Positions 1-64,000 of a stretch of DNA of 64,000 nt are shown one piece after another; the stretch's first letter is position 1, and each line of letters begins with the position of its first letter. The notes below the pieces were generated by a model. That model saw only the letters and a list, made by a program, of their open reading frames with translations, searched no databases and was not told the DNA's origin. The position numbers and the translations under genes were made by a program. Where the stretch lies: contig JAAUZY010000022.1 of NCBI GenBank assembly GCA_014804355.1, forward strand, positions 48,860-112,859, given 5' to 3'. The stretch comes from Lachnospiraceae bacterium. GTDB lineage: Bacteria > Bacillota > Clostridia > Lachnospirales > Lachnospiraceae.

Positions 1-789
1 TTGATCTGTGCCGGCGTGGTTGCGGCGGATGAGCTTTCTGTCTACGACTGGCTGAATTATGTGCTGCCGATTGAGACAGAGCACTACTGGTTCGCCACGG
101 CATATCTGATTATGTATCTGTTCGCACCGCTTCTGGCGGCGGGCGTGAAAGCGGTGGAACGCAGGACGCTGCAGATGATTATCGGTGTCATGGCACTTTA
201 TTTCTGTGTGTGGAAGTCTGTGTTGCCTGCGTCGCTGGCTACGGATCGTTACGGTTATGACTATGGCTGGTTCCTGTTCCTGTTTCTGGTTGCGGCATAT
301 ATACGTCTGTATGGTCTCCCGAAATTGGAGAAGAAGCGGAATGCGGCGATTCTTTATGTCGGTACGAGTATGGGGATCTTTGTGCTTATGGTGGTATCCG
401 GTATCTTGGCGGAAGTCCTGCCGCCGTTTGCTTACTATATGGATATGCCGGACACATACAATCATATTTTGTGTCTGCTTAGTTCGATCGGACTGTTTAT
501 GCTGTTTAAGGATATGAAGCCGTGGGAAGGCAAGGCAGTTGAGGTGATCAGACATCTTGCGCCCTATACCTTCGGGGTGTATCTGTTGCATGAGCATATA
601 CTGGTTCGGTATCGGTGGATGCATTGGCTGGGTGTGGATGCGGTGTGGGGAAACTGGAAGTTTATTCCGCATATGATCGGTTGTGTGGCGATCGTCTATG
701 CAGCCGGTACGGTAGTCGATTGGGTGAGAGCGTGGATTTTCCGTGGAGTAAAAGTTTTGTTCGGGCGGTCTGAAAATGGGCAAGCCTGA
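1..789 (+). CDS. Acyltransferase family 3 membrane protein, 5'-truncated
   Basis: C-terminal 262 residues of an integral-membrane acyltransferase of the OafA/WecH type, which O-acylates surface sugars from the cytoplasmic acyl-CoA pool. Seen: about seven hydrophobic segments, the stretch YWFATAYLIMYLFAPLLA near residue 29 and APYTFGVYLLHEH near residue 187, both typical of the last part of this family. Family members are usually 340-380 residues and the active-site His lies in the missing N-terminal part, so the gene almost certainly begins before the window; the TTG at base 1 is not a convincing start. It is followed after 87 bases by a membrane glycosyltransferase-like gene on the same strand. 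The exact acceptor cannot be read from sequence. Confidence 0.8.
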   Translation: MICAGVVAADELSVYDWLNYVLPIETEHYWFATAYLIMYLFAPLLAAGVKAVERRTLQMIIGVMALYFCVWKSVLPASLATDRYGYDYGWFLFLFLVAAYIRLYGLPKLEKKRNAAILYVGTSMGIFVLMVVSGILAEVLPPFAYYMDMPDTYNHILCLLSSIGLFMLFKDMKPWEGKAVEVIRHLAPYTFGVYLLHEHILVRYRWMHWLGVDAVWGNWKFIPHMIGCVAIVYAAGTVVDWVRAWIFRGVKVLFGRSENGQA

Positions 790-876
790 CGCGTCTGATA
801 TAAATTTTTTGATGTTGTATGGTAGAGAAAACTATGAATTGCATGTTATAAATTGCAACAGGAAAGTGTGGAGTAA

Positions 877-2655
877 ATGAAGAGTGTGACCGCCGAGTAT
901 GGCAGATGTCAAAACTTCATAGAGCGTATTGTATTTCCCTTCATTCTTGTGCTCTATCCGCTGCTTCGGATTCGGCTGGGAATTGATATGGCGGACACCA
1001 CATACAGTCTGTCGAATTTCCAGTATTTTTCTTCTATGAACGGTACTTGGATGGTGGCGACATTCCTTGCAAACGTGGTGGGAAACCTGTTTATGCATCT
1101 GCCTTTCGGCGATAAGCTGATGGGGATGTATTTCTACACGTCGCTTATACAGTCGATGACTGCGCTGGCAGTATATGAAGCATTCTGCAGAAGTGACAGG
1201 TCTGCGGGGCAGATTCCGATGCCGCTTGTGTTTGTGGGTGAGATCATCGCGTTGGGACTGTGTTGGTGTCCATCTACGATTTTATATAATTATTTGACTT
1301 ATCTGTTTATGACAGTGGGGATACTTCTTCTCTACCGCGGTATTCTGAAAGAAGACCGGAGATATTATGTGGCGGCGGGAGTATGTCTGGGAGCCAATGT
1401 AGGGGTGCGTATGCCAAACGTGGTACAGGCGTCGTTTATCGTGGCGGTGTGGTATGGCACGGCGGTCTGCGGACGGAAGTGGCAGCAGGCGATTCGTGAT
1501 ACGCTGTGGTGCATTGCGGGGTACGTTGCCGGATTCGGTGTGCCTCTCGCGGCAATATGCATTAAGTACGGTGCAGGCGCTTATCCCGCCATGATTCATA
1601 CGATGTTTGCCATGACGGAGAAAGCTACGGATTATAAACCGTCGGCCATGCTGACGGGGATGTTTAGCGATTATAAAATAGGTCTTTTCTGGATGGTATT
1701 TGCAGGAATCTGCATGGCGGGCGGCTGGCTGCTCTTTATGCTGCAACGAAGATTATTTCCGGGGAAAAAGGGCATAGCGGGATTGTGCGGATTTGTCTAT
1801 GCGGCGCTACTGCTGGTGCTGTTGCGCTTCTATTGGGGCAAAGGGGTATTCAATTTTCTGTATTATGATTTCGGCAGCATATATTATCCGGCAGTGCTGT
1901 TTCTCTTGATAGCAGTTTTTACAGCGGCATATTGTCTGTGTAGGAAAAGTGTTAAAGCGGAGCAGAAGATTCTGGCGGTGTTGGTGCTTGTACAGATACT
2001 GATAACGCCGCTTGGCGGTAACAATCAGTTGTATCCGATTATCAATAATCTGTTTATTGTCTTGCCGTTTGTGTTGTGGGTATGGTACGGGCAGTTAACT
2101 GTTGTGGCAGGAATGCCTCTTGTACTGCTTGTGGTGTTTATTCTGATTCAGAGTGTGGGTTTTCACCTGAGTTTTTCTTTTCAGGACGGAAGAAACGGCG
2201 AGGCGCGTGACACAATGCTGACGGTGCCTGACAAGGTGGCGGGAATCTACACGAATCAGGACAATGCGGCGTGTCTGGAAGAACTGGCGGAGTATGCGCA
2301 GCAGGCACAGCTTACCGGCAGGGAAGTGATTCTGTACGGAGAGGTTCCGGGTTTGGGGTATTTTCTGGATATGCCCTCGGCGCTATCCACTTTCTGGCCC
2401 GATCTGGATTCCTACCGCATGGTGGAATATGAGCGGGACATGGAACAGCTGGGGACACAGCCGGTTGTAATCGTGTCTTCTTCTATAGCCGCATATCTGA
2501 ATGAGGATGCCGACGGCATGAACTGGTTCGGGGTAGAGAAGGAAAAGCTGGATCAGGATGAAAAATTGCAGATTTTAGGTGAGTATATGAAAGATCACTC
2601 CTATCAGGAGGGATTCAGTAACGCACGATATGTAGTGTATGTGACAGGAAGATAA
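877..2655 (+). CDS. Polytopic membrane protein, GT-C glycosyltransferase-like
   Basis: 592 residues with about ten hydrophobic segments, then a soluble C-terminal part from about residue 440. An acidic motif (GIDMADTTYS, about residues 35-44) sits in the first extracytoplasmic loop after TM1, where GT-C transferases carry their catalytic Asp. Family inference: such enzymes move a sugar from a polyprenyl-phosphate donor to a polymer on the outer face of the membrane; the polyprenyl-phosphate GT2 at 7174 could make the donor. Start chosen at ATG 877 behind GTGGAG with 4-5 bases spacing. Same architecture (acidic motif after TM1, C-terminal soluble tail) as the genes at 4685 and 19993, although sequence identity between them looks low. 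No specific Pfam family recognised. Confidence 0.65.
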   Translation: MKSVTAEYGRCQNFIERIVFPFILVLYPLLRIRLGIDMADTTYSLSNFQYFSSMNGTWMVATFLANVVGNLFMHLPFGDKLMGMYFYTSLIQSMTALAVYEAFCRSDRSAGQIPMPLVFVGEIIALGLCWCPSTILYNYLTYLFMTVGILLLYRGILKEDRRYYVAAGVCLGANVGVRMPNVVQASFIVAVWYGTAVCGRKWQQAIRDTLWCIAGYVAGFGVPLAAICIKYGAGAYPAMIHTMFAMTEKATDYKPSAMLTGMFSDYKIGLFWMVFAGICMAGGWLLFMLQRRLFPGKKGIAGLCGFVYAALLLVLLRFYWGKGVFNFLYYDFGSIYYPAVLFLLIAVFTAAYCLCRKSVKAEQKILAVLVLVQILITPLGGNNQLYPIINNLFIVLPFVLWVWYGQLTVVAGMPLVLLVVFILIQSVGFHLSFSFQDGRNGEARDTMLTVPDKVAGIYTNQDNAACLEELAEYAQQAQLTGREVILYGEVPGLGYFLDMPSALSTFWPDLDSYRMVEYERDMEQLGTQPVVIVSSSIAAYLNEDADGMNWFGVEKEKLDQDEKLQILGEYMKDHSYQEGFSNARYVVYVTGR

Positions 2656-2669
2656 GAGTGTGGTATACT
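2641..2669 (+). promoter_or_regulatory. Candidate extended -10 promoter
   Basis: GTGACA (2641-2646), a 17-base spacer and TATACT (2664-2669) preceded by TGg, so an extended -10. It overlaps the last codons of the upstream membrane gene and would transcribe through the hairpin element at 2694 into the GNAT gene at 2918. Confidence 0.5.
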
Positions 2670-2693
2670 ATTTACGGTTTATCTAAAACGTTC

Positions 2694-2870
2694 GCGCAGA
2701 TGGGAGCTAATATCTACGGAGCCGCACTTTCGCTCCGTAAAAAGCGTAGCAGACGCTAAACTCGTGAGTTGCGGGGCAACTCATAACCTCGTTAAGCGCT
2801 GACCAAAGTTAATTTCGAAGAAATTTACTTTTTTTATGGGGCTCCTTAAGATATTCACTTCCATCTGCGC
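2694..2870 (+). repeat. Long-hairpin repeat element, copy A
   Basis: An approximately 177-base imperfect palindrome without a plausible gene. The outer arms GCGCAGATGGGAGCTAATAT and (reverse complement of the right end) GCGCAGATGGAAGTGAATAT match over 17 of 20 positions and the pairing continues toward an inner GGAGCC/GGGCTCC. Inside lies a core with the hairpin GAGTTGC-ggg-GCAACTC (from 2766) flanked by CTCGT and ATAACCTCG. The same core is found in copy B at 43203, with different outer arms. The right half also holds a T-rich segment (2829-2835). It fills most of the 262-base gap between 2655 and 2918. Confidence 0.75.
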
Positions 2871-2917
2871 TGGGTATTGGATTATGGCGTAACAGTAACC
2901 AGCAGGAAATTGTATTT

Positions 2918-3361
2918 ATGAAAATTACTGAAGTGACAGCAAACAGGAAAAAATATATAGATTTACTTCTTCTTGCCGATGAGCAGGAGGAGATGATAGA
3001 CCGCTATCTTGAAAAGGGAACGATGTATATTCTTGATGATAACGGGGTAAAAGTTGAATGTGTTGTTACCGACGAGTCAGGCGGAGTTTTGGAAATAAAG
3101 AATATTGCTACTGATCCGGATCATCAGGGAAAAGGTTATGGGAAAATGTTGATCGATTTTATCATAGAGAAGTATTCGGGACGGTACACTGTTTTGCAGG
3201 TCGGTACGGGCGACAGTCCTTTAACGATTCCGTTCTATGAGAAATGCGGATTTACCCGTTCGCATATTGTAAAAGACTTTTTTATTGATCATTACGATCA
3301 TCCGATTTATGAGTGTGGTGTACAGCTTGTCGATATGGTTTATCTGCAAAGGAAATTGTAA
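2918..3361 (+). CDS. GNAT family N-acetyltransferase
   Basis: 147 residues, the usual size of a single-domain Gcn5-related acetyltransferase. The acetyl-CoA binding motif A is visible as ATDPDHQGKGYGK (about residues 66-78), the preceding strand as VLEIKNIA, and the C-terminal motif B as FYEKCGFTRSH. It uses acetyl-CoA to acetylate a primary amine; the neighbouring 4-aminosugar transaminase makes an amino sugar a plausible acceptor, but a house-keeping or detoxification role is also possible. It stands apart from the operon: its own candidate promoter at 2641 and a weak terminator at 3367. Start ATG 2918 lies behind AGCAGGAAATTGTATTT. Confidence 0.85.
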   Translation: MKITEVTANRKKYIDLLLLADEQEEMIDRYLEKGTMYILDDNGVKVECVVTDESGGVLEIKNIATDPDHQGKGYGKMLIDFIIEKYSGRYTVLQVGTGDSPLTIPFYEKCGFTRSHIVKDFFIDHYDHPIYECGVQLVDMVYLQRKL

Positions 3362-3366
3362 ATTTG

Positions 3367-3388
3367 CTGCTTATAAGCGGGTTTTTTT
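3367..3388 (+). terminator. Weak intrinsic terminator
   Basis: CTGCT-tata-AGCGG stem (five pairs, one G-U) followed by G and seven T. Short stem, so probably leaky; it separates the GNAT gene from the transaminase gene. Confidence 0.4.
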
Positions 3389-3416
3389 ACGGCAGTAAAT
3401 AGAGAGGAACATAGAT

Positions 3417-4544
3417 ATGATTAATTTTAACGTACCTCCTTATACGGGAAATGAAATCGAATATATGAGGGAAGCCATCGGGAATCAGAAGATCTGCGGA
3501 GATGGCCCTTTTACCAAAAAATGCAGTGAATGGATCGAACGTCAGACCGGCACGGCGAAATGTCTGCTCACCACATCGTGTACCCATGCTACGGAACTGG
3601 CGGCGCTGCTCGCGGATATTAAGCCGGGTGATGAGGTGATCATGCCTTCCTATACATTCGTGTCCACAGCGGATGCGTTTGTGCTACGCGGGGCTACGGC
3701 GGTATTTGTGGATGTCAGACCGGATACCATGAATATAGATGAGAAACTGATTGAGGAGGCCATTACGGAACGGACCAGGGCCATTGCACCGGTGCACTAT
3801 GCGGGTGTGGGCTGTGAGATGGATACGATCATGGATATTGCGAAGCGGCATAATCTGATGGTGATCGAAGACGCGGCGCAGGGAATCATGGCATCTTATA
3901 AGGGGAGACCTTTGGGAACTTTCGGAGAATTCGGCTGTTTCAGCTTTCATGAGACGAAGAATTTCAGTATGGGTGAAGGCGGCGCGCTGCTCATACGGGA
4001 TGAACAATATATTGAGACTGCGGAGATCTATCGGGAGAAAGGTACGGACCGCAGTAAATTTTACCGCGGCCAGGTGGACAAGTATCGGTGGCAGAATTAC
4101 GGGTCTTCCTATCTGCCAAGCGACATGAATGCCGCCTATCTGTATGCACAGCTGGAGCTGGCAGATGAGATCACGCAGGCGAGGATAGACAGGTGGAATC
4201 AGTATAGAGAGCTTCTTACACCTCTTGCGGAAGCGGGGAAGATCGAACTGCCTTATGTGCCGGAGTACTGCACTCACAACGGGCATATGTTTTATATTAA
4301 GACGAAGGATATGGAAGAGAGAGCTGAGCTGATCAACTTCCTGAAAGAGAAAGAGATCATGGCGGTATTCCATTATGTACCTCTGCATTCGGCGCCTGCG
4401 GGGATGAAATTTGGCAGATTCCACGGAGAAGACCGGTATACGACAAAGGAGAGCGAGAGACTTCTGCGTCTGCCCATGTTCTATAACCTGACGGCGGATG
4501 AGGTAGAGTACATTGCGGATCAGGTGAAGGCATTTTATCGTTAA
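3417..4544 (+). CDS. dTDP-4-amino-4,6-dideoxyhexose transaminase (WecE/FdtB type)
   Basis: 375 residues, a PLP-dependent DegT/DnrJ/EryC1/StrS aminotransferase that puts an amino group on a 4-keto-6-deoxy nucleotide sugar. Seen: VIEDAAQGI (PLP ring-stacking Asp region), SFHETKNFSMGEGGAL with the Schiff-base lysine at residue 181, and the N-terminal MINFNVPPYTGNE opening characteristic of the WecE/RffA subgroup, whose E. coli member also uses Lys181. The likely product is dTDP-4-amino-4,6-dideoxygalactose or a related sugar. The GNAT at 6648 is a good candidate to acetylate it, and formyltransferases at 23847 and 33442 are alternatives. RBS GAGAGGAA upstream of ATG 3417. The dTDP-sugar synthesis genes rmlA/rmlB are not in the window. 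Confidence 0.88.
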   Translation: MINFNVPPYTGNEIEYMREAIGNQKICGDGPFTKKCSEWIERQTGTAKCLLTTSCTHATELAALLADIKPGDEVIMPSYTFVSTADAFVLRGATAVFVDVRPDTMNIDEKLIEEAITERTRAIAPVHYAGVGCEMDTIMDIAKRHNLMVIEDAAQGIMASYKGRPLGTFGEFGCFSFHETKNFSMGEGGALLIRDEQYIETAEIYREKGTDRSKFYRGQVDKYRWQNYGSSYLPSDMNAAYLYAQLELADEITQARIDRWNQYRELLTPLAEAGKIELPYVPEYCTHNGHMFYIKTKDMEERAELINFLKEKEIMAVFHYVPLHSAPAGMKFGRFHGEDRYTTKESERLLRLPMFYNLTADEVEYIADQVKAFYR

Positions 4545-4627
4545 GAGAATATATTTTATATTATAGGTAATTGTTCATTTATGCACGGTTTTACGGATAT
4601 GCGCAGCATCTCATAAGCAAATTTCGC

Positions 4628-4650
4628 AATCGAGTGTGGTTCGATTTTTT
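4628..4650 (+). terminator. Candidate intrinsic terminator
   Basis: AATCGA (4628-4633), seven-base loop, TCGATT (4641-4646), then TTTT. Perfect six-base stem but AT-rich, so moderate strength; lies between the transaminase and the next membrane gene. Confidence 0.4.
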
Positions 4651-4684
4651 ATGCAGGAAAACTATGATTGAGGGCATGTAGTTC

Positions 4685-6586
4685 ATGGAATATGGTAAAA
4701 GAATAAAAAGCAATGAGAACTGCATACCGGCGCTGATTTTCATAGTGATCAACGTGGTTTTGATGGGAATCTGTTTTGATTTCTATTATGACTTAAATGA
4801 CGACACGATGATGCATGACATTATGTCGGGCGTATACGGCGGAACGCCTGACGGACATAACATGCAGACATTGTATCCGCTGGGGGCATTAATCGCCCTG
4901 TGTTACCGATTATGCAGAAGCGTACCGTGGTACGGACTGTTTCTGTGTCTGTGTCAATTCGGCAGCTTTTACCTGATTGGTGTAAGGCTGTGCGAGTTAT
5001 TTGGCAGCGTATACAGAAGATTTCTGCTGCTGTTAGGACTGTCCTTATGTATGTGGGGAATATGTCTGCCACATCTTATCAGCATACAGTATACGATAAC
5101 CTGTGCGTTGCTTTCGGCGGCAGCAGTTTTTTTATTTCTGACGACACCGGACGGACTGGGCACACGACAATTTATTGTAAAAAATATTCCATCCGTTATT
5201 CTTGTGGTGGCGGCATACCAACTCCGGTCGGAAATGCTGCTTCTCACGTTTCCCTTGATCTGTCTGGCGGGACTGTGCCGTCTCGTGGGGGAAGAGAAGA
5301 TATTTTTTAAAAAGAATCTGTGGAAATACGGTGGTGTGCTGGGCATGATATTAGTCGGAATGTTCTTGTCCTTTGCGGCGGATGAAGTGGCATACGGCAG
5401 TGCGCAGTGGAAAGATTTCAGGGATTTCTTCGATGCCCGGACGACGGTCTATGACTTCTATCCTGAGTTGATTACCGATGAGAACTACAGCGGGGAGCTT
5501 ACGGATCTAGGCGTGGCGCCGTATCAGCAGACTTTACTGAATAATTATAATTTTGGACTGGACGAGGCGATCGATACGGAACTTATGACGAGGCTGGCGG
5601 ATTATGCCGTGCATGCGATCGGTGCGTCGAAGGATTGGAGTAAAATTTTTCGTGAAAAGTTCGTTCTTTATCGGTATCGGACTTTTCACAGTGGGGATGC
5701 GCCTTATAATGTGATGGTGCTCTGGGCGTATGCGGCGGTATTTCTGGCAGGCTTTCGTGAAGCGCGGCGCACCGGCATACAGGATGGGAGCGAGCAGGAT
5801 GCAAGTGTAAACCGGGCTGGGTCTGGAGAGCAGGACAACAGGTTGTATTCAAAGCCAGCAGAACAGGGAGTGCTTCTACGATATGACTTTGCGTGGCAGC
5901 TTATATTGTTGATCGCAGTGCGCAGTGGGCTCTGGATGTTTATTCTTATGAGAGGGCGTGACCCTGTGCGGATTACGCATTCCCTATATCTTGCGGAATT
6001 TGCCATGTTGACGGGAATGCTGGTTCGCAGGCTGCCGACAGGACGGATCGATACAAGCTGTGCGGTACGCGGCAGCACCGCGACAGGGAACGGTGTGGCA
6101 CGCGGGATGGCAGTTCTGGCGGGGCTGATTCTGGCGGGAGCGCTGACGGGCAATTTGACTGCGGTGCGGGAGGATCAGAACCGGCGGGAGTGGGTCAACA
6201 CCGACAGGGATGAGATCGACGCTTATTGCAGGGAGCATGAGGAGAATTTCTATTTTGAAGATGTGTATTCCACTGTGTCGTTCTCACGCAGAATGTTTGA
6301 CGGTTCCGATAACGGTTATGCCAATTATGATATCATGGGCGGATGGATGTGTAAGAGCCCGCTCTATTATGAGAAGCTGCAGCGATCGGGGATCGAGGAC
6401 GCAGAAGAGGCACTGTGCGAAGGGAAAAATGTGTATTTGATCATGTCTGACTTGGAGGCGGCGGAACGAGGAGTCGACTGGATTACGGACTATTACATGG
6501 TGCAGGGTATCGAGACCCGGACAGAAGAGGTGGACGTGATCGGAGAAAATGTGCGGTATCATGTCTATCGGATCAGAACAAAATGA
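4685..6586 (+). CDS. Polytopic membrane protein, GT-C glycosyltransferase-like
   Basis: 633 residues with around ten hydrophobic segments. After TM1 the loop carries DLNDDTMMHDIMSG (about residues 38-51), an Asp-Asp motif in the position of the GT-C catalytic acid. A hydrophilic low-complexity stretch rich in Gly, Ser, Gln and Asp (about residues 360-397, bases 5764-5880) sits between two hydrophobic blocks and looks like an insertion. The C-terminal about 150 residues are soluble and probably extracytoplasmic. Predicted role by architecture only: transfer of a polyprenyl-phosphate-linked sugar to the growing polysaccharide. Start at ATG 4685 behind GAGGG with 10 bases spacing. Confidence 0.62.
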   Translation: MEYGKRIKSNENCIPALIFIVINVVLMGICFDFYYDLNDDTMMHDIMSGVYGGTPDGHNMQTLYPLGALIALCYRLCRSVPWYGLFLCLCQFGSFYLIGVRLCELFGSVYRRFLLLLGLSLCMWGICLPHLISIQYTITCALLSAAAVFLFLTTPDGLGTRQFIVKNIPSVILVVAAYQLRSEMLLLTFPLICLAGLCRLVGEEKIFFKKNLWKYGGVLGMILVGMFLSFAADEVAYGSAQWKDFRDFFDARTTVYDFYPELITDENYSGELTDLGVAPYQQTLLNNYNFGLDEAIDTELMTRLADYAVHAIGASKDWSKIFREKFVLYRYRTFHSGDAPYNVMVLWAYAAVFLAGFREARRTGIQDGSEQDASVNRAGSGEQDNRLYSKPAEQGVLLRYDFAWQLILLIAVRSGLWMFILMRGRDPVRITHSLYLAEFAMLTGMLVRRLPTGRIDTSCAVRGSTATGNGVARGMAVLAGLILAGALTGNLTAVREDQNRREWVNTDRDEIDAYCREHEENFYFEDVYSTVSFSRRMFDGSDNGYANYDIMGGWMCKSPLYYEKLQRSGIEDAEEALCEGKNVYLIMSDLEAAERGVDWITDYYMVQGIETRTEEVDVIGENVRYHVYRIRTK

Positions 6587-6647
6587 TTTATTTGACATGT
6601 GCAGGATGACGGCATATAAAATATGTGGAAGGTTTTTGGATAATGCA

Positions 6648-7181
6648 ATGCAGGATGTGATATATCTGCGCCCGATGACGGTGGAAGATACGGACAGGAT
6701 CGTCACATGGCGCAACAGGGATTTTGTACGGGAAAACTTCATTTATCAGGAGCCCTTTACAAGAGAAGGACACTTGTCATGGATTCGGGATCAGGTGGAG
6801 ACTGGGCATGTGGTGCAGTTTATGATTTGTCTGTCGGACGACAGGGAAATCGGCAGTGTCTATTTCCGCGATATTGACAGGCAGGCGGGCAGCGCCGAGT
6901 ACGGTATTTTTATCGGGGAAGAGGAGGCTCTCGGCCGCGGTTACGGTACGGCGGCGGCACGGCTGGCGCTTAGATTTGCGTTCAGGGACTTGCAGCTTCG
7001 CACGATATTTCTGCGTTTTCTTGCAGATAATATTGCGGCAAGGAAGAGTTATGAGAATGCCGGTTTCCGTATGACAGACCGGAAAGAAACCGTAATGACG
7101 AAGCAGGGTGAGCGTGAAGTATGCTTTATGGAGATCGATCGAAGGCGGTTTAGGGATATATATGGAGGAAAGCATGGGTAA
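6648..7181 (+). CDS. GNAT acetyltransferase, RimJ/PseH-like
   Basis: 177 residues. The N-terminus YLRPMTVEDTDRIVTWRN and the FIYQEPFTREGHLSWI stretch match the Acetyltransf_3/PseH pattern for nucleotide-amino-sugar N-acetyltransferases; motif A appears as EEALGRGYGTAAARL and motif B as NIAARKSYENAGF. Proposed role: N-acetylation of the 4-amino sugar made by the transaminase at 3417, or supplying the missing PglD function for the 4-amino sugar made at 12660-15708. An in-frame ATG at 6549 would overlap the preceding gene; ATG 6648 is preferred because the domain starts there and the family length fits. The 3' end overlaps the next gene by 8 bases, which suggests translational coupling. Confidence 0.82.
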   Translation: MQDVIYLRPMTVEDTDRIVTWRNRDFVRENFIYQEPFTREGHLSWIRDQVETGHVVQFMICLSDDREIGSVYFRDIDRQAGSAEYGIFIGEEEALGRGYGTAAARLALRFAFRDLQLRTIFLRFLADNIAARKSYENAGFRMTDRKETVMTKQGEREVCFMEIDRRRFRDIYGGKHG

Positions 7182-8130
7182 ACTTGTCAGTTTTGTAATA
7201 CCGTGTTACCGTTCGGCGCAGACCATCGGTAAGGTAGTGGAAGAAATCGATACGGCGATGGAGAAAATGCCGGAGTATGAGCATGAGATCGTGCTGGTCA
7301 ATGACAGCTCGCCGGATGATACGTTTGAGGTGATTCGTGAGCTTTGTGCACGGCGCAAAGATATATGCGGCATTAATCTGGCAAGGAATTTCGGGCAGCA
7401 TGCGGCGTTGATGGCCGGCTTTCGTTACATCCGCGGAGAGATCGTGGTGTGTCTGGATGATGACGGACAGACACCCGCTGATGAAGTAGGCAAGCTGCTT
7501 GGTGAGATAGAGGAAGGTTATGACGTAGTCTATGCGAAGTATACCCATAAACAACATTCGGGATTCCGCAATTTCGGCAGTAAGATCAATGAGCTTATGA
7601 CGAGGATTATGCTGGGAAAACCGAAGGAACTGTATCTGTCAAGTTATTTTGCGGCCCGGAGATTTGTGGTGGATGAGATGTTACGTTATACGAATCCGTA
7701 TCCCTATGTGATCGGACTTGTACTGCGCACCACTAAGAATATTACCAACGTGGAAGTGTCGCATAGAGAGCGGGAAGTGGGGACTTCGGGGTATACTATC
7801 GGTAAATTGCTGGGACTGTGGTTTAACGGTTTTACGGCGTTCAGCATCAAACCTCTTCGTGTGGCAACGGCGATGGGGTGTATAACGGCATGCGGCGGAT
7901 TTTTGTACGGTATTTATACGGTCATTAAGAAATTCGTCAATCCCAATGTACCGATCGGATTCAGCGCCATGATGGCGGCGCTTGTGTTTATCGGCGGCAT
8001 GATCATGCTAATGCTTGGACTAATCGGGGAATATATCGGCAGGATCTATATTTCACTCAACAATTCACCGCAGTATGTTATCAAAGAATGTATTGGTGAA
8101 AAGCATAGAGATGAAGAATTACCCATTTAG
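7174..8130 (+). CDS. Polyprenyl-phosphate glycosyltransferase (GT2, GtrB/ArnC type)
   Basis: 318 residues. A cytoplasmic GT2 domain (VSFVIPCYRSAQTIGKVV at the start; VNDSSPDDT; catalytic acidic cluster CLDDDGQTPADE near residue 93) is followed by two membrane spans near the C-terminus (from about residues 230 and 265). This layout is that of dolichol-phosphate-mannose synthase-like enzymes that load a sugar from a nucleotide donor onto undecaprenyl phosphate. Its product would serve the GT-C-like proteins at 877, 4685, 19993 and others. Start ATG 7174 was chosen for the ideal GGAGG at 7164-7168; an ATG at 7162 lies upstream in frame. Confidence 0.87.
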   Translation: MGKLVSFVIPCYRSAQTIGKVVEEIDTAMEKMPEYEHEIVLVNDSSPDDTFEVIRELCARRKDICGINLARNFGQHAALMAGFRYIRGEIVVCLDDDGQTPADEVGKLLGEIEEGYDVVYAKYTHKQHSGFRNFGSKINELMTRIMLGKPKELYLSSYFAARRFVVDEMLRYTNPYPYVIGLVLRTTKNITNVEVSHREREVGTSGYTIGKLLGLWFNGFTAFSIKPLRVATAMGCITACGGFLYGIYTVIKKFVNPNVPIGFSAMMAALVFIGGMIMLMLGLIGEYIGRIYISLNNSPQYVIKECIGEKHRDEELPI

Positions 8131-8158
8131 AATGTCTTAACGGAATTGAGAAAAGATT

Positions 8159-9970
8159 ATGAATGAAAACGAATTCAGAATAAAACTGAAATTGAGCACC
8201 GTGGCATTCCTGATCGCGACGGCGGGGACGCTGTGTTTTCCGCAGGTCCTGAATCTTAAGGAGAACACACTTGGTTTCACTAACAGTATTTTTGCCGTTT
8301 TCGTGTGGTTGTTGTGCTTGTATGCGGTGAACCGCTCGTTGCAGACGATCAATTTAAAGGACAAAAGGGGATGGATAATTGCGGGTATTTTAGCCTTTTT
8401 ATTTACCACGGCAATGCTGTTCGGCGTTCGGCTGGATGCCGTCGGAAACGTTGATTTCAAAGATTGGAGATTATGGGTATCCCTGCCTGTATTGACATGT
8501 CTCTTTACGATCCTTGTCAGGAAATTCTGGGATTTTTTAAGCGGTATGGAGGATCGGAAAGACAGACTTGCAGAACATATCAAAATGCCCGGCGTGCCGG
8601 GAAAAACGGCGGAGTATGTGAATATACTGACTTTTCTGTTTATGCTTCTGTGCTGGCTGCCGGTGCTGCTGGCGGTTTATCCGGGGTTCTTTGTGTACGA
8701 TGCACAGGAGGAGTGGCTGCAGGTCGCATCCAGAACATTTACTACCCATCATCCGCTTGTGCATGTGTTAATGCTGGGCGGGATCATCTGTGCGGTGCAT
8801 AAGGTAACAGGCTCCTATAATCTCGGAATTGCCTGCTATATGGTGGTGCAGATGATGATGGTGTCGGGTGCATTCACATATTTGCTTTCCTTTATGAGAA
8901 AAAGGAAGGTTTCTAAAGCGGTGAGGCTGCTCTCTCTGCTCTATTTTGCCTTTTTCCCGGTTATTGTCATGTTTACGCTTTGTTCTGCCAAGGACGCGTT
9001 GTTTACGGCGGCGCTTCTGTTGCTTCTATTGGCTCTTCTGGATATGGGAAGCGATGAGGAAGAGTTTTTCGCTTCCAAGAGTAAAAAGATCTTTTTTGTT
9101 CTCAGTGCGGTAGCAATGATGCTGTTTCGTAAAAACGGTGCCTATGCATTTGCAGTAATGGTGCCTATTCTGTTGTTATATCATAAAAAGTATCTGAAAA
9201 AAATTGCGGCTCTGCTGGCAGTCATATTTCTGTCGTATTTCGTGATCAATACCGGACTTACGGTGGTATTTCATGCAGAAGGCGGGGAGAATCAGGAGAT
9301 TCTTACGGTGCCCATACAGCAGCTTGCCAGAACCTACAAGTTCAATCAGGAAGTCTTTGAACCGGAGGATGTTGAGGCGCTTCATGAGATTCTGCCGGAA
9401 GAAGCGCTTGTATTATATAATCCTAAGTTGTCCGATCCGGTAAAAGTCCATTTTCAAAATGAAGTGTTTGCAGCGGACAAGTCCAAGTACGTCGGGCTTT
9501 GGGTGCGGATCGGTTTGAAGAAGCCTTTATCCTATATCAACGCATGGCTGATGAATTCGTACGGATTTTGGTATCCGGATACGGTGATTGATGTCTATTC
9601 CGGTAATACGGTGTTTACTTTTACTTATGAGGACAGCTCCTATTTCGGATATGAAGTGGAGGAGCCGGGATTTCGGGACAGCAAGATCCCGTGGCTTGAT
9701 GCGGCGTATCGCAAGCTGGCGCTGGAGATTTCCCAGGAAAAGATTCCCATATACTCCATGCTCTACTCTCCGGGGGGAATCTTCTGGTGCATTGCCCTTG
9801 TGTTCGCTTATGTGCTGTATCGGAAAAAGTATCATGTTGTGATTCCTTATATGATGGTGCTACTCGTCTGGCTGACGGTTATTTTAGGTCCTACGTATCT
9901 GCCGCGGTATGTGCTGATCTTTTGGTACGGGCTGCCGCTGTTTGCGGCTATGCTTTTGGAAGAGGTGTAG
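8159..9970 (+). CDS. Polytopic membrane protein, DUF6020-like
   Basis: 603 residues, about twelve hydrophobic segments. It shares with the gene at 27138 an ordered set of motifs: YPGFFVYDAQEEW versus YPTWLNNDAVWQ, THHPLVHVLMLGG versus NHHPYFHTLILKG, a CSAKDALF versus CMGKDEFF lysine-aspartate motif, and LTVPIQQLARTY versus LTMPTQHILCAY, followed by a long extracytoplasmic loop. I believe this is the family called DUF6020 in Clostridia; the name is from memory and the function is unproven. The acidic loop after TM and the setting suggest a GT-C-like lipid-linked sugar transferase. RBS is weak (TTGAGAAAAG). A promoter for the next gene follows directly. Confidence 0.65.
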   Translation: MNENEFRIKLKLSTVAFLIATAGTLCFPQVLNLKENTLGFTNSIFAVFVWLLCLYAVNRSLQTINLKDKRGWIIAGILAFLFTTAMLFGVRLDAVGNVDFKDWRLWVSLPVLTCLFTILVRKFWDFLSGMEDRKDRLAEHIKMPGVPGKTAEYVNILTFLFMLLCWLPVLLAVYPGFFVYDAQEEWLQVASRTFTTHHPLVHVLMLGGIICAVHKVTGSYNLGIACYMVVQMMMVSGAFTYLLSFMRKRKVSKAVRLLSLLYFAFFPVIVMFTLCSAKDALFTAALLLLLLALLDMGSDEEEFFASKSKKIFFVLSAVAMMLFRKNGAYAFAVMVPILLLYHKKYLKKIAALLAVIFLSYFVINTGLTVVFHAEGGENQEILTVPIQQLARTYKFNQEVFEPEDVEALHEILPEEALVLYNPKLSDPVKVHFQNEVFAADKSKYVGLWVRIGLKKPLSYINAWLMNSYGFWYPDTVIDVYSGNTVFTFTYEDSSYFGYEVEEPGFRDSKIPWLDAAYRKLALEISQEKIPIYSMLYSPGGIFWCIALVFAYVLYRKKYHVVIPYMMVLLVWLTVILGPTYLPRYVLIFWYGLPLFAAMLLEEV

Positions 9971-9975
9971 CTTAG

Positions 9976-10004
9976 TTGTAAAAAATATACAATCGTGATA
10001 TACT
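9976..10004 (+). promoter_or_regulatory. Sigma-A-type promoter with extended -10
   Basis: TTGTAA (9976-9981), exactly 17 bases, then TATACT (9999-10004) preceded by TGa. Lies 79 bases before the polymerase-like gene at 10083, so the locus is not a single transcription unit. Confidence 0.6.
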
Positions 10005-10082
10005 AAGCAATGATATTCTGACGGCTTATCAGTAAGCGTGGCGGAACTGATATGATATTTTGGAAAAGATCAGGAATGGATA

Positions 10083-12650
10083 ATGAACAGGATACTGAAT
10101 AGAAGACAGGCAATCTGTGGAACGGTCTGGATCATTGTACTGTGCGCGGTGTTTACGCTGTGGCCGGTTCGTCTGATCAAGGAGACGGTGAATGCCAACA
10201 GTAAGACACTGCCCGGAACTGTTATGGAATCTGAGGAGATTACGTCAGGCTATGTGGTACAGCAGATGTTCATCGCCCAATATGACAGATTAAAAAATAT
10301 TGATATTTACCTCCATGAGGGAACGACAGGGGAAGAGTTCAATTTCGTGTTGTATGATGCGGCCATGAATGTGATCATGCAGCAGGTGATCAATACGGAA
10401 GACATGAAGATGATTCCGGGCTTCTGTACGGTGCAGGTCAATATCGATACACAGGTCGGCAGGGAATATTATTTCCTGCTGCAGGGGATCGAAGAGCCGT
10501 TTCGTGTAGCGTATCAATATACGGCGGATTCGGGAAATATTTATAACGGCACACTGTACTATGGCAATGTGGAAGATACGGAACGCTGCATGATAGCCGT
10601 GTATGAATATGAGGTGCCGCTTCGCAAGGGCAAAACACTATTGTGTGCTGCTCTGTTTGTGTTGTTTGCGGTTCTGGTCAATTATCTAACAGGCAGGTAT
10701 TATCGGAGGTATCCGGAGAGAAATGTACTGGTCACGGTGGAGCAGACTGTCAAGGTTGTGTGTAATCCGCTCATTATACTTGCAGGCTGTGTGGCGTGCG
10801 CGGCGGTGTGGCCATGCAAATTGTTCACGACCAATACTGTCTCCATATTCTTCTATGAAGGAAGTATTCTGCTTACGGTGGCGCTTCTGCTCTATGCGGT
10901 CAATCATGACAGGACAGGCTGTGCCACGGACAGAACGTTCTTAGATGTTCTGAAAATAAATATGCCGGGCTGGTTGCAGTCAATGATGTTTGCAGGGGCG
11001 ATCTGGGCTTGTTGTAATTATATGAACGGGCTGTATGAGATCCATCATACAGTAGCATACAGACAGCAGCTGATTTTCTTTGCGCTTGCGGTGATTGTGA
11101 CCTATAGGCGCAAGGATATTTTAAATATAATTAACCTCGTGTACCTCATCGTGGCGGCGTTTATCGGTATGCATTATTATCAAGGTGCCTTGGCGGCACT
11201 GACAGACCCGGAAGAAACCCAGGTTCTCGCGGTGAAGCTTACCGTGTGGGCCGGTATTCTGGCAGGGCTTGTGGTGATTGGCACCATACGTGTTCTGATA
11301 CGGGGGCAGGTCAGAGGCGTATGCGTTCCGTACTGTGTTTTAGTGACGGTGTTTTTTGCGGCGATTATCTTATATCGCAATACGAGAGGATGGCCGGTCT
11401 ATCTGGTATGTTCGTTTGCTCTGTTTTATCTGAACATGGCGGCGTGGGACGGGAAGGCCGGGCTACTCCGGAATATCTGTAACGGAATCCTGCTTCACTT
11501 TGGAGTGATGGTGGTGTACTGTCTGCTGCACAGACCGTATATGTTCTTTCAATACTACAGATATCCCTTCATCTTCCATACGGTGACGATGTCGGCGGTA
11601 TATCTTGCTCTGGTAGTGGGTGCCGCACTGGTGAAGTTTTTAGACGCATACAGGAGAGAGCAGAGATTGGCGGTTGTCTATAAAGAGCTGATTATGTTCG
11701 GCGTATCGGCAGTATATCTGCTGTTTACGTTGTCCAGAACGGGATATCTGGCGGTTCTTGTCATGTCGGTGGTGATGATTCCGGTGCTCTGTTTCTCTAT
11801 GCGGAACAGATGGCGCAGCATGCTGCAAAGTATCGGTATGATGTTGCTTGCGGCCACGGTTTGTTTCCCAGTGGTATTTACGGCACAGAGGATGGTCCCG
11901 GCGGTGGTCGCCAGACCGCAGATGCATGAGATCGAAGAATTGCCCGTAGAGATCGTGCATGGCAGGGATATGGATTCTTATTATTACATTACCATCCAGC
12001 GGTTCATACAGGTGTTTCAGATGAAGGTGCTGGGCATACCGGAGGAGGAGAGTCTGCGGGCGATCTATATGGTTGCCGATGCGAAAGAGGAGGTGTCCGA
12101 TGATCCGTATGTGCTGGAGGGAGAGGCAATTTTGCTTGCATCGTTACGGGATACGATGCCGGGAGCAGAGCGTCTTACAGCCGACGGGCAGATGATGGAT
12201 ATGGCATCTGCGGATACGCAGCCGGAGGGCGAGGTTCAGGACGCTGAGGATAGTGAGGAAGAATATTCCTATACAAACGGAAGATTAGAAATTTTCAGAC
12301 TGTATTATAATAATCTCAACAAGGTCGGACATGAAGATATGGGGATTATGGAGCCGAACGGTCATTATAACGTTCATGCACATAATATCTACCTTCAGGC
12401 TGCCTATGACCACGGGATCTATGTGGGCATGATCTTTATTCTGTTGGGTGCCGGCACACTGGTGCAGGCGGCAGTCTATTTTCATAGACGCAAAGAGGAC
12501 AGAGTCTGTGCGGCGCTGCCGCTTGCCCTGTTGATTCTTTTTGCGGTTGCGGGGCTGACGGAATGGATCTTCCATCCCTGCAGTTCGATTGCATATTGTT
12601 TACTGTTGACAATGGCACCGCTTTTGATCGACAGAAAGAAAGCGGCGTAG
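10083..12650 (+). CDS. O-antigen ligase/polymerase-like membrane protein (Wzy/WaaL fold)
   Basis: 855 residues, long for the family. TM1 (residues 10-30) is followed by an unusual soluble region (about 35-185, probably an extracytoplasmic beta-domain), then about ten membrane spans. The large late loop (about 600-770) ends in NVHAHNIYLQAAYDHG (about 763-778), the His-containing motif typical of Wzy_C/O-antigen ligase proteins, next to the last membrane spans. The loop includes an acidic stretch near residues 700-730. Proposed role: polymerising lipid-linked repeat units or ligating polymer to an acceptor. Another, smaller polymerase candidate lies at 55375. RBS AGGAATGGATA before ATG 10083. 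Confidence 0.78.
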   Translation: MNRILNRRQAICGTVWIIVLCAVFTLWPVRLIKETVNANSKTLPGTVMESEEITSGYVVQQMFIAQYDRLKNIDIYLHEGTTGEEFNFVLYDAAMNVIMQQVINTEDMKMIPGFCTVQVNIDTQVGREYYFLLQGIEEPFRVAYQYTADSGNIYNGTLYYGNVEDTERCMIAVYEYEVPLRKGKTLLCAALFVLFAVLVNYLTGRYYRRYPERNVLVTVEQTVKVVCNPLIILAGCVACAAVWPCKLFTTNTVSIFFYEGSILLTVALLLYAVNHDRTGCATDRTFLDVLKINMPGWLQSMMFAGAIWACCNYMNGLYEIHHTVAYRQQLIFFALAVIVTYRRKDILNIINLVYLIVAAFIGMHYYQGALAALTDPEETQVLAVKLTVWAGILAGLVVIGTIRVLIRGQVRGVCVPYCVLVTVFFAAIILYRNTRGWPVYLVCSFALFYLNMAAWDGKAGLLRNICNGILLHFGVMVVYCLLHRPYMFFQYYRYPFIFHTVTMSAVYLALVVGAALVKFLDAYRREQRLAVVYKELIMFGVSAVYLLFTLSRTGYLAVLVMSVVMIPVLCFSMRNRWRSMLQSIGMMLLAATVCFPVVFTAQRMVPAVVARPQMHEIEELPVEIVHGRDMDSYYYITIQRFIQVFQMKVLGIPEEESLRAIYMVADAKEEVSDDPYVLEGEAILLASLRDTMPGAERLTADGQMMDMASADTQPEGEVQDAEDSEEEYSYTNGRLEIFRLYYNNLNKVGHEDMGIMEPNGHYNVHAHNIYLQAAYDHGIYVGMIFILLGAGTLVQAAVYFHRRKEDRVCAALPLALLILFAVAGLTEWIFHPCSSIAYCLLLTMAPLLIDRKKAA

Positions 12651-12659
12651 GATGAAACT

Positions 12660-14543
12660 ATGAATAAAGAGAGAAAACCCTTTAATGTAAAGCTGTTTTA
12701 TAGGAGAACCTGTCTAATCATATATGATGTGATCAGTGTGATTCTGGCGAGTTATCTGGCGATCGTGATGCGTTATGAATTCCGCGTGGACGCGATACCG
12801 GAGCATTTCCTGAGTCCGATTGAACATGTGATGCCGTTAAACATCGTGGTGACGCTGGCAATTTTTTACGTTTTCCGTCTGTACAGCAGTCTCTGGGCTT
12901 TCGCGGGCGAGTCGGAATTACAGAATATTGTAGTATCCTGCGTGCTGTCTACTATTGTAAACAGTGTGTGCCTGCAATTTTTTAAGACTACGTCCAGTGC
13001 GGTGCCCAGAAGTTACTATTTCCTTTATCTGTTCCTGCTGATCACATGTATATTCAGCAGCCGTTTCTCATACCGATTCTTCCGGAGCCTGAAACATAAG
13101 CAGCAGAATAAGAAGAACAGGATTGCCGTTATGGTGATCGGAGCGGGAGAAGCAGCGAATCTGATTATTAAGGAGATCGTCAACAGCAACTTTTCCACCA
13201 TGGTCATCAAATGTATTATTGATGATGACAAGGGAAAATGGGGAAGATATATTCAGGGCATCAAGGTTGTGGGTGGTCGTGACAAGATCGTGGAATGCGC
13301 CGATATCTATGAGGTGGACGAGATTATCGTGGCGATGCCGTCGGCCACCAGGGCGGAGATTAAAAGTATTCTGGAGATCTGTAAGGATACAAACTGTAAG
13401 CTGCGCTCCCTGCCGGGCATGTACCAGTTGGTGAACGGAGAGGTTAACGTCAGTAAATTGCGGGATGTAGAGGTGGAGGATCTGCTGGGCAGAGATCCGA
13501 TCAGTGTAGATCTGGATTCCATCCTTGGCTATGTACAGGGCAAGTCAGTGCTGGTCACCGGAGGCGGCGGTTCCATCGGCAGTGAGCTGTGCCGGCAGAT
13601 TGCGTCTCACAGACCTAAGAGGCTTATTATTGTAGATATTTATGAGAATACGGTGTATGATGTGCAGCAGGAATTGAGGGCGAAATATCCGGAGCTGGAT
13701 CTGGTAGTGCTGATTGCATCCGTGCGGAATACAAACCGTATGAACTATATCTTCTCGGAATACCGGCCTGACATTGTATATCATGCGGCGGCGCACAAGC
13801 ATGTACCGCTTATGGAGGACAGCCCTACCGAGGCGATTAAGAATAACGTGTTCGGAACCTTCAAGACCGCACAGGCCGCCGCCATGAGCGGTGTGAAGCG
13901 CTTCGTTATGATTTCTACCGATAAGGCGGTAAACCCGACAAATATTATGGGAGCCAGCAAACGGATCTGTGAGATGATCATACAGACTTTTGACAAGCAT
14001 TACGAGACGGAGTTTGTGGCGGTTCGGTTCGGCAATGTATTAGGCAGTAACGGCAGCGTTATCCCGCTGTTCCGTAAACAGATTGCTGCGGGAGGACCTG
14101 TTACCGTGACCCATCCGGATATCATCCGTTATTTTATGACGATTCCGGAGGCGGTATCGCTTGTCCTGCAGGCGGGCGCTTATGCACGAGGCGGGGAGAT
14201 CTTCGTGCTGGACATGGGGGAACCCGTGAAAATACTGGATCTGGCACAGAATCTGATCAAATTGTCGGGCTATCGTGTGGGAGAGGATATCCAGATTGAA
14301 TTTACTGGACTACGACCGGGCGAGAAGTTGTATGAAGAGCTTCTCATGGACGAGGAGGGCATGAAGGATACGGCGAATAAGATGATCCATATCGGGAAGC
14401 CGATCGAACTCAATGAACATGAGTTTTTCACGCAGCTGAAAGAACTGAAAGATGAATGTCAGATTGAAAGTTCGGATATCAGACCGCTTATTAAGAAGAT
14501 CGTTCCGTCTTATCACAGTCAGGATGAGGAGAACCAGAAATAG
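12660..14543 (+). CDS. UDP-GlcNAc 4,6-dehydratase, membrane-bound (PglF/CapD/WbpM-like)
   Basis: 627 residues. Four N-terminal membrane spans (about 15-140), a first Rossmann domain (VIGAGEAANLI near 160) and a C-terminal SDR domain with VTGGGGSIGSEL (about 298-309) and the altered catalytic motif STDKAVNPTNIMGASKR, as in PglF and WbpM where the usual Tyr is replaced. The enzyme converts UDP-GlcNAc to UDP-2-acetamido-2,6-dideoxy-4-keto-hexose at the membrane. It is the first gene of a Pgl-like cassette with the aminotransferase at 14581 and the initiating transferase at 15759. It starts 9 bases after the previous stop, so co-transcription is likely. Confidence 0.92.
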   Translation: MNKERKPFNVKLFYRRTCLIIYDVISVILASYLAIVMRYEFRVDAIPEHFLSPIEHVMPLNIVVTLAIFYVFRLYSSLWAFAGESELQNIVVSCVLSTIVNSVCLQFFKTTSSAVPRSYYFLYLFLLITCIFSSRFSYRFFRSLKHKQQNKKNRIAVMVIGAGEAANLIIKEIVNSNFSTMVIKCIIDDDKGKWGRYIQGIKVVGGRDKIVECADIYEVDEIIVAMPSATRAEIKSILEICKDTNCKLRSLPGMYQLVNGEVNVSKLRDVEVEDLLGRDPISVDLDSILGYVQGKSVLVTGGGGSIGSELCRQIASHRPKRLIIVDIYENTVYDVQQELRAKYPELDLVVLIASVRNTNRMNYIFSEYRPDIVYHAAAHKHVPLMEDSPTEAIKNNVFGTFKTAQAAAMSGVKRFVMISTDKAVNPTNIMGASKRICEMIIQTFDKHYETEFVAVRFGNVLGSNGSVIPLFRKQIAAGGPVTVTHPDIIRYFMTIPEAVSLVLQAGAYARGGEIFVLDMGEPVKILDLAQNLIKLSGYRVGEDIQIEFTGLRPGEKLYEELLMDEEGMKDTANKMIHIGKPIELNEHEFFTQLKELKDECQIESSDIRPLIKKIVPSYHSQDEENQK

Positions 14544-14580
14544 AGATATTTTATTGATCCGGAAAGGAAAAGAGGCTGTT

Positions 14581-15708
14581 ATGGAGAAGAAAAGGATATA
14601 CTTATCGTGCCCGACCATGCACGGGGAAGAGCAGAAATATGTACAGGAAGCATTCGACACGAACTGGGTTGCGCCGCTTGGCCCTAATGTCAGTGCTTTT
14701 GAACAGGAGATAGCGGCATATACGGGGTGCGGTCATGCGGCGGCGCTGAGTGCGGGAACGGCGGCGATCCACCTGGCACTGAAGCTGATCGGAGTCGGAC
14801 AGGGCGATATCGTGTTCGTGTCGGATCTGACTTTCTCGGCAACCTGTAATCCGATCGCGTACGAGGATGCGACACCGGTATTTATCGATGCGGAACCGGA
14901 TACATGGAATATGTCTCCGGAGGCGCTTAAGCGGGCTTTTGAGAAATATCCTCACCCGAAAGCCGTAATCTGCGTGCATTTGTACGGTACTCCCGCAAAA
15001 TTGGATGAGATCATGGCAATCTGCGAGGAACACGGTGTACCGATGATCGAGGATGCGGCGGAGTCTTTGAGCAGTACTTACAAGGGAAGGCATACGGGTA
15101 CATTCGGTAAATACGGCATTTATTCTTTTAACGGAAATAAGATTATCACCACTTCCGGCGGTGGTATGCTGGTATCAGCAGAGGAAGAGGCAACGAAACG
15201 CGCTACCTTCCTGGCTACACAGGCAAGGGATCCCGCCAGACATTATCAACATTCCCAGATTGGGTATAATTATCGTATGAGCAATGTCACGGCAGGAATC
15301 GGTCGGGGACAGCTTCTCCATATAGAGGAGCATAAGACCAAGAAGAAAGCGATCTATAAACAGTATCAGGAAGCTTTCGCGGATATGCCGCAGATCAGCA
15401 TGAATCCGCTGAATCCAGAGGGAGATGCAAACTGCTGGCTGTCCTGCATGACAATTAAAGACGGGTGTAATGTAACACCTGATATGATAATGGACGCATT
15501 GGCGGAGGAGAATATCGAGTCGCGTCCGATCTGGAAACCGATGCATTTGCAGCCAGTTTTTGAAAAATGTGATTTCATCGCTCACAATGAGGACGGAAGC
15601 AGTGTGGGAGAGGATGTATTCAACAGAGGGCTCTGTCTGCCCAGCGATATTAAGAATACGGATGAGGATATGGAACTGATTATCCGTACGGTTCGCGGGT
15701 GTTTTTAA
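14581..15708 (+). CDS. UDP-4-amino-sugar aminotransferase (PglE-like, DegT family)
   Basis: 375 residues. PLP enzyme with AALSAGTAAIHLALKL, MIEDAAESL and SFNGNKIITTSGGGML, in which Lys187 is the Schiff-base lysine. Together with the upstream dehydratase it should form UDP-4-amino-4,6-dideoxy-GlcNAc, the precursor of bacillosamine. ATG 14581 was chosen because the domain (KKRIYLSCPTMHGEE) begins there and it follows GGAAAGGAAAAGAGG; a longer in-frame reading would run into the preceding gene. No left-handed beta-helix PglD acetyltransferase follows; the neighbour after the initiating transferase is an ATP-grasp ligase instead. Confidence 0.9.
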   Translation: MEKKRIYLSCPTMHGEEQKYVQEAFDTNWVAPLGPNVSAFEQEIAAYTGCGHAAALSAGTAAIHLALKLIGVGQGDIVFVSDLTFSATCNPIAYEDATPVFIDAEPDTWNMSPEALKRAFEKYPHPKAVICVHLYGTPAKLDEIMAICEEHGVPMIEDAAESLSSTYKGRHTGTFGKYGIYSFNGNKIITTSGGGMLVSAEEEATKRATFLATQARDPARHYQHSQIGYNYRMSNVTAGIGRGQLLHIEEHKTKKKAIYKQYQEAFADMPQISMNPLNPEGDANCWLSCMTIKDGCNVTPDMIMDALAEENIESRPIWKPMHLQPVFEKCDFIAHNEDGSSVGEDVFNRGLCLPSDIKNTDEDMELIIRTVRGCF

Positions 15709-15758
15709 GACGGACTATTACGCTCTGTATCGGGACGTGAGATAAAGAGGGACAGCGT

Positions 15759-16394
15759 ATGTATAAAAACTGTATTAAAAGATGTTTGGATTTTCTGCTT
15801 TCTCTTTGCGGGATTATCGTACTCAGCCCTATTTTGCTTATACTATGTATTCTGGTACGTGTGAAGCTGGGAAGCCCTGTATTATTCCGGCAGGAGCGGC
15901 CGGGGAGGGACGAGAAGATCTTCACATTGTGTAAATTTCGCACGATGACGGATGAAAAGGATGAGAACGGAAAACTTTTGCCGGATGCAGTGAGGCTGAC
16001 AAAATTCGGGAAGTTCCTGCGTGGGACAAGTCTGGATGAACTGCCGGAACTTTTTAATATTCTAAAAGGAGATATGAGTATTATAGGTCCCAGACCGCTG
16101 CTGGTGTCGTATCTGCCCTATTACAGTGAACGGGAGCGGCTTCGCCACAGTGTGCGGCCGGGACTGACGGGGTTAGCGCAGGTCAGCGGACGCAATTTCA
16201 TCGATTGGGACAGGCGGCTTGCCAAGGATGTGGAGTATGTGGAGAACCTTACTTTCGGCATGGATGTGAAAGTGTTGTGGATGACGGTGAAGACGGTGCT
16301 TGGGCATACCGACGAGGTGGCAGAGGATACCAATGCGGTGGAGGGCAATTTTGCCGAGATACGCCGGAAGAGGCTGGAAGAAACGGGAGAATAG
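15759..16394 (+). CDS. Initiating phosphoglycosyl transferase (PglC-like sugar transferase)
   Basis: 211 residues, the size of monotopic PglC enzymes. One N-terminal hydrophobic re-entrant helix (about 10-32), the CKFRTMTD motif, the catalytic Asp-Glu pair in SLDELPELFNIL and SIIGPRPLL, then RPGLTGLAQVSGRN. It transfers a sugar-1-phosphate from a UDP-sugar to undecaprenyl phosphate and so starts the repeat unit; the adjacent dehydratase and aminotransferase point to a bacillosamine-type sugar as substrate. RBS GAGGGACAGC before ATG 15759. Confidence 0.93.
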   Translation: MYKNCIKRCLDFLLSLCGIIVLSPILLILCILVRVKLGSPVLFRQERPGRDEKIFTLCKFRTMTDEKDENGKLLPDAVRLTKFGKFLRGTSLDELPELFNILKGDMSIIGPRPLLVSYLPYYSERERLRHSVRPGLTGLAQVSGRNFIDWDRRLAKDVEYVENLTFGMDVKVLWMTVKTVLGHTDEVAEDTNAVEGNFAEIRRKRLEETGE

Positions 16395-16414
16395 AGAAAG
16401 GTGCAGGTAGCGGG

Positions 16415-17398
16415 TTGAATATATTAATTTTGAGCGCAGGTACGAGGAATAAGGTAGTACAGTTCTTTAAGAAAGAGTTAGAGGGCAGGGGACGGGTCAT
16501 TGCTACGGACTGCAGTAATCTGGCTCCGGCGGTATATGACGCGGATGCTTTTTATCTGGTGCCGCGAATTACTGCGCCGGGATATTTGGATGTGATTTTG
16601 GATATCTGCAAAAAAGAAAAAATAACGGGTGTATTTTCACTTATTGATCCGGAGCTGAGCATGCTGGCGAAGGAGCGGGAGAGATTCCTTGCAGTGGGAA
16701 CGACACCGATTATATCGGATTATGATCTGGTAGAGACATGTTTCGATAAATACAGAATGTATGAGTTACTCTGTAAAATGCAGATTCCTACAGGGAAATG
16801 TTATACCGATAAGGGGCGTTTTTATCAAGCCGAGGCAAACGGTGAGATCACATATCCGGTGTTTGTCAAACCCGTGAGAGGCAGCGCCAGTCTGCATATC
16901 AACAAGGTCAGCGGACGTGAGGAGATCGAAGTTTTGTATGCTCTCCATGAGGATTTGATGATACAGGAGTACATGGACGGGCAGGAATACGGCGCGGATG
17001 TGTATATCGATATGATAAGCGGTAAGTGTACCTCGATCTTTGTCAAGAAGAAGGTCAAGATGCGCGCAGGAGAGACGGACAAATCAGTGTCCTTCAAGGA
17101 TGAGAGGCTGTTTGAGCTGATACGCGGGTTTGTGGAAAAATGTGGATTCCGCGGTATGATTGATATTGATATCTTTGAGATCGGCGGTGAGTATTATATT
17201 TCTGAGGTCAATCCCCGATTCGGAGGCGGTTATCCTCACGCCTATGCGTGCGGTGTCAATATGGCGGCATCAGTGCTCCGTAATCTGGAGGGGCAGGAAA
17301 ATAAAGCAGAAATCGGGAATTATTTGGAAAATATCTGTATGATGAAGTATAATGAAATTGCGATACGCGATATGAACGGGGAAGAAATTGTTCCATGA
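16415..17398 (+). CDS. ATP-grasp ligase, carbamoyl-phosphate-synthase-like
   Basis: 327 residues. N-terminal Rossmann-like part (NILILSAGTRNKVVQFF), then an ATP-grasp core: YPVFVKPVRGSASLHINKV (ATP lysine), IQEYMDGQEYGADVYID, and the metal-binding end ISEVNPRFGGGYPHAYACG. ATP-grasp enzymes join a carboxylate to an amine or thiol via an acyl-phosphate. Its position between the initiating transferase and a GT4 suggests that it acts on the 4-amino sugar, for example by attaching an amino acid; this is inference. Start: TTG 16415 begins the first strand immediately and follows AGGTAGCGGG; a much longer in-frame extension back to 16205 overlaps the previous gene and has no domain content. Confidence 0.85.
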   Translation: MNILILSAGTRNKVVQFFKKELEGRGRVIATDCSNLAPAVYDADAFYLVPRITAPGYLDVILDICKKEKITGVFSLIDPELSMLAKERERFLAVGTTPIISDYDLVETCFDKYRMYELLCKMQIPTGKCYTDKGRFYQAEANGEITYPVFVKPVRGSASLHINKVSGREEIEVLYALHEDLMIQEYMDGQEYGADVYIDMISGKCTSIFVKKKVKMRAGETDKSVSFKDERLFELIRGFVEKCGFRGMIDIDIFEIGGEYYISEVNPRFGGGYPHAYACGVNMAASVLRNLEGQENKAEIGNYLENICMMKYNEIAIRDMNGEEIVP

Positions 17399-17497
17399 TT
17401 TACGGAAGCTTCCGGAAGGTGTGTATGGATTACAAACTTGTTAATGCGCTGTCATAACGAAGCTGAGACAAGAGCGTGCGCAGGAATGAGGATTAAT

Positions 17498-18586
17498 ATG
17501 GGCAGAATATTGGTTTTGACAAATTCTTCCGGCGGGCTGTATGATTTCCGAAATGAGTTTATGCAGGCGATGTTAGCGGAGCATGAGGTCTATGTCAGTA
17601 TGCCTGATGATGTGAAAGAGAAGGAGCTGACGGCGGAGGGCTGCCGGATCATAAAGACATCGATCAACCGCAGGGGAATTAATCCACTGGAAGACTTGAA
17701 ATTGTACCGCGCTTACGGCAGACTGATGAGAGAACTGAAGCCTGATCTGGTGGTCACCTATACGATCAAGCCGAATATCTACGGTGGTTTTGCGGCGGCG
17801 CGGCGTAAGATTCCGTATATTGCCACGATCACGGGTTTGGGCGGCGCTTTTGACAGGACGGGGATACTCCTGAAAGTGATCGTTACCATGTATCGAACGG
17901 GGCTGCAACGGGCCGCATGTGTTTTTTTCCAGAATGAAGAGAACAGAGGGATATTTCAGAGACTCGGCATCACGGCGAAGAAGACGCGCATGGTTATGGG
18001 ATCGGGTGTAAGTCTGGAAAGGCATCGGTATGAGCCTTATCCTGACAGCAAAGAGACGCATTTTCTCTTTGTAGGCAGGGTCATGAAAGAACGTGGTATA
18101 CTGGAATATATCGAAGCAGCGAAGGAGTTACATAGTGATAACGTCTTCTTTGATATTATGGGATATTGCGACGAGGATTATCAGGACATGCTGGATGCGC
18201 TGGAAAAGGAAGGCATTTTGCGTCAGATAGGATTCCATACGGAAGTACATCCGTATTTGGCGGCGGCCAGTGCGATTGTGGTGGCTTCCTTCCATGAGGG
18301 AATGTCCAACGCGCTGATTGAGGGTGCGGCCACGGGAAGGCCGGTTATCGCTTCTAATATCAGCGGATGTCTTGAGGCGTTCGAGGACGGACGCACCGGA
18401 TTTGGATTTACGCCCGGACATGCAGAGGAACTGATCGGTGCCATGCGGAAATTTTTGGATTTGTCTATAGAAGAGCGGGCCGAGATGGGACGCAGGGGCA
18501 GAGAGAAGATGGAGCGGGAATTTGACCGGAGGCTGGTGACAGGAGCCTATATGGATGAAGTAAGACGGCTGCTGGGGCAGAAATAG
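17498..18586 (+). CDS. Glycosyltransferase family 4 (PglA-like)
   Basis: 362 residues, GT-B fold. N-terminal ILVLTNSSGGLYDFRNEF, GLGGAFDRTG, and the C-terminal donor site FHEGMSNALIEGAATGRPV with the EX7E signature. This arrangement, right after PglF/PglE/PglC-like genes, resembles PglA or WbpX-like enzymes that add the second sugar to lipid-linked bacillosamine. ATG 17498 is chosen for GAGGA at 17488-17492; longer in-frame starts lack a ribosome site. The 99-base gap before it holds a perfect 12-base palindrome CGGAAGCTTCCG (about 17403-17414) of unknown meaning. Confidence 0.87.
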   Translation: MGRILVLTNSSGGLYDFRNEFMQAMLAEHEVYVSMPDDVKEKELTAEGCRIIKTSINRRGINPLEDLKLYRAYGRLMRELKPDLVVTYTIKPNIYGGFAAARRKIPYIATITGLGGAFDRTGILLKVIVTMYRTGLQRAACVFFQNEENRGIFQRLGITAKKTRMVMGSGVSLERHRYEPYPDSKETHFLFVGRVMKERGILEYIEAAKELHSDNVFFDIMGYCDEDYQDMLDALEKEGILRQIGFHTEVHPYLAAASAIVVASFHEGMSNALIEGAATGRPVIASNISGCLEAFEDGRTGFGFTPGHAEELIGAMRKFLDLSIEERAEMGRRGREKMEREFDRRLVTGAYMDEVRRLLGQK

Positions 18587-18688
18587 CGTGATCATAATAT
18601 TACATGCGATATATCTTTACGTCTGCAATGTCTGAACAGAGGCCGAATAAAGCAGCACAGAAAAGTATACGGAAAATGGAGGATAAAA

Positions 18689-20005
18689 ATGGGCTTATAT
18701 GAGAAGATTGTGAATGGAGAGGAAAAATTATCTCTCGTGGGACTGGGTTATGTGGGTATGCCGATTGCCGTTGCTTTTGCTAAGAAAATTAATGTGGTGG
18801 GATTTGATCTGAACGAGAAGAAGATCGAACTGTATAAGAGTGGCATCGATCCGACCAACGAGGTGGGAGATGAGGTGATCAGAAACACTAAGGTAGACTT
18901 TACTGCAGATCCTGCGAAGCTGCGGGAAGCGAAGTTTCATATCGTAGCTGTTCCCACACCGGTGAATGATGACCATACGCCGGATTTAACGCCGGTGGAG
19001 GGAGCCAGCCGTATTCTGGGGCAGAATCTGACAAAGGGATCGATCGTGGTATTTGAATCTACCGTGTACCCGGGTGTTACGGAGGATATCTGCGTGCCGA
19101 TTCTGGAGAAAGAGTCGGGTTTAAAGTGCGGTGTGGATTTCAAGATCGGTTATTCGCCGGAACGTATCAATCCCGGCGATAAAGTTCATAGATTAGAGAC
19201 TATCACCAAGATCGTGTCCGGCATGGACGAGGAGACGCTGGATATCGTTGCCAGGATATATGAGCTGGTTGTAGAGGTGGGCGTGTACCGCGCGGAGTCC
19301 ATTAAGGTGGCGGAGGCTGCAAAGGTCATCGAGAACAGCCAGAGAGATATCAATATTGCGTTCATGAATGAACTTTCTATGATTTTTCACAAGATGGATA
19401 TCGACACGCGGGCGGTGTTAGATGCTGCCGGGACGAAGTGGAACTTCCTGAAATTTATGCCCGGACTCGTGGGCGGACACTGCATCGGCGTAGATCCCTA
19501 TTATCTGACTTATAAGGCGGAAGAGCTGGGCTATCACTCACAGATCATTCTGTCCGGACGCCGCATCAATGATGATATGGGTAAATATGTGGCGGAGAGC
19601 CTTGTGAAGAATCTGATCAAAGCGGATATCCCGGTAAAACATGCCCGTGTGGCGATTCTGGGCTTTACCTTCAAGGAGAACTGTCCGGATACGAGAAATA
19701 CGAAAGTGATCGATATCTATAAGGAGCTGGGAGAGTACGGGATCAGTCCAATGGTGGTGGACCCTGCAGCAGATGCAGAGGAAGCGAAGCGGTTGTACGG
19801 AATTACATTCCGGTCGATGGAGGAAGTCAAAGACATGGATGCGGTAATTATCGCGGTAGCTCATGATGACTTCTTAAAGCTGGACAGAGAACGGATCAAT
19901 TCTTTCTACGCAGCGTCACATAAACGGAAGGTTTTATTGGACATTAAGGGTGTATTGAACAGAAAAGAGTATCTGACAGAGGATTATCTGTATTGGAGAC
20001 TGTAA
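18689..20005 (+). CDS. UDP-N-acetylhexosamine 6-dehydrogenase (WbpO/TviB-like)
   Basis: 438 residues, UDP-glucose/GDP-mannose dehydrogenase superfamily. NAD-binding GLGYVGMPIAVAFAK at the N-terminus, FESTVYPGVTED, and the catalytic Cys265 in GGHCIGVDPYYLTYK. The VDPYYLTYKAEELGYHSQ sequence is characteristic of the enzymes that oxidise UDP-GlcNAc or UDP-GalNAc to the uronic acid, as opposed to UDP-Glc. With the C4 epimerase at 21425 the predicted product is UDP-GalNAcA. ATG 18689 follows GGAGGATAAAA. The preceding 102-base gap suggests a separate transcription start, but no good -35/-10 pair was found. Confidence 0.92.
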   Translation: MGLYEKIVNGEEKLSLVGLGYVGMPIAVAFAKKINVVGFDLNEKKIELYKSGIDPTNEVGDEVIRNTKVDFTADPAKLREAKFHIVAVPTPVNDDHTPDLTPVEGASRILGQNLTKGSIVVFESTVYPGVTEDICVPILEKESGLKCGVDFKIGYSPERINPGDKVHRLETITKIVSGMDEETLDIVARIYELVVEVGVYRAESIKVAEAAKVIENSQRDINIAFMNELSMIFHKMDIDTRAVLDAAGTKWNFLKFMPGLVGGHCIGVDPYYLTYKAEELGYHSQIILSGRRINDDMGKYVAESLVKNLIKADIPVKHARVAILGFTFKENCPDTRNTKVIDIYKELGEYGISPMVVDPAADAEEAKRLYGITFRSMEEVKDMDAVIIAVAHDDFLKLDRERINSFYAASHKRKVLLDIKGVLNRKEYLTEDYLYWRL

Positions 20006-21384
20006 TCAATAGAAAATTTTCAATTAAATCATGGTGTATTCTTGCAGCGTTGCTTCTGTTCTTCTTAGGGATGCTGGCAGCCTGCGGGGTGGGCATCTAT
20101 AATGACTCGGAGCAGTATATTATGATGCATATACACAGAGAGCCGTTATATCCGTTGTTTCTGGCTTTTTTTCGGAAAATATGCGGTGACGGTTATCTGA
20201 CCGTGGCAGCAGTGGCGCAGAATGTGCTGACGGCGGTGGGAATATGGATATTTACGGAGTATGTCGCAGCGCACTTTCGTCTGCGGTTATGGGAAGAGCT
20301 GCTTGTTGTGCTGCTGCAGCTTGTGCCGCACCTGATGACGCGGTATGTGTCCGCATTGCATATATTTCTGGAAAATTCGGTGATGAGTGAGGCACTGTGC
20401 ATTCCGCTGTTCCATTTTTTTATGTATTATCTGCTCCGTATGGTGTTTGAGCAGCGCAGACGGGATCAGATTATAAGCCTGGTGTTTGCTTTCCTGTTAT
20501 CTATGACCAGAGGGCAGATGATGACTACGATCCTTATATGGATGGTGGTATTACTGATACAGATGTTATTTTGCAAAAAATATCAAATGTTATTTGTTCC
20601 GATAATAGCTGTTATTGCGGTATTTGGTCTGCGAAGCCTGACGGTTCATATATACAATTACAGCGTTACGGGATATTTTATGGGAAATACTTATGCGCAG
20701 GTCAATACGCTGACCAATGTGATCTATGCCTGTGACAGAGAAGACGGTGAGGTGTTTGAAGACGGTAGTCTTGAACGGGAATTTTTTGAGCGGTTCTACG
20801 ATGAGGCAGATGCCATAGAGGCTAACTACCGGTACGGAGGCAGCACGTTTGCGCAGCGGGCGGCACATCTGGAGGGTCATCATGATGAACTGAAATTTCA
20901 AGTGCTGGAAGCCGATACATCCGCTTATTTCTTTGGACTGGGTAAAGTGGATTATTACCAGCAGAGCAGTATGTCGGACGAGCTGGCAGGGCGTATGCTT
21001 GCAAAACTTCTGCCGGCCTGTTTCGGGCAATGGCTGTATGATTATATATTGTTATGTGTCTATGGGTTTATCAGAAGTGTGGCGGTGGTACATCCGGTGC
21101 TCAACTGGCTGACGCTTGCTCTGTATGCGGTGGCGATCGGACTTGCCGTGCGGCAGGTATTTTGCAAAAGAGGGCGGGAGAACATGGATGTAAGGCTGAG
21201 AGAGAGCTGTCAGGATGCCGCGTGGGTGATGGGAGTAGCGCTTCTTTTTATTGCAGCTAACGTATGCGCCACATCCATAACGATCATGTGCCTGTCACGG
21301 TATATGATCTATGGATTTTCATTGTTTTATACAGCTCTGTTTCTGCTAATCAGAGAGGTAACATTAAAAAATATAAAATTTTAA
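19993..21384 (+). CDS. Polytopic membrane protein, GT-C/GT39-like
   Basis: 463 residues, about ten hydrophobic segments. Right after TM1 comes IYNDSEQYIMMHIHREPLYPLF (about residues 35-56), an Asp followed by the HREPLYP motif, the pattern of ArnT/GT39-like transferases. It probably adds a lipid-linked sugar outside the membrane. The reading frame overlaps the dehydrogenase by 13 bases with a TTG start at 19993 behind GAGGATTATC; no in-frame ATG precedes TM1, which supports the non-ATG start and coupling to the gene upstream. Confidence 0.6.
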   Translation: METVINRKFSIKSWCILAALLLFFLGMLAACGVGIYNDSEQYIMMHIHREPLYPLFLAFFRKICGDGYLTVAAVAQNVLTAVGIWIFTEYVAAHFRLRLWEELLVVLLQLVPHLMTRYVSALHIFLENSVMSEALCIPLFHFFMYYLLRMVFEQRRRDQIISLVFAFLLSMTRGQMMTTILIWMVVLLIQMLFCKKYQMLFVPIIAVIAVFGLRSLTVHIYNYSVTGYFMGNTYAQVNTLTNVIYACDREDGEVFEDGSLEREFFERFYDEADAIEANYRYGGSTFAQRAAHLEGHHDELKFQVLEADTSAYFFGLGKVDYYQQSSMSDELAGRMLAKLLPACFGQWLYDYILLCVYGFIRSVAVVHPVLNWLTLALYAVAIGLAVRQVFCKRGRENMDVRLRESCQDAAWVMGVALLFIAANVCATSITIMCLSRYMIYGFSLFYTALFLLIREVTLKNIKF

Positions 21385-21424
21385 TTGCGTAATTTGCGGC
21401 AAGCAACGCAGAAATGAGGAGAAA

Positions 21425-22402
21425 ATGGGATATCGTGATGTTAAGTTTAGAGAAGGAAGTGTGTTTTTGGTAAGCGGTGGCGCCGGGTTTATAGGCTCCA
21501 ATATCTGTGATGCATTGATTGACATGGGTTATACCGTGCGCTGTCTGGATGATCTGTCCACCGGAAAGTATGAGAACATCGAGCATTTGGAAGGAAATGA
21601 CAGGTTCACATTTATCAAAGGTGATATTAGGAATCTGGATACCTGTATGGAAGCTTGTAAGGGAGTAGATTATGTGCTCAATCAGGCAGCATGGGGCAGT
21701 GTGCCGCGAAGCATCGAGATGCCCCTTTTGTATGAGGAGATCAACATACGCGGTACATTAAATATGATGGAGGCAGCCAGAGAGTGCGGTGTCAAGAAAT
21801 TTGTGTATGCTTCCAGTTCTTCCGTTTACGGAGATTCCACCACACTGCCGAAGAAGGAAGGCCAGGAGGGCAAGGTGATTTCTCCTTATGCACTGACGAA
21901 GAAAGTGGATGAGGAATACGGACGGCTGTACAAGGAGCTGTACGGCTTGGATACTTATGGACTGCGATATTTCAACGTGTTCGGGCGCAGACAGAATCCC
22001 GACGGTATGTATGCCGCTGTCATTCCGAAGTTTATTAAGCAGCTTCTCCATGGTGAAGTGCCTACCATCAACGGGGATGGCAGACAGTCCAGAGACTTCA
22101 CTTATATCGATAATGTGATCGAGGCTAATCTGCGCGCGTGCAATGCTTCCACGGAAGCGGCGGGACAGGCTTATAATATCGGTGCGGGTGGTCGATTGTT
22201 CCTGATTGATATTTATAACTATCTCTGCAAGGCGCTGGATAAGGACGTGGAGCCCAATTACGGACCTGCCCGCAAAGGCGACGTGAGAGACTCCAATGCA
22301 GATATCAGCAAGGCAAGAGAGCTATTGGGCTACGATCCGGAGTATGATTTTGAGAAGGGAATTGCATTGGCAATCGATTGGTATAAGGAGTATCTGAAAT
22401 AA
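21425..22402 (+). CDS. UDP-N-acetylhexosamine C4 epimerase (WbpP/TviC-like)
   Basis: 325 residues, extended SDR. NAD motif SGGAGFIGSNICDAL, catalytic region YASSSSVYGDS and Tyr-Lys pair SPYALTKK, then RYFNVFGRRQNPDG, which is typical of the WbpP/TviC group. It interconverts UDP-GlcNAc/UDP-GalNAc or their uronic acids. Paired with the dehydrogenase at 18689 across one membrane gene, it completes the route to UDP-GalNAcA. RBS GAGGAGAAA just before ATG 21425. Confidence 0.92.
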   Translation: MGYRDVKFREGSVFLVSGGAGFIGSNICDALIDMGYTVRCLDDLSTGKYENIEHLEGNDRFTFIKGDIRNLDTCMEACKGVDYVLNQAAWGSVPRSIEMPLLYEEINIRGTLNMMEAARECGVKKFVYASSSSVYGDSTTLPKKEGQEGKVISPYALTKKVDEEYGRLYKELYGLDTYGLRYFNVFGRRQNPDGMYAAVIPKFIKQLLHGEVPTINGDGRQSRDFTYIDNVIEANLRACNASTEAAGQAYNIGAGGRLFLIDIYNYLCKALDKDVEPNYGPARKGDVRDSNADISKARELLGYDPEYDFEKGIALAIDWYKEYLK

Positions 22403-22473
22403 GCATAAATCAGAAATCATGTGAGATTAGTAATCTGGATAGGTATTTCGAGGGCAGTGACTGAGGGAACGTT

Positions 22474-23397
22474 ATGGAGTTTAAGATTGGGGGCTATCGG
22501 ATACAGATAGCCAGAGAGTATGACATTGACGGTACAATGCCGAGAATATACAACGCGGAGGGGCAGCCTCTTGAGACCTATTTCATTAAGAACAGGCACT
22601 CAAGACATGCCCCTTTTGGGCATGAAGGGAAATATTTTTTCTGGGATCGATACAATTACGGTCTGGATACGCATTTCTACGGACCCGAGTCCATGGCGCA
22701 TCCGCTGGGAAAGCCGCGGGTAAAGTATGGCATGCTGACAGAATCCCGAACTATCGTGCCGCAGGACTATGAAGTGTTTCATAAACACAGAGGGTTGGAA
22801 AAAGAGTTTCGCTATGTTTTTACTTACGATGAGAAAATCCTCAATGAGATAGAGAACGCCAGGTTTTATCCTATTGCGGCGGGTATATGGAATCGGGAGA
22901 TGAAGGATGGACTGTATCTGAAGAAAGACCGCGATTTGTCCATTCTGTCCTCGGACAAGACTATGTGTGAACTGCACAGATTTCGTCTGGAACTCGCAAG
23001 AACGTGCAAAAAAGAACAGCTCGCCGATACATACGGCAGATTCGACGGCGGAGACTATGTACAGAGCGTGGATGAGACGCTGGATCGCTACCGTTTTTCG
23101 CTGATCATAGAGAATGACGTGTCGGACTATTATTTCTCGGAGCGCCTTACAAGCTGTCTGGCGGCGCAGACCATACCGGTGTATCTGGGAGCATGCAAGA
23201 TCGGTGATTTCTTTAATACGGACGGCATGATCCTGCTTAAGAAGCCGGATATTGAGGAGGCGAAGCGCAGGATCAGGGAGTGTACGAAGGAGACTTACGA
23301 GGCGAAGCTTTCCGCGGTGCTGGATAATTATGAGCGGGTGCAGGAGTATGTGAATATGCAGGATTATTTGTATGAGCACTACTTGCGCGAGGAGTGA
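22474..23397 (+). CDS. GT10-like (alpha-1,3/4-fucosyltransferase fold) glycosyltransferase
   Basis: 307 residues. The C-terminal part YRFSLIIENDVSDYYFSERL followed by TSCLAAQTIPVYLGACKIGDFF (about residues 207-250) is the hallmark of GT10: a conserved ENS-type loop, a Tyr-x-x-E-(K/R) pair and PVYLG. The N-terminal acceptor half is not recognisable. GT10 enzymes normally use GDP-fucose; no GDP-fucose synthesis gene lies in the window, so the donor could be another sugar or be made elsewhere. GAGGGAACGTT precedes ATG 22474. Confidence 0.75.
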   Translation: MEFKIGGYRIQIAREYDIDGTMPRIYNAEGQPLETYFIKNRHSRHAPFGHEGKYFFWDRYNYGLDTHFYGPESMAHPLGKPRVKYGMLTESRTIVPQDYEVFHKHRGLEKEFRYVFTYDEKILNEIENARFYPIAAGIWNREMKDGLYLKKDRDLSILSSDKTMCELHRFRLELARTCKKEQLADTYGRFDGGDYVQSVDETLDRYRFSLIIENDVSDYYFSERLTSCLAAQTIPVYLGACKIGDFFNTDGMILLKKPDIEEAKRRIRECTKETYEAKLSAVLDNYERVQEYVNMQDYLYEHYLREE

Positions 23398-23425
23398 ATC
23401 ATATATAAAATGCGGAGGAGATAAC

Positions 23426-23850
23426 ATGTACGAATACACCAAAATACGTGATAACATCTGGCAGATCGCAGAAGACAACGGCGTGTACTGCACTCTTATT
23501 AAAGGAAGAGAACTGGCGGTATTGATAGATACCGGCTTCGGGAAGCGCGATCTTCGGGCGTTTGTGGAAGAAAATATTTCTACTCCGTATATTGTGATCA
23601 ACAGCCATGGACATCCGGATCATATCGGAGGAAACTACAGATTCTGATCGCCGGGGATGCTTTAAATGAGAGTCTGTGGCTGTTTAATTACGGCTCCTTG
23701 TCAATGGAACATTTATATGAGACAATTAGGTCGGCCATGGAGTAGCCTTTTGGCTTATATCTTTGCGGTCATAGTGACAAGCTATATAAAAAAGAAAAGC
23801 TGCTTTCACTTGAAAATCGGAAGACGGAAGAAAGAGGAGAAATAAGATGA
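23426..23850 (+). pseudogene. Decayed metallo-beta-lactamase-fold hydrolase
   Basis: A 73-residue opening (ATG 23426, RBS GGAGG) reads as an MBL-fold hydrolase up to the zinc motif NSHGHPDHIGGNY and stops at 23645. In another frame the sequence continues at once with LIAGDALNESLWLFNYGS (23644-23742), the later metal-ligand Asp region; an amber codon (23743) follows and then PFGLYLCGHSDKLY to 23850, resembling the last metal-ligand His region. So the gene suffered a large internal deletion with frameshift plus a nonsense mutation. It is non-functional and unrelated to sugar assembly. Its end abuts the next start codon. Confidence 0.75.
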
Positions 23851-24767
23851 AATACAAAGTAGTGGTATTCGGCGTAAAGGATACTTCGGAAAATATCGTG
23901 AACTTCATACAGGAGCAGATCTGTCCGGTGGACCTGGTGATCACCATCAGCCCGGAGGTGACGAAGAAAAATCAGGTGTCGGGATATAAAGGGCTGTCGA
24001 TTCTGACAGAGAAATACGGGATTCCGGTGCATGAGGCGGACAGCTATTTTCTGACGGATGAAAAGACCCAGAAGTTTATACGGGAAAATGAATTTGATAT
24101 CGGTATTTCCATGGGATGGCAGAGGCTGATACCGCCTTCTGTTCTGGATGCGTTCAAATATGGTATCTACGGATTCCACGGAAACTGCGGTTATCTTCCC
24201 TTCGGCAGAGGGCGGTCGCCGCTGAACTGGTCTATCATTCTGGGGGATACCAGATTCAATCTGAATATGTTCCGCTATGATGAGAAGGCGGACAGCCCCA
24301 ATGTGTTTGCAACGGAGATGTTTTCCATCACACCCCATGACGATATTCGCACGGCACAATATAAGAATATGATCTGCTCCAAGAATCTGATCCGGAAACT
24401 GCTAAAGGCTTATGAAGAGGATAATATCGTGATCCGCACGGAGTCTAAGGACTATGACTCATGGTATAATAAACGGACGGCGGCGGACGGCAAGATCGAC
24501 TTCCACGCGAGAACAAGGGAAATCTACAATCTGATTCGCGGCGTTGCGGCGCCCTTTCCGGGGGCATATGCCATGATCAGAGAAGAGAAGGTGACAGTAT
24601 GGGAAGCACATCCGTTTGATGAGATGATCGACTTCTCGGCTTATGCGCCGGGGGAGGTAATTGATATATTCGACGGTAAACCGGTGCTTCGTACGGTGGA
24701 CGGTTCCTTGCTGATCGATCGGTACGAGTGCGCAAGACAGATTGCTGTGGGGGATGTGCTGGCGTAG
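23847..24767 (+). CDS. Formyltransferase-fold protein (nucleotide-sugar N-formyltransferase-like)
   Basis: 306 residues. N-terminal Rossmann-like half and the family signature FHGNCGYLPFGRGRSPLNWS with the catalytic His111; Asp149 (EKADSPNV) fits the second catalytic position. The canonical Asn two residues before the His is Gly109 here, so the triad differs from ArnA/VioF. A C-terminal domain from about residue 215 (RGVAAPFPGAYA) resembles the Fmt C-terminal subdomain. Expected reaction: 10-formyl-tetrahydrofolate-dependent N-formylation of an amino sugar, such as those made at 3417 or 14581. RBS AGAGGAGAAATAAG overlaps the end of the pseudogene. Confidence 0.8.
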   Translation: MKYKVVVFGVKDTSENIVNFIQEQICPVDLVITISPEVTKKNQVSGYKGLSILTEKYGIPVHEADSYFLTDEKTQKFIRENEFDIGISMGWQRLIPPSVLDAFKYGIYGFHGNCGYLPFGRGRSPLNWSIILGDTRFNLNMFRYDEKADSPNVFATEMFSITPHDDIRTAQYKNMICSKNLIRKLLKAYEEDNIVIRTESKDYDSWYNKRTAADGKIDFHARTREIYNLIRGVAAPFPGAYAMIREEKVTVWEAHPFDEMIDFSAYAPGEVIDIFDGKPVLRTVDGSLLIDRYECARQIAVGDVLA

Positions 24768-24832
24768 GTCAAACAATAACGTGCGAAATATAACACTTGC
24801 AATTAAATTGTTAAAGGTAGAAAGGCATTAAT

Positions 24833-25993
24833 ATGTCAGAGACGATTCGAGTTCTGCATGTGCTGGGCGGCGTGGGTCTTGGTGGCGCGGAGAGCCGCAT
24901 TATGGATCTGTACCGGCAGATGGACAGGAACGAAATACAATTTGATTTTTTGGTTCATAGCGAAGCTATGAACCGGAGCATGAGCGAAGCTATGAACCGG
25001 AGGAAACCGGAATTTTACGACGAAGATATTCTGAGTCTGGGCGGGCATATCTATGTGCTTCCCAAGTTTAAAGTATATAATTATTTAAGCTACAGGAAAG
25101 CGGTGCGGGACTTTTTCAGGCAACACCATGAGTTCCGTGTGGTACAGGGGCACATGACCAGCACCGCGGGTATTTATCTGCCGATTGCGAAGAAATACGG
25201 GATTCCTGTTACGGTGGCACATGCCAGAAATGCGGGAGTGGTCAAAGGTTTAAAAGGAATTGCGACAAGATTCTTCAGACGAGGTCTTGCGCAGAAAGCG
25301 GACTGCTGCTTTGCCTGTTCCAAGCTTGCCGGAGAAGATGTATTCGGCAAAGCGGCAATGGAGGAAGGCAGGGTGAAGATCATTTACAATGCCATTGATG
25401 CCGCCAAATTTACTTATGATCCCGAAGTGCGCTTGCAGGTGAGGGAGCGGTTGGGATTGAAGGACGAATTGGTGATCGGACATGTGGGTCGGTTTAATTA
25501 TCAGAAGAATCATCCCTATCTGATCGATATTTTTGCCAAACTATGTGAAATCAGACAGAATGCAGTACTTCTTATGCTGGGAGAAGGTCCCGATCAGGAG
25601 AACATCAGGGAGAAGTGCCGTATGCTGGGAATCGAGGATAAGGTCAGATTCCTCGGCAATCAGAGGCGGCCGCAGGACTATTATCAGACCATGGATATTT
25701 TTCTGTTACCCTCCTTCTTTGAGGGGCTTCCAGGCGTGCTGGTGGAGGCGCAGGCGGCAGGGCTTAAATGTTTTGTGTCCGATACGGTCACGAGAGAGGC
25801 TGCGGCGACAGATCTGGTGACGTATCTGAGTATTGAACAGCCTGCCGGAGCGTGGGCGGAGCAGATCGCCGAGGCGGCAGGGTATGAACGGCAGAATACT
25901 TTTCAGAGAATGAAAGATGCCGGCTTCGATGTAAAGATGCAGGCGGCGGATTATCGCTTGTTTTATGAGAGAGGAGACAGTTCTAGGCTATGA
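24833..25993 (+). CDS. Glycosyltransferase family 4
   Basis: 386 residues, GT-B. Start of the acceptor domain VLHVLGGVGLGGAES (Gly-rich loop), donor domain IGHVGRFNYQKNH and the EX7E motif SFFEGLPGVLVEAQAAG. Between strands near residues 43-58 there is an in-frame tandem duplication (SEAMNRSM / SEAMNRRK) coded by a palindromic 24-base repeat (see separate entry). The gene overlaps the next GT4 by ATGA, so the pair is translationally coupled. RBS AAAGGTAGAAAGG before ATG 24833. Sugar specificity unknown. Confidence 0.87.
   Translation: MSETIRVLHVLGGVGLGGAESRIMDLYRQMDRNEIQFDFLVHSEAMNRSMSEAMNRRKPEFYDEDILSLGGHIYVLPKFKVYNYLSYRKAVRDFFRQHHEFRVVQGHMTSTAGIYLPIAKKYGIPVTVAHARNAGVVKGLKGIATRFFRRGLAQKADCCFACSKLAGEDVFGKAAMEEGRVKIIYNAIDAAKFTYDPEVRLQVRERLGLKDELVIGHVGRFNYQKNHPYLIDIFAKLCEIRQNAVLLMLGEGPDQENIREKCRMLGIEDKVRFLGNQRRPQDYYQTMDIFLLPSFFEGLPGVLVEAQAAGLKCFVSDTVTREAAATDLVTYLSIEQPAGAWAEQIAEAAGYERQNTFQRMKDAGFDVKMQAADYRLFYERGDSSRL
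24952..25006 (+). repeat. Palindrome plus 24-base tandem duplication inside a GT4 gene
   Basis: GGTTCATAGC-gaa-GCTATGAACC (24952-24974) is a perfect 10-base hairpin with a three-base loop. Its right part recurs: AGCGAAGCTATGAACCGGAG occurs at 24959 and again at 24983, giving a 24-base tandem repeat that keeps the reading frame (eight residues duplicated). A related GCTATG..CCGGAGC motif appears at 31193-31236. Confidence 0.8.
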
Positions 25994-27096
25994 AGAAACT
26001 GTTATTGATCGTGCCGTCCCTGCATCAGGGCGGATTAGAGAAGGTATGCGCGGCGACTGCGAGGCTTATGCAGCCGTATTTTGACGTACAGATCGCCATC
26101 TTTGATTCCCGTAATGTGGCGTATGATATCAAAGGGATTCCGGTGGCGGATCTGCGGCTTCCCAGCCGTCCGGATAAGATCGGTAAGATTATCAATGTAC
26201 TCAAGCGCGGCTGGAAACTGCGCCTACTGAAGAAGAGAGAGCAGATCGACATTGCTTACAGCTTCGGTCCGACCGCGAACCTTGCAAATATTGCGTCCGG
26301 AGGCAGAGGACACAGGTGGCTTGGTATCAGGAGCTATATGGATATGGGCAATCCGAGACAGATCCGCCTGTTCTGTAAGAGCGCGGACAGAGTGATCTGT
26401 TGTTCGGAGACTATTTGCCGTGAAGTACAGGATAAATACCATTGCAATAAAGCGGTGACGCTGCAGAATCCCTTTGACATGAAGGAAGTGAAAGAACTGT
26501 CCGGGCGGGAGGAGGCGGAGCTGCCTTGGGATGATGGGCGAATTCTTATTTCCATGGGACGTGAGGACACGGTCAAGGGGTTCTGGCACCTTCTGAAAAG
26601 CTTTGCGCTGGTGCATAGGAAGCTGCCGGATGTGAAGCTTATGATCATCGGAAAAGGGGAATTTACGGACTACAGAGAGCTGGCGGTCGGGCTTGGCATT
26701 GATGATGCCGTCTATTTTACCGGTCTTAAGAAGAACCCTTATCCCTATCTGAAAAGAGGAAGCGTGTATGTGTTGACGTCTTATTATGAAGGATTCCCCA
26801 ATGCCATGGTGGAAGCGATGTCCATGGGACTTCCCGTGATTGCAACAGACTGTATGACAGGTCCGAGAGAGATACTGGAGGACAAATATGGTATTTTGAT
26901 TCCGAATATGAGCCCTGATGTGGATTTTGATCCTGAAAATATCACGGAGGAGGAGAAAAATCTGGCGCAGCAGATCCTGACGCTTCTGGAAGATCAGGAT
27001 AAGATGGAGCATTATCGGGAGATGGCATGTAAGCGCGCAGGGGACTATACTGCGGAATCTTACGTAGAGAAGATACGGGAGTGGGCGGAAGCATAA
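25990..27096 (+). CDS. Glycosyltransferase family 4
   Basis: 368 residues, GT-B. LLIVPSLHQGGLEKVCAATARL at the N-terminus is the GT4 glycine-loop pattern; SMGREDTVKGFWHLL opens the donor domain; TSYYEGFPNAMVEAMSMG carries EX7E and is followed by GLPVIATDCMTGPREIL. The insertion before the end (NMSPDVDFDPENITEEEKN) is acidic and variable in such enzymes. Starts within the ATGA overlap of the preceding GT4, suggesting that the two act successively on the same lipid-linked intermediate. It resembles GalNAc-alpha-1,4-GalNAc transferase-like enzymes but the specificity is not readable. Confidence 0.88.
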   Translation: MKKLLLIVPSLHQGGLEKVCAATARLMQPYFDVQIAIFDSRNVAYDIKGIPVADLRLPSRPDKIGKIINVLKRGWKLRLLKKREQIDIAYSFGPTANLANIASGGRGHRWLGIRSYMDMGNPRQIRLFCKSADRVICCSETICREVQDKYHCNKAVTLQNPFDMKEVKELSGREEAELPWDDGRILISMGREDTVKGFWHLLKSFALVHRKLPDVKLMIIGKGEFTDYRELAVGLGIDDAVYFTGLKKNPYPYLKRGSVYVLTSYYEGFPNAMVEAMSMGLPVIATDCMTGPREILEDKYGILIPNMSPDVDFDPENITEEEKNLAQQILTLLEDQDKMEHYREMACKRAGDYTAESYVEKIREWAEA

Positions 27097-27137
27097 ACAT
27101 AGTATAACAGGATACAAAGGAAATCAAGGTTGTGCGG

Positions 27138-28808
27138 ATGAGCAGGGAATCAAGGGAAGTACATACAGCAGGTGAAAACAAAATAATCAAAATGCCAAAT
27201 AAACGGCAGTTTCTCATACTGATCCCCTTTGCGCTGTTTTATACCATAGCGGCTATGTTCGGCGCATTGGAAAAAGCGGCATCTCTTAGCATTTTGCAGA
27301 ATCTGGGACGGGCTTTACTATGGATGTTCGGAAGTTATGGGCTGCTCCTTGGGCTGTGTCTGATCTTATCTAACTGGGATGGGATTGTTTCTGAGGCGGT
27401 TTCTAAGATTCCGCTGTTATCCCGCATTCCCGAAAAGAAGGAGCGGCAGGGAAAGTGGTATGTTTATCTCCTGTTCGCCGCAGTCTGTCTGCTGGGTTAT
27501 ATGCCTTATTATCTGATGTATTATCCCACATGGCTGAACAACGATGCAGTGTGGCAGATCGAGCAGGCCTTGGGATGGGCGGCGGCATCGAACCACCATC
27601 CCTATTTTCACACGCTGATTCTGAAAGGCCTTTTTATGATCGGTTATCGGTTCTCTGGCAGTTATACGGGCGGAGCCGCATTTTATACTTTTATACAAGT
27701 ACTTATTATGGCGATGGTGTTCGCCTTTTTCCTGTATCAGCTCTATAAAAGGGGAACGAGGATGCTGTGGCTGGTGCTGGCGGTGAGCTTCTATGCGTTC
27801 CTGCCGATCAACGGTCTTTTGACAATCTGTATGGGTAAGGACGAATTTTTTACAGCCGTGCTGCTGCTTTTTATGTGGATGACGGTGGAATATGACTTAG
27901 ATGCGGAAGAAGCAGGGGACGAGGCAAGAGCAGTTGGATATATAGTCATCGGCTTCCTGCTCTGTGTTCTGCGCAGCAATGGCATTTTTATATATGCAGG
28001 CACTGCTGTGATTCTGCTGATCGTTAAAATAGTACAAAAGAGACACTTCCCGCGAAGAACGTTTCTCTGCGTGGCGGCAGTGCTATTGTGTTATCTGATC
28101 TACCATGGGCCGGTGTTAAAAGCGCTGCAGGTGGAACCGCCTGACACCATTGAAGGGCTGACCATGCCTACACAGCATATCTTGTGCGCTTATCTGAAGG
28201 GCGGGGAACTGACCGAAGAAGAAGTCGCGATGATCGACGAGGTTGTGCCGGTAGAAGAAGTAGGAGATTACTATAATCCGTGGCTGTTTGACATTGTCAA
28301 GAACTTCATACGCAGCGACGGAGATCAGCAGGTCATTGCCGATCATAAATGGGAATACTTCAAACTGTGGTTCCGAGTAGGACTTCGCAATCCTTTGCAG
28401 TATGTTGTGGCACAGGTCAGACAGACGGCGGGATATTGGGCTTATGATGTGAAGGATTATGAGTATGTATACGGAGAGTACTACATGGTGGATAATCCGT
28501 TCGGAATCACGACGCAGAGGAAACTTTTTACCTATAAGGCGGAGCTTGGTATGCACGATTTCCTGATGGGATTTCAGGATCTTTACAATAAAGTGTGGAG
28601 TCTGGGACTCAGCACGTGGCTTATGGTGTTCACAATGGCGTATACGCTGTATCAGCGGCGCAGCATCATGATCTATGTGCCGTTTATTATGCTGCTTATA
28701 ACGCTTATGCTGGCAACACCGGTGTACAATGAATTCCGATATGCGTATGGGCTGTTTGCAGCGTTTCCGGTGCTGTTTAGTTACAGTTTCGGGGCTCGGG
28801 AGAGTTAG
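27138..28808 (+). CDS. Polytopic membrane protein, DUF6020-like (paralogue of 8159)
   Basis: 556 residues, about twelve hydrophobic segments. It repeats the motif order of the gene at 8159: acidic loop LNNDAVWQIEQ, NHHPYFHTLILKG, CMGKDEFF, LTMPTQHILCAY and the long loop with NPLQYVVAQVRQTAGYW before the last membrane spans. GT-C-like membrane transferase is the best guess; nothing proves it. ATG 27138 is preferred over the GTG at 27132 because AAGG lies 8 bases upstream. Situated just before the LtaS-like gene, it may act on the same polymer. Confidence 0.65.
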   Translation: MSRESREVHTAGENKIIKMPNKRQFLILIPFALFYTIAAMFGALEKAASLSILQNLGRALLWMFGSYGLLLGLCLILSNWDGIVSEAVSKIPLLSRIPEKKERQGKWYVYLLFAAVCLLGYMPYYLMYYPTWLNNDAVWQIEQALGWAAASNHHPYFHTLILKGLFMIGYRFSGSYTGGAAFYTFIQVLIMAMVFAFFLYQLYKRGTRMLWLVLAVSFYAFLPINGLLTICMGKDEFFTAVLLLFMWMTVEYDLDAEEAGDEARAVGYIVIGFLLCVLRSNGIFIYAGTAVILLIVKIVQKRHFPRRTFLCVAAVLLCYLIYHGPVLKALQVEPPDTIEGLTMPTQHILCAYLKGGELTEEEVAMIDEVVPVEEVGDYYNPWLFDIVKNFIRSDGDQQVIADHKWEYFKLWFRVGLRNPLQYVVAQVRQTAGYWAYDVKDYEYVYGEYYMVDNPFGITTQRKLFTYKAELGMHDFLMGFQDLYNKVWSLGLSTWLMVFTMAYTLYQRRSIMIYVPFIMLLITLMLATPVYNEFRYAYGLFAAFPVLFSYSFGARES

Positions 28809-28855
28809 GGACATTTTTTGCGGAGAATGAGGATAGGAAGGTAAGTAAGATAATA

Positions 28856-30658
28856 ATGCAGAAAGAGACAGTGAAGAAAAAAGCGGCGTTATTTGGTTTG
28901 ATTTTTTTAATGCTATATACCAATTTTATAACATTGCAGGCTAGCTGCCATGTTGCCAGAAGGTTATTAATGACGAAGCCTGCGTATATATTATGCAATC
29001 TGTTGTTATTGACGGCTGTTTACTGCATAATAGCTTCTTTTTCGCTGACACCATGGATAACGGGGCTTATATTCAGTACGGCATGTGTCGTGTGGGCTTT
29101 GGTAAATGATTATGTATATGCACTGCACGGACAGGTATTTACTTTAGCGGAGATTTCGAATGCAAAGACGGCGCTGCACGTGATGGATGCGACATTGCTG
29201 CTGAAGAAAACGCCGCTGATTTTCGGTACGGCGGTCCTGATCATATTTGGTTCCTCTATTGTGTTATGTTATTTGCAGAAAAGGGTTGTTGCGGGAGAAG
29301 AGAAAATATCCGGAAAAAAAGCTGTGATATGCAGAGCCATGCTTTTACTTGCCGGTGGGTGTATGCTGTGGGCGATGTCGTTTCCCGCCAAGAATCTGCA
29401 AAGTGTGATATTAAGGGATTGGACGTCCAGAAATACTTGTATTGAAGAAGGATATCCCTTGTATGTGTATGCCAATATCTTCCTGAATGATATCAAAATT
29501 ACGCAGCCCGACGGTTATGATGAAGAGCTTCTGAACGATTATGAGGACTATAAGGATGAAATGGAAGGTGTCGGTGATGAACAGCCGGATATTATACTGA
29601 TTTTAAACGAATCCTTTTATGATCTGTCGATTTTGTGTGATCTGCAGACTGATGTACCTTATATGGAAAATTATTACAACATGGACAATGCGATCAAGGG
29701 AAATGCGGTAACATCCGTGATCGGCGGGGCGACAAACCGTTCGGAGTTTGAGCTGTTGACAAGCAATACGAACTACTTATTAGGGGAACTTACGCCCTTT
29801 AATGTTCTGGATATGTCCTGTACGAGCAGCATAGTAACGAATTTAGAGGAGTGCGGATATTACACGATGGCGGCACATCCGGCGGACGGCGGGAATTATA
29901 ACAGGATAGAAAGTTATTCCGCCATGGGATTTGATGAAAGATTTTTTAAAGAAGATTTCGAAAACTATATGTATTATGGAAAACGTGAATGGATGATGGA
30001 TGAAGGCGCTTATCACAATCTGACCGCATGGTATGAAAGCAGAAAAGCCGATCATGACAAAATCTTCTCATATTTGCTTACCATGCAGAATCACGGTGAT
30101 TACATGATGAACGATGCGGAGGAAGCACTGGTTCATGTTTCCGGATACAGCGGCGATCTGGAAAAGGAATTGAACGAATACCTTTCCTGCGTTCGTCTCA
30201 GCGATATCGCGTTTAAGGAGCTTACAGAGTATTATTCCGGAAAAGAACAGCCCGTCATCATATGTATGGTAGGAGATCATGCACCGAATTTTATACGGGA
30301 AGTTGCGGAAATTGATTCTCCCAGGCAGGAGATTTTAGCGCGGGCAACACCGTTTATTATATGGGCAAATTATGATATTGACAGTGAGGATATGGGAGTG
30401 ATCAGCGTAAACGGATTGGTTCCGCTTTTGTTAGAAAAGGCGGGAGTGGAGATGATGCCGTATTATCGCTATATGAACTGTATGCGGGAAGAGGTTCCGG
30501 TGACGGGAAGTTTCGGAATGGTTATGGATGCAGAGGGAGAAATATTTTCTTATTACGATGATATGGAGTACTCTGACATGGTTTGGAAATATTTGTATCT
30601 ATCCTATAATAATTTGCAGGAAGAGAGCGTACAAGGCTGGTTTCATCTTGATCATTAA
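28856..30658 (+). CDS. LtaS-like phosphoglycerol transferase (alkaline phosphatase superfamily)
   Basis: 600 residues. Five N-terminal membrane spans (to about residue 185), then an extracytoplasmic sulfatase-fold domain: PDIILILNESFYD with metal ligand Glu252, GGATNRSEFELLTS with the presumed nucleophile Thr293, TMQNHGDYM, and MVGDHAPNF with Asp474-His475. This is the layout of lipoteichoic acid synthase, which moves glycerol phosphate from phosphatidylglycerol to a glycolipid or polymer. Directly followed (39 bases) by the Dlt-like cassette 30698-36178, as would be expected if a polyglycerol-phosphate-type or phosphoglycerol-decorated polymer were then aminoacylated. RBS GGAAGGTAAGTAAG. Confidence 0.88.
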   Translation: MQKETVKKKAALFGLIFLMLYTNFITLQASCHVARRLLMTKPAYILCNLLLLTAVYCIIASFSLTPWITGLIFSTACVVWALVNDYVYALHGQVFTLAEISNAKTALHVMDATLLLKKTPLIFGTAVLIIFGSSIVLCYLQKRVVAGEEKISGKKAVICRAMLLLAGGCMLWAMSFPAKNLQSVILRDWTSRNTCIEEGYPLYVYANIFLNDIKITQPDGYDEELLNDYEDYKDEMEGVGDEQPDIILILNESFYDLSILCDLQTDVPYMENYYNMDNAIKGNAVTSVIGGATNRSEFELLTSNTNYLLGELTPFNVLDMSCTSSIVTNLEECGYYTMAAHPADGGNYNRIESYSAMGFDERFFKEDFENYMYYGKREWMMDEGAYHNLTAWYESRKADHDKIFSYLLTMQNHGDYMMNDAEEALVHVSGYSGDLEKELNEYLSCVRLSDIAFKELTEYYSGKEQPVIICMVGDHAPNFIREVAEIDSPRQEILARATPFIIWANYDIDSEDMGVISVNGLVPLLLEKAGVEMMPYYRYMNCMREEVPVTGSFGMVMDAEGEIFSYYDDMEYSDMVWKYLYLSYNNLQEESVQGWFHLDH

Positions 30659-30697
30659 GTGGAACGCGGGTCTTTATAAGATACATGAGGTATACGG

Positions 30698-31828
30698 ATG
30701 AAAAAATGGTGTAAGGCTTTTCTATTTATCCTGCCGCTTATGTGTATGGTGGCGGCGGTCAACTGGTATGTGGATTCCTATGCATATCTGCGGGTGACCT
30801 ATGATCAGATCGGTGAACAGATGGTGGGAGGTTCCATGAATGTGATGGGGCTTCAGGAGTCGGATTTTAACGACAGAAGCCTGCTGCTGGCCTGTCTGAA
30901 GCAGCAGGAAGAGGCGAAGGAACTGATCGTTGCGGGTTCCAGCCGGGTGATGAATTTCGACCACACAATGTTTGACACAGACTCTTTTTACAACACGGCA
31001 TTGTCTGAATCTACGATCTATGATCTTTTGGCGGTAACCGGGATTCTGGATCAGACGGGGTGCCTGCCCGAGCGGATGATAATCGGGGTGGACGCATTTC
31101 TTTTCAATGCGAGTCATAATAATGACCGGTGGAAAGAGCTGGAGGAGTATGTTGCCTATATGGAGAAAGCCATTGAGCAGGCGGGATATGGGGCTATGGA
31201 GCAAAGTGAGCAATCGCGAAGTGGCTCCGGCATAGCAGGCGCGGGTATACATTCACAACCGGATACCGGCAGGAATAACAACAAATGGCTGTCTTTAGAC
31301 TATTTCCGCTACAACGTTACTCTCCTTCCGTCGCATAAACGTTTCGCGGTCACGTACACGCAGGATTGGGAAGCGGAGCAGTATCTGAAGCATTACGACG
31401 GCAGTATCGCCTATCAGAAGAGTCTGCGGGATGTGGATGTGAGTGAAGTGGAAGAATTGACGAGGCAGTCTATGGATGAGCACGTTGTCTACCGTTTGAC
31501 GGATTATGACGAGATGGATGAGGAAAGCGTGGCGCTGTTTAGCGGGTTGATCGACTATCTGCAGGCGCAGGGAGTGGAAGTGATGTTATACTTGCCACCC
31601 TATTCCCCCATGATGTATAATTACATAGAATCTGAGGAGCAGTTTCATATTGCTTTTGAGGTGGAAGACAAGATCAGACAGATGGCTGCGGATCGGGGAG
31701 TGGTTCTGTACGGTTCCTATGATCCTGCGGGCTGCGGACTTAAGATGACTGATCTGTATGATATCTATCATGTGAAAACTGAGAAGATGCCGGATACGTT
31801 CTATCCGGTATCCCTTAAGGAGAACTAG
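30698..31828 (+). CDS. DltD-like SGNH hydrolase-fold membrane protein
   Basis: 376 residues. One N-terminal signal-anchor (about 5-25), then an extracytoplasmic domain with IVAGSSRVMNFD (nucleophile Ser at 81 or 82, SGNH block I) and DIYH (355-358, the block V Asp-x-x-His). DltD carries the same layout and is required for the last step of teichoic acid D-alanylation. A Gly/Ser/Gln-rich stretch near residues 165-190 coincides with a palindromic insertion (31193-31236). The stop is three bases before the adenylation gene's ATG at 31832. RBS GAGGTATACGG. Confidence 0.8.
   Translation: MKKWCKAFLFILPLMCMVAAVNWYVDSYAYLRVTYDQIGEQMVGGSMNVMGLQESDFNDRSLLLACLKQQEEAKELIVAGSSRVMNFDHTMFDTDSFYNTALSESTIYDLLAVTGILDQTGCLPERMIIGVDAFLFNASHNNDRWKELEEYVAYMEKAIEQAGYGAMEQSEQSRSGSGIAGAGIHSQPDTGRNNNKWLSLDYFRYNVTLLPSHKRFAVTYTQDWEAEQYLKHYDGSIAYQKSLRDVDVSEVEELTRQSMDEHVVYRLTDYDEMDEESVALFSGLIDYLQAQGVEVMLYLPPYSPMMYNYIESEEQFHIAFEVEDKIRQMAADRGVVLYGSYDPAGCGLKMTDLYDIYHVKTEKMPDTFYPVSLKEN
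31193..31236 (+). repeat. Inverted-repeat insertion inside the DltD-like gene
   Basis: GCTATGGAGC (31193-31202) faces GCTCCGGCATAGC (31224-31236), forming a 44-base inverted repeat with CCG bulged on one side. It encodes part of a low-complexity segment in an otherwise folded domain and resembles the GCTATGAACCGGAGC repeat inside the GT4 gene at 24952. Confidence 0.55.
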
Positions 31829-31831
31829 AGT

Positions 31832-33337
31832 ATGAAAGCAAATGTTACCTATTGGCTGGACGAAACTGCAGGCAGACTGCCGGACAAAACTGCTTTTGCA
31901 GATGATCATAAAGAGATTACCTTCGGACAGCTCAGAAAGCAGGCTATGGCGCTGGCTACACATATGATCGGAAAAAATTTATTTAAGAAACCGGTAGTCA
32001 TCTATCTGGAAAAAGGTGTTGATGTACTGGTTTCTTTTATGGGCGCGGCCTATAGCTGTAATTTCTACTCGCCTATCGATGTGGATATGCCTGCAAGCCG
32101 TGTGAATAAGATTCTGGAAGTGCTGCAGCCGTCACTCGTGGTGACGAGCAGGGAACTGCAGCCGGTCTTTGAACAGTTCGATTATAAGGGAGATTATCTG
32201 CTGTTTGAGGAGGCTATAGACGGTGCGGTTGACGAAAATGCCATTGAGGCGGCGAGAGGTAAAGGCATCGATACGGATCTATTGTACGTCCTCTTTACTT
32301 CCGGCTCCACCGGTGTGCCTAAAGGCGTGACCATCAACCACCGGTCCGTGATTGATTATATAGATTGGGTGACGGAGACCTTTGAGATTACGCAGGAGGA
32401 CACCTTCGGCAATCAGGCGCCTTTCTATTTCGATAATTCGATTCTAGATATCTACAGCACGATCAAGAGCGGCGCGACTACATATATTATTCCGAAGAAC
32501 CTGTTTGCGCAGCCGGTGCCGTTGTTGGAATACCTGAAAGAAAAGAAAATCAATACGATTTTCTGGGTGCCGTCGGCGCTGATCGTGGTAGCCAAGTTAA
32601 AAGCATTTCGTAATGTGGATCTGTCGGACACACTGCGCAGGGTGCTGTTCTGCGGCGAAGTAATGCCTAATAAACAGCTGAATACATGGCGCAGATTTCT
32701 GCCGGATGTTCAGTATGCAAATCTGTACGGGCCTACCGAAATTACGGATGCCTGCACCTATTATATTGTAGACCGTGAATTCACAGACGATGAGCCGCTG
32801 CCCATCGGCATCCCGATGGCAAATACGGATATCATCGTCCTGAACGACAGAAACGAGCCGGTTACCGGAGATGAGATCGGGGAGCTGTGCGTCAGAGGCA
32901 CTTCGCTTTCCATGGGATATTACAATAATCCGGAGAAGACGAAGGAAGCCTTTGTACAGAATCCGCTGAATCCGTATGTTCCCGAAACTATTTACCGCAC
33001 CGGCGATCTGGTGAAATATAACGAATACGGCGAGATCATCTACCTGTCCCGCAAAGATTTCCAGATTAAGCATATGGGACACCGGATTGAATTAGGTGAG
33101 ATCGAGACAGCTGTTTCCTCTCTGGAGCAGATCGCGCTCTGTTGCTGTCTCTATGACGAGAAGCGGCAGAAGATCGTGTTGTTTATCGAGGAGGAATTGG
33201 ACAAGGCATATATCAATGAACAAATTTCCAGTCTTGTGCCTGAATATATGCTGCCGAATAAGGTAGTCACACTTCCGGACATGCCCATCAACGCGAACGG
33301 CAAGATTGACCGGGTGAAGCTGAAGGAATATTTATAA
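31832..33337 (+). CDS. DltA-like amino acid adenylation enzyme
   Basis: 501 residues, matching DltA in size. A3 loop TSGSTGVPKGV (from residue 156), A4 region QAPFYFDNSILDIY with Asp201, the residue that binds the alpha-amino group in DltA and NRPS A-domains, A5 ANLYGPTEITDAC, A7 YRTGDLVKY, A8 FQIKHMGHRIELGEIE, and the catalytic lysine Lys491 in PINANGKID. It activates an amino acid as aminoacyl-AMP and loads it on the carrier protein coded at 34373. The pocket after Asp201 is Asn-Ser rather than the Leu-Ser of DltA (comparison from memory), so the substrate may not be D-alanine. No standalone condensation domain is present. Confidence 0.88.
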   Translation: MKANVTYWLDETAGRLPDKTAFADDHKEITFGQLRKQAMALATHMIGKNLFKKPVVIYLEKGVDVLVSFMGAAYSCNFYSPIDVDMPASRVNKILEVLQPSLVVTSRELQPVFEQFDYKGDYLLFEEAIDGAVDENAIEAARGKGIDTDLLYVLFTSGSTGVPKGVTINHRSVIDYIDWVTETFEITQEDTFGNQAPFYFDNSILDIYSTIKSGATTYIIPKNLFAQPVPLLEYLKEKKINTIFWVPSALIVVAKLKAFRNVDLSDTLRRVLFCGEVMPNKQLNTWRRFLPDVQYANLYGPTEITDACTYYIVDREFTDDEPLPIGIPMANTDIIVLNDRNEPVTGDEIGELCVRGTSLSMGYYNNPEKTKEAFVQNPLNPYVPETIYRTGDLVKYNEYGEIIYLSRKDFQIKHMGHRIELGEIETAVSSLEQIALCCCLYDEKRQKIVLFIEEELDKAYINEQISSLVPEYMLPNKVVTLPDMPINANGKIDRVKLKEYL

Positions 33338-33441
33338 CTGTTCACATCTTCGACAAGAGTAGCATCTGGCTGTGTATTGATATGGGTATGTTAGTAACGT
33401 CTTAAATAATTATGACTATACAGAAAGGCATAGACACTGGC

Positions 33442-34311
33442 ATGAAGACATCATTTCAGAAAGTTGTCATCCTCGGCTACGGCAAGGTAACCGGAGAAGT
33501 ATTGCAGTATGTATATGACAGTAGAGAAGAATACGGGTATCAGGTAGAGTTTATCGAGCACGAGATACATCCCTTAAATATTACGGAGAAGATCTGTGCG
33601 GAAAACAATATCCCTTTTACACAGATTACGGATAAGAAAGAGCTGGCGGCAGTCCTTGACCGGATAACGGAGAAAACGCTGATCATAAGCGCCAGCAATA
33701 ATTTCCTGTTTCCGGCCGCCCTTGTGGACAAGCCGAATATCACCATTATCAATTTTCACAATGCCCTTCTGCCCGATTACCCCGGCAGAAACGCGCCCAC
33801 ATGGGTTATTTATATGGGAGAAAAGAAAACCGGTATCACATGGCATTACGTGACTTCCGGTGTGGATGAGGGCAGCATTATTATTCAGAAACAATGTGAG
33901 ATCACAGAAGATATGAAGGCCTATGAACTGACGGAACAACTCATGAATCTTGCGTCAGAGGCTTTTCGAGAGAGCTTCGCGGGTATCCTTGATGAGAGTG
34001 TGGCGGCGATCCCGCAAGGCTTTGACCCTGATCGCAGGATGTACCGTTCCCGTGAAGTGCCAGCAGACGGTTTCTTTGCACTGACGGATCAGCCGGAGAA
34101 TGTCTATCGACTGCTTAGAAGCGTAGATTACGGCAAGAATGATATTTTCCCGCCGATGCGGACGATCATAGACGGACGGGAGGCAGAAATCCTGCGATAC
34201 CGTAAGATACCTGTCGATAAACGTAAGGATGAAGAAGGATTTTTATATCTGAAATTAAGAGCGTGCGATTTGTTAAAGATGAAATATCGTTTTTTGGATG
34301 TAAATTTGTAA
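33442..34311 (+). CDS. Formyltransferase (ArnA/Fmt/LgrA-F-like) inside the Dlt-like cassette
   Basis: 289 residues. All three catalytic residues of the family are in place: Asn104 and His106 in INFHNALLPDYPGRNAPTW and Asp142 in TSGVDEGSI, almost the same spacing as ArnA. It should transfer formyl from 10-formyl-tetrahydrofolate to an amine. It lies between the adenylation gene and the carrier gene, so candidates for the acceptor are the aminoacyl-carrier thioester (as the F-domain of gramicidin synthetase LgrA does) or an amino sugar. A short C-terminal part (about 200-289) is not the usual Fmt C-domain. ATG 33442 begins the first strand (KVVILGYGKVTG); ATG 33412 is an alternative without RBS. 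Confidence 0.85.
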   Translation: MKTSFQKVVILGYGKVTGEVLQYVYDSREEYGYQVEFIEHEIHPLNITEKICAENNIPFTQITDKKELAAVLDRITEKTLIISASNNFLFPAALVDKPNITIINFHNALLPDYPGRNAPTWVIYMGEKKTGITWHYVTSGVDEGSIIIQKQCEITEDMKAYELTEQLMNLASEAFRESFAGILDESVAAIPQGFDPDRRMYRSREVPADGFFALTDQPENVYRLLRSVDYGKNDIFPPMRTIIDGREAEILRYRKIPVDKRKDEEGFLYLKLRACDLLKMKYRFLDVNL

Positions 34312-34372
34312 TACATTACATAGACGTACGGCGATACACCCCTATCTTATTTTTTGAAAGGAGCATTACATA

Positions 34373-34603
34373 ATGGAAGAAAAAATCTTAGAAATTCTGG
34401 AAGAACACTGTGAGGAAGCGCTGTCCTACGATGGCGACAGCATGATGGAGGACGGTGTCATCGATTCTTTCACCGTCATCAATGTAGTCAGCGACCTTGA
34501 GGATGAATTTGATATCGAAATTGACGCAAAATATGTAGTGGCTGAGAACTTCAAGAACAAAGAAGCTATCATCGCCCTCGTGCAGAAACTGTTGGAGGAA
34601 TAA
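34373..34603 (+). CDS. DltC-like acyl/aminoacyl carrier protein
   Basis: 76 residues, the size of DltC. Four-helix carrier with the phosphopantetheine serine Ser32 in GVIDSFTVINVV; strongly acidic helix II/III (LEDEFDIEID). It should carry the amino acid activated by the adenylation enzyme at 31832 as a thioester and hand it to the MBOAT protein coded directly downstream. GAAAGGAGCATTACATA before ATG 34373 is a strong RBS. The MBOAT start codon follows the stop codon without a gap. Confidence 0.9.
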   Translation: MEEKILEILEEHCEEALSYDGDSMMEDGVIDSFTVINVVSDLEDEFDIEIDAKYVVAENFKNKEAIIALVQKLLEE

Positions 34604-36178
34604 ATGCAGCTCATATCCTATTCCTTTGTGGCGCTCTGGATGTTGACTTTTGCGCTTTATTATCTGGTTCCGAAGAAGTTTCAGTGGTATATCCTGCTGG
34701 CAGCCAGCCTGGTCTTCTATGTCATAGGACTTAGGGGCTTCCCGCTTGGTCTGCTGCTTACGGCTATCACGACCTACGGGTGCGGCATCTACTTGAAAAA
34801 TTCTCTGGAACGTGAGAAGACAGAGAGTGCACAGAGTGCCGACAAGGAGAGCAAGAAGGCATGTAAGGCCGCATTTGCGAAGAAACGGAAACGGGTTCAG
34901 ATCCTGTATATTGTCTTTAATCTGGGATTACTGCTTTTTTATAAATATGCGGTTGTTCTGGTGCCATTTGCAGAGACTTTGACGGGCTCGCATATCGGAT
35001 TTTTGGAAAAAGTGATTATGCCGTTGGGGATTTCTTTCTACACCCTGACCGCCATCAGCTATGTGGTGGATGCGGGAAGAGAGAACTGTAAGGTAGAGAC
35101 GGATTTCCTGAAGGTGCTCCTGTTTCTGGCATATTTCCCTGCGGTTACACAGGGGCCTTTCAATCGTTTTGACAAGATGAAGGAACAGTTCGAGCGGGAG
35201 CATGTATTTCAATATGATCGAATGCTTCGCGCAGTCCAGCGCTTCGTCTGGGGTGCGTTCAAGAAGCTGGTGATTGCCGATCGGATCGGTATTTTTGTAG
35301 ACAGAGTGTACGGTGTCGAGACATCTTCTGTGGAAGGCAGTATTTTTGCCTGTGCCACGGTTTTTTATATGCTTCAGCTTTATGCGGATTTTTCCGGATA
35401 TATTGATATGGCGGCGGGTGTCAGCGAGACATTTGATATTGTGTTGCCAGAGAATTTCAAGCGTCCCTATTTCGCAAGGTCCGTGGCGGATTTCTGGCGT
35501 AGATGGCATATCACGCTGGGAACATGGTTTAAGGACTACGTGATGTTTTCCTTTGTGATGTCGGGGACGGGACGTAAGATCAATAAAGCCTGCAAGAATA
35601 AGTGGAATGGCATGGGCAGGCAGGTGGTACCGATCATCGGAACGATGCTTGTCTGGTTCTTCACAGGGATATGGCACGGCAGGACGCTTGCTTATATGCT
35701 GTGGGGCGTTTATTACGGCGTTATCATGAGCGTATCACTGCTTCTGGAACAGAAGTATGTCGGTTGGAAGGTAAAACTCCATATCAAAGACGGCAAGGCG
35801 TGGTCTTTCTTCTGCATGGCGCGGACATGGGTCATTGTCTTTATAGCGGATGTGCTGATCCGGAGTGAGAGTCTGGCACAGGCGGGTGCAATCTATAGCG
35901 CTTTCGTGACACGACTGAACTTGCGGACATTACTTTCGAGGGAGATCACTTCTTATGGACTCAGTAAATATGATTTTATGCTGCTGGCAGTGGTACTGTT
36001 GATTTGGCTGGCGGTGTCTGTACTGGAAGAGCGGGGAGAGGATGTGCGGACTTATTTTGCCGGCAGACCGATAGTCATTAGATGGGCGTTCTATTACGGA
36101 ATTGTTCTGCTCGTGTTGATAACGGGAATCTACGGTGGCGGCTATGATACGGCAGCGTTTATGTATCAGAGTTTTTAA
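34604..36178 (+). CDS. DltB-like MBOAT O-acyltransferase
   Basis: 524 residues, about eleven membrane spans. MBOAT signature: RSVADFWRRWHITLGTWFKDY and the catalytic His358 in TGIWHGRTLAYMLWG. DltB/AlgI relatives take an acyl group from a carrier or donor in the cytoplasm and transfer it across the membrane, with an SGNH protein as partner. ATG 34604 directly follows the TAA of the carrier gene, so the two are co-translated. With DltD-, DltA- and DltC-like neighbours the assignment to aminoacyl transfer is better than to plain O-acetylation. Confidence 0.9.
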   Translation: MQLISYSFVALWMLTFALYYLVPKKFQWYILLAASLVFYVIGLRGFPLGLLLTAITTYGCGIYLKNSLEREKTESAQSADKESKKACKAAFAKKRKRVQILYIVFNLGLLLFYKYAVVLVPFAETLTGSHIGFLEKVIMPLGISFYTLTAISYVVDAGRENCKVETDFLKVLLFLAYFPAVTQGPFNRFDKMKEQFEREHVFQYDRMLRAVQRFVWGAFKKLVIADRIGIFVDRVYGVETSSVEGSIFACATVFYMLQLYADFSGYIDMAAGVSETFDIVLPENFKRPYFARSVADFWRRWHITLGTWFKDYVMFSFVMSGTGRKINKACKNKWNGMGRQVVPIIGTMLVWFFTGIWHGRTLAYMLWGVYYGVIMSVSLLLEQKYVGWKVKLHIKDGKAWSFFCMARTWVIVFIADVLIRSESLAQAGAIYSAFVTRLNLRTLLSREITSYGLSKYDFMLLAVVLLIWLAVSVLEERGEDVRTYFAGRPIVIRWAFYYGIVLLVLITGIYGGGYDTAAFMYQSF

Positions 36179-36265
36179 GTCCGGTTCTTGAGATGTAGAG
36201 TTCCCGATAGAGAAAGTATGTAAAAGACGGTGTATAAAAACAGTGTATCAAGACAGGTTAATTTC

Positions 36266-37384
36266 ATGAGAAAGATTGCATTTCATTTAAATTGTTTAGA
36301 GCAGGGCGGCGCGGAGCGTGTGGTCACGAATCTGGCGAATCAGTTTGCGAAAGAAGGATATGAGGTCATTATCGCCACGGAATGGTACGGTGAGAATGAA
36401 TTTCAGATTGATTCTAAGGTGAGACGCGTTCATGTGGGACTGCGCGAGGGGGATGATAAGAAGCATCGTCTCGTTCAATTCATGCTTCGCGTGAAGTACC
36501 TGAGGAAGTTTCTAAAGGAGGAGAAGCCGGATATTCTGATTCCTTTTGCGAGAAAAGCGCTCTACAGAGGTTTGATGGCGGCATATTTTATTAAAATACC
36601 GGTGCTTATATCCATCAGGACGGACCCGGCGGGACATTATGAGGAGCGGTCTGATAAAATACAGATTCCGCTGTTGTTTCCGCGGGCGGACGGGTGTGTC
36701 TTCCAGACAGAGGGAGCGAGAGATTTTTTCGCCCCAAGATTACAGAATAATTCGCGGATCATCTTAAATCCTATTCATGATAAATATATCGGGGTGCCAG
36801 TGCCGAAGGCGCGGACCAAGACGGTGGTGCAGTCCGGCAGACTGGTGGACTTTAAGAATCAGCCTATGTTGATTCGGTCGTTTGTCAATGTGCACGCGAA
36901 GCATCCGGACTATGATTTGAAAATATACGGTGGAGATTCCTTCGACGGAACGAAAGAGATTCTGGAAGGGTTGATCGAGGAATACCATGCACAGGATTAT
37001 ATTCACCTTATGGGCGCCAGTGACAGTCTGGAGAAGGAACTGACAGACTCTGCGCTGTTTGCTTTTACCTCGGACTGGGAAGGCCTTCCCAATGCTCTTA
37101 TGGAAGCCATGGCACTGGGGCTTCCTATCGTGGCCACGGACTGCCCGTGCGGCGGGCCGCGGACGATCATGACGGACGGAGTGGACGGCCTGTTGATTCC
37201 CATCAAAGACCAGCAGGCGTTAGAGGACGGAATCAATCATCTGATTGAGAATCCCGAACTGGCAGAGCAGCTTGGCAGCAATGCGCGCAAGATCGCAGAG
37301 CGGGCAAATTCACAGGCGGTTTATGAACAGTGGCGCGATTATATCGAGGAAATATGTGCGGCCTATGAGGGAAAACATCAATAA
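36266..37384 (+). CDS. Glycosyltransferase family 4
   Basis: 372 residues, GT-B. FHLNCLEQGGAERVVTNLA (glycine loop), VVQSGRLVDFKNQP at the start of the donor domain, FTSDWEGLPNALMEAMALG with EX7E, then CPCGGPRTIM. The motif set matches amylovoran/GalNAc-alpha-GalNAc transferase-like GT4 enzymes and is close in style to the GT4 at 42054. ATG 36266 is the domain start; a GTG at 36230 would add 12 residues. Sugar not assignable. Confidence 0.87.
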   Translation: MRKIAFHLNCLEQGGAERVVTNLANQFAKEGYEVIIATEWYGENEFQIDSKVRRVHVGLREGDDKKHRLVQFMLRVKYLRKFLKEEKPDILIPFARKALYRGLMAAYFIKIPVLISIRTDPAGHYEERSDKIQIPLLFPRADGCVFQTEGARDFFAPRLQNNSRIILNPIHDKYIGVPVPKARTKTVVQSGRLVDFKNQPMLIRSFVNVHAKHPDYDLKIYGGDSFDGTKEILEGLIEEYHAQDYIHLMGASDSLEKELTDSALFAFTSDWEGLPNALMEAMALGLPIVATDCPCGGPRTIMTDGVDGLLIPIKDQQALEDGINHLIENPELAEQLGSNARKIAERANSQAVYEQWRDYIEEICAAYEGKHQ

Positions 37385-37454
37385 AGTTGAAAGCAGTAAA
37401 GCGGGCGATGACACGGTTGGGCGGAAATGCCGGAAAAGAAGGAGGAACACTGAA

Positions 37455-38973
37455 TTGGCGGATAAGGGTGAAAGAATAACGGATAAAGCGGATAGGGGTT
37501 CAATTTTGATGAAACTCAGTCAATACGGAAAGAGGGTTGTAGTGGCGCTGAATGTACTTCTGATTCTGTTTATGGTGTATGTAGTGACTGTCAGCGCGGG
37601 ATATACAGTTCTTTTAGGGGATGATTACACGCACGGTGTGCGGGTGGGAGTGTTCCATGTGCCCTTATTGCAGTATGTGGCGGCCTCCCTCCGCTATATG
37701 AAGGAAATTTATCTGGACTGGCAGGGAACGTATTTTGCCATGTTTCTGCAGGCATTTCTGTCGCCGATCAATAATTACGGGATGGGGCAGCTTAGGATCG
37801 TCATGATGGTAAATGCCCTGTTATTTTTTGCGGCGTTGTTTGGTGTTGTGTGGGTATTCACCGGTTTTGCACTGCGGGGCGAAGGGGCGGTGCATATTCG
37901 GTTGACTGTGTTTTCAATCATTTTGTTTTCTATATTGGATGCAGATGTTTTTACGGAGATTTTCTTCTGGTATTCCGGCGCGGTGTCGTACAGTATACCA
38001 TTTTCCGTTGCCCTTCTGGCGATTCTGTGCTTTCTGCTGTCTAATAACGATTCATATTCCGATAAAAAAAAGACGACACTGGCGGTAATGGCGGCTGTTT
38101 TGGGATTTCTGGCATCCGGCGGTTCTCTGGCGGTCAGTGGGACGGGGTGCTATGCGCTTGTATTGCTTACGGTCGGTTTCTATTTAGTCACACGGAAAAT
38201 CTCCGTTCGGAATATCGTGATCACGGCAGCGGGAATTGTGGGAGCATTGGTCAATACGATTGCACCCGGAAATTTCTCGAGGCATACCTATAACAGTGGT
38301 GGTGACAGTCATGCATGGCGGCTGCTTCAGTCGGTCAAATGGGCAGTTAAGACAGTTTGGGGTGAGACAGGCAGGCTTACGAAGGAGACGATGTTTGGCA
38401 TCATGCTCCTTGCTATGATTCTGATCGGAATCCGTCTGTCGAAAAAGTTGGGGGGGGGTATTGCATAGTTACGGTACGGTAAGCGTATTGGCGCTTGCGG
38501 CAGGATATGTGACCGCATTTCCGGTGGCGTTGGGGTATGGCGGACCGGAGTTTCCGAATAGATGTTACTTTATTTTGGATATAGTTCTCGTTTTGTCACT
38601 GCTCAATTTTGCTTTGTTTATCGGAGTCTGTCTGGACAGATGGGCCGGATTGTGTGAGAACAGAAGCGCTCTGGCGGTGCTTTATGTGGTACTCTTTGCC
38701 GCAGTTCTGCTTGCGCCGGAAACGCTTTCGGATTCTGCCTTGATTGCTGTGGCAGAGTCTGAACATAACGGCTCTTATGCGGATTATTACAGACGATGTA
38801 TAGAAATCTATGATTATCTGGAGCAGTGTACGGAGGATGACATAGTAGTGGATGTACCCGCATATATTGAGAATTTTGAGTGCTTTTATCTCGATGAGGA
38901 TCCGGAGGGATGGGTCAATGTAGGGATGGCAGAGTATTACCATAAGAACTCTGTGAGGCGCATGGCCGAGTAA
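37455..38973 (+). pseudogene. DUF6056-like membrane protein split by a G9 tract (possibly phase-variable)
   Basis: The first part (TTG 37455, ideal GGAGGA at 37441) codes for a polytopic membrane protein with LLGDDYTHG after TM1 and LDWQGTYFAMFLQAF, then stops at 38468. The second part continues in the +1 frame to 38973 with more membrane spans and a soluble tail ending VGMAEYYHKNSVRRM. The gene at 51792 is a whole homologue with the same order: IDDYDYG, NWQGTYISCFL and a tail with NLAVTRYYHKDSVK. The frame change falls exactly in a run of nine G (38450-38458). With eight G the two parts fuse into one protein of about 505 residues. Either a contingency switch in the off state or a sequencing artefact. 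I believe the family is DUF6056. Confidence 0.8.
38450..38458 (+). repeat. Homopolymeric G9 tract inside a coding region
   Basis: Nine consecutive G. Loss of one G restores one continuous reading frame between 37455 and 38973; nine G leads to a stop at 38466-38468. Such tracts change length by slipped-strand replication. Confidence 0.85.
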
Positions 38974-38980
38974 AACAAAC

Positions 38981-39009
38981 TTGTCCCGTGGGGCGGTTGC
39001 GTATATAAT
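38981..39009 (+). promoter_or_regulatory. Sigma-A-type promoter
   Basis: TTGTCC (38981-38986), 17 bases, TATAAT (39004-39009). It lies just after the frameshifted membrane gene and 92 bases before the deacetylase-like gene. Confidence 0.6.
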
Positions 39010-39100
39010 TAGAGAAGAAATGTGCCCGTTATATCTTTTCGGAAAGTGCCGGGGAGGGTGCGGGATGTTGCAGGATGAAAGAAAGAGATGAGGTTTTATT

Positions 39101-39859
39101 ATGTTTTCATACGACGATTACCGACAGATTATCAGGATCATACAGTCTACCGGGAGACACTGCGGTTATGCGGATGCTCTGGGGAAAGACAAGTTCATCA
39201 TTATGCGCCACGATGTGGAATACAGCGTGGACAGGGCTTATCAGTTGGCGAAGGTGGAACAGAGTATGGATTTCGTCTCCACATTCTTCTTCCAGTGGAC
39301 AAATAATACTTATAATATTCTTTCCAGAAAGAATATGGATATGATCAAGGATATGCATGAGAGAGGACAACATATCGGACTGCATTTTGCATTAAACGGC
39401 GTGACGAATATGCAGCAGATTCGCGGACGCATTAAGAAGGAGATGGAGATCTTAAGCGAGATGTTCGGGTTCGAGATCACGGAATTCTCGGTGCACAGGC
39501 CTTCTAAGGATATCCTGCGGGAGAATATTAAGCTGGACGGTATTCTGAATGCATATCAGGATGACTTCTTTACGTTTGCGGACAGAATCGATGAGAGTAC
39601 GTCGTTAAATGTGAAATATATGTCTGACGCCAATCATATTTGGCGGTACGGATATCCGGATGAGGAGAATATCAAGGGGTACGATAAGGTGCAGATCCTG
39701 ACCCATCCTTTCGCATGGAGTAAGAAAGGGTGTGGCAATTTCGACAACTACAGGGATCTGCTGCAGGAGAAGTACATAGAACTGGTAGAATCCGTGGATA
39801 ATGAATGTAAAGATTTCGGTGAGTATCGGGAGTATTTCTCGGAGAAGAATGTACGTTGA
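39101..39859 (+). CDS. Polysaccharide deacetylase-like protein (HDV motif type)
   Basis: 252 residues. IIMRHDVEYSVDRAYQLA (about residues 33-50) is the His-Asp motif of the polysaccharide-deacetylase-related group in which the NodB TFDDG motif is replaced by RHDV(D/E). GQHIGLHFALNG and FSVHRPS (about residues 88-99 and 127-133) supply the later His residues, and ILTHPFAW is near the C-terminus. No signal peptide or membrane span is visible, so it probably works in the cytoplasm on a nucleotide- or lipid-linked sugar. Deacetylation of an N-acetyl sugar is the family-based guess; it could create free amines for formyl or aminoacyl groups. Own promoter at 38981. ATG 39101 follows AGATGAGGTTTTATT. 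Confidence 0.7.
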   Translation: MFSYDDYRQIIRIIQSTGRHCGYADALGKDKFIIMRHDVEYSVDRAYQLAKVEQSMDFVSTFFFQWTNNTYNILSRKNMDMIKDMHERGQHIGLHFALNGVTNMQQIRGRIKKEMEILSEMFGFEITEFSVHRPSKDILRENIKLDGILNAYQDDFFTFADRIDESTSLNVKYMSDANHIWRYGYPDEENIKGYDKVQILTHPFAWSKKGCGNFDNYRDLLQEKYIELVESVDNECKDFGEYREYFSEKNVR

Positions 39860-39907
39860 TAGTGTGAGATGTAATGTGATTGTTAAGCTGTATCGGATGG
39901 GAAATAT

Positions 39908-41818
39908 ATGTGTGGAATATGCGGTTATATCAGTAAAAAGAGGATAACAATAAATCAGTTGATAGACATGAACGATACGATGTATCACAGAGGACCGGAC
40001 GACAGCGGCGCGGAAGTCTATGAGATGACCGGAGGCCGGCGGGTCGGGTTTGCACAGAGGCGGCTTTCCATTCTGGATCTGTCTGCGTTGGGGCACCAGC
40101 CCATGCACTCTGCGGATCAGCGGATCAGTGTAGTATATAATGGTGAAATTTATAATTATAGGGAACTTAGAGAAGAATTGGCGGACTATCCCTTCCGGTC
40201 CAACTGTGATACGGAGGTCATCATAGCCGCCTATTTAAAATGGGGCATTCGGTGCGTGGAGCGGTTCAACGGGATGTTTGCGATCGCGTTGTTTGACAGG
40301 CAGACGCAGGAAGTATATCTGGTACGCGACCGCATTGGTAAGAAGCCCCTCTATTATTGGTATGAAGACGGTAATCTGGTATTTGCCTCAGAGTTAAAAC
40401 CGATCATGAAGTGTCCGGGCTTTACGGGTGAGATTGATCGCCGCGTATTGTCCCGCTATCTGTTCCAGCAGTATATCAATGCGCCGGAGAGTATTTACCG
40501 GAATGTATATAAGCTGGAGCCAGGGGCGGTTCTGCGGTTTACGGAGGGGAATATCAACACATGGAAATACTGGGATGTCAGTAAAGTGTACCGGGAAGCT
40601 GTGGGAAATCAGATCAAAGATTACGGGGAGGCCAAGGCCTGCCTGAAGGAAGCGCTACAGAAGTCCGTGCGTTCCCGCATGATCGCCGATGTGCCGCTGG
40701 GATCTTTCTTAAGCGGCGGCTATGATTCTTCACTGGTCACTGCCATTGCGCAGGAGTGCTCGGATAGTCCGGTGAAGACTTTCTCCATCGGTTTTCACGA
40801 GGAAAAGTATAATGAGGCCAAGTATGCCAAGGCTGTAGCGGATTATCTGGGAACAAACCACACGGAACTCTATATTGATGAGAGGGACATGTTTGATCTG
40901 GTGGAGAGCATACCGGCGTACTATGATGAACCGTTTGCGGATAGTTCGCAGATTGCCACAATGATGGTATCCAAATTGGCAAAAGAGCATGTGACGGTGG
41001 CGCTGTCGGGAGACGGCGGCGATGAGTTCTTCTGCGGTTATAATATTTATCAGAATGTGGCACAGGCGCAGAAGTTGGATACGCTCGGAGCAATGGTATA
41101 CGGTGTATGTCATCTTCCGATACTTAAGCAGATGCATATGGCGGACCGGCTGCCCTTCAAAGTGCGTGTAATCGCTGGTAACAGGGAGAGAGAGAGTAAG
41201 ACCCAGTTTGGCGCGGGAAACTATCTGGTTCGAGCGAAAGCGATGGTACAGGCGCCGCAAAGGGGAAAGACCGGTCGGAGAGAAGAGGCACTTCCCATCC
41301 ATTATCTGTTTGAGAGCCGATATAATGTGAAGGACTGGCAGATCAGGAGAATGCTTCTTGATATGGACACATATCTTCCGGGGGATATTCTATGTAAAGT
41401 GGATCGAGCTTCCATGAAATATTCTCTGGAAGCACGCTGCCCGATTTTAGATACAGATGTTATGGAATTGTCTTACAGGATTCCGCATGCATATAAATAT
41501 GCCGATGGAGATAAAAAACATATCCTGAAAGATATCGCTTATGATTATATTCCGAAGGAACTTTTGGAGAGGCCAAAGGTGGGATTTGGTGTTCCGCTGG
41601 ATAAGTGGCTGCGGGGACCGCTTAAAGAACAGCTGTTAGATTACAGTGGTTATGATTATTTGAAACGACAGGATATTTTCGATGCGAAGTATGTTTCAGA
41701 CATGATCGGGCAGTATGTCAGGACAGGAGATGCGGGTCCCGCGACGGGAGCGAACTACTCAAAATTGACATGGTCCTTCTTCGTATTCCAACAGTGGTAT
41801 CAGACGTATCACGAGTGA
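39908..41818 (+). CDS. AsnB-like glutamine amidotransferase (asparagine synthase family), copy 1
   Basis: 636 residues. N-terminal Ntn glutaminase domain with the nucleophile Cys2 (MCGICGYI), YHRGPDDSG and YNGEIYNY; C-terminal ATP-pyrophosphatase with LSGGYDSSLV (SGG at 269-271), ALSGDGGDEFFCGY and CKVDRASMKYSLE. It hydrolyses glutamine and amidates a carboxylate through an acyl-AMP. Inside polysaccharide loci such genes (for example WbpS) are linked to amidation of uronic acids; the predicted UDP-GalNAcA here would be a substrate or precursor. ATG 39908 overlaps the usual start with Cys as second residue, which fixes the start. A second copy lies at 44777. Confidence 0.9.
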   Translation: MCGICGYISKKRITINQLIDMNDTMYHRGPDDSGAEVYEMTGGRRVGFAQRRLSILDLSALGHQPMHSADQRISVVYNGEIYNYRELREELADYPFRSNCDTEVIIAAYLKWGIRCVERFNGMFAIALFDRQTQEVYLVRDRIGKKPLYYWYEDGNLVFASELKPIMKCPGFTGEIDRRVLSRYLFQQYINAPESIYRNVYKLEPGAVLRFTEGNINTWKYWDVSKVYREAVGNQIKDYGEAKACLKEALQKSVRSRMIADVPLGSFLSGGYDSSLVTAIAQECSDSPVKTFSIGFHEEKYNEAKYAKAVADYLGTNHTELYIDERDMFDLVESIPAYYDEPFADSSQIATMMVSKLAKEHVTVALSGDGGDEFFCGYNIYQNVAQAQKLDTLGAMVYGVCHLPILKQMHMADRLPFKVRVIAGNRERESKTQFGAGNYLVRAKAMVQAPQRGKTGRREEALPIHYLFESRYNVKDWQIRRMLLDMDTYLPGDILCKVDRASMKYSLEARCPILDTDVMELSYRIPHAYKYADGDKKHILKDIAYDYIPKELLERPKVGFGVPLDKWLRGPLKEQLLDYSGYDYLKRQDIFDAKYVSDMIGQYVRTGDAGPATGANYSKLTWSFFVFQQWYQTYHE

Positions 41819-42053
41819 AAAATGACGATTCTATAACTTTCGGAATGCTATAAAAGATAAAATAACGCAATAAAATAGTGATTTTTAGCGAAATGAGCGG
41901 TCAGAAAAAAGAATAAATTGTCGATGCAATTTAAAATCCAAAAATAAAAATAAATTTAACAAAAGTGTTGTTTTAAAAGGATTTTGCAAGAAAAATGAAG
42001 AAAAAATGCAGAAAAACTCTTTTTAGATAAGATTATGAAGGATTTTATTCAAA
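41819..42053 (+). other. AT-rich intergenic stretch
   Basis: 235 bases of markedly higher A+T content than the rest of the locus, continuing into the first 80 bases of the next gene. Multiple short A-runs and TTAACA/TTGCAA-like hexamers occur, but no -35/-10 pair with proper spacing and no hairpin stands out. It may be a recombination junction or a regulatory region. Confidence 0.5.
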
Positions 42054-43172
42054 ATGCATGAAAATGAGTCGAAAAAAAAACACATTGCTTTTTATATTGG
42101 GTCTTTGCATAAAGGAGGAGCCGAAAGAGTCTTCGTAAATCTGGCAGAATTTTTCCTGGGAGAGGGGTATCGGGTGACGATGGTCACCCAATATCAATAT
42201 CCGAGTGAGGAAGAATATATGTTGCCGGGAGAGATTAAACGGGTGCTCTCCGATCTGACTTTAGAAGAATTAAATAACAGTCGAATCTTGAATTTTATAC
42301 ATCGGGTTCGTAAACTGCATCGAATTTGGAAAAATGAAAAACCGGATCTTGTACTTTCCTGTATCGGCAAAAATAATTTCATGACAGTTGTTACTACAAT
42401 GTTTACCAAGACCAGACCGGTAGTGTCGGTGGTGGGTGAGGCGAAGGAGGAGTACCCGAACCGATTGATGCATTTGCTCGCCAATTTATTATTTCCCCTT
42501 GCGGATGGCATCATCTTACAGACAACGCGATCAAAGTTCTTTTTTAATAAGAAGATACAGAATCGGGCGGTCATTCTGCCCAACTCTCTGAATCCTGATT
42601 TTATCAGGCCAAGATATGAGGGAGAGCGGGATAAGCGCATCGTTTCGGTTGGACGTCTGGATGCCAATAAGAATCATGAGATGATGATACGTGCCCTCGC
42701 GGCGATTCAGGACCGGTATCCGGAATATACGCTGACCATATACGGAGAAGGCGAGCTGCGGACTTATCTGGAAAATCTGGCAAAAGAGCTGGGAGTATCC
42801 GACCGCGTATCGCTGGCGGGAGTGATTCCCGATGTGGCGGTGCAGATCGAGCGGGCGTCGCTTTTCCTATTGACATCCTATTCCGAGGGTGTGTCCAATG
42901 CGCTGATTGAAGCGTTGGCGACGGGGCTGCCGGTAATTTCTACGGATGTACCCAGCGGCGGAACGGTGGAATTAATGGAGGATGGAGTGAATGGGGTGAT
43001 TATTCCGACTGGGGATCAGCGGGCGTTGGAGGTGGCGATGAATCGGGTGCTTGGTGATCCGGCATATGCAGACAGGCTTGGCAGGGAGGCTGTTAAGATT
43101 CAGGAGAGGTTGGCGCCTGAGAGGGTGAATCGGATGTGGAGGGAGTATTTTGAGGGGATTATGGAGAAATAA
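42054..43172 (+). CDS. Glycosyltransferase family 4
   Basis: 372 residues, GT-B. AFYIGSLHKGGAERVFVNLA (glycine loop), VSVGRLDANKNHEMMIRAL in the donor domain, LTSYSEGVSNALIEALATG with EX7E, and DVPSGGTVELMEDG. The 5' end is much more AT-rich than the 3' end and than neighbouring genes. ATG 42054 follows GAAGGATTTTATTC. Its stop lies inside the left copy of a 13-base direct repeat (43167), so that it probably once ran into the gene at 43550 with only three bases between. Confidence 0.87.
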   Translation: MHENESKKKHIAFYIGSLHKGGAERVFVNLAEFFLGEGYRVTMVTQYQYPSEEEYMLPGEIKRVLSDLTLEELNNSRILNFIHRVRKLHRIWKNEKPDLVLSCIGKNNFMTVVTTMFTKTRPVVSVVGEAKEEYPNRLMHLLANLLFPLADGIILQTTRSKFFFNKKIQNRAVILPNSLNPDFIRPRYEGERDKRIVSVGRLDANKNHEMMIRALAAIQDRYPEYTLTIYGEGELRTYLENLAKELGVSDRVSLAGVIPDVAVQIERASLFLLTSYSEGVSNALIEALATGLPVISTDVPSGGTVELMEDGVNGVIIPTGDQRALEVAMNRVLGDPAYADRLGREAVKIQERLAPERVNRMWREYFEGIMEK

Positions 43173-43179
43173 CGCATGG
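43167..43179 (+). repeat. 13-base direct repeat, left copy
   Basis: AAATAACGCATGG, containing the stop codon of the GT4 gene. Identical to 43541-43553, which contains the start codon of the SGNH gene. The two copies bracket a 361-base insert with the hairpin element. Confidence 0.8.
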
Positions 43180-43202
43180 TATGTTAAATGTAGGATTAAT
43201 AA

Positions 43203-43369
43203 GACGGACGCGCGGAACAGTATATATTTACCCTAAGGACGCGCTTTCGCTCGGTTCCAAACGCAACGGTACTAAGCTCGTGAGTTGCGTTGCAACTCAT
43301 AACCTCGCTAAGTGCCGGCGTTTTCCAACGGTCCTTATGGCAAATATATACTGCTCCACGCTGTATGTC
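43203..43369 (+). repeat. Long-hairpin repeat element, copy B
   Basis: About 167 bases. Left arm ACAGTATATATTTACCCTAA pairs with the right arm whose complement is GCAGTATATATTTGCCATAA (16 of 20 identical); pairing continues outward (GACGGACGCGCGG versus GACATACAGCGTGG) and inward (GGAC). The core hairpin GAGTTGC-gt-TGCAACTC (43282 on), CTCGTG and CATAACCTCG are shared with copy A at 2694, and so is a CTTTCGCTC block about 30 bases before. The arms of the two copies do not match each other. Fills half of the 377-base gap 43173-43549; the rest (43370-43540) is AT-rich with no gene or clear promoter. A 63-residue open frame across it is not coding. Confidence 0.75.
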
Positions 43370-43540
43370 TAAAAGGCTTTAGCTGAATAATGGCTTATAT
43401 GAGTGATATTTAGACAAGTATTGTAAAAAGCTTTATGAGATAAACTGTAGAAAGATTATGACGGCATATACTGGCGATGAAGGTGTTATATAACGATAGA
43501 AATGTTAAAACTGTATTTAATATTTTGGGAGAAATGAGAA

Positions 43541-43553
43541 AAATAACGCATGG
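43541..43553 (+). repeat. 13-base direct repeat, right copy
   Basis: AAATAACGCATGG, containing ATG 43550. See the left copy at 43167. Confidence 0.8.
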
Positions 43554-44662
43554 AACAAAAAGAAGAAATTGGAATCGGAGAACAGAATAGAGCTTGGATT
43601 GTCTTGCAGATTGGTGGCTTTATTGCGATTTTTTTGGTGTTGCTGTTGGTGGTGTCTTATATGGTAAGGACTAACGGGGATGTGAAGGATCGGTTTGCGG
43701 GATTTTATGCTGAGAAGAAGGATTCTCTGGATATCGTGATGATTGGTTCGAGTCCGGTTTTTCCTTATTATGCAGCGCCTAAGCTTTGGGGGGAGAGCGG
43801 CATCGCGATGTATCCGTTGTCTTCCAATGTACAGCGGCCTGTGGCGATGAAGTATCTGGTGGAGGAGGCGGAGAAATCCCAGAATCCTAAGCTGTATATT
43901 TTCGAGATGAGAATGTTTACTATGGAAGACGCGGGGCTTCGGGAGAATATGGCGTACACCCGGGGCGTGACGGATAATCTGCGGTATTCGGGACTCAGGA
44001 ATAAGACGATACAGGCGATGGTTCCGGAAGACGATGAGGAAGGAAGGATCAGCTTCTATCTGGATATCATGAAATATCACACGAACTGGAAGATGCTGGC
44101 GCTTCCGTCGGAGTGGGCGAATATGCTATACTACAATCCGCATCCGCTCAAAGGGTATACTTTCAAGGATGAAGTGGGACCGCTGCCCATGCCGGATTGT
44201 GGTAATGCGGGGGGAACGAAAGCGATTCCGGAGGAGCAGGAGGCGTATCTGCGGGATTTATTGGATTATTTGGAGCAGGGGAATCGTGAGGCGCTGTTTA
44301 TTGTATCGCCCTACGGGGAATCGTTAGAGGACCAGCAGATGTACAATTATATAGGAGAGATTGTGACATCCTGCGGCTATCGGTTTCTGAATATGAACGA
44401 TTATTATGAGCAGATCGGCATAATATTCGAGGAAGATTTCGCGGATTACGGCAGTCATACGAATGCCGTCGGAGCGGAGAAGTGCACGGGTTTTCTGCAG
44501 ACGTATTTGTTGGAAAATTATGATTTCGCGGATAAACGGGGCGAGGCGGCATACGAGTCGTGGGATGAGGCGTATGTAAGATGGCAGGGCGAGATGGAGA
44601 CTGCAAGGCAGACGATAGCCGAACGGATCGCGAACGAGGAGTATGCTGTTGTGGAAGAGTGA
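43550..44662 (+). CDS. SGNH hydrolase-fold membrane protein (DltD-related)
   Basis: 370 residues. One N-terminal membrane anchor (about 18-42), then an extracytoplasmic domain: DIVMIGSSPVFPYY with a block I serine and DYGSHTNAVGAEKC with the block V His. The same organisation as the DltD-like protein at 30698, though motifs around the serine differ (GSSPV versus GSSRV). Such proteins commonly partner with MBOAT acyltransferases; the only MBOAT in the window is at 34604, so this might be a second acceptor-specific partner, or an independent O-acyltransferase or esterase. RBS region GGGAGAAATGAG is about 10 bases upstream of the ATG. Confidence 0.72.
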   Translation: MEQKEEIGIGEQNRAWIVLQIGGFIAIFLVLLLVVSYMVRTNGDVKDRFAGFYAEKKDSLDIVMIGSSPVFPYYAAPKLWGESGIAMYPLSSNVQRPVAMKYLVEEAEKSQNPKLYIFEMRMFTMEDAGLRENMAYTRGVTDNLRYSGLRNKTIQAMVPEDDEEGRISFYLDIMKYHTNWKMLALPSEWANMLYYNPHPLKGYTFKDEVGPLPMPDCGNAGGTKAIPEEQEAYLRDLLDYLEQGNREALFIVSPYGESLEDQQMYNYIGEIVTSCGYRFLNMNDYYEQIGIIFEEDFADYGSHTNAVGAEKCTGFLQTYLLENYDFADKRGEAAYESWDEAYVRWQGEMETARQTIAERIANEEYAVVEE

Positions 44663-44670
44663 AGTGATAT

Positions 44671-44781
44671 GAGCGAAGCTTAACTAAGAAGAGGACAAGA
44701 CATAATTGAGCGAAACTCAGCTAAGAAGAGGACAAGATACAATAGAGCGAAGTTCAATTAAAGAAAGGAAAGATACATGTG
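44671..44781 (+). repeat. Three 37-base tandem repeats carrying the asnB-like leader
   Basis: Units start at 44671, 44708 and 44745, each exactly 37 bases, opening with GAGCGAA and containing CTAAGAAGAGGACAAGA (units 1-2) or TTAAAGAAAGGAAAGA (unit 3). The third ends across the ATG at 44777, so its purine-rich part is the working ribosome binding site and the upstream units are inactive copies. No spacers, so not a CRISPR array. Confidence 0.85.
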
Positions 44782-46705
44782 TGGAATTGCCGGATTATGT
44801 AATTGGGGTGACAACTGGCAGCGGAATATAGAGAGAATGAATGAGAAGATGTATCACAGAGGGCCGGACGCTTCCGGTGTCTGGGCCTCTGAAGATCATG
44901 CCGTGGTTCTGGGACACAGAAGGCTCTCTATTGTGGATCTGACTCCATCGGGCGCGCAGCCCATGGAATCTCATGACGGGCGCTACGTGATAGCCTATAA
45001 CGGAGAAATCTATAATTACCGGACGATTCGGGACAGGCTGCTGCAGGAGCACAAGACAGCGGATTTTCGGGGGACATCCGATACGGAGATACTTCTGGAG
45101 GCAATCGCGGCATATGGCATGGAAGAGACACTTCGCATGGCAAAGGGCATGTTTGCTATGGCTGTATATGATAAAAAAGAACAAGCGTTATCAATTGCCC
45201 GTGACAGGGTGGGGGAGAAGCCTTTGTACTATGGATTTGTGCAGGGAGACAAGTTTGTATTTGCTTCCGACCTGAATTCTATTGCGGCGTTGGATGGCTT
45301 TGAAAACCCCGTTAATACGGGGATTCTGCAGCAATATTTTCGATATGGCTACATTCCGGCGCCCTATTCTGTTTATCAGAATATATATAAATTAGAGCCG
45401 GGGAAACTCTTGAAAATTAAATTTCCATTTAATAAATACGACATAAAAACCTACTGGTCCATGCGTGAGGCAGCGGTTTACGGACAGTCGCATCTTTTTA
45501 CGGGAAACGAGACGGAGGCGGCGGAGGAATTGGAACGACTGCTGAAAGAATCAATTCGTGGCCAGATGGTGGCCGATGTGCCGGTGGGAGCATTCCTATC
45601 CGCAGGAATCGACAGTAGCACGGTGGTATCACTTATGCAGTCCATAAGTGACAGGAAGGTGCGCAGCTTCACGATCGGTATGTGGGACGAGAAATTCAAT
45701 GAAGCGGACATTGCCGGTCAGATTGCGGCACATCTGGGAACGGAGCATACAGAACTGTATATCACGGAGGAGGATGCCCGCGGGGTGATCCCGCATCTGG
45801 CGCAGATGTTTGGGGAACCTTTTGCGGATTCGTCTCAGATTCCCACGTATCTTGTCAGTAAGATGACCAGAGAGCATGTGACGGTATCTTTAAGCGGGGA
45901 CGGAGGCGATGAGCTGTTCTGCGGTTATAATACCTACACCTCTATCGACAGAATCTGGCAGAAAACGCGAAAGATTCCCTATGGGCTGCGTAAGCCGGTC
46001 AGCGCACTTCTCGGTGTGGGTAGTGCCGGAAGCCACGGTGCTATGGCAGTCAGAGCCGGGCTTCTGGGAGCGCGCAGTATTGAGGATATGTATCTGCGAT
46101 CCGAGATCGGAGAAGGGTTCCGGCTTGTGAGGAGACAGAAAGGCGCGGCTAAAACCGACGGAGAGTTATGCGCGCAGGCAGAGCGGTATGATACGGTTAT
46201 GGATACCTATCCGTCAGGGCTTCTCCAGGAACCGCAGCACAATTTGATGTTGATGGATCTGCTGATGTATCATCCTGACGACATTCTGTGTAAGGTGGAC
46301 CGCACTGCTATGGCGGTCTCACTGGAGACGAGGGTGCCTATGCTGGATCGGGATGTGGTAGAGTTTGCATGGACGCTTCCGCTGGCCTATCGCAAGCAGG
46401 ATGGTGTGACTAAAAAGGTCCTGCGTGATATCCTCTATCGCTATGTGCCTCGTGAGTTGATGGAGCGGCCGAAGAAGGGATTCAGCATTCCCCTGCATAA
46501 ATGGCTGAAGGAACCGGAACTACGCGAGTGGGCACAGAGCCTGATCGACAGGAAGACGCTGGATGAGCAGGGCATATTGGAGACTGATGTAGTATGGCAG
46601 TTGTGGGACGACTATATTAAGCGGGATATCTGGCGTGTGCAGATCTGGTATGTGTTGATGTTTCAGGAGTGGATGCGCACGTGTTATTCTCGGAACGATG
46701 ATTAG
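44777..46705 (+). CDS. AsnB-like glutamine amidotransferase (asparagine synthase family), copy 2
   Basis: 642 residues. Cys2 nucleophile (MCGIAGLC), YHRGPDASG, AYNGEIYNY; synthetase domain with FLSAGIDSSTVV, where the usual SGG of the PP-loop is SAG, SLSGDGGDELFCGY and CKVDRTAMAVSLE. Same reaction type as copy 1, but only moderately similar in the C-terminal third, which suggests a different carboxylate acceptor. Candidates are a hexosaminuronic acid or a carboxylated substituent. Translation starts from the third unit of the tandem repeat at 44671. Confidence 0.9.
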   Translation: MCGIAGLCNWGDNWQRNIERMNEKMYHRGPDASGVWASEDHAVVLGHRRLSIVDLTPSGAQPMESHDGRYVIAYNGEIYNYRTIRDRLLQEHKTADFRGTSDTEILLEAIAAYGMEETLRMAKGMFAMAVYDKKEQALSIARDRVGEKPLYYGFVQGDKFVFASDLNSIAALDGFENPVNTGILQQYFRYGYIPAPYSVYQNIYKLEPGKLLKIKFPFNKYDIKTYWSMREAAVYGQSHLFTGNETEAAEELERLLKESIRGQMVADVPVGAFLSAGIDSSTVVSLMQSISDRKVRSFTIGMWDEKFNEADIAGQIAAHLGTEHTELYITEEDARGVIPHLAQMFGEPFADSSQIPTYLVSKMTREHVTVSLSGDGGDELFCGYNTYTSIDRIWQKTRKIPYGLRKPVSALLGVGSAGSHGAMAVRAGLLGARSIEDMYLRSEIGEGFRLVRRQKGAAKTDGELCAQAERYDTVMDTYPSGLLQEPQHNLMLMDLLMYHPDDILCKVDRTAMAVSLETRVPMLDRDVVEFAWTLPLAYRKQDGVTKKVLRDILYRYVPRELMERPKKGFSIPLHKWLKEPELREWAQSLIDRKTLDEQGILETDVVWQLWDDYIKRDIWRVQIWYVLMFQEWMRTCYSRNDD

Positions 46706-46722
46706 ACGCAAAGCGAGGTCAT

Positions 46723-47817
46723 ATGATGAAAGTGATAGAGCACTATCATCCGTCTATCAGTATAAGAGAGCAGACGGATCTGATTTCGATTATTGTAACG
46801 GCTTATAATATAGAAGAATATATTGAGCGTGGGGTAGAGTCCGTTCGCAATCAGACTTACGGAAATCTGGACATTATCGTGGTGGACGACGGTTCTACGG
46901 ATTCTACCGGAGCGGTCTGCGACCGTCTGGCAGCTAAAGATGCGCGGATCAGAGTTATCCATAAGGAGCACGGAGGTCCCTCCGAAGCAAGAAATGTAGG
47001 GATTGCTGATGCAAAGGGCGCATATATCGGATTTGTGGACGGCGATGACTGGATCGATCCGGACATGTATGAGAAGATGTTCGGCTCGCTGAAAGAACAG
47101 AAGGCAGAGGTGGCAATTTGTCGTTATCGCCGGGTATACAGAACCAATACCGTGGATCAGTCGAAGGACAGGGCGGTTCTGTTTGAAGGACAGGAGGCGC
47201 TGCAATATTATGTGCAGGAAACGCCGGACTACGATATTCAGAATGCCGCCTGGAATAAACTATATAAGAAAGAAGTACTTGCGGGAATCGACTTTCCGGT
47301 GGGAAAATGGTACGAGGACATCATGTTTACCACCAGGGTGCTCGGTCGTGCGACTAAGTGCATTTACCTTGACAGTGCCTGTTATAACTATATAATAGAC
47401 AGAGAGGGAAGTATCATGAATGCGCAGATCAATTCGCACACTTTTACGGATCAGATCCCGGCTTATTATGAGAAGACAGAATTTCTTAAGAGGCTGGGGA
47501 GAGAGGATCTGGCGGATATTCATGATTATTTTTTTTATAAAAGATTACTGCAGTTCTACGTTCAGGTGCATCATGCGGACATGCCGGAACGGGACAGCTA
47601 CTTAGAACGGCTTGCGCAGATCATACGGGATAACAGGGAACATTACAGCAAAGCTTATGGATGCGCGGTAGCCGATCCGCGGGATTATCGGAAGATGAAG
47701 CTCTTCTTACGTTCTCCGAAGCAGTATGTGTGCAGAGTATGGCTGGACGAACGAGTGATCATACCGCTTAAGGTCAGGGTGAAGGCGGTATTAAGAAAAA
47801 TGAAGCACAGTCAATAA
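46723..47817 (+). CDS. Glycosyltransferase family 2
   Basis: 364 residues, GT-A fold. SIIVTAYNIEEYIERGVES opens the domain, VVDDGSTDSTG is the nucleotide-binding Asp region, GGPSEARNVGIADAKG and VDGDDWIDPDMYEKM the DXD-type motif, and NAAWNKLYKKEVL plus KWYEDIMFT (Glu-Asp acid/base) complete the family pattern of EpsJ/WaaV-like enzymes. C-terminal part helical and basic, without membrane spans. Transfers a sugar from a UDP-sugar to the lipid-linked oligosaccharide in the cytoplasm. RBS GCGAGGTC before ATG 46723; ATG 46726 is an equal alternative. Confidence 0.9.
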   Translation: MMKVIEHYHPSISIREQTDLISIIVTAYNIEEYIERGVESVRNQTYGNLDIIVVDDGSTDSTGAVCDRLAAKDARIRVIHKEHGGPSEARNVGIADAKGAYIGFVDGDDWIDPDMYEKMFGSLKEQKAEVAICRYRRVYRTNTVDQSKDRAVLFEGQEALQYYVQETPDYDIQNAAWNKLYKKEVLAGIDFPVGKWYEDIMFTTRVLGRATKCIYLDSACYNYIIDREGSIMNAQINSHTFTDQIPAYYEKTEFLKRLGREDLADIHDYFFYKRLLQFYVQVHHADMPERDSYLERLAQIIRDNREHYSKAYGCAVADPRDYRKMKLFLRSPKQYVCRVWLDERVIIPLKVRVKAVLRKMKHSQ

Positions 47818-47873
47818 ATAACTATTGTTATTGAGTGAATTTGTGTAATCAAGAGGACAGAAAGCATTATAAT

Positions 47874-48899
47874 ATGGTCATCATACAGCTTGCGGGCGGG
47901 CTGGGCAATCAGATGTTCCAGTATGCCTTATATTTACAACTGAAAAGTCTGGGCAGAACCGTCAAAATTGATGATGTGGCGGGATTTGCACAGGATGCGC
48001 AGCGCGATCCGGCGCTTAAGTACTTCGGTATCGGGTACGAGCGGGCGACGGCGGAGGAGCTAATACAAATGTTGGATTCCTCCATGCTGCCTTGGGCGAG
48101 AGTGCGCAGGAAGCTGTTTGGCAGGAAGAAGAAATCTTATTTCGAGGCGGACAAGCGCTTTCATCCGGAGATCATGGAGTGGGATGATATCTATTTAGAG
48201 GGATATTGGCAGACGGAGAAGTATTTTGCCGGGGTGTCGCAGGCAGTCAGAGAGGTCTATGATACGGACAGATTGTTACAGTCTGCCGATGCTGTCATGC
48301 AGGATAATGGGGAGCGGTGCACAGCGGCCAAATGGCTGACGCAGATCAACGATACCGAGTCTGTCAGCGTGCACATCCGCAGAGGCGACTATCTTCTACC
48401 GGAGAATCAGGAACTGTTTGGCGGAATCTGCACGGAGGCATATTATCTGACAGCGATGGAGCAGATGGACCGGGAACATCCGGAGTGCATATTTTATATA
48501 TTTACAAATGATAAGAAGTGGATTAGGGAAAAGATATCTGTTACAGTGAACAGGGCAGGAGCACCGGCTGAAGCGGAAGCGGCAGACAGATCCAAAACGG
48601 TGGATAGAGCAGAAACAGCAATGAAATTCGTAACGGCAGATCGGATAAAAATAGTAGAGCTACCGGAAACAGCAGGCACAGCAGAGCAGCGGGATTACGC
48701 GGAGTTTGCCCTGATGAGCAAATGCAGGCACCATATACTGGCAAACAGCAGCTATAGCTGGTGGGCCTCTTACCTATGCAGGAATCCTCATAAGACGGTG
48801 CTTGCACCCGATCGATGGATGAACGGCTGGGATTGTACGGATATCTACAGGGAAGATATGCGGCGCGTACCGAGTACGAAAGGAATCAACAATACATGA
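47874..48899 (+). CDS. GT11 alpha-1,2-fucosyltransferase-like
   Basis: 341 residues. Both GT11 hallmarks are clear: IIQLAGGLGNQMFQYALYL at the N-terminus and VSVHIRRGDYL for GDP-fucose binding, plus HHILANSSYSWWASYL in the C-terminal part. Between FTNDKKWIREKI and IKIVELPE there is a hydrophilic Ala/Asp/Arg/Thr-rich insertion of about 40 residues (about 223-262) not expected in this family of usually about 290 residues. ATG 47874 begins the first strand; an upstream TTG at 47835 is less likely. Overlaps the ABC transporter by ATGA. Confidence 0.88.
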   Translation: MVIIQLAGGLGNQMFQYALYLQLKSLGRTVKIDDVAGFAQDAQRDPALKYFGIGYERATAEELIQMLDSSMLPWARVRRKLFGRKKKSYFEADKRFHPEIMEWDDIYLEGYWQTEKYFAGVSQAVREVYDTDRLLQSADAVMQDNGERCTAAKWLTQINDTESVSVHIRRGDYLLPENQELFGGICTEAYYLTAMEQMDREHPECIFYIFTNDKKWIREKISVTVNRAGAPAEAEAADRSKTVDRAETAMKFVTADRIKIVELPETAGTAEQRDYAEFALMSKCRHHILANSSYSWWASYLCRNPHKTVLAPDRWMNGWDCTDIYREDMRRVPSTKGINNT

Positions 48900-50716
48900 G
48901 TAAACAGTCAGTTGGAGAAGATAGTCAAAGAGATAGTGAGCAGACAGGGAAGAAAGTTACTCTGCTTCACAAAGTAGGATATCTGTTTGATCAAAAGCAA
49001 AAGAAGCAGCTGGTCGGTCTGGCAGTGTTAATCCTGATCGGCGGTTTGCTGGAAACGCTGGGCGTATCCATGCTCCTGCCGGTTGTGACGGCGATTATGG
49101 ATCCGGAAGCCATCATGGAGAAAGAGCCGGTGCGCGATGTGGCACAGATGCTGCACATTCAGACAAGCAAAGATCTGATTATGTATATGCTTATTGTGTT
49201 GATCGTGCTGTATGTGTTTAAGAATGCCTATCTGTTGTTCTTGACTTATGTACAGAACACTTTCGTGACGCGGAACAGGAATCGTATGATCAGCCGTGTG
49301 ATGCGGGAATTCTTAAACCGTCCGTATGAGGATTATCTGGGAGCGGATATTCCCACGGTATTCCGCCTGACAGACAGTGACATTCCAAACGCTTTTCAGT
49401 TGATTCTCGTGATGATACAGATGATTACGGAGATCGTGGTTGCGGTTTCGCTGTGCATCGTGCTGGTAGTGAGCAGCCCGCTTATGTGTCTCTTTATTGT
49501 AGTGATTTTCTTAGGACTGACCCTGATCATTACGAAGCAGTTAAAGCCGCGCCTTAACAGAATCGGGCACAAGAATCAGACGATACAGTCGCGTATCGCC
49601 AAGTGGCGGATTCAGTCGATCTACGGGTTAAAAGATGTGAAGGTGCTGCACAGAGAAGAGTTTTTTGTGCGCAATTATTATGAGAGCGGCGCCGTCGGTG
49701 CAAACGTGGCGAGAAATTATGCGGTGCTCAATAATCTGCCGAGGCTTCTGATCGAGACGATCTTTATGGCGGCAATGTTTCTGTTTATACTGCTGTATAT
49801 GGTGCGGGGCGGTGATGTGACCGTGCTGGTTCCGCAGTTGACGGTTTTCGCCATGGCGGCGATCCGTATGCTGCCCGGAATCAACCGCATCAACACATAC
49901 CTGTCGGAGATCGCATACGCGCAGCCCTGTCTGGATTATCTGTATGATAATCTGAACGAGAGCATGAAGAAAGACGTGAACGGCAGCGTGACCGGGCTTA
50001 CCGGTGATAAGCAGCCGGAGCTTCCGAAGCTGGATCTGCAGGATAAGATCGTTTTAGATCATATCACCTACGCTTATCCGAATACGGAGAAAAATATATT
50101 CACGGATGCTCATATGGAAGTGAAGAAAGGACAGTCCGTAGGTATCATGGGACCGTCCGGCGCAGGCAAGTCCACGATCGTGGATATTCTGCTGGGGCTT
50201 TTGCATGTGCAGTCGGGAAAAATTACCTGTGACGGGATGGATATCTTTGACAATTATCCCGCATGGCTTGCCAAGATCGGCTATATTCCGCAGTCCATCT
50301 ATCTGATTGACGAATCCATCAGGGACAATATCGCCTTCGGTATCGATGCGGATCGGATCGACGATAAACGGATCTGGGAAGTGCTGGAGGAGGCGCAGCT
50401 TAAGGAATTCGTGGAAGAACTTCCGGAAGGGCTGGATACGACCATAGGTGACAGAGGTGTCAGAATATCCGGCGGACAGAGACAGCGCCTGGGCATCGCC
50501 AGAGCGCTCTACCATAATCCGGAGATTCTGGTCTTCGATGAAGCAACTTCCGCTCTGGATAACGATACGGAAAAAGCGGTTATGGATGCCATTAACAGCT
50601 TCCATGGCAGGAAGACTATGGTGATTATTGCCCACAGACTCAACACGATCGCCAAGTGTGATGTGATCTATAAGGTAGAAGACGAGAAGATAACGGAGAC
50701 GACGATATCATGTTAG
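48896..50716 (+). CDS. ABC-type lipid-linked oligosaccharide flippase (PglK/MsbA-like)
   Basis: 606 residues, membrane domain then nucleotide-binding domain. Six membrane spans (about 45-330), Walker A GPSGAGKST (about 418-426), Q-loop YIPQSIYLID, signature RISGGQRQRLGIARAL, Walker B ILVFDEATSALD and H-loop IAHRL. The family includes PglK, which flips the Pgl heptasaccharide; since the locus holds PglF/E/C/A-like genes and no Wzx-type flippase was recognised, this is the best candidate for moving the repeat unit across the membrane. Starts in the ATGA overlap with the GT11 gene and itself overlaps the next gene by 7 bases. Confidence 0.88.
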   Translation: MSKQSVGEDSQRDSEQTGKKVTLLHKVGYLFDQKQKKQLVGLAVLILIGGLLETLGVSMLLPVVTAIMDPEAIMEKEPVRDVAQMLHIQTSKDLIMYMLIVLIVLYVFKNAYLLFLTYVQNTFVTRNRNRMISRVMREFLNRPYEDYLGADIPTVFRLTDSDIPNAFQLILVMIQMITEIVVAVSLCIVLVVSSPLMCLFIVVIFLGLTLIITKQLKPRLNRIGHKNQTIQSRIAKWRIQSIYGLKDVKVLHREEFFVRNYYESGAVGANVARNYAVLNNLPRLLIETIFMAAMFLFILLYMVRGGDVTVLVPQLTVFAMAAIRMLPGINRINTYLSEIAYAQPCLDYLYDNLNESMKKDVNGSVTGLTGDKQPELPKLDLQDKIVLDHITYAYPNTEKNIFTDAHMEVKKGQSVGIMGPSGAGKSTIVDILLGLLHVQSGKITCDGMDIFDNYPAWLAKIGYIPQSIYLIDESIRDNIAFGIDADRIDDKRIWEVLEEAQLKEFVEELPEGLDTTIGDRGVRISGGQRQRLGIARALYHNPEILVFDEATSALDNDTEKAVMDAINSFHGRKTMVIIAHRLNTIAKCDVIYKVEDEKITETTISC

Positions 50717-51738
50717 GAATTGAGGTACAGGAAGGTTTCGGACTCGGAAACCAGTTGTTTTTCTATATTACGACCAGATGTATCGCTATAGATAAGGGGT
50801 ATCAGTTCAGTGTGCTTGATCCGGAGCATTTTGCCAACAATATGCACAGCGACTGCGGACTTTATTTCATGGATCTGGATATGGGAGTGCCATCTTCGAA
50901 GGAAGATTATAAGAAGGTTTTCTACGAGAAAGAAACCAGGCTTTATGCGGGAAACTCCAAACATGATCTGACACATGGCGTGTATGTGACGGATGCCGAC
51001 GCTAAGCTGTTTGATATTGAAGATGGTACGCTGATCTACGGCAATCTTCAGGCGGAAGACTATTTTATTTCCCATAAAGAGGAGATCAAGAAGTGGCTTG
51101 CGGTCAAACCGGAGTATGACTGCAAAGAATACAGCAGAGACAATCTTTGTATCCTGCACCTTCGCTGCAGCGATTATATGGGATCGCCGGAATTGTATCT
51201 GCGAAAGAAATACTGGATTATGGGCATGAAGCAGATGCGCAGGATCAATCCCGATATGGAGTTTATGATCATCACCAATGATGTCAAGGAGGCGGGAAAG
51301 TTTCTGCCTGGTATACCCGCTTATAATTTTGATCTGGCGAAAGATTACAGTGTGTTGAAGAATGCAAAATATCTGTTGCTGGCTAATTCTTCTTTTGCGT
51401 ATTTTCCTGCGTTTACCAGTGATACCGTACAGTATATCTTAGCGCCGAAATACTGGGCGAGGCATAATGTGTCAGACGGTTACTGGGCGTCGGAGCAGAA
51501 TATTTATGCGGGCTGGCATTATATGGACCGAAGGGGCAGGGTGTATACGGCCGAGGAATGTAAGAGAGAGCTGGCGGAGTATAAGCGGACATCGAAGAAA
51601 TATGCGGCGGTCAATGTGAAAATGACAGGAGTGCGGCTGGCGTTTGCGAAACTGCATGCACAATATATATATAAGAAAGCGTATCTGTGTAAGATCGCAA
51701 GAGGCGTGGTGAGAAGAGTAAGAAAACTTTGGCAGTAA
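50710..51738 (+). CDS. GT11-like fucosyltransferase-family glycosyltransferase, divergent
   Basis: 342 residues. EVQEGFGLGNQLFFYITTRC corresponds to the GGLGNQ(M/L)FQYA motif, LHLRCSDYMGS to HIRRGDY (with Arg-Cys-Ser-Asp in place of Arg-Arg-Gly-Asp), and LLLANSSFAYFPAF to the ANSSYSWW motif. The altered nucleotide-binding motif may indicate a changed donor or activity. The C-terminal 90 residues are basic. Coupled to the ABC transporter gene by a 7-base overlap. Confidence 0.75.
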   Translation: MLGIEVQEGFGLGNQLFFYITTRCIAIDKGYQFSVLDPEHFANNMHSDCGLYFMDLDMGVPSSKEDYKKVFYEKETRLYAGNSKHDLTHGVYVTDADAKLFDIEDGTLIYGNLQAEDYFISHKEEIKKWLAVKPEYDCKEYSRDNLCILHLRCSDYMGSPELYLRKKYWIMGMKQMRRINPDMEFMIITNDVKEAGKFLPGIPAYNFDLAKDYSVLKNAKYLLLANSSFAYFPAFTSDTVQYILAPKYWARHNVSDGYWASEQNIYAGWHYMDRRGRVYTAEECKRELAEYKRTSKKYAAVNVKMTGVRLAFAKLHAQYIYKKAYLCKIARGVVRRVRKLWQ

Positions 51739-51791
51739 CGCCTGAACAGATAGAAATTTTCCGACAAGTAACGGAAAGGGATGTAGATCGG

Positions 51792-53426
51792 ATGAGCAGT
51801 ACAGAAAAGAAGAAGGAAAACAGCATATATGTCAGGTTTACGGGATTCCTGCAGAGCGTTTGCAGCAGGATCTCGGCGCGCATTGACCGGATTCCCATGA
51901 AGCGGATGACAATATATGCGGGAATCCTGCTGATACTGTCCCTCATTCCGCTTCTGCTGCTGGGCAGATATAACGTGATGTGCATCGATGACTATGATTA
52001 CGGAAAGCAGGTGCATGATACATGGATTGCCACAGGCTCTCTGGGACAGTCGATCCGGACTGCATGGAAGCAGAACATGGAATTCTATCAGAACTGGCAG
52101 GGCACTTATATATCCTGTTTCCTGATGGCACTTTGCCCCATGAATTTTCATTATGAGGTCGCTTACATGGTTCCGATTCTGATGATCGGGATGTTTGCGG
52201 TATCAACCTATGCGCTGGGCAGGCATATTCTGTACAGATGGCTGGGAATTGACAGAACGGGCGGCAGCTTTATCATGTTTATGATGCTCTTTGTATTCTA
52301 TCAGGTGTTAGAGGCGCCTTTCGAGGGAATCTACTGGTACAACGGCTCTACCCACTATATTTTGATGGAGTCTTTATGGTTCTTCACGCTGACGGCACTC
52401 TCAGCCAGCCTGTGGGCACAGGACAGAACGAAGGAAGCGATTCTATGCGGAATCGCGTCAGTGCTGGCGGTGATTGTGGGCGGTGGCAATCTGGTGACGG
52501 GATTGCAGGCGGAGATCGTCATGGCGCTTCTGGTTATCTATGCGGCGGTGATGAACCGTAAGAAAATTGTTGCGGTGGCGATTCCTTTTGTCACGGGCAG
52601 TATAGGATTTATGATCAACACGATGGCGCCGGGCAATACCAGGCGGGGCAGCGTGGATATGGATGTGGGATATCCGGCGGTGATGTCGATTCTGCTTTCT
52701 TTTTATTATAGCGTAGTATTCATCATACGCTGGACCTCAGTGTTTGTGATTCTGGTCTGGCTGTTGCTTTTGCCTGTTATGTGGAAGCTCGTGAAGAAAT
52801 CAGAGAGATCTTTTGATCATCCCGTATGGGTGACGGCAGGGGCTTTCTGCGTCTTATCCGCCATGTTTACGCCGACACTCTATGCGGTCGGTATGGTGGG
52901 GCTGTCCAGAGTGGATAATATTATTCAGATGGTATACTACCTGTGCCTGATCGCGGTGAGCGCCTACTGGCTCGGGTATTTTGCGCATAGAGAGGAGCAG
53001 ACGGTCCGGACAGCAACGCGGGAGAAAGATTCAAAGAGTTTTACAAATAAAGCGGATCGAATGGCGGCAGGGGAACTGTTTGGGTATTTCTTAGAAAAAG
53101 CAGGGAACAGAATGACGGCAGCATTCCTCTTCCTGGTGCTTGCGATGTGGGTCTGTACGGCGGATAAGAATACTTATACGAGTGTATCGGCGGTACGGTC
53201 ACTGGTCAACGGGGAGGCACAGACTTTCTACGAGGAAGCGATGGAACGGCATCGGATCTATACGGACGATACGATTATGGATGTGGAGGTGAGTCCCTAT
53301 TCCGCCAAACCGGCGTTGTTCGACTTCCAGGATATGTCGGAGGACGCGGAAAATTGGCTTAATCTTGCGGTGACACGGTATTATCATAAGGATAGCGTGA
53401 AGGTGGTGAATTACTATGGCCGATAA
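51792..53426 (+). CDS. Polytopic membrane protein, DUF6056-like
   Basis: 544 residues, about ten membrane spans and a soluble extracytoplasmic C-terminus. After TM1: MCIDDYDYGKQVHDTW, then FYQNWQGTYISCFL; these and the tail LNLAVTRYYHKDSVKVV are shared with the frameshifted gene at 37455. The Asp-Asp motif is where GT-C enzymes have their catalytic residue. A variable hydrophilic loop (about residues 402-430) separates two hydrophobic blocks. ATG 51792 follows GGAAAGGGATG; a TTG at 51729 overlapping the previous gene would add 21 residues. Overlaps the next gene by 11 bases. Confidence 0.65.
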   Translation: MSSTEKKKENSIYVRFTGFLQSVCSRISARIDRIPMKRMTIYAGILLILSLIPLLLLGRYNVMCIDDYDYGKQVHDTWIATGSLGQSIRTAWKQNMEFYQNWQGTYISCFLMALCPMNFHYEVAYMVPILMIGMFAVSTYALGRHILYRWLGIDRTGGSFIMFMMLFVFYQVLEAPFEGIYWYNGSTHYILMESLWFFTLTALSASLWAQDRTKEAILCGIASVLAVIVGGGNLVTGLQAEIVMALLVIYAAVMNRKKIVAVAIPFVTGSIGFMINTMAPGNTRRGSVDMDVGYPAVMSILLSFYYSVVFIIRWTSVFVILVWLLLLPVMWKLVKKSERSFDHPVWVTAGAFCVLSAMFTPTLYAVGMVGLSRVDNIIQMVYYLCLIAVSAYWLGYFAHREEQTVRTATREKDSKSFTNKADRMAAGELFGYFLEKAGNRMTAAFLFLVLAMWVCTADKNTYTSVSAVRSLVNGEAQTFYEEAMERHRIYTDDTIMDVEVSPYSAKPALFDFQDMSEDAENWLNLAVTRYYHKDSVKVVNYYGR

Positions 53427-54171
53427 ATTGAAACTGCCGAATGTCACACTGGCGGCAATGACAAGCGTGGACATCTACGAAACGATCAAGGCGATGAAAT
53501 ACAGCATGAGACAGATCGAGTTCGGCGATGTGGTACTGATTACCCACAGGAAGCCGCTTACACTGCCGCGGTCCATACGATATTCCCATACGTCCAAACT
53601 GGATAATATTGATAAGTTTAACTACAAGATGGTGTATGAACTGGGTGAACATATTCATACGGATTATATGCTGTTGGTTCATGCGGACGGTTTCGTGGTG
53701 CACCCGGAAAGCTGGCGGGAGGAGTTTCTGGATTATGACTATATCGGTTCCCCGTGGCCGCTTCCGGAAAACGACTATTCCTATCGTGACGCGAAGGGAC
53801 AGATCTGCCGTGTAGGCAACAGCGTTTCCATCCGAAGCAAGCGGTTGCTGGATTTCCCGAAGCAGGCGAACCTGAAATGGGAAAAAAATATAGAGGGAGA
53901 TTATAATGAAGATGTCTTCCTGTGCTGTAAATACAAGAACGTGATCGAGGACGCGGGTATGCGGTTTGCGCCCATCGAAGTGGCTAAATATTTCGGACAT
54001 GAGCATATGATTCCGGAAATCATGGATGTGGAGAAGCCCTTTATCTTCCATAAGTGGCGCGGCAGGAATGAACAGTATCCGAGATTCATAAGTCCGTGGA
54101 AAGTAGTTTGGAAAAAGACAAAAGACATTCTCAGACCCTTTCTGTTCTGGCGCAGATGGCATGCTTCATGA
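53416..54171 (+). CDS. DUF5672 family putative glycosyltransferase
   Basis: 251 residues. VTLAAMTSVDIYETIKAM at the start, LLVHADGFVVHPESW (an Asp-containing GT-A-like motif near residues 93-107), DYIGSPWPL, RVGNSVSIRSKRLL and EDVFLCCKY are characteristic of DUF5672 proteins, which occur in glycan loci and are considered GT-A-like. No membrane span. The activity is unknown; a role in side-branch addition is inferred from position. RBS AAGGTGGTGAATTACT. Confidence 0.8.
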   Translation: MADKLKLPNVTLAAMTSVDIYETIKAMKYSMRQIEFGDVVLITHRKPLTLPRSIRYSHTSKLDNIDKFNYKMVYELGEHIHTDYMLLVHADGFVVHPESWREEFLDYDYIGSPWPLPENDYSYRDAKGQICRVGNSVSIRSKRLLDFPKQANLKWEKNIEGDYNEDVFLCCKYKNVIEDAGMRFAPIEVAKYFGHEHMIPEIMDVEKPFIFHKWRGRNEQYPRFISPWKVVWKKTKDILRPFLFWRRWHAS

Positions 54172-54310
54172 CAGGATGCGTGAAATAATAGTAAAACAGT
54201 GGCATGGAACAAAGGGACGAATATGACGCATAACACGCGAAATATATAATGTAGATATAATATTTAAGATATAGCAGATGTAATTTCGGCAGAAAAGGAT
54301 AAAATAACAC

Positions 54311-55252
54311 ATGATATATGATTGTATACCCTTTTTTAACGAACTGGATATTCTAAAACTCAGAATGCAGATCATGGCTCCCTATGTGGATAAATTCGTG
54401 CTGGAGGAAGCCACGGTGACTTTCTCCGGAGAGCCGAAGGAAATGATCTTCGCTAAGCATCGGGATATGTTTGCTGAGTTTGAGGACAAGATCATTTACG
54501 TGGCGGTGGATGATTCTCCCATGGAAGGCGTGACGACCCATGAGCGGGATAAGTTCCAGAAAAACGGGTTGATTCGTGGAATGACGGACTGTAAGCCTGA
54601 TGATATCGTGATATTCAGCGACGTGGACGAGATACCGAATCCGCGGGTTTTAAAGGAGATTCTGCAGAATTTTGATCCGGGAAAGATCTATCATCTGGCA
54701 CAGAGGATGTTCTACTGTTTCCTGAATATTGAGGAAATATCGGGTAATCTGCTGTCCATCACCGGAGAATTTCCCGGAGTGGAACAGAAGAAGTGGCTGG
54801 GAAGCAAGATCTGCAGCTTCGCCGCACTGCCTCCGGAGGGGATCGTGTATCTGCGTGAAGTATCGCCGGAAGATCCGCGCAGTGTACGTGTGGCTGACGG
54901 CGGCTGGCATTTCGGCTATATGGGCGGTGACGGCGAGCGGGATGTGGCGAAGCGTATCGGAGTGAAGGTGCAGGCGGCGGCGCATCAGGAGTACAATAAA
55001 TCAAGTTATCTGAATGACGCGGTAGACAGATTGTTGTGCGGCGAGGATATCTTTGGCAGAAATGCGAAGTTTGTCCGCGTCCCCATAGATGAGAGTTATC
55101 CGGATTATCTGCGAAGGCATCAGGAGGAGTATGATTTTCTCATTGCTCCTGAGGTGAGCGGAGCAGTGGTTGCATGGAAGAAAACGAAGCTGGCTGTCAA
55201 GAAGTGGCTGCGCAGGGCACATGGCATTGTGGCACGAATATTGCATCGCTGA
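54311..55252 (+). CDS. GT17-like (beta-1,4-GlcNAc-transferase family) glycosyltransferase
   Basis: 313 residues. IYDCIPFFNELDILKLRM at the N-terminus, LEEATVTFSGEPKEM, RDKFQKNGLIRGM and the metal-binding DIVIFSDVDEIPNP, and GGWHFGYMGGDGE are the GT17 pattern. The eukaryotic member adds bisecting GlcNAc to N-glycans; bacterial members occur in capsule loci with unknown acceptors. The 139-base gap before it has two TATAAT boxes (54245, 54256) with poor -35 partners, so a separate promoter is possible. AAAAGGATAAAATAACAC precedes ATG 54311. Confidence 0.88.
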   Translation: MIYDCIPFFNELDILKLRMQIMAPYVDKFVLEEATVTFSGEPKEMIFAKHRDMFAEFEDKIIYVAVDDSPMEGVTTHERDKFQKNGLIRGMTDCKPDDIVIFSDVDEIPNPRVLKEILQNFDPGKIYHLAQRMFYCFLNIEEISGNLLSITGEFPGVEQKKWLGSKICSFAALPPEGIVYLREVSPEDPRSVRVADGGWHFGYMGGDGERDVAKRIGVKVQAAAHQEYNKSSYLNDAVDRLLCGEDIFGRNAKFVRVPIDESYPDYLRRHQEEYDFLIAPEVSGAVVAWKKTKLAVKKWLRRAHGIVARILHR

Positions 55253-55374
55253 TATAGAAGCCGGGGCAGCGAAGAGAGTATGTTCTGTATGGACAGGGAA
55301 ATGATATGTGCAGATTATATGACACCGGACGGCACACAGGCAGTATACAGATAGAAGAAAGGGGGAGGCTGTGA

Positions 55375-56637
55375 ATGGAATTATATCGTAGAATAAAGTC
55401 AGGTAAATTCCCGTGGCTTCTCTTTTACATCGGGCTGACCATTGAGCTTCTCATCGTGATCATCGATAAAAGCAATTATATTAATCCGATCGAAGGACGG
55501 CTGTTTCAGATCACTTTTCTGATTTTTGCCTGTAAGCTGCTGCTGACGGATTATAATAAGAAACAGTGGTGCGCTATTATCCTGCTGGAAGCGGTAGCGT
55601 TCGTGTCCTATCGGGTTACAGGGGCAAACGATCTGATCCGAATCGTCATCTTCGTGGCGGCATGTAAAGATATTCCGCTCAAGCAGATGTTGAAATATGC
55701 GTTTCAGGTGACGCTGCTCGGCTGCCTGATCATCATTGCACTGTCCGTGACCGGAATATACGGAGAGATCAGTCTGACACAGGCATACGGGCATGAATCC
55801 GTGGAGACGACACTTTATATCGGTGAGGAAGCAGCGGAGGAGACCCGATATACGCTGGGTATGGGGCACCCCAATGCTCTGTCGTGCATGTTCCTGATGT
55901 TGGTGGTGATGGGAGTGTATGTCTATTTTGATCGGATGAAATGGTATCTGTATCTGTTCGTCATGTTGATCAATGTGGGAGTCTATATGCTGACGGACTC
56001 CAAAACGGGCATGCTGATCGTAACCGGATTCCTGGCAGGAGCATGCATACTCAGTTATTGTAAAGTATTGCGTGAAAAAGCCTTGATCTATGTATGCGGG
56101 CTGCTTGTGTTTGCGCTATGTATCGGTTTCTCAGTAGACGCGGCAGTGTGTGCGCAGAGAGTGCGGGATGCCCGGTGGAACGAATTTTTCTATCTGGATC
56201 CACAGGATAATAAGCATATCGTGGTATTGGGGCGGATCGACAGGCATATAAGCGGCAGGATCGTGTCCCTCACAGACACGGCGAGGAATGACGGCATGAT
56301 CCATACCTGGTCAGCTTTCTCCGAGCCGAACAATATGAAAAATTACTTCGATATGGGGTGGGTGAAACTGTTCTATCGCTATGGCGTTGTACTGGGAGCG
56401 ATCTATGTCATCGCCCAGCTTGCGCTTCTGTGGAAGTTTTGGAAGAAGAAAGACGCCTGCGGACTCTTACTGTTTACCATTCTGGCAGTCTATACCGTGG
56501 TGGAGGCACATCTGATCTCGGTCTATATCGGCAGGAACTTCCTGCTTATGATGATGGGGTATTACTTGTTGACGGATGGGGAGAGTACAAGAAATCATGG
56601 AAAGGAAAAGATAAATCAACAAATTAAAAAGGTGTAA
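55375..56637 (+). CDS. Wzy-like polysaccharide polymerase
   Basis: 420 residues, about eleven membrane spans evenly spread. After a central loop comes LGMGHPNALSCMFLML (about residues 161-176), and DSKTGMLIVTGFLAG; the late extracytoplasmic loop (about 285-325) has SEPNNMKNYFDMGWVKLFYRYG. Polymerases of this kind join flipped repeat units. Low sequence conservation makes this an architecture-based call. GGGGGAGGCTGTGA before ATG 55375 is a very strong RBS. Last gene of the surface-polysaccharide locus. Its stop codon lies in the stem of a 10-base inverted repeat (56630-56667). Confidence 0.75.
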   Translation: MELYRRIKSGKFPWLLFYIGLTIELLIVIIDKSNYINPIEGRLFQITFLIFACKLLLTDYNKKQWCAIILLEAVAFVSYRVTGANDLIRIVIFVAACKDIPLKQMLKYAFQVTLLGCLIIIALSVTGIYGEISLTQAYGHESVETTLYIGEEAAEETRYTLGMGHPNALSCMFLMLVVMGVYVYFDRMKWYLYLFVMLINVGVYMLTDSKTGMLIVTGFLAGACILSYCKVLREKALIYVCGLLVFALCIGFSVDAAVCAQRVRDARWNEFFYLDPQDNKHIVVLGRIDRHISGRIVSLTDTARNDGMIHTWSAFSEPNNMKNYFDMGWVKLFYRYGVVLGAIYVIAQLALLWKFWKKKDACGLLLFTILAVYTVVEAHLISVYIGRNFLLMMMGYYLLTDGESTRNHGKEKINQQIKKV

Positions 56638-56667
56638 AGCCTTAATAATTCAATAGACTTTACACCT
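56630..56667 (+). repeat. 10-base stem-loop over the polymerase stop codon
   Basis: AGGTGTAAAG (56630-56639) and CTTTACACCT (56658-56667), loop 18 bases. A T-run follows only after 13 bases (56681-56690), so terminator function is uncertain. The right arm is part of AATAGACTTTAC (56652-56663), which is inverted at 56903-56914. Confidence 0.6.
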
Positions 56668-56691
56668 GATCTTGTGTGCTATTTTTTTTTG

Positions 56692-56838
56692 CTAGTCTTC
56701 GAGTGTTTGCTGCAAATTATCAGCTACTTTTTGCAACTTTTCTTTTTCTTTACCGTCTGACATATTTTCAAGAACTTCTTTGATATCGTCTAAAACGAAT
56801 CTAACAAAACCCTTGAATTGACTATCTGTCATGCCCAT
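56692..56838 (-). CDS. Small acidic helical protein, 48 residues, unknown function
   Basis: The only convincing minus-strand gene. It begins MGMTDSQFKGFVRFVLDD and ends in an amphipathic helix KLQKVADNLQQTLED; charged, no membrane span. AGGTG lies 6 bases before the ATG, and an extended -10 TGGTATACT (complement of 56884-56892) lies about 45 bases upstream of the start. A palindrome CAGCTaAGCTG (56892-56902) sits between the -10 and a weak TAGACT -35, like an operator. I do not recognise the family; size and setting resemble small accessory or phage-derived genes. Confidence 0.6.
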   Translation of the reverse strand: MGMTDSQFKGFVRFVLDDIKEVLENMSDGKEKEKLQKVADNLQQTLED

Positions 56839-56902
56839 ACAATCACCTACTCTCTATATTGTGGCTTGTATTGCTACGATATAAGTATACCACAGCTAAG
56901 CT

Positions 56903-56914
56903 GTAAAGTCTATT
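56903..56914 (+). repeat. Inverted copy of the 12-base repeat flanking the small gene
   Basis: GTAAAGTCTATT, the exact reverse complement of 56652-56663. Together they bracket the minus-strand gene and its promoter. Confidence 0.7.
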
Positions 56915-56963
56915 CGATTATCATTCAGGTTTACCGTGGCCGTGATTTACATGCTTTACCTTA

Positions 56964-56992
56964 TTTACATACGTGTAAACACGTGTTATAAT
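56964..56992 (+). promoter_or_regulatory. hicAB promoter with palindromic operator
   Basis: TTTACA (56964-56969), 17 bases, TATAAT (56987-56992). The spacer is nearly filled by ACGTG-taaa-CACGT (56971-56984) and the overlapping palindrome ACACGTGT (56979-56986), a natural binding site for a dimeric repressor such as HicB. Confidence 0.7.
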
Positions 56993-57022
56993 AAATTCGG
57001 ATACAGAAGGGAGCTACATAAG

Positions 57023-57151
57023 ATGCCAATGACCTCGGTCGAAATGATTAAATATCTACGTAAGAATGGTTTTGAATCAGTTAGTCAGAATGGTTCTCAT
57101 GTTAAAATGAAAAATGTTGAAACCATTATTAGTAGGGCGGTACAACTATGA
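57023..57151 (+). CDS. hicA: HicA-like toxin, shortened
   Basis: 42 residues against about 60 in HicA. MTSVEMIKYLRKNGFESVSQNGSHVKMKN contains the first helix and the beta-strand with the catalytic His of the dsRBD-like mRNA interferase (GSH). After this the normal C-terminal part (second strand and helix, ending like LKQAGL) is missing and replaced by ETIISRAVQL. The ATGA overlap with hicB is normal for the family and suggests a small internal deletion rather than a frameshift. Probably inactive. GGGAG lies about 10 bases before ATG 57023. Confidence 0.72.
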   Translation: MPMTSVEMIKYLRKNGFESVSQNGSHVKMKNVETIISRAVQL

Positions 57152-57555
57152 ATAAATTATTTTATCCGGCGATCTTTCACAGCGCAGAGGAAGGTGGCTT
57201 TTGGATTACGTTTCCTGATATTCCGGAATGCATGACGCAGGGTGATGATATGCAGCATGCCTATGAGATGGCAGTTGATGCTTTAAGGCTTGCAATTTCC
57301 AGTAGAAAAGAAGAAAAAATTGAGATACCCATTCCATCTGAGCCTTGTAAGATCACTACATCTGACGATGAATATTGCGTTGTTATTGAATTTGATATGC
57401 TTGCTTATCAGAAGCGTACCAATTCCAAGGCGGTAAAGAAGACTCTGACAATTCCCGAATGGTTGAATGAAGAAGCGATTGCTCTCGGCATCAATTTTTC
57501 TCAGGTATTGCAAGAAGCATTACTACAGAAAGTTACCGCCAATTCCGTCGAATAA
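57148..57555 (+). CDS. hicB: HicB family antitoxin
   Basis: 135 residues. N-terminal HicB domain YPAIFHSAEEGGFWITFPDIP, GDDMQHAYEMAVDALRLAI, then a C-terminal DNA-binding part KKTLTIPEWLNEEAIALG with the N-terminal strand and helix of a ribbon-helix-helix. It should neutralise HicA and repress its own promoter through the palindrome at 56971. It looks intact although its toxin is shortened. Confidence 0.88.
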   Translation: MNKLFYPAIFHSAEEGGFWITFPDIPECMTQGDDMQHAYEMAVDALRLAISSRKEEKIEIPIPSEPCKITTSDDEYCVVIEFDMLAYQKRTNSKAVKKTLTIPEWLNEEAIALGINFSQVLQEALLQKVTANSVE

Positions 57556-57589
57556 TTGTATAATTAGAATTACAAATGCATAAGGTATA

Positions 57590-57671
57590 CTGAATGAAAG
57601 CAGAGGACGGAACGGGCAGCCGTCACCCCAGTTGGAGATGTGGGAAGTGTCACCCCACCTATTTCATTCAG
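57590..57671 (+). ncRNA. Candidate structured RNA (three-way junction)
   Basis: A perfect 10-base closing stem CTGAATGAAA (57590-57599) / TTTCATTCAG (57662-57671) encloses two hairpins: GACGG (57606-57610)/CCGTC (57620-57624) and GTGGG (57640-57644)/CCCAC (57654-57658). The GGG in the first loop (57614-57616) can pair with the CCCC at 57626, giving an H-type pseudoknot. It is followed by an intrinsic terminator (57679), the layout of a small RNA or of a transcription attenuator for the amylase gene. I compared it mentally with common riboswitch classes and found no match. Confidence 0.5.
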
Positions 57672-57678
57672 GATTTAA

Positions 57679-57707
57679 GACTCGGCAGAAATGCTGGGTC
57701 TTTTTTT
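57679..57707 (+). terminator. Intrinsic terminator
   Basis: GACTCGGC (57679-57686), six-base loop, GCTGGGTC (57693-57700) with two G-U pairs, then seven T. Ends the hicAB/structured-RNA transcript or attenuates transcription into the amylase gene. Confidence 0.75.
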
Positions 57708-57938
57708 CATCACACCCTTTTAGTAAAAATAGATAAAAATAAACTGAAAATGTGTTGCAGAAAGTCAATAGAGGATTAATCTTTTTTGAGATATAATAAA
57801 ACTACGAAAAATTACGAAAATTCTAATTACATATGTGGGAAGACAAAACAATGTTGGGGTTTTCGTAAGGCGGAAAGCGTTGGAAGATAGGGACAATGTG
57901 TTCCGCAGAAAGTAACCAAAAAGAACAGGAGGAAGAAA
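57708..57938 (+). promoter_or_regulatory. Leader region of the amylase gene
   Basis: 231 bases with no plausible gene. A TATAAT (57792-57797) is present but lacks a recognisable -35 at proper distance. The imperfect direct repeats TGTGTTGCAGAAAGT (57751) and TGTGTTCCGCAGAAAGT (57896) and two ACGAAAA units (57803 on) are visible. The strong ribosome site AGGAGGAAGAAA precedes ATG 57939. Confidence 0.4.
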
Positions 57939-60900
57939 ATGAGAAAGAGATGTTGGAAGACAGTGCTCAGTGCCATATTGGCATCGGCGATGCTCTTTAC
58001 GTCAGTTCCGACGAATCTGACCATGACCGTGCATGCGGAAGAGCTCGGTATGGAAGATATGTCGGATGATGTAAGCGGGGCAGAAGACGAAGATGAGCAG
58101 AAAAATGAAAACTTGACCGGAAATGAAGCCGGTGAAGAGCAGAATGTCCAAAATCCTGTGGGAGAGGATGCGAACGTAGAGAACCCTGCGGATGATGGAG
58201 ATGGAAATGATGTGACGGATGATACGCCCGTTGCACAGCCGGTGGAGGATCAGGACGCAGGCAGTGAAAAGAAGACTGGACATGTAGTCGAAGCCGATGG
58301 AAAAACAGTCACATTTACCTATGAAGGTAAGGATGATACTACCAGCGTGGTGGTTTCGGGAACCATAACAGAACCAGTATGGCAGCAAAATGGAGCGAAT
58401 GCGTTCACATTAGAGAGAGAAGGAAATACTAATGTTTTCAGCGGTACTAAGGAGCTGAAGAAAGGCCGATATGAGTACAAATTTGTCGTTAATGGAGAAT
58501 ATGAGGGTGGCGACAATAAGATTATTGAGGCTTCAGAGTTTCCCGGCTTGAGTGATCAATTCATCACCGTGGTTCGTGGAGAGGAAAAAACTTTAGATGC
58601 TAAGATAGATGATACTAATGTGGAATACAAACTGACAGACGATACTACGTCCGCAGATACAGATGGCGCTATTTCTTTAACAGGAGAGTCTGGGAGCCAG
58701 AAGCTTACGGTCGGAGAGAAATGGGATATCAGCAAGACGTTTACCATGACGGCGACAGCGGTAGGTGGCACTGATACTTGTACCGTTACAGTAAAGGTTC
58801 TGGCAGGAAACTATGTGGAGGATGAGGACGGTAAACTCCCGTCAATCGATAGCACAAAGGGTGAAGTGACTTTCTACTATTTTGCGCCCGAAGCAGATAA
58901 AGTCACAATTAAAGGCGAAATGACAGGAAACGACTGGCCGGAAGTAGATATGGAGTTTGACTCCGACACCGGTTATTGGGCGAAAACCTTAACAGTAGCT
59001 CCGGGCTCCTACCAATATGGCTTTATGGTAGATGGTACTTTTGAAAAGGACGAAAAGCAGTTACATGCTGGAAGTATAGATGATAACAACTTTGTTATTG
59101 TTCCCGGACTAGCAGATGGACAGGATGTGAACGCAGTTCTTGGCGGAGAGGTTGTTGAATTACCCGGGAAATTGACGCTGTACAAAGCATATACCGGCAC
59201 TTCTAAAATTAATGTTAAGGCAGAGTCTGAGGATGTGGCTGTAACATATTCGATTCCGGAAAATGTAGCATGGAAAGATAAAGTGACTCTGGCGGCTGCA
59301 ACGGAAGACAAGCCGGCTACCATAGCGGTTAAGAGTGACTTCCCGACGGATGTTAAATCTTTTGATCTGGTAGCTACTGATGAAACTGGAACCTATACAT
59401 CAAGAGTGATAGTCAATGTCGTAAGCACATTGTATACTTATACGATCTACTACTACGATGCCATGCATGAAATGAGTACAGAGGCTGTTGATCTCTGGGT
59501 ATGGGAAAATGGCGGCGGTGGCGGTAATATTGCGGTTCCCTTTACAGCAAAGGAAGAATTAGAGGATGGTAGGGAATGGCTGAAAGCGACGGCTGAACTG
59601 AGCTTCACCAGTCTTGGTATGAAATCCCGTGCAAAAGGTACATGGGATGAATGGCAGGATGGAGTAGACAGAACATACAATAACAAGGAAGCGAAAGAGG
59701 AAGTTACGCTGTATTATGTGTTTGGACAACCGTTGACAGATACACTTCCGGAGATTAAAGAGGGAGCAGATCGTTATCTGGTTGTAGAATATACGCGTAC
59801 TACTCAGAAAGACCAAGACTGGTTCTTCTATACGTGGAACAGCGGATATGGTAATAGTTTCGTTCCTTTTGAAGATGAAGACAAAGATGGTAAAGGCGTT
59901 GCTCAGGTTCCGGTTATGTCGGGAGTTGATTCAATTAGCTTCTGTCTTGAACGTACCGACGATAAAGGAGCACATTGGGGAGAGAAAGACGGTAACGACT
60001 ATGTCTGCCCGATGCCTGCAGATCAGAATATTGTTAAAATCAAAATTGAAGAAGGTAAGGGTATTACTTACACCTATCCTTATAACACAGGTTATGAGAT
60101 CAACACCAAAGAGCGCAAGATCAATTTCTATTACAGAGACGACGAGGCATTCCTTGAAGGCAGTGAGGGCGGATATGCTGATGTGACGCTGGAATTGATA
60201 GCGCCCAAGGAAGATGATGAAAATGCACAAGCGGCTGCGCAGAACGTGCAAATGACATACGATACGGAAGAACAGAGATATGAATGGACGCTGAATCAAT
60301 TGAATTCGGGCGACTATTATTATCGTTATAGCAGAAAGAAAACTGCAGATGATGAGGCGGAGTATGTGCTGGATGCTTTTAATGAAAAGAAAGCAACAGT
60401 AGAGGAAACGGAATATTCCGCATTTAAGTATGAACTGCTTAACATAGAGATGGAAGCAGAGTTGCAGAATGCTACGATGGACTATAATGATAACAATGTC
60501 CTGTCTATCAAGGTGAATGCTACAGATCTGAAAGGTAACCCGATTGAAGAAACATCAGATTTTAAAGTGGTTGACAGAGCAACAGTAGATTTAAGTGCGG
60601 TCGGCGGCGGTATTACTGAGATTGATCCGGAACTATTGGCAATCTCTATTGCAGTGAAGCAGGGTACATCTGCAGGCGAGAAGACGCTTCCGATCATCAT
60701 ATATGACGTATATAACAATGAGTATACGACAGAGGCTAAGGTTACGGTGGTGGACCGCAGCAAGGGTTCAGATTTTGACTGGGATGAGGCAGTTGTTTAT
60801 TTCGCAGTGACAGACCGTTTCTTTGACGGTAATGAGTCGAACAATGAAGGCGACGCGCCGGGTAGCTATGATAAGACCACCAATGACGGCCTTAACTCCA

Positions 60901-63900
60901 GCTATCATGGTGGTGACTTCGCGGGTCTGACCGAGAAGTTGGATTACTTGCAGGAGCTGGGCGTTAATACGATCTGGATTACTCCGATTGTGGAGAATCA
61001 GACGGTTGCAAACAGCGTTAATGATCCTACTGTTAAAGAAGCATGGGGCTATACAGGTTATTGGGCGAAAGATTTTACGAAGCTGGATTCCCATCTCGGA
61101 ACGGAAGCAGAGTTTAGCGCTTTACTGAATGCAGCTCATGCGAAAGGTATGAAGGTCATGGTAGACGTGGTGCTCAACCATACCGGTTACGGTGATGAGA
61201 TCACGAATTACTATAATGCATACGTTAAGAATGAAGGTGACGATCCGATTCGGATGTTAAGAAACAATGATGAGGTCGTTCCCGGAAGTGATCAGATGAG
61301 TTCCCTGTCGGGACTTCCCGATTTCCGTACAGAGGATCCGGAAGTAAGAGAACTGGTCGTAGAATGGCAGTCCAATTGGATTAGCAAATATCCGATTGAC
61401 TATTATCGTGTAGATACGGTAAAACATGTAGATGATACTACATGGTCGGCATTCAAGAATGCATTGACCGAGATTAATCCTGACTTTAAGATGATCGGTG
61501 AATGGGCAGGTGCAGGCTACACAACAGACACTGGTATGCTGAATACAGGACGTATGGATGCTTTGCTTGACTTTGACTTCCCGGCAAAGGCAGCTGACTT
61601 CGTTACGGGTGACTTGTCGGGTGTAGAGGGATTCTTGTCCGCGAGAAACGGAGCTATTGACAATACCGCGTCTCTGGGATCGTGGTTAAGCAACCATGAC
61701 CAGAAGGGATTTGTAAAGAGACTGACGAGTGAAAAAGGCATATCGGAAGATAAGGCTAAACAGCTTGCACTGGTAGCGGCATCCCTGCAGCTTACGGCTA
61801 AGGGACAGGTATACATCTATTACGGTGAGGAAATCGGCGTAAGCGACGGTGAAGAGAATTATCCGTACCAGTCGAACCGTAGAGATTTTGACTGGTCCAA
61901 AGTAACGGATGACAATGAAGCTTTAGCACACTACAAAAAGATGATCTCAATCCGTAACATGTATTCTGAGCTGTTTGCGAAGGGTGCTCGTAACACGGTA
62001 AGTACAGCCAATGGACTGGATGTATTTACAAGAAGCTACGGCGGCACTACGCTGACGGTTGCGCTGAACATTACAGATCAGGCACAGACCTATACTCTGA
62101 GTGGACAAACTCCGGGTAAGGTGATGTTAGATTATTACAGTGGTTCATTATTCCCTATTGACGAGAACGGTAATGCAGTGATCACGGTACCTGCTGCAGT
62201 GGACGGCGGTACAGTAGTGCTTGTACAGGATGAAGAACTTGAGAATCACCCTGAAGGAATGCAGATTAGAAAGATTCCGGATCAGACATACACAGGCTTA
62301 AGCATCAAGCTTCCCGAAGATGTACTGCAGGTATATGCCGGAACGGCTAGACTGACAGCAGGCGTTGACTATACTGTCAGCTATAAGAACAACAAAGCGG
62401 TTGGAACAGCAACTGTTACGATCAAAGGTAAAGGCAACTATAAAGATACGGTAACTGCACAGTTCAATATCGTAAAGAAGAATGTTGCACAGTTGGATAT
62501 TGACTATAAGGATGTCCTGATTGCAAACGGAAGCGTACAGAAGCCGTTGTCGAAGATTAGCAATAACGGCAAGAAGCTTACAGCAAAGGAATATCAGGTT
62601 GAGTACTATCAGATAGTGAATGGACAGAAGACTCTGGTACAAGGTCAGGGTGTGAGAGAAGTTGGCGAGTATCAGATGGTCATCACAGGTCTTAATAATT
62701 ACACAGGCACGGTTACCAAGGATATTTCGGTAAAAGCGGACGGTAAGTATATATCTAAGCTGACGATTAGACTGAAAGGTCTGGATAAGAACTCAATTGC
62801 TTATGACGAAGGAAATGAGATTGAGCCAGAAATTGAAGTTATGGATGGCGAAAAGACCCTAAAGGGATCGAAAACGAAAGACGACTCAGAGGCTGAATAT
62901 ATCTATACTTACTCCAATAACGTGAATGTGGGAACAGCAAATGTTATTATCACTGGTGTATCGGCGAAGGGATATTACGGTAGCGTAACGAAGTCCTTCA
63001 AGATCGCAGGCACGGAATTATCTAAGGTAGCACAGGTAGACACGTCGAAATGGCAGAATAAAGTAACCATCGACATAACAGGCAGTGCACAGCAGCCTAA
63101 TGCGGTATTGACGGCTAAGAAAGGTCAGACCGTAAACTTGACAAAGGGTAAAGACTATACCGTAAGCTACAGCAACAACACTAAGCCGGGAACGGCGACC
63201 GTAACATTCACGGGTGCGGGAGCGTATACAGGTACGATCAAGAAGACCTTTAAGGTTACCGCGATTGCATGGACACAGGCTGATGTGGATAAGAAGAATC
63301 TTGTAATTAAAGTTGAACAGAGCGCTCCTTACTCCAAGAAAGGCGCGACGACACCTGTTACCGTAACCTATAAGAATAAGATGTTGACGGTCGGCAAGGA
63401 CTATAAGCTGAGCTATAAGAACAATAAGGCTTTATCTGAAGGTTTGGCACAGAACAAGAAGCCTTTCGTAGAAGTTACAGGTATGGGTTCCTACTCCGGT
63501 AAGGTTAAGTCTGAAACATTCACTATCGTGGAAGCTAATCTGGCTGACGCGAAAGCAGGAATCACGGTGACAGCGCCAGATGTGGAACAGAAGAGTGGAT
63601 GCATGACGAAACCTGTTGTGAAAGCAGCTGACGGTACATATCTGACAAATGGTACAGACTACACAGTGATGTATCAAAAACTGGTAGAGAACGGCGATCC
63701 CGTAGATGTGACAGAAAACGACACTACAATTCCGGTGAATACGCGTATGCAGGTTACAGTGGAAGGTAAGGGCAATTATACGGGTTCGGTTACTAAGGAC
63801 TACAGAATCGTGGGAACAAGCATCAGCAAGGCAACGATCGTAGTTAAAGCACAGACATATACCGGTAAAGAGATTACCTTAGACGCGGATGACTTCTCTA

Positions 63901-64000
63901 AAGCGAGAATTGGCAAGACCCCCTTGAAACTCGGTAAGGATTTTGAGATTGTAGAGGGCAGCTATGAGAAGAACGTCAACAAGGGTAACGCTACGGTTAT
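57939..64000 (+). CDS. Secreted multi-modular GH13 alpha-amylase/pullulanase-type enzyme, 3'-truncated by the window
   Basis: At least 2020 residues, open to the window end. Signal peptide 1-33 (cleavage after TVHA), acidic linker to about 115, two E-set/CBM48-like modules (about 118-215 with RYEYKFVVNG; about 308-385 with YQYGFMVDG), two CBM41/PUD-like starch-binding modules (about 500-600 with VDLWVWENG; about 613-715 with DWFFYTW), another E-set module, then GH13 from about 950 (VVYFAVTDRFFDG). All four catalytic regions are there: DVVLNH (1076-1081), YYRVDTVKH with nucleophile Asp1159, MIGEWAG with acid/base Glu1188, and SNHD with Asp1254. Then a C-domain and at least seven Ig-like repeats. 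It degrades starch outside the cell, like Amy13K of Eubacterium rectale; a cell-wall anchor probably follows downstream. Confidence 0.92.
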   Translation, partial: MRKRCWKTVLSAILASAMLFTSVPTNLTMTVHAEELGMEDMSDDVSGAEDEDEQKNENLTGNEAGEEQNVQNPVGEDANVENPADDGDGNDVTDDTPVAQPVEDQDAGSEKKTGHVVEADGKTVTFTYEGKDDTTSVVVSGTITEPVWQQNGANAFTLEREGNTNVFSGTKELKKGRYEYKFVVNGEYEGGDNKIIEASEFPGLSDQFITVVRGEEKTLDAKIDDTNVEYKLTDDTTSADTDGAISLTGESGSQKLTVGEKWDISKTFTMTATAVGGTDTCTVTVKVLAGNYVEDEDGKLPSIDSTKGEVTFYYFAPEADKVTIKGEMTGNDWPEVDMEFDSDTGYWAKTLTVAPGSYQYGFMVDGTFEKDEKQLHAGSIDDNNFVIVPGLADGQDVNAVLGGEVVELPGKLTLYKAYTGTSKINVKAESEDVAVTYSIPENVAWKDKVTLAAATEDKPATIAVKSDFPTDVKSFDLVATDETGTYTSRVIVNVVSTLYTYTIYYYDAMHEMSTEAVDLWVWENGGGGGNIAVPFTAKEELEDGREWLKATAELSFTSLGMKSRAKGTWDEWQDGVDRTYNNKEAKEEVTLYYVFGQPLTDTLPEIKEGADRYLVVEYTRTTQKDQDWFFYTWNSGYGNSFVPFEDEDKDGKGVAQVPVMSGVDSISFCLERTDDKGAHWGEKDGNDYVCPMPADQNIVKIKIEEGKGITYTYPYNTGYEINTKERKINFYYRDDEAFLEGSEGGYADVTLELIAPKEDDENAQAAAQNVQMTYDTEEQRYEWTLNQLNSGDYYYRYSRKKTADDEAEYVLDAFNEKKATVEETEYSAFKYELLNIEMEAELQNATMDYNDNNVLSIKVNATDLKGNPIEETSDFKVVDRATVDLSAVGGGITEIDPELLAISIAVKQGTSAGEKTLPIIIYDVYNNEYTTEAKVTVVDRSKGSDFDWDEAVVYFAVTDRFFDGNESNNEGDAPGSYDKTTNDGLNSSYHGGDFAGLTEKLDYLQELGVNTIWITPIVENQTVANSVNDPTVKEAWGYTGYWAKDFTKLDSHLGTEAEFSALLNAAHAKGMKVMVDVVLNHTGYGDEITNYYNAYVKNEGDDPIRMLRNNDEVVPGSDQMSSLSGLPDFRTEDPEVRELVVEWQSNWISKYPIDYYRVDTVKHVDDTTWSAFKNALTEINPDFKMIGEWAGAGYTTDTGMLNTGRMDALLDFDFPAKAADFVTGDLSGVEGFLSARNGAIDNTASLGSWLSNHDQKGFVKRLTSEKGISEDKAKQLALVAASLQLTAKGQVYIYYGEEIGVSDGEENYPYQSNRRDFDWSKVTDDNEALAHYKKMISIRNMYSELFAKGARNTVSTANGLDVFTRSYGGTTLTVALNITDQAQTYTLSGQTPGKVMLDYYSGSLFPIDENGNAVITVPAAVDGGTVVLVQDEELENHPEGMQIRKIPDQTYTGLSIKLPEDVLQVYAGTARLTAGVDYTVSYKNNKAVGTATVTIKGKGNYKDTVTAQFNIVKKNVAQLDIDYKDVLIANGSVQKPLSKISNNGKKLTAKEYQVEYYQIVNGQKTLVQGQGVREVGEYQMVITGLNNYTGTVTKDISVKADGKYISKLTIRLKGLDKNSIAYDEGNEIEPEIEVMDGEKTLKGSKTKDDSEAEYIYTYSNNVNVGTANVIITGVSAKGYYGSVTKSFKIAGTELSKVAQVDTSKWQNKVTIDITGSAQQPNAVLTAKKGQTVNLTKGKDYTVSYSNNTKPGTATVTFTGAGAYTGTIKKTFKVTAIAWTQADVDKKNLVIKVEQSAPYSKKGATTPVTVTYKNKMLTVGKDYKLSYKNNKALSEGLAQNKKPFVEVTGMGSYSGKVKSETFTIVEANLADAKAGITVTAPDVEQKSGCMTKPVVKAADGTYLTNGTDYTVMYQKLVENGDPVDVTENDTTIPVNTRMQVTVEGKGNYTGSVTKDYRIVGTSISKATIVVKAQTYTGKEITLDADDFSKARIGKTPLKLGKDFEIVEGSYEKNVNKGNATV
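62270..64000 (+). repeat. Tandem Ig-like (MBG-type) repeats of the amylase
   Basis: Seven degenerate units of about 70-90 codons, each with a DYTVSYKNN-type strand and ending in a pattern like GKGNYTGTVTKxFxI: ends near 62475 (NYKDTV), 62735 (NYTGTV), 63005 (GYYGSV), 63255 (AYTGTI), 63525 (SYSGKV) and 63810 (NYTGSV), the last unit cut by the window. Such stalks hold the catalytic part away from the cell wall. Confidence 0.85.

Follow-up and report, generated by a model that had tools for sequence, protein, structure and literature searches.

The analysed window, a stretch of 64,000 nucleotides from a Lachnospiraceae genome, harboured six intact open reading frames, all on the plus strand and in the order given by the original prediction, as confirmed by ORF coordinates and a motif check. 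These encode an LtaS-superfamily phosphotransferase/sulfatase (28856..30658; PF00884), the upstream neighbour of the cassette; a DltD-like SGNH-type protein (30698..31828); a DltA-like stand-alone amino-acid adenylation protein (31832..33337; PF00501/TIGR01733); a formyltransferase (FMT) placed between adenylation protein and carrier (33412..34311; PF00551); the carrier protein itself (34373..34603); and a DltB-like MBOAT transferase (34604..36178; PF03062). The cassette was surrounded by glycosyltransferases and DegT aminotransferases (3417-4544 and 14452-15708). The same gene cluster included a second, ArnA-type formyltransferase (23847..24767, plus strand; PF02911 58.7 bits, PF00551 30.6 bits), the substrate of which is likely an amino sugar.

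The LtaS-like protein scored 79.4 bits against PF00884 and displayed the threonine of ATNRSEF, while its score against the LtaS equivalog NF053595 was 23.5 bits for a cut-off of 970. Its proposed membership in the cassette was not borne out. Searches of 40 related loci (stretches of 5 to 21 kb) and of the 28 kb around the cassette of a genome from the same genus (G370) revealed no homologue of LtaS, so the cassette proper begins at the DltD-like gene.

FMT scored 77.7 bits against PF00551 (gathering cut-off 26.1); the genome has three further PF00551 genes. Two details of the original prediction depended on its start codon. Gaps of 39, 3, 104, 61 and 0 bp between the six genes hold if FMT starts at the internal ATG 33442, but not from the first ATG 33412, which leaves 74 bp behind the adenylation gene. 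Likewise, the Asn-His-Asp triad was intact, but the numbering Asn104/His106/Asp142 applies only from 33442 and otherwise becomes Asn114/His116/Asp152. The later start, 33442, is the more likely one, in agreement with the predicted structure (pLDDT 94), in which confidence is low over the first ten residues (mean pLDDT 68). With a strict motif, the triad was recovered in 43 of 44 FMTs. The nearest solved relative by sequence was the sugar formyltransferase WbkC (7.8e-33), the F domain of LgrA reaching 2.6e-16. Fold comparison placed QdtF, FdtF and WbkC at the top, with ArnA and Fmt trailing by 1 to 2 Z units; no LgrA chain was among the best 50 fold matches listed, which excludes nothing. No relative of FMT was found in viral contigs.

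The other components are shared in kind with DltABCD D-alanylation systems, which also consist of a stand-alone adenylation protein, a small carrier, an MBOAT protein and an SGNH-type partner encoded by adjacent same-strand genes. In contrast to those systems, the window carries a formyltransferase between adenylation protein and carrier, and its components score under the Dlt cut-offs. The adenylation protein reached 345.2 bits with TIGR01733 and 320.5 with the DltA equivalog TIGR01734 (cut-off 559.85). The carrier, a weak PP-binding/DltC match, obtained 20.6 bits with the DltC equivalog TIGR01688 (52.35) and 35.5 with PRK05087 (68). The MBOAT protein scored 54.3 bits with PF03062 and 146.8 bits (E 1e-42) with the DltB equivalog TIGR04091 (375), and displayed WRRWH at 298 and WHG at 357. 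Both Asp201 of the adenylation pocket and Ser32 of the carrier, as announced earlier, were present; the latter lies in a DS motif and is the predicted phosphopantetheine site. Lys491 was also found in the adenylation protein.

The DltD-like protein displayed GSS and DxxH motifs and a weak match to DUF1574 only; DltD models of Pfam and NCBIfam gave no match at E<=0.01, and no relative of solved structure was found by sequence. A homologue adjoins the cassette in G370 (L145:5280-6374, E 9e-144), while the SGNH protein of other lineages differs from that of the window. The DltD-like protein of the window is probably the extracytoplasmic partner of the MBOAT protein.

In alignment, the adenylation pocket of the window (DNLFLCLDAK) differed in five of ten positions from that of a true DltA in locus L092 (DLMVLCTVAK). 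Asp was kept at pocket position 235 (window residue 201), which we take to be the binder of the free alpha-amine, and another Asp occupied position 330 (residue 306), where DltA has Val. Lys at position 239 may be linked to acidic amino acids. Naming the amino acid from the pocket letters, which come from an alignment, was abandoned. At E<=1e-40, no DltA-like gene besides this one was found in the genome.

FMT relatives were gathered in one genome scan (E<=1e-38), which provided 40 loci collected for having FMT, with several near-copies retained (e.g. L077/L080/L081, L069/L071, L048/L063); 11 of the stretches were under 20 kb, the shortest being 5.3 kb. Three loci had the adenylation gene fused to FMT, and in 31 the two were no more than 200 bp apart. 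Two further loci displayed a distance of ~255 bp with the carrier in between, and one a distance of 3.9 kb. The adenylation gene was absent from the stretch in the last three, the genomes of which each harboured an adenylation-carrier-MBOAT-SGNH cassette whose slot was empty and whose pocket was of the kind usually linked to FMT. One of these split-cassette genomes (G398) had a second adenylation gene with an FMT-type pocket and no recognised carrier, MBOAT or FMT gene within 15 kb. Carrier, MBOAT and SGNH genes accompanied FMT in 28, 27 and 24 of the 40 loci, respectively, the MBOAT gene being missing from the stretch read in 13. The sugar-pathway genes searched for were absent from the stretch read around 35 loci, and DegT was seen in two; remote glycosyltransferases could be missed, because the queries were the window's own proteins.

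The core of DltA-like protein, FMT, carrier and MBOAT is conserved, and a chance neighbourhood was rejected on the basis of the locus counts and the split-cassette genomes. The assignment of FMT to the adenylation/carrier pair was upheld (three fusions and 31 neighbours within 200 bp, n=40; slot swapped elsewhere). Its expected conservation at this position held for the family as a whole, and within the genus for G370, where DltD-like, adenylation, FMT, carrier and MBOAT genes were all kept in the window's order, but not for G060, which gave no FMT match. FMT was rare, being detected in eight of 250 family genomes (E<1e-30) and two of 391 genomes of a class sample (E<=1e-40), the window's genome included in both cases. 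Many genomes with FMT relatives originated from gut samples according to record titles.

The position between adenylation protein and carrier is, judging from gene content, a swappable tailoring slot: relatives displayed a GNAT or a BtrK-like decarboxylase in place of FMT. This was surveyed in 60 loci for which the adenylation protein was the sole criterion; they came from the upper portion of a list in which 160 of 397 genomes were positive and were not a random selection. Six loci (L036-L039, L041 and L157) are repeats of L062, L061, L045, L083, L047 and L071 and were left out of the tree, motif and window-type counts; the tree was a quick build in which 35 of 97 inner branches remained open. 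Among seven loci of the window's pocket class sampled by adenylation protein, the slot contained FMT once, a GNAT twice, an AAC(3)-like enzyme three times and nothing recognisable once. The GNAT of L082 had no Pfam match and was called by similarity to L143 and L065; N-acetylation is the expected outcome of a GNAT in this slot. Another adenylation-carrier-MBOAT-SGNH locus with FMT-type pocket and empty slot, L193, came from a genome (G057) not among the FMT-positive ones. The DVK pocket class displayed a BtrK-like slot enzyme in ten of 13 loci sampled in the same way (calls based on Pfam for three, on solved structures for one and on similarity for seven), and the one compared with solved structures was nearest to BtrK (about 1e-29). 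FMT was found in none of the 28 loci of the DAKC class. A BtrK-like domain beside a DAKC-class adenylation gene in L192 counts against strict pairing of pocket and slot enzyme.

The proposed modification of a carrier-bound amino acid has known counterparts. The initiation module of the linear gramicidin synthase LgrA has the domain order F-A-PCP and likewise combines formyltransferase, adenylation domain and carrier, a combination echoed by the three fusions. The order here is however A-F and not F-A, the window encodes separate proteins followed by an MBOAT and not a condensation domain, and FMT is closer to sugar formyltransferases by sequence. In butirosin biosynthesis (BtrJ/BtrI/BtrK) the amino acid is also altered on its carrier, by decarboxylation rather than formylation and in an antibiotic pathway without MBOAT; BtrK-like enzymes fill the slot in a sister clade. 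The VinN/VinL/VinO system is comparable and provides a precedent: the PLP enzyme VinO acts as a decarboxylase on an amino acid that a stand-alone adenylation enzyme has attached to a carrier (PMC11284099), again in an antibiotic pathway without MBOAT. Sugar N-formyltransferases such as WbkC, ArnA and VioF share fold, triad and nearest sequence with FMT, whereas the genomic partners of FMT relatives are adenylation and carrier genes and not sugar genes. No formyltransferase associated with a dlt-like operon, carrier or polysaccharide in this arrangement was described among the literature matches listed, in which subscription journals were thinly covered.

The cassette would probably perform a Dlt-type surface acylation with capping at the carrier stage, a reading drawn from sequence and gene context. 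The adenylation protein, as its family suggests, would load an alpha-amino acid onto the phosphopantetheine of the carrier. FMT would then formylate the amine of the amino acid attached to the carrier, with 10-formyl-THF as formyl donor, a step suggested by conserved placement, fusion and swaps. By analogy with DltB and DltD, the MBOAT protein would pick up the N-formyl-aminoacyl group at the carrier, bring it across the membrane and, together with the SGNH protein, esterify a surface polymer, which would most likely be the polysaccharide of the surrounding gene cluster. Speaking against this reading are the closeness of FMT to sugar formyltransferases, the DegT aminotransferases and glycosyltransferases around the cassette, the empty slot of L193, the second adenylation gene of G398, the missing FMT match in G060, the rarity of the family and the 13 loci without an MBOAT gene in the stretch read.

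FMT could also be an ordinary nucleotide-amino-sugar N-formyltransferase caught in a dlt-like operon, the cassette then adding an unmodified amino acid. Its proximity to WbkC, QdtF and FdtF in sequence and fold and the two DegT aminotransferases of the window's cluster speak for this, but it appears unlikely in view of the fusion (three loci) or direct adjacency (31 loci) of FMT to the adenylation gene within the set of 40, the ArnA-type formyltransferase already encoded in the window and the replacement of FMT by a GNAT or BtrK-like enzyme. The searched sugar-pathway genes were also missing near 35 of the 40 loci, with DegT in two. An amino-sugar substrate, which the original prediction had named as the case against carrier-bound formylation, was thus weakened by these 35 loci, yet FMT has its closest relatives of solved structure among sugar formyltransferases, by sequence as well as by fold.

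It is similarly improbable that FMT acts on the free amino acid ahead of its loading, or formylates a side-chain amine, which the Asp at position 330 (residue 306), in place of the Val of DltA, could recognise. The fusions set FMT beside the loading site, and Asp235 (residue 201) is kept in the pocket; poor binding would be expected of a pre-formylated amino acid, because this residue presumably binds the free alpha-amine. Very unlikely, finally, is that the N-formyl-aminoacyl carrier enters a small-molecule or lipid pathway as starter unit, without transfer to a polymer. Such a role would fit L065, L067, L072 and L082, in which KAS-III-like or SDR genes lie close to the adenylation gene (Pfam, one member per cluster), and L035, with a KAS-III-like gene recognised by eye, but an MBOAT gene is present in the window and 27 of the 40 loci, and an SGNH protein in 24.

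Around carrier-stage capping, which remains the preferred reading, a further enzyme was encountered in relatives. A WbuX-like amidotransferase gene joined 17 of the 40 FMT loci, so some species may make amidines. All 17 displayed the PP-loop SGGxD, nine the published tetracysteine motif CXXCXn[GN]XCXXC and 16 relaxed C..C/C..C pairs, the remaining one starting at a contig edge. PP-loop and cysteine pairs are common to the N-acetyl sugar amidotransferases WbuX and WbpG, from which the enzyme of the relatives differs by scores under the TIGR03573 cut-off of 203.2 (177.9 bits in L045, 165.4 and 143.1 for three members), by its location beside a carrier-loading cassette and by the general lack of sugar genes. 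The window itself was rejected as such a case: no PP-loop relative was found among its ORFs or in its genome, a search made on a 91% complete assembly with no positive control there.

Tentatively, and as one joint proposal, Clostridia might possess a modular surface acylation in which the carrier-bound amino acid is first chemically rewritten by the enzyme of a swappable slot, be it a formyltransferase, a GNAT or a BtrK-like decarboxylase, and then passed to a polymer by the MBOAT protein; where a WbuX-like enzyme is present, the N-formyl group on the carrier might be turned into a formamidine, giving cationic N-formimidoyl-aminoacyl esters. We know of no pathway for surface decoration with such esters, and the term formimidoyl was not found among the literature matches listed. 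The argument that formylation removes the positive charge can therefore not be generalised, as a WbuX-like enzyme could restore it in 17 of 40 relatives.

D-alanylation sets the surface charge of Gram-positive bacteria and, through it, their response to cationic peptides. If the proposed reading is true, Lachnospiraceae and their relatives would cap, remove or rebuild the charged group while it is still on the carrier, and surface charge would be programmable at one enzymatic slot. Formylated peptides being known immune signals, N-formyl groups on a commensal surface would be of interest for host recognition.

The six reading frames from the LtaS-like gene (28856-30658) to the MBOAT gene, including those of the cassette itself (30698-36178), were all intact, and the residues named in the original prediction were confirmed in each of them. 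The contig that carries them measured 147 kb, in a genome of 3.85 Mb. A Pfam scan of 30 window ORFs revealed glycosyltransferases, two DegT aminotransferases, a PglF-like dehydratase, a UDP-sugar dehydrogenase, an epimerase and DUF6020 and DUF6056 proteins, which was read as a putative surface-polysaccharide cluster surrounding these genes. The formyltransferase (FMT; PF00551, 33412-34311) scored well over the Pfam cut-off, and the adenylation, carrier and MBOAT proteins were Dlt-like, yet below the Dlt equivalog cut-offs. The cassette represents a novel Dlt-type variant, whose chemistry is predicted. The LtaS-like gene, formerly counted as part of it, was not found with the cassette in the related loci searched. 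Among the loci searched, only L145 had a relative of the DltD-like gene at 30698; a second SGNH-type protein (43550-44662), akin to SGNH partners in other cassettes (L039, L041), was conserved in the genus-mate G370 within a longer protein.

Four PF00551 genes were present in this genome: the FMT, an ArnA-type gene with a PF02911 domain situated 9 kb upstream (23847-24767) in the same polysaccharide cluster as the DegT aminotransferases, which likely encodes an amino-sugar formyltransferase, and two genes on other contigs which, judging from score and length, are probably the methionyl-tRNA and purine formyltransferases. The polysaccharide cluster also contained asparagine-synthase-like genes, one recognised by PF00733 (44777-46705) and one by eye only (39908-41818).

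FMT matches at E<=1e-10 were found in 107 of 250 family genomes, most of them presumably housekeeping formyltransferases; matches under 1e-30 were found in eight, including the window's own. Adenylation, FMT, carrier and MBOAT genes stood together in four of the seven others (L036-L039), three of these in the window's order, while FMT adjoined MBOAT and SGNH genes in L041; in L035 it was ~7 kb away from an adenylation gene with its carrier, and in L040 ~7 kb away from a different AMP ligase. Scanning one genome per species yielded 47 FMT loci (40 at E<=1e-38), mostly from Lachnospiraceae but also, by record name, from Paenibacillus, Oscillibacter, a Bacteroidales MAG and an Ornatilinea MAG. 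Among the 40 loci, the adenylation gene was fused to FMT in three and within 200 bp of it in 31; in two the carrier separated them, at a distance of ~255 bp, in one they were 3.9 kb apart, and in three the stretch contained no adenylation gene. The fusions, each a single reading frame (L048:8468-10846, L057:8393-10807 and L063:8468-10615), displayed the order adenylation-formyltransferase, the reverse of LgrA. Genus-mate G370 possessed FMT with the window's gene order; FMT was not found in genus-mate G060. At L065, L067, L072 and L082, FMT and adenylation genes lay near KAS-III-like, SDR or metallo-lactamase-fold genes with no MBOAT directly beside FMT, and the formylated aminoacyl group perhaps has a different fate there.

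In the three loci without an adenylation gene on the stretch (L046, L047, L076), FMT adjoined an MBOAT, an SGNH and a PP-loop gene. Their genomes each displayed one strong adenylation match (52-53% identity) with an FMT-linked-class pocket and nothing between adenylation gene and carrier. The simplest reading is a split cassette, with adenylation-carrier-MBOAT-SGNH on one contig and FMT-MBOAT-SGNH-PP-loop on another (L156 with L047 in G176; L209 with L046 in G397; L210 with L076 in G398). Two of the three genomes held a weaker second adenylation match (39%), with another pocket in L205 and an FMT-type pocket in G398; in the 15 kb around the latter gene (L212:6942-8477), no carrier, MBOAT, FMT or decarboxylase was recognised, and the split-cassette reading does not account for it.

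The window's adenylation family was widespread, with matches at E<=1e-95 in 160 of 397 family genomes. For 60 loci towards the top of this list of matches, the slot, i.e. the place between adenylation gene and carrier, was read according to pocket class. Class DAKC (28 loci) had an empty slot in 24 and a carrier far away or not found in four, FMT being encountered in none; class SMxYLALD (eight) was equally divided between empty slots and carriers not found. Class DVK..S.CN (13) displayed a PLP decarboxylase in ten, FMT in one and an empty slot in two, namely the split cassette of G176 and L193, for which no FMT is known. The window's class DNLFLCLD (seven) displayed GNAT in two, an AAC(3)-like gene within the slot or next to it in three (no MBOAT in reach), FMT in one and none seen in one. 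Four loci had other pockets, one with GNAT. Three unrelated folds (FMT, GNAT and PLP enzyme) thus occupy the loader-carrier place, lineage by lineage, and their predicted chemistry fits an amino acid held on the carrier.

The one PLP enzyme searched had BtrK, the L-glutamyl-[BtrI acyl-carrier protein] decarboxylase, as nearest solved structure (~1e-29). The Dlt-like cassettes with such a BtrK-like slot enzyme (L169, L175, L182, L191, L194-L198, L201) suggest that the surface carries a decarboxylated amino acid in ester linkage. Three of these decarboxylases matched TIGR03099, and the window's adenylation protein TIGR03098, all below cut-off; both models are named for exosortase A systems. The 939-aa reading frame L192:2742-5561, which immediately precedes a DAKC-class adenylation gene, began with a BtrK-like decarboxylase domain and, as judged by eye, had a transmembrane stretch and a transglutaminase-like end. 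When FMT association was mapped on a quick tree of 100 adenylation proteins, eight changes were required, at least seven of which the starred branches made unavoidable; within the limits of a set that was not randomly sampled, FMT association therefore seems to have arisen or disappeared repeatedly. The window and its same-genus relative paired with each other, in a clade that also contained GNAT and AAC(3) members.

A WbuX-like PP-loop amidotransferase was encoded near the cassette in 17 of the 40 loci (L045:5287-6300, L049, L050 and 14 more), directly upstream of the adenylation gene in 11. Three of these proteins scored 143 to 178 bits against TIGR03573 (N-acetyl sugar amidotransferase; cut-off 203.2). 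The PP-loop letters were kept in all 17, and the tetracysteine pattern, as given in PMC10607449, in nine (16 when relaxed). For the one protein searched, LpNASAT was the sole relative among solved structures (2.4e-10). N-acetyl sugar amidotransferases convert the acetamido group of a sugar to an amidine; since the amide available in the cassette would be the N-formyl group, N-formimidoyl-aminoacyl products are directly predicted, a formamidine possibly being formed on the carrier, with thioformyl as alternative. No WbuX-like PP-loop gene was found among the window ORFs or in its genome.

In the Dlt pathway, loading is followed by transfer by the MBOAT with its SGNH partner, and in LgrA N-formylation takes place on the carrier. 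The cassette would keep the Dlt order of loading and later transfer by MBOAT and SGNH partner, with an LgrA-like N-formylation of the carrier-bound amino acid added. The window pocket (DNLFLCLDAK) and the pocket of a genuine DltA from G082 (DLMVLCTVAK) had Asp235, Leu299, Cys301, Ala331 and Lys517 in common, and a small amino acid is therefore guessed. The commoner FMT-class pocket (DVKIMSLCNK) was near-identical in BtrK-like cassettes, which makes a dicarboxylic amino acid a fair guess for that class. The acceptor in the window is likely the polysaccharide of the surrounding cluster, and the formylated amine would give a neutral ester, unlike D-alanine. The core of the original interpretation, the association of FMT with the adenylation and carrier genes, is supported, whereas its LtaS part was wrong and its scope was too narrow. 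The swappable slot is a more general and more interesting fact than the FMT cassette alone.
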